Shown here one piece after another: positions 1-20,662 of a DNA stretch of 20,662 nt. Source of the DNA: a virus. A program made the position numbers and the translations under genes. Position 1 is the stretch's first letter; each line of letters begins with the position of its first letter. The DNA lies in IMG/VR virus record IMGVR_UViG_3300027782_000446, positions 1-20,662 of that record, one strand, 5' to 3'. The notes beneath the pieces are model-generated. The model saw only the letters and a list, made by a program, of their open reading frames with translations. It ran no database searches and was not told the DNA's origin.

Positions 1-51
1 AAAACTCTCGTCGATTACCGTAACTTGTACGCCTGGTGATGTTAGTGCCAT
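1..51 (-). CDS. gp18: Tail sheath protein gp18, N-terminal fragment (partial at window edge)
   Basis: Only the first 17 codons are in the window; they read MALTSPGVQVTVIDESF. This matches the N-terminal style of contractile tail sheath proteins of marine T4-like phages (a 'SPGVQV' segment right after the start). The sheath surrounds the tail tube and contracts on infection. A Shine-Dalgarno AGGAG lies at 62-66 (reverse strand), and a late-promoter-like CTAAATA sits at 85-91, giving a plausible leader of about 30 bases. The identification rests on a very short segment plus the neighbouring gp13/14/15 genes, so it is likely but not certain. Confidence 0.7.
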   Translation of the reverse strand, partial: MALTSPGVQVTVIDESF

Positions 52-84
52 ATCGCCTATTCTCCTGGTAATAGTTGCTCATAA

Positions 85-91
85 TATTTAG
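85..91 (-). promoter_or_regulatory. Late-promoter-like box CTAAATA upstream of gp18
   Basis: The reverse strand reads CTAAATA, 33 bases upstream of the gp18 start codon. T4 late promoters use TATAAATA, and related marine T4-like phages use shortened forms such as CTAAATA. Position, orientation and the downstream structural gene fit. A 7-base AT-rich motif can also occur by chance. Confidence 0.5.
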
Positions 92-144
92 CATACTATT
101 CCAAAAACAGCAAGTTAGCACCGAAACAAAAAGGGGCTCAAAAG

Positions 145-152
145 GGTAAATA
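145..152 (+). promoter_or_regulatory. Late-promoter-like box GGTAAATA next to the start of the zinc protein gene
   Basis: GGTAAATA ends 4 bases before the ATG at 157. If it works like a T4 late box (start about 6 bases downstream), the transcript would begin at the start codon. There is no convincing Shine-Dalgarno in the few bases between. It resembles the box before gp14 at 1921-1928. Confidence 0.35.
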
Positions 153-156
153 TCAA

Positions 157-495
157 ATGCGACCACTCTGCAAGGCCTGCGCACAGCGGCCCCGAGCCAT
201 TAATTACTACAAAGATACTCGAATCTATTATAGAACACTGTGTGAAATTTGTCTATCACACGGTGAAGGTGTGCATGTTCCTCGATGGCAACGATCAGGA
301 TATCAACCAAAGACTCAGTGTGAAAAATGCGGTTATAAGAGTCAGCATCCGCAGGTATTTAGAGTGTTTCACATAGATGAAAATCTCAACAACTGCAGGC
401 CCAACAATCTCAAAACGGTCTGTTTGAATTGTGCTGCTGTCTTAGGCAAAGAAGGCATCACTTGGAGGCAAGGCGATCTTGTGTCCGACTACTAG
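157..495 (+). CDS. HNH-like zinc-binding phage protein
   Basis: The 112-residue protein has four CxxC pairs: C5/C8, C29/C32, C55/C58 and C89/C92. The first two could form one zinc site and the last two another. Between C58 and C89 lies an H72-I-D segment followed by asparagines and 'NNLKTVC', the layout of a zinc-bound HNH (beta-beta-alpha-metal) fold in which the usual last His is replaced by a Cys pair. Similar small proteins are common in T4-like marine phages and are annotated as HNH or zinc-finger proteins. Nuclease activity is not proven; a DNA- or RNA-binding regulator is equally possible. It is divergent from gp18, and its 3' end overlaps the 3' end of the dNMP kinase gene by 54 bases. 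Confidence 0.7.
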   Translation: MRPLCKACAQRPRAINYYKDTRIYYRTLCEICLSHGEGVHVPRWQRSGYQPKTQCEKCGYKSQHPQVFRVFHIDENLNNCRPNNLKTVCLNCAAVLGKEGITWRQGDLVSDY

Positions 496-1098
496 ATTTG
501 CACTCTGTTCGTAGAGCTCATCGATAGAACCATTGTTATCAACAATGCTGTCAAAATCACTACCTAACCAGGCCCACTCCGATGCATGTATTTTACGCAT
601 CTTCATGGCATTAAGACCCACGTTGTTGCCTTGATTAGCACTGATAGCATCATCATACCAGTCGGGCAACTCTCCACGCTGTACCCAAACAATGTGGCCG
701 CCTGCATCTTTGATTGATTTGATTTCGTTGGGGAATCTACAATCTGAAATAACTATATGATCTTTGCTGGTACGTAGTTTGTTTTCTAGACTAGCAATCC
801 ATATGTCGTCATGAAACGATCTACGACAGACTTCTGTGCCCCAGTATTGCAGTACCCATCTAGGAGTCAGTGTAGGCATGTCTAAACGTTCAGCCCACCA
901 TGGATCTACTTGTTCTCGCCATTCTCGAGCCTGTGCTGTGCGCCCTTCCAACATGGTTCGATCCCATCCAAACACACTGGCCACAGCATCTTTGAGTGTT
1001 GAAGCAAAACTTTCTCTGCGAAATTCGTGAAAATTAACTAGATAATCGGCCACAGTGTCTTTGCCTGAGCCTATAAAACCACATACACCTATGATCAT
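442..1098 (-). CDS. gp1: Deoxynucleoside monophosphate kinase (T4 gp1-like)
   Basis: The 218-residue protein starts with a P-loop, GFIGSGKDT (residues 7-15), followed by a D-x-L-V segment and basic residues typical of the T4 gene 1 dNMP kinase family. T4 gp1 (241 aa) phosphorylates dTMP, dGMP and hydroxymethyl-dCMP to diphosphates, feeding phage DNA synthesis in the cytoplasm. The start at 1098 is supported by AGGGGA in the leader about 7 bases upstream. The gene has its own near-consensus sigma70 promoter (1119-1147), which fits an early or middle gene lying next to late genes. The substrate range of this homologue is inferred from the family. Confidence 0.85.
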   Translation of the reverse strand: MIIGVCGFIGSGKDTVADYLVNFHEFRRESFASTLKDAVASVFGWDRTMLEGRTAQAREWREQVDPWWAERLDMPTLTPRWVLQYWGTEVCRRSFHDDIWIASLENKLRTSKDHIVISDCRFPNEIKSIKDAGGHIVWVQRGELPDWYDDAISANQGNNVGLNAMKMRKIHASEWAWLGSDFDSIVDNNGSIDELYEQSANLVVGHKIALPPSDAFFA

Positions 1099-1118
1099 AA
1101 ATTGTCCCCTTTAGAACA

Positions 1119-1147
1119 ATTATAATATAGATTAGTTATAAGGTCAA
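1119..1147 (-). promoter_or_regulatory. Near-consensus sigma70 promoter for the dNMP kinase gene
   Basis: On the reverse strand, TTGACC (1142-1147) is followed by exactly 17 bases and TATAAT (1119-1124). The -10 box is perfect and the -35 box differs from consensus only at its last base. Transcription would start near 1112, giving a leader of roughly 14 bases containing the AGGGGA ribosome site. The -35 box overlaps the gp13 stop codon (1144-1146). Confidence 0.75.
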
Positions 1148-1902
1148 CCAGTTATCCAAGTATAGCCGCTGCCGCCGGGAACCAATTTCATCAGATCGTC
1201 TGTGAGTTTTTCCATCTCGGTTTGACCTTCTGTGATCAGTGCTGTGCCATTGAGCTGGGTACCGCCCTGCGGTCCTGCGATCTGCCCAAACTTGCTTCGA
1301 GCCTGTCCCAACATCATTTTGCAGTTGGCTAACGCATAATCCTTGATCCACTGTCCAGAATACACATCATCGATGATCACAAAGTCAGGTCGGCTGTTGT
1401 ATACTTGTAGCATTACAGATTCTTCTCCTCGAGGGCGTTGATGTATGATCAGTTTGTGACTCTGTGGATGCCATGTAAAGTTAATAAATGACCCAAACAT
1501 CTTGCCTACCAATTCCTGATATTGGCTAAACAATTCATAGGTCAGCAAGCCGCCCATGTTAGTACTGCTTAACAAATAGGTATTGGCATAGGCCAAATTA
1601 AATGGTTCAAATACTGTGCCGCCTGTGCCGTTACCAGTTCTTGATCCCACTGATCTACGGAATATTTGACGTACCTGCTGTATTTCTTTAGGTAGTATAT
1701 ATTCGTTGGTACTCTCAGTAAGGGTTAAAAACGCATAACTTTCTTCCACAGCGTTGTCGCTACGCTGACGGAAAACTGCTAGAGCACGATTAAGTGCTGT
1801 GTCGTAGTGTATAGGATCTAGTTCTACATCTACCATACCATCGCCTAGCATGGTTTTGCAGTAGTTGTAAACAGAATTTTTGGCTTGGTCTGATGTGCTC
1901 AT
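1144..1902 (-). CDS. gp13: Neck protein gp13 (head completion)
   Basis: The 252-residue protein resembles T4 gp13. It has an early 'ELDP' segment and a C-terminal part where a 'DDVYSGQWIKDYALANCKMM'-type helix is followed by 'SKFGQI', a Gly/Leu stretch with 'LNGTALI', a helix rich in Glu/Lys, and a short terminal '(W)ITG'. In T4, gp13 and gp14 form the neck that closes the packaged head and gives the tail a docking point. At 252 residues it is shorter than T4 gp13 (309), as in many marine relatives. It starts right beside a reverse-strand GATAAATA box (1908-1915) and runs divergent from gp14, whereas in T4 genes 13, 14 and 15 run the same way. Confidence 0.8.
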   Translation of the reverse strand: MSTSDQAKNSVYNYCKTMLGDGMVDVELDPIHYDTALNRALAVFRQRSDNAVEESYAFLTLTESTNEYILPKEIQQVRQIFRRSVGSRTGNGTGGTVFEPFNLAYANTYLLSSTNMGGLLTYELFSQYQELVGKMFGSFINFTWHPQSHKLIIHQRPRGEESVMLQVYNSRPDFVIIDDVYSGQWIKDYALANCKMMLGQARSKFGQIAGPQGGTQLNGTALITEGQTEMEKLTDDLMKLVPGGSGYTWITG

Positions 1903-1907
1903 ACGAG

Positions 1908-1915
1908 TATTTATC
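1908..1915 (-). promoter_or_regulatory. Late-promoter-like box GATAAATA for gp13
   Basis: The reverse strand reads GATAAATA, ending 5 bases before the gp13 ATG. It matches the T4 late consensus TATAAATA at 7 of 8 positions. With T4 spacing the transcript would start at or next to the start codon. Confidence 0.5.
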
Positions 1916-1920
1916 GTAGC

Positions 1921-1928
1921 GGTAAATA
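1921..1928 (+). promoter_or_regulatory. Late-promoter-like box GGTAAATA for gp14
   Basis: GGTAAATA ends one base before the ATG at 1930 and 7 bases before the second ATG at 1936. It lies back to back with the gp13 box, with only 5 bases between them, forming an imperfect inverted repeat centred near 1918. Confidence 0.45.
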
Positions 1929-1929
1929 T

Positions 1930-3327
1930 ATGACTATGCCAAGACTCAGTTTATACCGGCCCGAAAAGGGCAACGATTTCCGCTTTATAGATAAATCCGC
2001 CTGGGAAATGTTCCAAGTTGGCGGAACAGATGTGCTGGTACACAGATACATAGGGCCGGGATCAGCTATACAGGGTGATACTCCCAGCACTCCTAGCTAC
2101 ACTGGCGATAATGTGGCAAACATACAGGATCTCCTATTTTTAGAAAATAGAGATCGCAAGTATGATCCCGATGTTTATGTCATGCGAGGTGTCTACAACA
2201 TCAGCGACATAGATTTTAACCTCAGCCAGTTTGGCTTGTTCTTGCAGAATGACACAATCTTTATCACCTTCCACATCACAGACACTGTGGAAAAACTAGG
2301 TCGTAAGATCATCGCAGGCGATGTGATAGAATTACCACATCTCAAAGACGAATACGCTTTGAATGATTTGACATTTGCTCTGAAACGTTTTTTTGTAATT
2401 GAAGAAGTTAGTAGAGCAGCCGAAGGATTTTCAGCCACATGGTACCCGCATCTATATCGCGCCAAGTGCAAGCCATTGGTAGACAGTCAAGAATTCAAAC
2501 AGCTCCTAGATGATATTGCAGACAGAGAATTCTACAAAGGCACTTATAACCCAACCGTAACATACTATCCCAATGATGTAGTACTTGCTGCCAATGGTAA
2601 AAAATATCAAGTCATACAGGAGGTCACTGGTGTGGCTCCTCCTAATAACACCTACTATGCACTTGCAGACACCTTACGAGATGTGATCAGTACCTACGAA
2701 AAAGAAATGCAGATCACTGCCGCGGTGTTAGATCAGGCAGAAGCAGATGCTCCCCGCAGCGGCTATGACACCAGCAAGTATTACACTCTGCAGCGAACTG
2801 ACGACGGTACCGCAGAATTAGCCAGTGTAGATGCAGAGTCAGTGACTGTAGATGCACAAACACAAGCCACTGACGAAGCAGGTAACTTATTGTATGACGC
2901 AGACGGTAATGCTGTTTATGTTGGTCAGACTGCCAGCTCAGTGATACTACCATCAGACGGAGATGGATATGAGGGATATCTAACCAAAGACGGTGTACCG
3001 CCTAACGGTGCTCCATTTACCGCAGGCATTTCGTTTCCGAACAATCCTGTGAACGGACAGTTTGCACTGCGTACAGATTATCTACCTAATAGATTGTTTA
3101 GATTTGACGGTGCAAGATGGCGCAAGTTTGAAGACAATGTACGCATGACCATGAGCAACCTAGGCGCTAGTGATGTCACTGCTGGCGAACCTTTTGTAGG
3201 CAAGGATGTGCGTCAGACACAAAAATCTACATTTATTAATAATCCCACTGTAAACACCATTGACGGTAACACAGTTAAAGAAAAACAGAGTCTCAGCAAG
3301 GCTCTTAGACCAGAGGCAGACCTATAA
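1930..3327 (+). CDS. gp14: Neck protein gp14, enlarged form
   Basis: The N-terminal 200 residues match the T4-like gp14 neck family: 'RLSLYRPEKGNDF', then 'GGTDVLVHRYIG', then 'GDVIELPHL' and 'FFVIEEV', a pattern also seen in T4 gp14. The protein joins gp13 at the neck. At 465 residues it is much longer than T4 gp14 (256 aa). Two added parts are visible: a module at about residues 200-245 ('YNPTVTYYPNDVV..NGKKYQV' type) that resembles carbohydrate-binding/chitin-binding beta domains, and an Asp/Ala-rich stretch followed by a C-terminal segment with 'RLFRFDGARWRK'. The start could be the ATG at 1930 or 1936; neither has a clear Shine-Dalgarno. The stop overlaps the gp15 start by one base, suggesting coupled translation. 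Confidence 0.75.
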   Translation: MTMPRLSLYRPEKGNDFRFIDKSAWEMFQVGGTDVLVHRYIGPGSAIQGDTPSTPSYTGDNVANIQDLLFLENRDRKYDPDVYVMRGVYNISDIDFNLSQFGLFLQNDTIFITFHITDTVEKLGRKIIAGDVIELPHLKDEYALNDLTFALKRFFVIEEVSRAAEGFSATWYPHLYRAKCKPLVDSQEFKQLLDDIADREFYKGTYNPTVTYYPNDVVLAANGKKYQVIQEVTGVAPPNNTYYALADTLRDVISTYEKEMQITAAVLDQAEADAPRSGYDTSKYYTLQRTDDGTAELASVDAESVTVDAQTQATDEAGNLLYDADGNAVYVGQTASSVILPSDGDGYEGYLTKDGVPPNGAPFTAGISFPNNPVNGQFALRTDYLPNRLFRFDGARWRKFEDNVRMTMSNLGASDVTAGEPFVGKDVRQTQKSTFINNPTVNTIDGNTVKEKQSLSKALRPEADL

Positions 3328-4904
3328 TGGATTTTCACTACGACGGACAGATAAGACGCTATGTCACACAGTTCATGCGTGTGTTTATTGGATTCAAATA
3401 TCAAGCAGGTGACGGCGATCAACGACAGATTCCTGTGATGTACGGAGATCTAACTAGACAAGTAGCCAGCATTATCAAAGATAACTCAGAAAATAAAATG
3501 CCTACCGTGCCTAGGATAGCCTGTTATATCACAGGTCTTGAAATGGATACCAGCAGGCTCAGTGATCCTACATTTGTTTCAAAGATACATATTCGAGAAC
3601 GTAGATTCACAGACGCCAGTGGTACAAGAGAATACACCGGAGCACAGGGCGGAAGTTATACTGTAGAACGATTGATGCCTACTCCATTTAAATTGACCAT
3701 GAAAGCAGATTTGTGGACTTCTAACACCGATCAAAAATTACAGTTGCTTGAACAAATTTTAGTATTGTTTAATCCTAGTCTAGAACTGCAGACCACAGAC
3801 AACTACATAGACTGGACCAGTCTCAGTGCCATGTACTTGACCAGTACAAATTTTTCAAGCAGAACCATTCCGCAGGGAGCAGACAGCGACATAGATATCT
3901 GCAGTTTGGAATTTGAAATGCCTGTGTTTATATCTCCTCCGGCCAAGGTTAAAAAGTTAGGCATAGTTCAAAGCATTGTGGCCAATGTATTCACCGAGGA
4001 AGGCAACGTGCTAAATCTTGAAGATTTGATTTATAATATGAAGTCTAGTAATTTTGATCTGATTACTAAACCATATGGTAGATACAGAGTTCTATTGTTT
4101 AAGTCAAACACCGGCAACATAAGTGATAATCAGTATGATCTAACATTGGTCAATCCCGCCGACGCTGTGAGGTCACTAGGGCTTATCGAAAAAGAAACCA
4201 AAAATGGCGAAGTTGTAGATTGGACCAGAATATTAGAAGTACAGGGTGGATATGTGCCGGGCAGCGAAGTTTGGTTTAAAAAAGCCAGCGGCTATGAAAT
4301 AGTAGGCACATTTGTAACCAACCCGTTAGACCCTAGCATACTAACAGTGACGCTGGATGCAGATACATATCCAGCCAATACTGATATTGCTAGCACCATA
4401 CCGGGAATAGGTGCTAGAGGCACAGTAGATGCCATTATCGATCCCTACAAGTATAATCCGTTAGAAGTATATGGTTCGCATGCAGCTATTCCTTTGGGTT
4501 TGAGATTTTTAATGTTAGACGATGTCAACAACAGTGAAAACCGTGGAGGTTACATCAACTTGCCTTCTAATCCTGCAGACAGTACCAGTATTCCTTATCG
4601 AGGCCCGCAGGCCTGGAGAGAGCCTAGTAACAACGATTCATCTTGGGAAAATCAAGACGGTACAGATCCTGTTATCAAAGCCAATTCTATTATAGAATGG
4701 ACTGGATATAAATGGATCACAATATGGAATCCGGATCAAAATACCTTAGAGGCTGCAGATATACTGGGTGAAGAATTTGCGCCAACCCATATTCAAAATA
4801 TACGCACGGGTATCAAATACAAGTGGGATGGTGCTCAATGGATCAAGGCCTTTGAAGGTGAGTACCTGCCAGGAGAGTGGAACTTCAAGCTCGCCGGAGG
4901 ATAA
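3327..4904 (+). CDS. gp15: Proximal tail sheath stabilisation protein gp15, enlarged form
   Basis: The N-terminal half matches gp15: 'FHYDGQIRRYVTQFMRVF', 'IPVMYGD.TRQVASIIKDNSENK' and a middle part on multi-strand tail completion. T4 gp15 (272 aa) caps the tail tube and sheath and joins the tail to the neck. Here the protein is 525 residues. The extra C-terminal half contains short beta segments such as 'IIEWTGYKWITIW' and 'IKYKWDGAQWIKAFEG', the same (F/W)DGxxW type of motif found at the end of the gp14 protein. An AGAGG about 12 bases before the ATG serves as ribosome site. It follows gp14 with a one-base overlap. Confidence 0.78.
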   Translation: MDFHYDGQIRRYVTQFMRVFIGFKYQAGDGDQRQIPVMYGDLTRQVASIIKDNSENKMPTVPRIACYITGLEMDTSRLSDPTFVSKIHIRERRFTDASGTREYTGAQGGSYTVERLMPTPFKLTMKADLWTSNTDQKLQLLEQILVLFNPSLELQTTDNYIDWTSLSAMYLTSTNFSSRTIPQGADSDIDICSLEFEMPVFISPPAKVKKLGIVQSIVANVFTEEGNVLNLEDLIYNMKSSNFDLITKPYGRYRVLLFKSNTGNISDNQYDLTLVNPADAVRSLGLIEKETKNGEVVDWTRILEVQGGYVPGSEVWFKKASGYEIVGTFVTNPLDPSILTVTLDADTYPANTDIASTIPGIGARGTVDAIIDPYKYNPLEVYGSHAAIPLGLRFLMLDDVNNSENRGGYINLPSNPADSTSIPYRGPQAWREPSNNDSSWENQDGTDPVIKANSIIEWTGYKWITIWNPDQNTLEAADILGEEFAPTHIQNIRTGIKYKWDGAQWIKAFEGEYLPGEWNFKLAGG

Positions 4905-4912
4905 GTACTGGC

Positions 4913-5302
4913 ATGCAACAGCGTGCCGGACTACTATTCTTAGCTAAAACCACAGGTAGAATCTTACTGATTCTAGATGACGATCGATGGACTGTGCCTA
5001 CCTTTGCAAGAAAATCCTCATTGTTAGAAGATGCAGATTCATTGCTGAGTCAATATGCTGCGGGTAGAATAGTACCTATAGAACTATATCTTTCAGAAGA
5101 CCGAGGGTTTGAATACGGCACATATGTATGCGTGGTTGATCAAGAGTTTTTAACTCAGAGTGCTCCGACTATTGCTTGGTCTGATCTAGATCATCTGCCA
5201 AAACAACTGCACTCTGGACTACGAACCACATTAAATAATCAAGTAATACGTGTAAAAATAGAAACTGTTATGGAGTTAATAAAAAATGCTACAACGAACT
5301 GA
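4913..5302 (+). CDS. Nudix-fold-like protein lacking the Nudix box
   Basis: Of the in-frame starts, ATG 4913 is preferred: GGAGG lies about 12 bases upstream, and 4877 would overlap gp15 by 28 bases. The 129-residue product begins 'MQQRAGLLFLAKTTGRILLIL', then 'DDRWTVPTFARK', 'FEYGTYVCVVDQEF' and 'LPKQLHSGLR'. This order matches the beta-strand frame of Nudix hydrolases, including the W-x-x-P turn and the late 'LH.G' region. The catalytic Nudix box (GX5EX7REUXEEXGU) is absent: the expected place holds a short Ser/Leu-rich helix without the Glu ladder. A non-catalytic binding or structural role is inferred. Similar proteins near the neck genes would support this. Fold assignment is by eye only. 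Confidence 0.5.
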   Translation: MQQRAGLLFLAKTTGRILLILDDDRWTVPTFARKSSLLEDADSLLSQYAAGRIVPIELYLSEDRGFEYGTYVCVVDQEFLTQSAPTIAWSDLDHLPKQLHSGLRTTLNNQVIRVKIETVMELIKNATTN

Positions 5303-5537
5303 GAGATTTCAATCTGATGTTGATCGATATCGTAAATCTATCGAGGGTATGTCCAACGAACAGTCTAAACTAGAAGCCAATAAACTGTTGAATAATCTAA
5401 TCTACGAAGTTAAAAACATGGATAACATGTATGTAGATATGGTCTATGCCAATCAATTGCCTACACAAGGTACTGAAATGCGTAATAAAATTGCATCTAT
5501 TAGAAAACAGTTAGATAATAAAATTAAGAGCAGATAA
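5286..5537 (+). CDS. Small helical phage protein of unknown function
   Basis: The 83-residue product is almost entirely charged and predicted helical, with a probable coiled coil from residue 4 to about 45 and another near the C-terminus ('KIASIRKQLDNKI'). No cysteine pair, signal peptide or membrane segment is seen. It overlaps the previous gene by 17 bases, has GGAG before the ATG, and ends one base before the FmdB-type gene, so it belongs to the gp14-gp15 transcription unit. The function is not recognised. Confidence 0.6.
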   Translation: MLQRTERFQSDVDRYRKSIEGMSNEQSKLEANKLLNNLIYEVKNMDNMYVDMVYANQLPTQGTEMRNKIASIRKQLDNKIKSR

Positions 5538-5538
5538 C

Positions 5539-5880
5539 ATGCCGATAAGAGAATATGGCTGTGCTGAATGCAAAAATAACTGGGAAGAAATTCGGCGAGA
5601 TCAATCAGATCCTAGCAACTGTCCTAATTGTAATAGTACGTCTGTTAATCGAATGTTATCAGCAGCAGCACTACATTTTAAAGGAGCTAATTGGACCAAG
5701 CCGGAAAGCAAACCTGAATTTAATGTGTCAGTAAACCCGTTAGGGAAAACACACGATGAGAAATTTAAAGTAGTTGAAAAAACGCCAACGAATACCAAAG
5801 AAGCTCAAGAATTTCACAGAGAAGCTACAAAAATAAACGGTCCGTTGGCTGCTGAAAAATCACCGCCTTCTACAAAGTAA
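5539..5880 (+). CDS. FmdB-type zinc ribbon protein
   Basis: The N-terminus 'MPIREYGCAECKNNWEEI' with C8/C11, a second pair C28/C31 and then 'RMLSAAALHFKGANW' is the classic FmdB/CxxC-CxxC zinc ribbon family pattern (about 50 residues). In bacteria this family is linked to regulation of formamidase/amidase genes and is otherwise poorly defined. The remaining 60 residues are Lys/Pro/Thr-rich and look disordered. It is the last gene of the gp14-gp15 unit, its stop overlaps the stop region of the converging 2OG gene by 11 bases, and a hairpin follows at 5899-5925. In phages, transcript or DNA binding is a guess. Confidence 0.75.
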   Translation: MPIREYGCAECKNNWEEIRRDQSDPSNCPNCNSTSVNRMLSAAALHFKGANWTKPESKPEFNVSVNPLGKTHDEKFKVVEKTPTNTKEAQEFHREATKINGPLAAEKSPPSTK

Positions 5881-6493
5881 CTCGATTGTCTACCCCGCTT
5901 CTTCCTAAAACTCCTTTAGGAAGAATATCAAAAGACATACTCCAACGAGAATCTGATCTAATAGTATGCACACCGTGCCAAAGATATGAGGGAAATAATA
6001 TCATTCTTCCCTTTTGAGATTTAAAGGAAAATGTATTTGAAAGATATCGATTGCTTGCTCCTGGCATTTTGTTAGGAACAAACATAGATGCAGCCGGACG
6101 AGGGTCATAGAGCATTAATTCGCCGTCATGTCCTGAATATTGTGTAGGATAATACACTCCACTCATCCAACTATTAGGATGATTATGCATCGGGTGAGTT
6201 GCACCGGAAGACAGTCTAGTTGCCCACATGCCTGAAATATCTAAATCTTCTACTTGCCATCCAAGTCCATTTATCTGTGATTGAACAGTGATTTTAATCC
6301 AATCTATAAATTTTTTTATTTCGGGTATTGTGTGCAGTGTTGAGTCTGTTTGGTGATGTTCGGGCAATTGTGCTGGTAATAGTTTTGACTGTATTGCAGT
6401 CATTAAGGGTTGTTCCCAAGCATCCGCTAATTGTTCCGGAGCGTCAATGCACCAAACCACTGTTGGGAAAAGTTCTAATCGTTCTATGTTCAT
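5870..6493 (-). CDS. 2OG-Fe(II) oxygenase-like protein A (PF13759 type)
   Basis: The preferred start is the ATG at 6493 ('MNIERLELFPTVVW'), the usual opening of this family and one base after the stop of the upstream gene; a longer reading from 6562 would overlap that gene. The 207-residue product has H103-x-H105 in 'HPMHNHPNSWMSGVYY' and a second site H173 in 'SYLWHGV', with R183 ten residues later. These are the iron-binding residues and the 2-oxoglutarate-binding arginine expected in this family. Such proteins hydroxylate or otherwise oxidise a substrate using O2 and 2-oxoglutarate; the phage members have no known substrate. It ends the five-gene group that contains Hal1. Its C-terminus converges on the FmdB-type gene. 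Confidence 0.8.
   Translation of the reverse strand: MNIERLELFPTVVWCIDAPEQLADAWEQPLMTAIQSKLLPAQLPEHHQTDSTLHTIPEIKKFIDWIKITVQSQINGLGWQVEDLDISGMWATRLSSGATHPMHNHPNSWMSGVYYPTQYSGHDGELMLYDPRPAASMFVPNKMPGASNRYLSNTFSFKSQKGRMILFPSYLWHGVHTIRSDSRWSMSFDILPKGVLGRSGVDNRVTL
5899..5925 (+). terminator. Hairpin downstream of the FmdB-type gene
   Basis: TTCTTCCTAAA (5899-5909) and TTTAGGAAGAA (5915-5925) form a perfect 11-bp stem with a 5-base loop, 19 bases after the + strand stop codon. No T tract follows, so it may mark or protect the 3' end rather than terminate well. On the other strand it lies inside the coding end of 2OG protein A. Confidence 0.4.
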
Positions 6494-6494
6494 A

Positions 6495-7118
6495 TTATTT
6501 AAGCTGTGTATTAAATGCAATAATGGTTCTTTTTTTATCCGATCTGTAAGGCATACCTTCATGTCGAATATAAGAAGGAAATATAATCAATAATCCGTCA
6601 CCTGGCTCATAGGCAATATTTGATTCAGCATCAACAAATAATGTACCAGCATCACTATAATGATTATACGGCAATGGACTATAAAAACGAGTGTGGCCGT
6701 GTTTGTGAGTATCACTCACATCAAGATAGTATATACCACTCCATGAAGAATTTGGGTGGCCGTGATAATGATTATAATACTCAGACGAACTCCAGGCCCA
6801 CATGTCAGTTATAGACACTGTTGGGGTATTTGTTAAATTTTTCCAAAATTTTTCGTTTACTTGGTGTGCGGCCGTGTAAACACACTTTTCAAACCATTTA
6901 GATAATCTAGATAATTTAGGATTATTTTTAAGGTCTTCACTCATTCCGGAGTATGGATCAGCATTCTTTCTTTCAGAATCTGGTATCATTACTGAAACTT
7001 CTTTATTATTTTTTTTACACCAATTTTCACATTCTGCTAGGATTTCTTGATGATCTTCCCATATCATATGAAAATGAAATATTGGTGTTGACCAATAATT
7101 AAATTGATTTATGGACAT
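6495..7118 (-). CDS. 2OG-Fe(II) oxygenase-like protein B (PF13759 type)
   Basis: The 207-residue protein opens with 'FNYWSTPIFHF' and carries H119-x-H121 in 'NHYHGHPNSSWSGIYYL', a late H186 in 'SYIRHEGMPYRSD' and R197. This is the same layout as protein A, but the rest of the sequence differs greatly, so the two are distant paralogues, not a recent duplication. It is expected to use Fe(II), O2 and 2-oxoglutarate in the cytoplasm. A Shine-Dalgarno AGGAA lies 9 bases before the start. It follows Hal1 by 17 bases and precedes protein A by one base, so all three are likely made from one message. Confidence 0.8.
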   Translation of the reverse strand: MSINQFNYWSTPIFHFHMIWEDHQEILAECENWCKKNNKEVSVMIPDSERKNADPYSGMSEDLKNNPKLSRLSKWFEKCVYTAAHQVNEKFWKNLTNTPTVSITDMWAWSSSEYYNHYHGHPNSSWSGIYYLDVSDTHKHGHTRFYSPLPYNHYSDAGTLFVDAESNIAYEPGDGLLIIFPSYIRHEGMPYRSDKKRTIIAFNTQLK

Positions 7119-7135
7119 TACAAAGTATTCCTATA

Positions 7136-8845
7136 TTAATTTAAATATTCGTTATATAAAAATGTTGCCGGATTCAGCGTGTTAGTATTAGAACTGTTAA
7201 TAAAATATTCTAAAAATTCATGCTGGTTAATCAAAGGCAGTGCGTATTCAACATGTTTCTTATATAACAATTGTCGTCTTGTGTATTTGCCTAATGCTAG
7301 TGCTTCTAATGTTGTTAAGTCTTTAGCTGATAGTTTTTTTGATAAACTTTGAAATGATACTTGAGTAGATTGTATCATTCTTTGAAGATTTAAATCGCTC
7401 CATAGGAAACTGTCAATGCCGCCGTCTGTTAGGTCTTCCCAATAATTATTACCGGCTGCTAGCAGTCCAAAACTCCACGATCCAAAAATATTAGAGGATC
7501 CCCAATTATTAAAAAAATCTTTAGCCCACTGTGTCGATATGTCTTTTTTGTTTTTAAAGCTTCGCCAATATTCTGTATCATCTCTTTCGCTCCATGTGTA
7601 GTGACATAACACATACTTAACTGTTGTATCAAATAATTTATTAACATGCAAAGTCAATGCTTCTGCTTTTTGATAATCCCATATAAATTTAGTTCCTGGC
7701 TGTACTTCCCACGAATGCGAAATCTCCCAAGGATCCCACTTGACCATTTCGACCTCCGATGTAGGAGTTCCATTGGCCATCAAATTTAAGGTAGACACTA
7801 GTGCTGCATGACTCAAAAAGATTGATGTACTTTCCAATGGTTCGATAAACCCTGCGCAAAGTCCTGATAATACCCAGTTGGGGCCTGCATGTTTTTTGCT
7901 TTGATGAGTATGAAATTTAATCAATCTTAGATCTTCTTTGGTAAATCTATTATCGTAACTTTTGATAAATTCATCTATTGCGTCTTCGTCTGAAATAAAT
8001 TCAGAAGAATACACATATCCAGTGCCTAATCTCTCCTGTTGCCCAATACTCCATCGCCAACCAGCAGACATCCCTTTGCATTCAACTGACGACAGATACG
8101 GTAACTCTGTTTCACGATCGATATAAGGTATTTGTGTTGCAATTGCACGATTATTTGGGATAAGATCCGTGTAAGAAATTTCTTCTAGGGTCAATGCTGT
8201 TGGAATTAATTTATGAAATCCAGAACAATCGATATAGAAATCCCAAGACATGGTTCCATTATTTGCTAATTCTAATGAAATGATCTCCCCAGATTCTAAA
8301 GAATTTATTTTTTGAATTTTATCCTTGATAAAGGTACATCCTCGATCTGCTGCAACTTTTTTAAACTCTTCAGCTAGTTTTATAGCATCGATATTCCACG
8401 CATATTCTGGCCATACTGAGTAATCTAATTCTTTATCAATAACAAATGGTGATTTACCATGCTCAGAAAAATATATAGGAGCAAACGATTCCCAGAATTC
8501 CTTGTCTGAAAAGTTATATTTTTCTTTTAAAGAAATATCTAAACTGTGACTAGCAACCGGTGTGAAGTATGAATGATCTTTTTTATAAAAATCTTTTAAT
8601 CTTACCGCACATTTTACCGTAGCATCGGCCTTTCCAAACATTACTCGAAATACATCCAACTTTACTAGTTTTAAAAAAGCATTAATGTGTCCAACTGTGG
8701 CTTCGCCAACTCCAATTGGGCCTATTTCTGTATCATCGATTTGAGTTACTTCGACACCGTGTGGAGCTAAATGAGTTTGAAATAATAATGCTGCACTGGC
8801 ACCAGCGGTTCCACCGCCAATTATACAGAGTTTTTTAATGTTCAT
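7136..8845 (-). CDS. Flavin-dependent tryptophan-type halogenase Hal1
   Basis: The 569-residue protein (start ATG at 8845; a TTG at 8857 would also be in frame) has the FAD-binding GGGTAG at residues 10-15, 'GVGEAT' at 45-50, K78 in 'VKCAVRLKDF' at the place of the catalytic Lys79 of PrnA, W263-x-W265-x-I267 of the WxWxIP motif (the following Pro is Gly268), and 'EPLEST' with E338-S339 matching the PrnA Glu346-Ser347 region. The family uses reduced FAD, O2 and halide to make hypohalous acid and halogenate substrates, often tryptophan. A cyanophage relative (VirX1 from Syn10) is known to iodinate diverse substrates. Its start overlaps the stop of 2OG protein C by one base. The substrate is unknown. 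Confidence 0.9.
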   Translation of the reverse strand: MNIKKLCIIGGGTAGASAALLFQTHLAPHGVEVTQIDDTEIGPIGVGEATVGHINAFLKLVKLDVFRVMFGKADATVKCAVRLKDFYKKDHSYFTPVASHSLDISLKEKYNFSDKEFWESFAPIYFSEHGKSPFVIDKELDYSVWPEYAWNIDAIKLAEEFKKVAADRGCTFIKDKIQKINSLESGEIISLELANNGTMSWDFYIDCSGFHKLIPTALTLEEISYTDLIPNNRAIATQIPYIDRETELPYLSSVECKGMSAGWRWSIGQQERLGTGYVYSSEFISDEDAIDEFIKSYDNRFTKEDLRLIKFHTHQSKKHAGPNWVLSGLCAGFIEPLESTSIFLSHAALVSTLNLMANGTPTSEVEMVKWDPWEISHSWEVQPGTKFIWDYQKAEALTLHVNKLFDTTVKYVLCHYTWSERDDTEYWRSFKNKKDISTQWAKDFFNNWGSSNIFGSWSFGLLAAGNNYWEDLTDGGIDSFLWSDLNLQRMIQSTQVSFQSLSKKLSAKDLTTLEALALGKYTRRQLLYKKHVEYALPLINQHEFLEYFINSSNTNTLNPATFLYNEYLN

Positions 8846-9426
8846 CAAATATTCCAACTTACTGAATATCTAGTATCATCGTTCCAACTTGGCCCGACTC
8901 CGTGAGTCAACCACGCAGGAAATAATACCATCAACCCTTTTTTTGGAACTACCCTATATTCATGATTGTTCCAGTGGGTCATCCTTCCATCTGTAAACAC
9001 TGTTACTCCTCCAGGTGCTTTGTTGGGATGAGGATTACGCTGTACAGGATCCCAATCGTTTAAGTACAGGACTCCGCTAAATTGATAAGAATGTACATGA
9101 GGTGGGTTCCAATCGTATTTTTCCATTCTGTTAGCCCACATATACTTTATATCGAATCCGGTTATTGAGCCTTTTCTCCCGGTGTCTATCAAGCTCACGA
9201 TATATGTTGCCATATTTGACTTTATTGCAGTTTCTAATTCGGGAAAGGTTCCTATATCGATTATATATTCTCCGCTGATTTGTCCCACTAAATTAAACGC
9301 AGCCATATGGTCAGTATCGGTTTTTTCATTTATCCAATTGATAATTTTGTCACATATTGTTTCATCTATATAACATTTGTACAATGCTGTGCTAAACGGC
9401 ATTATAAATTCAGGTTGGTTAGACAT
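8845..9426 (-). CDS. 2OG-Fe(II) oxygenase-like protein C (PF13759 type)
   Basis: The 193-residue product has H110-x-H112 in 'WNPPHVHSYQFSGVLYL', H175 in 'AWLTHGVGPSWND' and R186. These are the iron ligands and 2-oxoglutarate-binding Arg of the family. A Pro-Gly insertion between the two sites ('NPHPNKAPGGV') sets it apart from proteins A and B. GGAGAG about 7 bases upstream supports the start. Its start overlaps the companion gene upstream by 8 bases and its stop overlaps Hal1 by one base, so translation of all three is probably coupled. The substrate cannot be told from the sequence. Confidence 0.8.
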   Translation of the reverse strand: MSNQPEFIMPFSTALYKCYIDETICDKIINWINEKTDTDHMAAFNLVGQISGEYIIDIGTFPELETAIKSNMATYIVSLIDTGRKGSITGFDIKYMWANRMEKYDWNPPHVHSYQFSGVLYLNDWDPVQRNPHPNKAPGGVTVFTDGRMTHWNNHEYRVVPKKGLMVLFPAWLTHGVGPSWNDDTRYSVSWNI

Positions 9427-10153
9427 CTAAATCTCTCCGGTCTATTTTATAAGTTGTTTGTTCATAAAAGTATTTGCCGACTCCTACAAATTTTAGCCAA
9501 ATTTGAGTAAGCAATTTACTATTTCTTGTCTTATCTGATTCTGTAGTTTCTCTGCTAATTGCTGTTATATTTTCTCTCTTAAAAGGAACAATCTGAACCA
9601 ACGGAGTCCCCATCTTAATGGTAAAATCTTTTGGTTCTTTGATCATAATATTAATAGGACATTCTAAATGACATTTATCAGATTCGAGAACACCGGGCAC
9701 AGCATGAAATGGGTGATCCCAAAACATCAACGGAAGAAAGGTACAACTGTATCCGGGGGCGGTTTGAATCCACCAAGGTTGATTTATTTTAATAACTCCT
9801 CGATACTTGTAATCAGGCAACAGATTTCCCAGTTGAATAGAACTATGTCCGTCAGTTTTAAATTTTGGATTGCTATACACCGCTCTTGCTTTTGATCCAT
9901 CCTGAAAGCCATCTTCTGAAAATTGAATATCGATATCGCAAGGCGCACAAATTATATACCCAGAATCTAGCCATGCTCCGAGTGCAGGACAGACTTTAGC
10001 AGTAGTCATATGTTGATTTTTATACGTGAAAAATCCTTTGAGATTTTTCCAGGCTTCGGGTTGTATTTCGGAAGCAGGTAATACAGGAACATGTTTTCTT
10101 ACAGCATAGTCGCTACAGATAAATTCTATGATCGGTTTCTTTTTTAAAAACAT
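9419..10153 (-). CDS. Companion protein of halogenase clusters (possibly DUF6065-like)
   Basis: The start ATG 10153 is chosen over a GTG at 10183 because AGGA stands 6 bases upstream. The 244-residue protein has 'QPWWIQTAPGYSCTF', 'DHPFHAVPGVLESDK', 'PINIMIKE' and 'GTPLVQIVPFKRE'. This pattern of beta strands and turns recalls a conserved protein of marine phages and bacteria (I recall it as DUF6065) that often lies near halogenase and 2OG genes. No catalytic motif, signal peptide or membrane segment is visible. It is the first gene of the group and overlaps protein C by 8 bases. A cupin-like or substrate-binding role is possible but unproven. The family name is from memory. Confidence 0.5.
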   Translation of the reverse strand: MFLKKKPIIEFICSDYAVRKHVPVLPASEIQPEAWKNLKGFFTYKNQHMTTAKVCPALGAWLDSGYIICAPCDIDIQFSEDGFQDGSKARAVYSNPKFKTDGHSSIQLGNLLPDYKYRGVIKINQPWWIQTAPGYSCTFLPLMFWDHPFHAVPGVLESDKCHLECPINIMIKEPKDFTIKMGTPLVQIVPFKRENITAISRETTESDKTRNSKLLTQIWLKFVGVGKYFYEQTTYKIDRRDLDV

Positions 10154-10161
10154 ACAAGTCC

Positions 10162-10169
10162 TATAAATA
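10162..10169 (+). promoter_or_regulatory. Perfect T4-type late box TATAAATA for 2OG gene D
   Basis: TATAAATA matches the T4 late consensus at all 8 bases and lies 29 bases before the ATG at 10199, in the 45-base gap between divergent genes. A transcript would start near 10175, with a leader of about 24 bases. No clear Shine-Dalgarno is seen in that leader. Confidence 0.5.
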
Positions 10170-10198
10170 AATTCTACTAACACTATAATTTATCTACT

Positions 10199-10816
10199 AT
10201 GCACATTACAAACGTTGATCCTGACACAAACATCTATAATCCTTTTCCGTCTTTTATATATAGAACAAAATTAAATGTTGATATTCAAGAATTGGAAGAG
10301 AAGATTGAAAAGTTGGTTAACCGAGATAGTAACTGGACTATGTTCTCTAGTCATTTCACGCATCGCAGTTTGGAAAATATAGATCCAATTTTTGCCGAAG
10401 TGTCCCGTCAGTTTGCAGCACACGCTAATAGATTTTATTGCCTATCTAAAAATGTTAACCTTGTAAATATAATGGCTACTAAACGTATGTGGTTCAATGT
10501 ATATCGTCAGGGGGGTTATATGAGACCGCACGATCACTACGAAGCGTATTATGGAAGTAGTTTGTATGTCAAAACAAATAAAACTAGTCGCATTTTGTTT
10601 ACACACCCTAGTCAGATTAAGTTTAATACAGTGTACGAAGTTGACCCGCTACCCGGAGAATTATTGATTTGGCCAGGATGGATGTTACACGAAGTGTCGC
10701 CTAATCTAGAACCAGACGACGAAAGAATAGTTATGAGTGCAAAACTTGACTATAAAGCGTCGCATTTTGATTTAGATAATCGGAGAGTTGATCAAGATAT
10801 ATTTGACGACCTATAA
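10199..10816 (+). CDS. 2OG-Fe(II) oxygenase-like protein D (PF13759 type)
   Basis: The 205-residue protein carries H111-x-H113 in 'GGYMRPHDHYEAYYGSSLYV', H164 in 'WPGWMLHEVSPNL' and R176, the iron and 2-oxoglutarate site of the family. The first half has its own start block 'NPFPSFIYRT' and is not similar to the other three oxygenases beyond the motif. It is the only + strand gene in the tailoring block and sits between Hal2 and the companion gene. It carries a perfect late-type box upstream and a hairpin overlapping its stop (10815-10847). Its end overlaps the Hal2 end by 25 bases. The inversion suggests separate acquisition or local inversion. Confidence 0.78.
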   Translation: MHITNVDPDTNIYNPFPSFIYRTKLNVDIQELEEKIEKLVNRDSNWTMFSSHFTHRSLENIDPIFAEVSRQFAAHANRFYCLSKNVNLVNIMATKRMWFNVYRQGGYMRPHDHYEAYYGSSLYVKTNKTSRILFTHPSQIKFNTVYEVDPLPGELLIWPGWMLHEVSPNLEPDDERIVMSAKLDYKASHFDLDNRRVDQDIFDDL

Positions 10817-12342
10817 CTTTTAACAAATTCTGTAGATGTTAAAAGTTTTTCAGAGTAGCGATTTACTAATTTTAAATCTTCTTCATAAAGATGATCTGCA
10901 TATAATTCACCGTTATATCTTTTTAATTCCTTTTGGCAGACATCGGGCGACAACTTATTTAAATTAGCTAAGACTACATTGTATAGTGGACTTCCAATAT
11001 ATCCCATATAGCCTAACCAGTCCGAGTTTTTAGGCGGTCTTACTTTTGCTATATCAAGAAGTTGTTTTACAAAATCTGTTTGTGTTGCGCCCGACGAAAT
11101 ATATTTCCAAAATTCTGTGTCTGTTCTACCACCCATATAATGTATAACTAGGAAATCTCTCATGTCATCATACATTTTACCCATTAACTCGTTATAACGT
11201 TTTTCGTTACCTTCATTAAGACAATTCGCATCATTAAAGAAAGAAAAACAAAAAGCATGTAACTGAACAATTGTGGTATGAATACTTGTTGCTTCTAACG
11301 GTTCAGCAAATGCAGCGGCAAGGCCAACGGTGAGCACGTTTTTATGCCAAAACTTCTCCATCCTTCCGGTATCAAACTTTAAAAATCTAATAGGTTCTAT
11401 TTTTGTTCCTAATACAGTTTCTATTTCTTGTTGTGCTTGTTCGTGTGTTGTAAAATTATCATCAAATACATAACCGCATCCTACCCGATTAGCAGTTGGG
11501 ATTTGCCACATCCATCCATTTTTTTGTGCCCATGCAGTGGTATAATTTGCAATTGGGTCATCTGGCTTGTGAGGTAAAATAAAAGGCATTGCTGTGTTAA
11601 CAGGAAGATTATCTTTGTAACTTTTCCATTTAATTCCATATTCTTTGCCTAGTATTAATTTAGCAAACCCAGTGGCGTCAACAAAAAAGTCTCCATCTAT
11701 TACATCACCGTTATCAAGAATAACTGATTCTAAAAATCCGTTTTCTTTCATTTTAACAGTTTTCACAATAGCATCGATATGTGTTACATTATCTTTTTCA
11801 CATACTGTTTTAAAATACTGTCCTACTTTATGTGCATCAAAATGATAGGCATGACTGTTTAAGCTCAATGCATTAGCAGTTAGATGAGACGAGACGTTTG
11901 TTGTTCTAATCATATTTTCATCTTTAGAGAAAAATGTTGATTTACCGTTTTCTAATAAAATCCCGTTTCGTGTGCTAGTGTGTATCTTTAAGTTATTTGC
12001 AATGGTATGTAACTGTATGTAATCAATTATTGCTCCGCTGGTGCTACTAGCATCAATCGGACCAAAGTATTCAGATGTTGTGTCTTTCCAATGTTTGTGT
12101 TTAATTCCGAGTTTAGGAGTACTACCTGTAAATTTTAAAAATTCTTCTTCATTGCAGTCAAAATTCCACATTCTATTTTGTATGATATCAGACATTATTC
12201 CTGTGCTGCCTTCACCGGCACCAACAATTCCAATTTTACTCGATTCAATGACTGTGATATTTCGGTCTTTACCGTGAATTTTTTTTAAAAACAGTGCTGC
12301 CAACCAGCCAGCTGTGCCGCCGCCTATAATTACAATTTTCAT
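10792..12342 (-). CDS. Flavin-dependent halogenase Hal2
   Basis: The 516-residue enzyme begins with GGGTAG (7-12) and 'GAGEGSTG' (41-48). It has K77 in 'STPKLGIKHKHW' at the catalytic Lys position, W277-x-W279-x-I281-P282 (complete WxWxIP), 'DATGF' near 222-226 and 'EPLEAT' (E347-T352) with E350 in the place of PrnA Glu346 but Ala351 in the place of Ser347. The C-terminal 'GGRTDTEFWKY' block is shared with Hal3. The gene overlaps the upstream Hal3 by 4 bases (ATGA), a sign of translational coupling. It is the only one of the three with the intact WxWxIP motif. Both are members of the family that includes the phage halogenase VirX1; target and halide are unknown. Confidence 0.9.
   Translation of the reverse strand: MKIVIIGGGTAGWLAALFLKKIHGKDRNITVIESSKIGIVGAGEGSTGIMSDIIQNRMWNFDCNEEEFLKFTGSTPKLGIKHKHWKDTTSEYFGPIDASSTSGAIIDYIQLHTIANNLKIHTSTRNGILLENGKSTFFSKDENMIRTTNVSSHLTANALSLNSHAYHFDAHKVGQYFKTVCEKDNVTHIDAIVKTVKMKENGFLESVILDNGDVIDGDFFVDATGFAKLILGKEYGIKWKSYKDNLPVNTAMPFILPHKPDDPIANYTTAWAQKNGWMWQIPTANRVGCGYVFDDNFTTHEQAQQEIETVLGTKIEPIRFLKFDTGRMEKFWHKNVLTVGLAAAFAEPLEATSIHTTIVQLHAFCFSFFNDANCLNEGNEKRYNELMGKMYDDMRDFLVIHYMGGRTDTEFWKYISSGATQTDFVKQLLDIAKVRPPKNSDWLGYMGYIGSPLYNVVLANLNKLSPDVCQKELKRYNGELYADHLYEEDLKLVNRYSEKLLTSTEFVKSYRSSNIS
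10815..10847 (+). terminator. Hairpin overlapping the stop of 2OG gene D
   Basis: AACTTTTAACA (10815-10825) pairs perfectly with TGTTAAAAGTT (10837-10847), with an 11-base loop, and is followed by TTT on the + strand (a TTTTT run including the stem end). It is AT-rich but has the form of a factor-independent terminator. On the opposite strand it is inside the coding end of Hal2. Confidence 0.5.
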
Positions 12343-13880
12343 AAATTATTATCTTTCATATATGCTCTAATAAATGTATTATTGTCTATGCATTTATCTG
12401 CAACCATGCTCATTATTTTATTTTGATATCGCCACTCGGACTCTGCTAACCGTTCTGCATTACACAATTTTAGCTCAGCTGCTGCAACTTCCGGTGAAAT
12501 TTTTCCTAGTCCATGCAATACTACATTATACAACGGAGTTCCAACTCCACCAAAGTAACTGTTAAAATCAGAACTGCGTGGTGGTCGATTTTTGCAAATT
12601 TCTAATATATTTTTTACAAACGGTGTTTTGGCTTCGTCTGTCGCCATGTACTTCCAAAATTCTGTGTCTGTTCTGCCACCCACATAATGCACATTAATAA
12701 AATCTGCATAATCGTCATACATCTGACCCATGCTGGTATTGTATTCATCGGCCACCACTGGATCATTGATATCGTGAGATAGACTTTCTTTACAAAATTT
12801 CCATAATTGCACTATTGTGCTTTGTATACTTGTGGCTTCCAACGGTTCGGCAAACCCTGCTGCTAATCCAATAGCTAATACATTTTTATGCCATAACGTT
12901 GTGTGTCTTCCAGTGTCGTATTTTAAAATTTTAATAGGTTGAATTTCATGACCCAACACTGATTTAATTTCCTCTTGTGCTTTGTCGTCCGAAGTAAACT
13001 CACTAGAATACACATACCCACAGCCCAATCGGTCCTGTGTCGGTGTTTGCCACATCCACCCGTGTTTTTGCGCCCATGCTTTCATATACACGGGAATTTT
13101 AGTATCCTCAGTATGAGGAATTAAAAAAGGCATTGCTCGATCTACTGGCAAATGTTTCTTATAACTTTTCCAAGGAATATCATATATACCTTTAAAAATA
13201 AGTTTTTTAAATCCAGTGGCATCAACAAAAAAGTCTCCAGCCACTTCTGCTCCTGATTTAGTTTTTAAGTATGAAACATTGCCGTCTTCGGACAAAGTAA
13301 CACCAGTCACTTCATCGTCAATGTATGTCACTCCTGTGCTTACACACATTTTTTTAAAATATTTTCCTACCTTGTGTGCATCAAAATTGTATGCATGACT
13401 GTAAAGTCCGGGCCCAGAAGAAATTGTAGGTCCGGTATTTACTATTACTTTTGATATATTGTGATTAAGGAATGTGCTTTTATTTTTTTCAGCCAAATGA
13501 CCATTTTGCGTTGATAAATGAACCGGAAGATTATTAGCCATGGCATGCAGCTGAATAATATCGACGGGTGCGCTGCCAGTTTTTGAATCATCGATAGGGC
13601 CAAAAAATCCGTCCCCCACTTGTTTCCAATCTTGATGAAGAATTGCCACTTTTAAACAACTAGCGGTTTCTTTAAAAAACTCAACCTCATCGCAGCCAAA
13701 GTTCCAAAGTCTGTTATGCACAATATCGGTCATGAGACCAGTACTGGCTTCACCGGCTCCTAACGGGCCAATCTTTGAACTATCAACTACCGTCACCGAT
13801 GTAACTTTCTTGTTAATTTTTTTAAAAAATAAGGCAGCTAGCCATCCGGCAGTTCCACCACCAACAATAACCACGTTCAT
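12339..13880 (-). CDS. Flavin-dependent halogenase Hal3
   Basis: The 513-residue enzyme is clearly a paralogue of Hal2: 'GGGTAGWLAALF' at the start, 'SSKIG..GAGE.STG', 'NRLWNFGCDE' and 'GGRTDTEFWKY' are shared. It has K77 in 'CLKVAILHQDW' at the catalytic Lys position, W275-x-W277-x-T279-P280 (the Ile of WxWxIP is Thr), and 'EPLEAT' with E348. AGAGG about 8 bases upstream supports the start. It is the first gene after the terminator at 13932-13956 and leads the Hal3-Hal2 unit. The 50-base gap upstream shows no good sigma70 pair or late box, so how it is transcribed is unclear. Confidence 0.9.
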   Translation of the reverse strand: MNVVIVGGGTAGWLAALFFKKINKKVTSVTVVDSSKIGPLGAGEASTGLMTDIVHNRLWNFGCDEVEFFKETASCLKVAILHQDWKQVGDGFFGPIDDSKTGSAPVDIIQLHAMANNLPVHLSTQNGHLAEKNKSTFLNHNISKVIVNTGPTISSGPGLYSHAYNFDAHKVGKYFKKMCVSTGVTYIDDEVTGVTLSEDGNVSYLKTKSGAEVAGDFFVDATGFKKLIFKGIYDIPWKSYKKHLPVDRAMPFLIPHTEDTKIPVYMKAWAQKHGWMWQTPTQDRLGCGYVYSSEFTSDDKAQEEIKSVLGHEIQPIKILKYDTGRHTTLWHKNVLAIGLAAGFAEPLEATSIQSTIVQLWKFCKESLSHDINDPVVADEYNTSMGQMYDDYADFINVHYVGGRTDTEFWKYMATDEAKTPFVKNILEICKNRPPRSSDFNSYFGGVGTPLYNVVLHGLGKISPEVAAAELKLCNAERLAESEWRYQNKIMSMVADKCIDNNTFIRAYMKDNNL

Positions 13881-13931
13881 TTATTAACCTCTTAGCTGTC
13901 TATTATGTATCTTTAGTAGTATTTGAATATG

Positions 13932-13956
13932 AGAAAAGCGGCACCGCCGCTTTTCT
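13932..13956 (-). terminator. Strong hairpin terminator between tail genes and halogenase block
   Basis: AGAAAAGCGGC (13932-13942) and GCCGCTTTTCT (13946-13956) form a perfect 11-bp stem with a 3-base loop. The A-rich and T-rich arms make it usable from both directions. It lies between the last tail-region gene (ending 13977) and Hal3, and should end the tail-gene message. Confidence 0.8.
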
Positions 13957-13976
13957 TAACTTACTGTTTTGATGAT

Positions 13977-14261
13977 TTAAGACGGAAATGGTGCGTCTGG
14001 ATTAAACTGCTCGGTTGGATATTTCGGTGTAGCTAGTGGGTTTCTTGCAATCCATGCCAATGCCGCTTGGAGTTTATCAGTTGGTATAGATTCGACGTTG
14101 GGATTTATTACGCTGTATTCTACTTCCAAATTATACAGCTTGTCGATGATAGTGCCTATTCGGTGCCCAGTTGCCAGTGTAATCCATTCTTTTGGATCCG
14201 TTGCTACAAAATTAAATGCTTTGTCTTGTGCAGGTGTAAGTGTTACTGAAATAGTTTTCAT
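13977..14261 (-). CDS. Small protein of tail-gene region, paralogue of neighbour
   Basis: The 94-residue protein has 'MKTISVTLTPAQDKAF', 'DPKEWITLATGHRIGTIIDKLYN' and 'IPTDKLQAALAW'. Its order of LT, DPxxW, HR, helix and IPxD matches the next gene upstream (14265-14525), so the two look like distant duplicates. CCAGGAG about 9 bases upstream supports the start. No enzyme motif, signal or membrane segment is seen. Small proteins of this type often follow tail-fibre genes in marine phages; a role in tail assembly is a guess. Confidence 0.6.
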   Translation of the reverse strand: MKTISVTLTPAQDKAFNFVATDPKEWITLATGHRIGTIIDKLYNLEVEYSVINPNVESIPTDKLQAALAWIARNPLATPKYPTEQFNPDAPFPS

Positions 14262-14264
14262 GTA

Positions 14265-14525
14265 TTAAACTCCTGGAATAGTAGGTGGTGCTGGAATTTC
14301 TTTGTCTTTCAAGGCAGGAAGTACGCTGGCCAATATTGCAGCATCTCTATCAGCCGGTACAGTTTTTCCTGTTTTTAATGCATCTTGAATTTCTTCTTTA
14401 AACATTTCTTCAACCGCAACGTTTGCTCTGTGTACAAATAACCCAGATACCCAATGTTCCGGATCGTGATAGTATGAAAGTATCGTGTACTCTTCATCTG
14501 TTAATTCTATAGTATATGTTGCCAT
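14265..14525 (-). CDS. Small protein of tail-gene region, paralogue of neighbour
   Basis: The 86-residue protein 'MATYTIELTDEEYTIL' is mostly helical, with 'DPEHWVSGLFVHRANVAVEEMF', a basic/acidic helix and a Pro-rich tail. It resembles the following gene in the order of motifs. A TAGGAGA ribosome site and an AATAAATA box (14546-14553) precede it, so it may head its own late transcript within the tail region. The function is not recognised. Confidence 0.6.
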   Translation of the reverse strand: MATYTIELTDEEYTILSYYHDPEHWVSGLFVHRANVAVEEMFKEEIQDALKTGKTVPADRDAAILASVLPALKDKEIPAPPTIPGV

Positions 14526-14545
14526 TTGTTCTCCTAATTCCCTGT

Positions 14546-14553
14546 TATTTATT
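14546..14553 (-). promoter_or_regulatory. Late-promoter-like box AATAAATA
   Basis: The reverse strand reads AATAAATA, 20 bases before the start at 14525, matching the T4 late consensus at 7 of 8 positions. A transcript would start near 14540 and include the TAGGAGA ribosome site. Confidence 0.45.
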
Positions 14554-15111
14554 TTAACCTAGATAGGTTACGCAAAATCCTGAATGATATCCACCGTGCC
14601 ACTGTCCCGAATCACTTACAGTAAATCCAAAATTATCACCTGCACTGGCAGGAAACGTTACTGTGGCATGCGCTGTTTTCCACGATCCGCCTGCTGCATA
14701 GTGATAGGCAGTGTATACTGGCGCTGCGCCGGTCCATGTACCGCCGTTGATGCTGATATATCCGTGCCAGCGATTGTTGCCGTCCGGATAAACGATACTC
14801 CAAAACTGAATAAGATACAGTCCAGCTATTGGTGCATAGTATTTGTTGTTTGTCAAATTCATTCCGGACGTTGTACTAGAGTTGACTCCTATAAAGTCGC
14901 CTTCACCGCCTACGCTGTAAATTGCATCAAAGTCAACGTTGCCAGTATAATACTTTGCATTATTATCAGCAATACCGGCTGTTCCTACAGGTTGACGATG
15001 AATTCTAACCTTGCCGTTGGTATCCATGTTCATTACATCAAAGCTGCCGTTGTTGACGTTGAATCCGCCTGAACTGTCTGTGATTTGAATACCGTTTAAA
15101 TTTAATCCCAT
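14554..15111 (-). CDS. C1q-like tail protein 1
   Basis: The 185-residue protein has a short linker N-terminus ('GIQITDSSGGFNVNNGSFDVMN') and a C-terminal beta-sandwich of C1q/TNF-like type: 'NLTNNKYYAPIAGLYLIQFW', 'GYISINGG' and a terminal 'WHGGYHSGFCVTYLG'. Phage C1q-like domains usually sit at fibre tips and bind receptors. It is one of three tandem genes with the same layout, with no catalytic motif. GGATAATA upstream and spacing suggest it is translated with its neighbours. Confidence 0.65.
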   Translation of the reverse strand: MGLNLNGIQITDSSGGFNVNNGSFDVMNMDTNGKVRIHRQPVGTAGIADNNAKYYTGNVDFDAIYSVGGEGDFIGVNSSTTSGMNLTNNKYYAPIAGLYLIQFWSIVYPDGNNRWHGYISINGGTWTGAAPVYTAYHYAAGGSWKTAHATVTFPASAGDNFGFTVSDSGQWHGGYHSGFCVTYLG

Positions 15112-15115
15112 GATA

Positions 15116-15637
15116 TTATCCTATTTGGAAGCAGACTAGGCCGCTGTGATAACTACCGTGATAGTATGTTCCGTTTTCGATGTACATCCGCCAATTATCG
15201 GCTGCATTCAATGCATCAGTAATAGACATGTTAGTGGTACTCCAAGCTGCTGAGGCTCGACCTAGAGTGGTCCTTGTGGGATAATTGATCCCGTATCCGC
15301 CGCCATTTTTATAAAAGTTTCCGTTGAAATCATTGTTATTTCCAGTAATGCTTCCCCAGTAGGCATAGTAAATTCCAGTAATTGGGGCCACAAAGTAATT
15401 ATTTGTTGTGGCATTGTTACCGAATGAACTTTGGTTCACTGACAAGGCAGTCAACGGATAAGTTCCTGTGTTAGTTACCTGACTAACGTTGTGCCAAGTG
15501 CCCTGTGCTGCTGGTAAATTATATTTCCGTAGATAACCTGCAGTTGTGATTTCTGCTGCCACCGCAGAGTTTGTATAAAATTGCAGTGCATCGCCGCTGG
15601 CATTCAGCTGAGCATTTGTTCCAAAATCGTATCCCAT
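15116..15637 (-). CDS. C1q-like tail protein 2
   Basis: The 173-residue protein has an N-terminal fibre-like segment ('NASGDALQFYTNSAVAAEI'), then 'YFVAPITGIYYAYWGS', 'FYKNGGGYG' and a terminal 'YHGSYHSGLVCFQIG'. It is the same family as the neighbours on both sides, with the terminal Trp replaced by Tyr in the HGSYHSG motif. AGGA stands about 5 bases before the start. The gap to protein 1 is 4 bases, so this is a tight gene array. Confidence 0.65.
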   Translation of the reverse strand: MGYDFGTNAQLNASGDALQFYTNSAVAAEITTAGYLRKYNLPAAQGTWHNVSQVTNTGTYPLTALSVNQSSFGNNATTNNYFVAPITGIYYAYWGSITGNNNDFNGNFYKNGGGYGINYPTRTTLGRASAAWSTTNMSITDALNAADNWRMYIENGTYYHGSYHSGLVCFQIG

Positions 15638-15638
15638 A

Positions 15639-16184
15639 TTATCCTACCATCCAAAATGTTAAACCGCTGTAATGGCCGCCGTGCCACCCGCCACTTGCAG
15701 AGCTGCCACAAACAACGGCAATCCAATCTCCTGATGCTAGCAACATCGTAATACCGCAACTTGAAGTTCCCCACGACCCTGTATGATACCCGTAGGCAGC
15801 ATATGGTGCTCCACTACCAATTGGACACTGTCCGCCGTTTTTATAAAAAACGTGCTGCGAACCACCCGGTGTTGAGATAGTTGCCCACTCGAAGTGATAG
15901 ACTCCTCTTACCGGTGCTGTAAATCTACTGGCGCTTGAAGTTGTGTTAGTTAGGTTGTAGTGTGATCCATTATTGAACCCGCTGATATCCAATGGCGTGT
16001 AGTTTCCACTATAGGTCAAGCCACCGTTGCTTGAGTGGGTGGCTACCCCTGCAGGTTTGTATTGCTGGCGCAATCTGCCATCGGCAAGTACAGTAAATGC
16101 TGATCCAGATTGTCCTGCGGGCTTCATTTCGATCGCCCCACTGCTACCTTGAATATAGTTACCTGAACCAAAATTGATAGGCAT
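15639..16184 (-). CDS. C1q-like tail protein 3
   Basis: The ATG at 16184 ('MPINFGSG') has GGGAG about 7 bases upstream and follows the preceding gene by one base; a longer reading from 16223 would overlap that gene. The 181-residue protein has 'FTAPVRGVYHFEWAT', 'FYKNGGQCPIG' and a terminal 'WHGGHYSGLTFWMVG', as in the two neighbours. The beta-sandwich is likely a trimeric fibre tip. Its N-terminus ('GAIEMKPAGQSG..LADGRL') is of the collagen-free linker type common in marine tail fibres. Confidence 0.65.
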   Translation of the reverse strand: MPINFGSGNYIQGSSGAIEMKPAGQSGSAFTVLADGRLRQQYKPAGVATHSSNGGLTYSGNYTPLDISGFNNGSHYNLTNTTSSASRFTAPVRGVYHFEWATISTPGGSQHVFYKNGGQCPIGSGAPYAAYGYHTGSWGTSSCGITMLLASGDWIAVVCGSSASGGWHGGHYSGLTFWMVG

Positions 16185-16185
16185 A

Positions 16186-17307
16186 TTAAGCTCCCGGAAT
16201 TGCCGCTTTCTTAGCAGGAACAACAGATTTGTCTACTTCCTGTAACAAGAACTTGTACGTTTTTCCATTTTTGTTGTTGTAAATGAATAGATCTTCCTCA
16301 CCCTCGACTATGGTATAATCACCAATACCGTTGCTTAGTTCCAAGTCAGTGGTGTAAATTGTAGACCAGCGTAAGCTGGCTGTACCTAAGTTATATGTAT
16401 TGTTTGCACCAGGATTTACTCCACCGCAGACAATCGCACTTGCACCTGCACCTGCTGACCAACCACCAAAGTAATAGGCATTGTCTGTGTTAAAAGTGAT
16501 CTTTGAAGCATACACTCCCGGACGATGGAAAGCCAATGACGGTCTTGAAGTTCCGCCGTTGTCTTGTATTTCCATGTTTGAAGTACTATTAGTTAAATCT
16601 GCACCGGAGCCGAAGAGCGTCTGAATCTTTCCGCCAGTAAACAATGCTCCGCCTACACCAATGCCGCCGCCAACTCTTAAAGCGCCAGTTGTTGAACTGC
16701 TACTTGCTGTGGTTTCGTCAATGTATACCTGTCCTTTTGTGGCATCAGTGGTAGATCGTAGGGTCAGTGTTGCACTTGCTGCGGTACCACCAGTTACTAT
16801 CGAAGTTCTTAAATCACCTGTGCTGGGCACAAATGACAGGTTTGATCTAACTAAAGGACTTAATGAAGTTGGTATTGACCCAGACGCTGTTCCAAAAAAC
16901 GGATAGTGTACTGTGGCTGTGGATCCAGAATCGCTTACCGGAATATTTCCACCTGCGCTGGCCCAAGTTAAATTACCACTGGTATCGGAAGTTAACACAA
17001 ACCCACTAGTGCCCGATACTGCCGCGGGCCAAGTAATGGTATAGTTTGCAGCCATAGTAGCTGCGGCCTGCATAGCAATGTAGTTGGTACCGTTGCCTGT
17101 GGCTTCTCTGAGTCGAAGATCTCCTTGGTTGGCCAAGGTTAAATCACCGGTGATCACTATGTCGGAATTGACATTAGTCACTCCAGTGCCGTTTGGATCT
17201 AGAGTAATATCCTGATTAGTCTGCGATGAGCTCAGTGTAGCAGCACTGGCCTGTATGTTACCAATTTTTTCTAGGCCTGTGGTTTGCCCGCTGGTTCTTC
17301 GTCCCAT
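16186..17307 (-). CDS. Tail fibre / structural protein
   Basis: The 373-residue protein has modules seen in marine phage fibres: 'LRLREATGNGTNYIAMQA', 'YTITWPAA.SGTSGFVL', 'GALRVGGGIGVGGALFTGG' and a C-terminal 'TYNLGTASLRWSTIY' followed by 'NGIGDYTIVEGEEDLFIYNNKNGK'. The last part is a common end of such fibres. It is Ser/Thr/Gly-rich and has no enzyme motif. AAGGCGG before the start is a good ribosome site. It is the longest fibre-like gene before the C1q cluster and may be the shaft to which those proteins bind. Confidence 0.7.
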   Translation of the reverse strand: MGRRTSGQTTGLEKIGNIQASAATLSSSQTNQDITLDPNGTGVTNVNSDIVITGDLTLANQGDLRLREATGNGTNYIAMQAAATMAANYTITWPAAVSGTSGFVLTSDTSGNLTWASAGGNIPVSDSGSTATVHYPFFGTASGSIPTSLSPLVRSNLSFVPSTGDLRTSIVTGGTAASATLTLRSTTDATKGQVYIDETTASSSSTTGALRVGGGIGVGGALFTGGKIQTLFGSGADLTNSTSNMEIQDNGGTSRPSLAFHRPGVYASKITFNTDNAYYFGGWSAGAGASAIVCGGVNPGANNTYNLGTASLRWSTIYTTDLELSNGIGDYTIVEGEEDLFIYNNKNGKTYKFLLQEVDKSVVPAKKAAIPGA

Positions 17308-17319
17308 ATTATATCCGCC

Positions 17320-17649
17320 TTATGCTGTTGATGTTTCGATACCGTAAACAACTACACTTAATGAAGGTGTTGCTGTTGGGGTCGAAACAACTATTAATTT
17401 TGAAGCATCCATCACAATACCAGTGCGTTCTAAAACGCCATTGGCCACCAATGATGAGTCGTATTCTATGTATTCTGCTGCGCCCGGTGTAGCTGATGAT
17501 GCCACAGCTATACGTATGTTAGCAGTAGCACTTGAGCTTCGATTAACCACATTCACGGAGACTACACTGAATGTGCTGGCTGGCACTGTGTATACCGTGG
17601 TATCTGCTGTGGTTGTAATATTGGCTGTGCCTAGTCTTCCTGTTGCCAT
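17320..17649 (-). CDS. Small virion-like protein
   Basis: The 109-residue protein opens 'MATGRLGTANITTTADTTVYTVP' and then alternates Val/Ser/Thr with 'VNVVNRSSSATANIRIAVASS', all beta-strand material. Its N-terminus and length match small structural proteins of T4-like marine phages that sit between tail genes. No Cys, membrane segment or motif is visible. GGAG upstream supports the start; a TTTAAATA sequence at 17668-17675 (reverse strand) may be a degenerate late box. Confidence 0.55.
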   Translation of the reverse strand: MATGRLGTANITTTADTTVYTVPASTFSVVSVNVVNRSSSATANIRIAVASSATPGAAEYIEYDSSLVANGVLERTGIVMDASKLIVVSTPTATPSLSVVVYGIETSTA

Positions 17650-17662
17650 TTTTTATTCTCCG

Positions 17663-20662
17663 TTAATTATTTAAAAAGTAGTTCCAAGCTACTGGGTAAC
17701 CTCTTACTCCCGCCCGGAAGTCAAAGGTAGCTTTCATAGCTATGGTGCCGCCTGTGGTAGTAGTTATCTGTGTACCTGAAACACTGATAAAACCAGCCAC
17801 TAAGCTATTTACGTTCAAAGCTGCTCCACCGCCACCAATCTGTGCAGAAATATATGCTCTAATTGCTCGCTGTGTGGCTACAACGCTGTCTGAATTAGCT
17901 GTTAAGAATGGATCTGTGCTAAATTCAGTGATTGTAGCTGAGTTTCCGCCTAGTGTGATGTTACCTAAACTTAGTTCTGCTAGACCTGCAATGTTAAATG
18001 CATCAGCATTCAATGTTGCAACACCAGTCGATTGTTCAATAGTAAACAATTCACCAACTCGGAAGTTACCGTCTTGGTCAGTGGAAGTATAGAATACACG
18101 ACCACCGTTGTTGTCCACGGTTTCGTTGGCCTGTATAGCAGGCTGTGTGGGCAGTCCTGGATAGTTGGTTTCTACAAAGTTACCTGTACCGATATCTAAG
18201 AAGTCGTGTCCTGTTAGTCTAACCTGACTATATCGGATTCGAGTAGTTATTGCTGTGCTATCTGCAGGAGCATTGAACTCACTCATGCTCGGCGAAAGTT
18301 GGAAGAATGCTGCTCTTGCACCATCTTCTGTGCCGCTTTCTGAAAGCACCTGAACCAATTTGTACACAGTGTTAGGTTGTGTGGCAAACACCACGTTGGC
18401 GCCTGCTCTAGGAGTACCAGTCAGTCTCTTAACGCCAACAAATCTACCACTTTGGAAATTATTACCGTATCCGTCACCTTGATCTATTTCTACTATGGCT
18501 GCATCAAACCCTGTGCCTCTATTTTTAAAGCTGACGTTAGCACATGCTCCGTTGCCTATTCTCACTGAAGTAGGAGCTTCATACAAATTGTTAGGATCAG
18601 TTATGGTAATGGTTGGAGCAACACTATAAGTACTTCCAGGATCTGTCACACGTATAGCATAAATCTTATTGTCTGAAACAAATGCACGAGCTTTGGCAGT
18701 GGCGCCTAGTATGGCGCTTGAGGCTGCTGTGGTTGATGCTGAAGGAATAATAGCCCATATACCTGTTTGACTAGGATTACCATGCACCGCTTTTAAAGCA
18801 CCGGTGCCTGAAGCACGAGTGATTGCTCTTGTGGTCCATACAACTCCGTCTCCTGAACTGCTCATGTTGTTGCTGCTGCTCTGCGTGACCAAGAAAATAC
18901 CTTGTCCGTAGGTCACACGAGTCGATGTACCCGATCCAATATAACCGCTGACTCCAGTCGAACTCCATGTTACCCCTTTGTCCACACTCCATGCTGGATT
19001 CACAGAACCATCACTAGATACTACAACAAATTTATTAGCACCATAAACCAAGCCGCTCCATGATGAGCTAGACGGTAATGTGCCGCCTGCAGTCCATGTT
19101 ACTCCGCCGTCCGCGCTGTAGGCGCTGGTGTTGAAAAGAGAGCTGACTACCATCCATACACCTTGACCATAAGCGATGCTGGTCCCTGTGCCTCCTGGTG
19201 TGGTGCCCCCTACAGTCCAAGATACGCCACCGTTGGTTGAATAAGCAGTGGTTCCGTCAAATCCTAGAACTACCCAACGTGCTACTCCCGATACATTTCC
19301 GTAAGCAACACCAACAGCTTGTCCACTCAAAGCGCCTGGTAATGAACCACCCGAAGTCCATGTTGTTCCGCCGTCTGTTGAATATGCATTGACTGTGGTA
19401 CTAGAACTTACTGCTACCAAGTGATTGGCAATTGGAGTTGCTGTACCTGTGCCCGAACCTATTCCAGTAGCTACAAAATATGTACCGACTAGATTGGCAG
19501 TAGCTCCTATGCTAGTGAATACAGTATTACCTAGTGATGTGATAACATATGATCTACCTACCACAAAGGCCCCTGCAGTTTCTACTGTTGTTAATTTACC
19601 TGCAGCCATGCCAACCCAATTTGAAGTACTAGGCAATGATAATAAATTTTGACTCCATGTAGTACCGTTGGTAGAAGTATTGGTAGTTCTTGAACCACTA
19701 GCTATTGCTGCAAATTTGCCGCCTGCACCTACACCTGTGAATTCAAACGCGGTAATTGCTCCAGTTGTAGCATTAACTGCTGTTACTGTAACAGTAACAT
19801 CGTTGGCGCTTGATGCACCACCAAGGCTTGTGCCAACAATAGTAAGTGTGTCTAGTCTTGCATAGCCTGTACCTGCGCTAACAATATTAACAGCTGAATA
19901 TTTTATGCCTTTGCGAACCACAGTGAATGTAGCGCCTGTGCCGCTGCCGCTGGTTGTAGTTGAAATTGGCGAGTACACTGCAAAAGTTGGAGCGTAAGTT
20001 GCGTCAGTATAACTTTGAGCTGTACCTAATGTTCTTGCAGTACTGCTGTAAGTTGGTGCAGTAAATGTAACTCTTGGCTCGACCAAATAAGTAGATGAAG
20101 CATCTGGAGCCACAATAGCTGTACCTGGTACAACATGATCCCAACCTGCACCACCAGTGCTTTCTTTGGTCACTGTAGCCACTTTTGTTCCTGCGGTGAA
20201 ACTAGCGATAATACCAACTTGTCCTGCACCAGCGCCTGAAGTTACAATCAACTTCATACCCACATACGCACCGGTGATCTCGTCATCAGTAGCCGCTAAT
20301 GTCAGTTGAGTGGTTGTACCGCTCTGAGCAGTGTTAGCATTAGAAATATATCCACTACCACCTAGATTGCCGTCAACTTCTGGGGCTGTGGCGGAGTCGT
20401 CAACATTGTCAAGCAATCTAACTTGGAACACTGCACCGTCACGGAAATCGTCATGTTCAACACTGGCGCCTGCGCCGCCGCCCGACACAGTCCATGTAAT
20501 CTCAGTGTAGTCGGATCCAGCATTATCGTATTCGTATTGATATAATTTATCAATACCGTCTGTAAGCACACTTGCAACATCTGCAGTGTATGATTTATTA
20601 TCTACCGTACAGAGTATCGGAGTTTCAGTGACATCAAAACCTTCTGCTACGGATCCAAAATC
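17663..20662 (-). CDS. Giant tail protein with Asp-box repeats (5' end outside window)
   Basis: The frame stays open to the window edge: 31 further codons precede the GTG at 20569, beginning 'DFGSVAEGFDVTETPIL', so the gene is partial with at least 999 codons visible. It holds beta-strand-rich repeats, an Asp-box segment (18830-19390), a '(T)AGAFVVGRSYVITSLGNT' module inserted near 19440-19590 that recurs in marine phage structural proteins, and a C-terminal part with 'YSQVRLTGHDFLDIGTGN' and 'TSTDQDGNFRVGELFTIEQ' that is conserved in marine T4-like tail fibres. It probably forms a large fibre or baseplate-linked adhesin. Enzymatic activity is not indicated. Confidence 0.75.
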   Translation of the reverse strand, partial: DFGSVAEGFDVTETPILCTVDNKSYTADVASVLTDGIDKLYQYEYDNAGSDYTEITWTVSGGGAGASVEHDDFRDGAVFQVRLLDNVDDSATAPEVDGNLGGSGYISNANTAQSGTTTQLTLAATDDEITGAYVGMKLIVTSGAGAGQVGIIASFTAGTKVATVTKESTGGAGWDHVVPGTAIVAPDASSTYLVEPRVTFTAPTYSSTARTLGTAQSYTDATYAPTFAVYSPISTTTSGSGTGATFTVVRKGIKYSAVNIVSAGTGYARLDTLTIVGTSLGGASSANDVTVTVTAVNATTGAITAFEFTGVGAGGKFAAIASGSRTTNTSTNGTTWSQNLLSLPSTSNWVGMAAGKLTTVETAGAFVVGRSYVITSLGNTVFTSIGATANLVGTYFVATGIGSGTGTATPIANHLVAVSSSTTVNAYSTDGGTTWTSGGSLPGALSGQAVGVAYGNVSGVARWVVLGFDGTTAYSTNGGVSWTVGGTTPGGTGTSIAYGQGVWMVVSSLFNTSAYSADGGVTWTAGGTLPSSSSWSGLVYGANKFVVVSSDGSVNPAWSVDKGVTWSSTGVSGYIGSGTSTRVTYGQGIFLVTQSSSNNMSSSGDGVVWTTRAITRASGTGALKAVHGNPSQTGIWAIIPSASTTAASSAILGATAKARAFVSDNKIYAIRVTDPGSTYSVAPTITITDPNNLYEAPTSVRIGNGACANVSFKNRGTGFDAAIVEIDQGDGYGNNFQSGRFVGVKRLTGTPRAGANVVFATQPNTVYKLVQVLSESGTEDGARAAFFQLSPSMSEFNAPADSTAITTRIRYSQVRLTGHDFLDIGTGNFVETNYPGLPTQPAIQANETVDNNGGRVFYTSTDQDGNFRVGELFTIEQSTGVATLNADAFNIAGLAELSLGNITLGGNSATITEFSTDPFLTANSDSVVATQRAIRAYISAQIGGGGAALNVNSLVAGFISVSGTQITTTTGGTIAMKATFDFRAGVRGYPVAWNYFLNN
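18830..19390 (-). repeat. Asp-box (BNR-like) repeats in the tail protein
   Basis: Five repeats of about 42 residues carry the S-x-D-x-G-x-T-W type motif: STDGGTTW, STNGGVSW, SADGGVTW, SVDKGVTW and a degraded SGDGVVW, at DNA positions near 19370, 19230, 19106, 18978 and 18849. Each is preceded by 'YG.G.WV.V' strands. This is the pattern of a beta-propeller with Asp boxes, as in sialidases and other carbohydrate-binding proteins. Confidence 0.7.

Follow-up and report, generated by a model that had tools for sequence, protein, structure and literature searches.

Flavin-dependent halogenases, a companion protein with a predicted dUTPase fold (P5) and 2-oxoglutarate (2OG)-Fe(II) oxygenases are encoded together, in similar order and behind tail-fibre and tip genes, in dozens of marine phages, and the phage DNA analysed here carries an island of this kind with three halogenases. 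The recurrence of the same kind of set in similar order suggests that it probably alters the virus surface or something made together with the surface. We put at roughly 0.4 the probability that the island is a modular, rapidly exchanged unit that halogenates and hydroxylates the receptor-binding proteins of the fibre tip, or else a different component of the surface. The DNA, hereafter the window, is the entire IMG/VR record IMGVR_UViG_3300027782_000446 (20,662 bases) and is a fragment.

Organization of the locus

The stretch from 5870 to 13880 is occupied by eight ORFs without large gaps between them (Table 1), as an earlier note on this DNA had reported. Pfam and PHROGs searches assigned three of the products to the PF04820 halogenases (P3, P7 and P8), four to the PF13759 oxygenases (P1, P2, P4 and P6) and P5 to phrog_7084, which bears out the three halogenases and companion protein of that note. 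Its T4-like structural setting also holds: homologues of gp13, gp14 and gp15 lie at 1144-4904, and the fibre gene lies on the other side of the cassette.

Table 1. Features of the cassette and the adjoining fibre region (positions in the window).
Feature	Coordinates	Strand	Description
P1	5870..6562	-	2OG-Fe(II) oxygenase (PF13759), predicted; likely start ATG 6493
P2	6495..7118	-	2OG-Fe(II) oxygenase (PF13759), predicted; 207 aa
P3	7136..8845	-	divergent flavin-dependent halogenase, predicted; 569 aa from ATG 8845
P4	8845..9426	-	2OG-Fe(II) oxygenase (PF13759), predicted; 193 aa; 8-nt overlap with P5
P5	9419..10183	-	predicted dUTPase-fold protein, phrog_7084, distant DUF6065 kin; 254 aa
P6	10199..10816	+	2OG-Fe(II) oxygenase (PF13759), predicted; 205 aa
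P7	10792..12342	-	flavin-dependent halogenase, predicted; 516 aa; tandem paralogue of P8
P8	12339..13880	-	flavin-dependent halogenase (PF04820), predicted; 513 aa
Hairpin, terminator-like	13930..13958	.	between tip/chaperone genes and P8; from folding energy
Two small ORFs	13977..14525	-	94 and 86 aa; homologues in relatives
Three tandem C1q-like paralogues	14554..16184	-	185, 173 and 181 aa; probable fibre-tip proteins; weak C1q match, E=0.03
Fibre-associated protein	16186..17307	-	adjoins fibre in many relatives
Large tail fibre	17663..20662	-	full-length homology with fibres of island-bearing contigs

In minus-strand direction, the order is fibre, three tip-like paralogues, small ORFs, two halogenases, the inverted P6, P5, an oxygenase, a halogenase and two further oxygenases. 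P6 is divergent from P5 and convergent with P7, which it overlaps by 25 nt in antisense. Because P6 lies on the plus strand, the eight genes do not form one co-directional operon. The translational coupling proposed in the earlier note applies to some junctions only; the overlaps on which it was based are real (4 nt for P8/P7, 8 nt for P5/P4 and 1 nt for P4/P3, with P3 read from ATG 8845). P1 probably starts at ATG 6493, directly 3′ of the P2 stop, rather than at 6562. The strong hairpin (dG -16.6 kcal/mol, z -5.1) splits the cassette from the upstream fibre genes.

An exact match to TATAAATA lies at 10162-10169, near P6, and may be due to chance. Promoter-like matches were no more numerous than expected by chance, a separate search for late-promoter-like motifs was at chance level overall, and an Rfam search gave no match. 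None of three genes known from related islands, the small ORF preH (phrog_1787), a gp44-like ORF and a cupin gene, was matched in the window, where P5 and P4 overlap directly without a gp44-like ORF between them.

Predicted activities of the encoded proteins

P3, P7 and P8 are predicted halogenases that retain the catalytic residues. The Trp_halogenase Pfam E-values of the three proteins are 1e-71, 3e-94 and 5e-96, and each carries the GxGxxG dinucleotide-binding motif as GGGTAG. The catalytic Lys (K79 of PrnA and VirX1) corresponds to Lys78 in P3 and Lys77 in both P7 and P8, and the active-site Glu of the EPLE motif to Glu338, Glu350 and Glu348 of P3, P7 and P8, respectively. Across the aligned halogenases, the Lys is invariant (24/24) and the Glu is retained in 22/24. 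The WxWxIP motif is intact in P7 (WMWQIP) and deviates in P8 (WMWQTP) and in P3 (WRWSIG), where the Pro is replaced. In PrnA, a Ser follows EPLE; P7 and P8 do not have this residue.

P7 and P8 are tandem paralogues with 52% identity, whereas P3 is 25-26% identical to either. In a tree of FastTree quality, P7 and P8 cluster with L173, L011, S-PM2 and Syn1 (support 99 and 97), outside the separate clade of 13 rows that holds VirX1. P3 forms a long branch that pairs with another long branch, and its placement relative to VirX1 is weak.

The earlier note had described four distinct 2OG-Fe(II) oxygenase-like proteins. Four are indeed present, but they belong to one family, PF13759, with pairwise identities of 13-24%. 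Their E-values to 2OG-FeII_Oxy_5/phrog_81 range from 2e-22 to 2e-11, and their PF13759 scores of 45-80 bits compare with a gathering cut-off of 27. The HxH...H Fe ligands and the 2OG-binding Arg are found in P1, P2, P4 and P6, and the solved PF13759 homologues 3bvc and 2rg4 align with the same HxH. All four are thus predicted to be 2OG-Fe(II) oxygenases with catalytic residues retained.

For P5, an AlphaFold2 model built from a 51-sequence alignment (pLDDT 88.5) has the dUTPase fold. The top Foldseek matches of the model are all dUTPases, and structural alignment with VIA-align gave a Z of 11.3 to 3lqw and an rmsd of 2.3 Å over 115 residues to 8hrv_B. By sequence, P5 is weakly similar to the Pfam family DUF6065 (PF19541). 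With motif positions assigned by eye against dUTPase motifs, GxxDxD is recognisable, and the presumed catalytic Asp is Glu167 in the window and is not fixed in the family. P5 may therefore have a role other than that of a dUTPase, perhaps in binding or scaffolding. Among the matches listed, about 30 contigs have P5 and an oxygenase beside gp13 but no halogenase, and P5 homologues also occur in haloarchaeal viruses, so P5 is not an obligate halogenase partner.

Recurrence in other phages

Scans of IMG/VR for close relatives returned no match for P3 alone or P5 alone and four loci for P8 alone, and profile queries were therefore needed. These identified at least 573 halogenase relatives and 260 P5 relatives, each profile scan listing its best 80 loci, on contigs that are fragments and with some loci overlapping in origin. 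By HMM mapping, 37 of the loci listed share the order fibre, Gly-rich tip paralogues, small ORF (phrog_1787), one or more halogenases, P5 and oxygenase; they comprise 5 cultured cyanophages and 32 IMG/VR loci, or about 28 loci after dereplication. Besides the window, eight of the loci listed encode at least three halogenases, P5 and at least three oxygenases.

In Syn9, the halogenases gp41 and gp42 and the P5 homologue gp43 are followed by 2OG and JmjC genes, all behind fibre and tip genes. S-RIM44, P-TIM40, S-CREM1 (one halogenase and eight 2OG genes) and Sf-CH3 show this combination in the same position. P-RSM6, S-WAM1 and Sf-CH11 carry versions of the island in which P5 was not detected. 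Up to eight diverged oxygenase genes are found in one island (L008). Canonical islands also encode JmjC_2/Cupin_8 proteins; PF08007 includes the protein hydroxylases YcfD, NO66 and MINA53. Some phage halogenases are encoded at a distance from the fibres, as in S-PM2, P-SSM2 and S-MbCM6.

The earlier note had proposed a search of marine phages for the set, with random neighbours as the outcome that would tell against a system. We found instead that this kind of set recurs in marine phages, in an order that places it far beyond chance. Of the dedicated pathway that the note envisaged, a dedicated and recurrent enzyme module is supported: dozens of marine phages keep halogenase, P5 and 2OG genes together in a conserved order. 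The eight genes do not recur as an identical set, and both gene number and halogenase lineage vary between islands.

We also considered whether the gp44-like ORF between P5 and the oxygenases could be the small precursor peptide of a RiPP. The product of this ORF is conserved and coiled-coil-like, it has neither a variable nor a Trp-rich core, and the window does not encode it; we rejected the RiPP reading.

Linkage to fibre and tip genes

The window fibre is homologous along its length with the fibres of island-bearing contigs. To keep sampling bias out of the counts, we searched with the C-terminal part of the window fibre alone and considered loci that extend 8 kb or more downstream. Among the 44 fibre-sampled loci listed, oxygenases were present in 34, halogenases in 26 and P5 in 13, with all three in 12 and none in 7. 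The succession of fibre, tip paralogues, halogenase, P5 and oxygenase in one reading direction is kept in the window, except that P6 is on the plus strand.

In canonical islands, Gly-rich paralogues (phrog_863, tail fibre assembly) stand two or three in tandem between fibre and halogenase. In the window and in L306, L311, L329 and L342, exactly three tandem C1q-like paralogues replace the Gly-rich proteins. Halogenases follow this trio in the window, L306 and L311, and the L329 and L342 contigs end too early. Homologues of the 94- and 86-aa ORFs both occur in L311, between tip genes and halogenases, and one each occurs in L306 and L329.

By eye, the Gly-rich make-up of phrog_863 resembles that of gp38-type adhesins, which have a poly-glycine sandwich with hypervariable loops (PMC12892980).

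The prediction that halogenase-linked tips carry more Trp or Tyr failed when we compared amino acid composition. Trp makes up 1.4% of tip proteins beside halogenases vs 2.0% of those without (p 0.09), which is no enrichment, and Tyr is likewise not enriched beside halogenases (p 0.29). Gly (p 1.5e-4) and, weakly, His (p 0.03) are enriched in tip proteins beside halogenases, a result that reflects tip type and is confounded by lineage.

Turnover of island content

On the fibre tree, also of FastTree quality, halogenase presence switches at least 12 times. P7 and P8 group with the S-PM2/Syn1 clade and VirX1 belongs to another, indicating that the slot is refilled by enzymes of different lineages. 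In some contigs of the window lineage (L189 and L207), RfaE/HldE-like and epimerase genes fill the same slot.

Such turnover could mean that the fibre-neck spot is a gene-acquisition hot spot in which 2OG and halogenase genes are independent auxiliaries with no joint pathway. Hypervariable spots are known in the structural module (PMC2984593, PMC3037559), and content differs greatly even at 99% gp13 identity: the visible island of L185 reads OX-OX-P5-OX-OX (OX, oxygenase), with no halogenase in the visible part. When relatives of the window lineage were sampled by gp13, the sufficiently long contigs listed had a halogenase in 5/26 cases and any of the three families in 14/26. However, a strict halogenase-P5-oxygenase order with adjacent P5 in about 28 dereplicated loci listed would not be expected of random residents. 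Nor would the behaviour of P5 in well-supported independent contrasts, where it changes along with the halogenase in about 4.6 out of 8 cases and in no case against it (median p 0.06). We consider independent residence unlikely.

Proposed function

We infer that, late in infection, the halogenases would use reduced flavin from the host and, with the 2OG-Fe(II) oxygenases, would add halogens and hydroxyl groups to side chains of the tip receptor-binding proteins encoded by the adjoining genes, or of another surface component made together with them. The altered tip chemistry would in turn alter adsorption, and P5 may play a non-catalytic part, as partner or scaffold. This tailoring of the tip or surface is suggested by the position of the genes, by the lack of any backbone-building enzyme in the scanned cassette ORFs, by the JmjC_2/Cupin_8 proteins of canonical islands and by the broad substrate range of VirX1. 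Somewhat more tentatively, we hypothesize that the exchangeable module diversifies the phage's own tip proteins by side-chain halogenation and hydroxylation, forming a post-translational layer of host-range evolution that would include VirX1.

Several observations run against tip tailoring, namely the hairpin before P8, the inverted P6, the halogenase-free P5-oxygenase pairs, the fibre-distant halogenases and the null result for Trp and Tyr. The fibre linkage could be mere gene neighbourhood.

The island might instead produce or tailor a small molecule or signal that bears halogen and hydroxyl groups, derived for instance from Trp, indole or a metabolite of the host, and that shields or manipulates the cell under infection. 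Most solved PF04820 relatives use free Trp. Antibiotic protection is the usual suggestion for cyanophages (PMC2984593, PMC9964418), and the S-SSM6a cluster, which combines halogenase and 2OG genes with carbamoyltransferases, a cytidylyltransferase and RfaE, has been interpreted as a metabolite pathway (PMC7824862). Against this, the cassette ORFs scanned with Pfam and PHROGs encode side-chain tailoring enzymes only, with no NRPS/PKS or other backbone-forming enzyme, no carrier and no transporter or other export function. The consistent placement behind fibre tip genes and the lack in P7 and P8 of the Ser that follows EPLE in PrnA also argue against a small molecule, a reading to which we give little credence. 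Among the targets proposed in the earlier note, fibre proteins fit the context best, and free Trp has no positive evidence in its favour.

A glycan or lipid target, either host LPS or capsule (e.g., for a superinfection block) or fibre-attached sugars, appears more doubtful still. It would agree with the sugar genes that occupy the slot in L189 and L207 and with the pairing of halogenase and RfaE in S-SSM6a, for which capsule decoration was also proposed (PMC7824862), but sugar genes were undetected in most islands, and flavin halogenases need a target that is an activated aromatic or comparably electron-rich, which is unusual in LPS. It is very improbable that the oxygenases chiefly shift host metabolism by consuming 2-oxoglutarate, as in the proposed 2OG/NtcA manipulation (PMC3037559), or serve nucleic-acid repair, a role cited in PMC9146016, since this would leave the halogenases, P5, the fibre linkage and as many as eight oxygenase genes in one island unexplained.

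The conserved, fibre-linked island provides a testable context for VirX1 biology. If the fibre tip is the target of tailoring, the island would represent an enzymatic route by which phages alter receptor binding and would give a reason for the many unexplained 2OG oxygenases of cyanophages. Should the target prove to be a metabolite, the island would still show which genes belong in one assay, P5 and the gp44-like microprotein among them.

Comparison with known systems

To our knowledge, VirX1 is a well-known biocatalyst without a known natural role, and it was reportedly characterised as a lone enzyme. It prefers iodide, and its large open active site accepts bulky aromatics (PMC8407142). We found that all 530 residues of Syn9 gp42 match VirX1 of cyanophage Syn10 (PDB 6qgm) with 1271 bits; Syn9 gp41 scores 321 bits. 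Given this end-to-end match with an island gene, VirX1 belongs to the island type described here. In the literature searched, largely without subscription papers, no natural substrate of VirX1 was found, and no text ties phage halogenases or 2OG genes to fibres or fibre modification. Published accounts treat halogenase and multi-copy 2OG genes as individual auxiliary genes (PMC9964418, PMC9146016, PMC10452541, PMC3037559). The earlier note's view of the set as the best candidate for an undescribed system is therefore borne out in part only, given that a characterised enzyme, VirX1, already belongs to an island of this type.

P5 shares its predicted fold with the dUTPase superfamily, is weakly similar to DUF6065 and differs in being longer and in the presumed catalytic Asp, which is not fixed. 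The jumbo-cyanophage cluster of S-SSM6a, proposed as a metabolite or capsule pathway (PMC7824862), likewise brings halogenase, 2OG and cupin enzymes together on a phage genome. It differs in its carbamoyltransferases, cytidylyltransferase and RfaE, with no P5 annotated and no fibre gene within the 10 kb examined. In S-CREM1 ORF69-ORF80 (PMC9964418), a halogenase and a row of eight 2OG genes, with ORF70 as the P5 homologue, lie behind a Gly-rich tip protein; unlike the window, this region has one halogenase, and its genes were described individually as auxiliary genes and not as a system.

Syn9 gp41-gp54, the VirX1-type island, resembles the window in being from a T4-like cyanophage and in having a second halogenase, P5 (gp43) and many 2OG/JmjC genes after the fibre and tip. 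Compared to Syn9, no gp44-like or cupin gene was detected in the window, and one oxygenase is inverted. The window has three halogenases, two of them from the S-PM2/Syn1 clade and the third, the divergent P3, unplaced, and it carries C1q-like tips where Syn9-type islands have Gly-rich ones.

Tip paralogues and a possible alternative cargo

C1q-like tip paralogues lie in tandem at five loci, the window and four related contigs (L306, L311, L329 and L342), with precisely three at each. By eye, the trios of the four relatives sort into orthologue classes A, B and C. This constant number, together with the classes, suggests from sequence that the three proteins could form a heterotrimeric fibre head.

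At a further locus, L271, about nine tandem paralogues of ~170-190 aa each lie between the fibre and the halogenase; this row is an expanded array of tip proteins.

Contigs of the window's own lineage (L189, L207) carry genes for an epimerase and for an RfaE/HldE-like kinase and cytidylyltransferase in the slot that the window fills with its cassette, all of them named by eye from how the sequences start. Their presence suggests sugar decoration as a possible alternative cargo.

Coordinates of the features discussed
Feature	Locus	Position
C1q-like trio	window	14554-16184
C1q-like trio	L306	11723-14616
C1q-like trio	L311	8550-11415
C1q-like trio	L329	11750-14578
C1q-like trio	L342	11729-14553
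Tandem paralogue row	L271	4028-9638
RfaE/HldE-like/epimerase genes	L189	208-2190
RfaE/HldE-like/epimerase genes	L207	2366-4339
P5 homologue	L015 (halophage HF1)	5905-6789
gp44-like microprotein	L005 (Syn9 gp44)	14290-14511
gp44-like microprotein	L008	12415-12636
gp52	L005 (Syn9)	18864-19475
Late-promoter-like site	window	10162-10169 (+)

Other island genes and the oxygenase iron site

Haloarchaeal tailed viruses (HF1 and kin) encode homologues of P5, the dUTPase-fold protein. No halogenase is annotated near the HF1 homologue, and the role of P5 is therefore wider than halogenase islands.

Between P5 and the first oxygenase lies a conserved, coiled-coil-like microprotein of 70-90 aa (core LNPYGITSIDFxKRQ), present in Syn9, in the oxygenase-rich island L008 and in about 30 IMG/VR islands, and not found in the window. 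A Pfam search with Syn9 gp44 gave no match. Another canonical island gene, Syn9 gp52, is annotated 'minor coat protein' and matches DUF6445 (E 1.9e-13).

A single exact copy of the T4-type late-promoter-like TATAAATA occurs in the window. It sits upstream of P6, the oxygenase gene on the opposite strand, at a distance of 30 bases, and the match may be due to chance.

Across PF13759 members from the window, L005-L023 and the solved homologues PDB 3bvc and 2rg4, the iron site aligns as a three-His HxH...H in place of the usual HxD/E...H.
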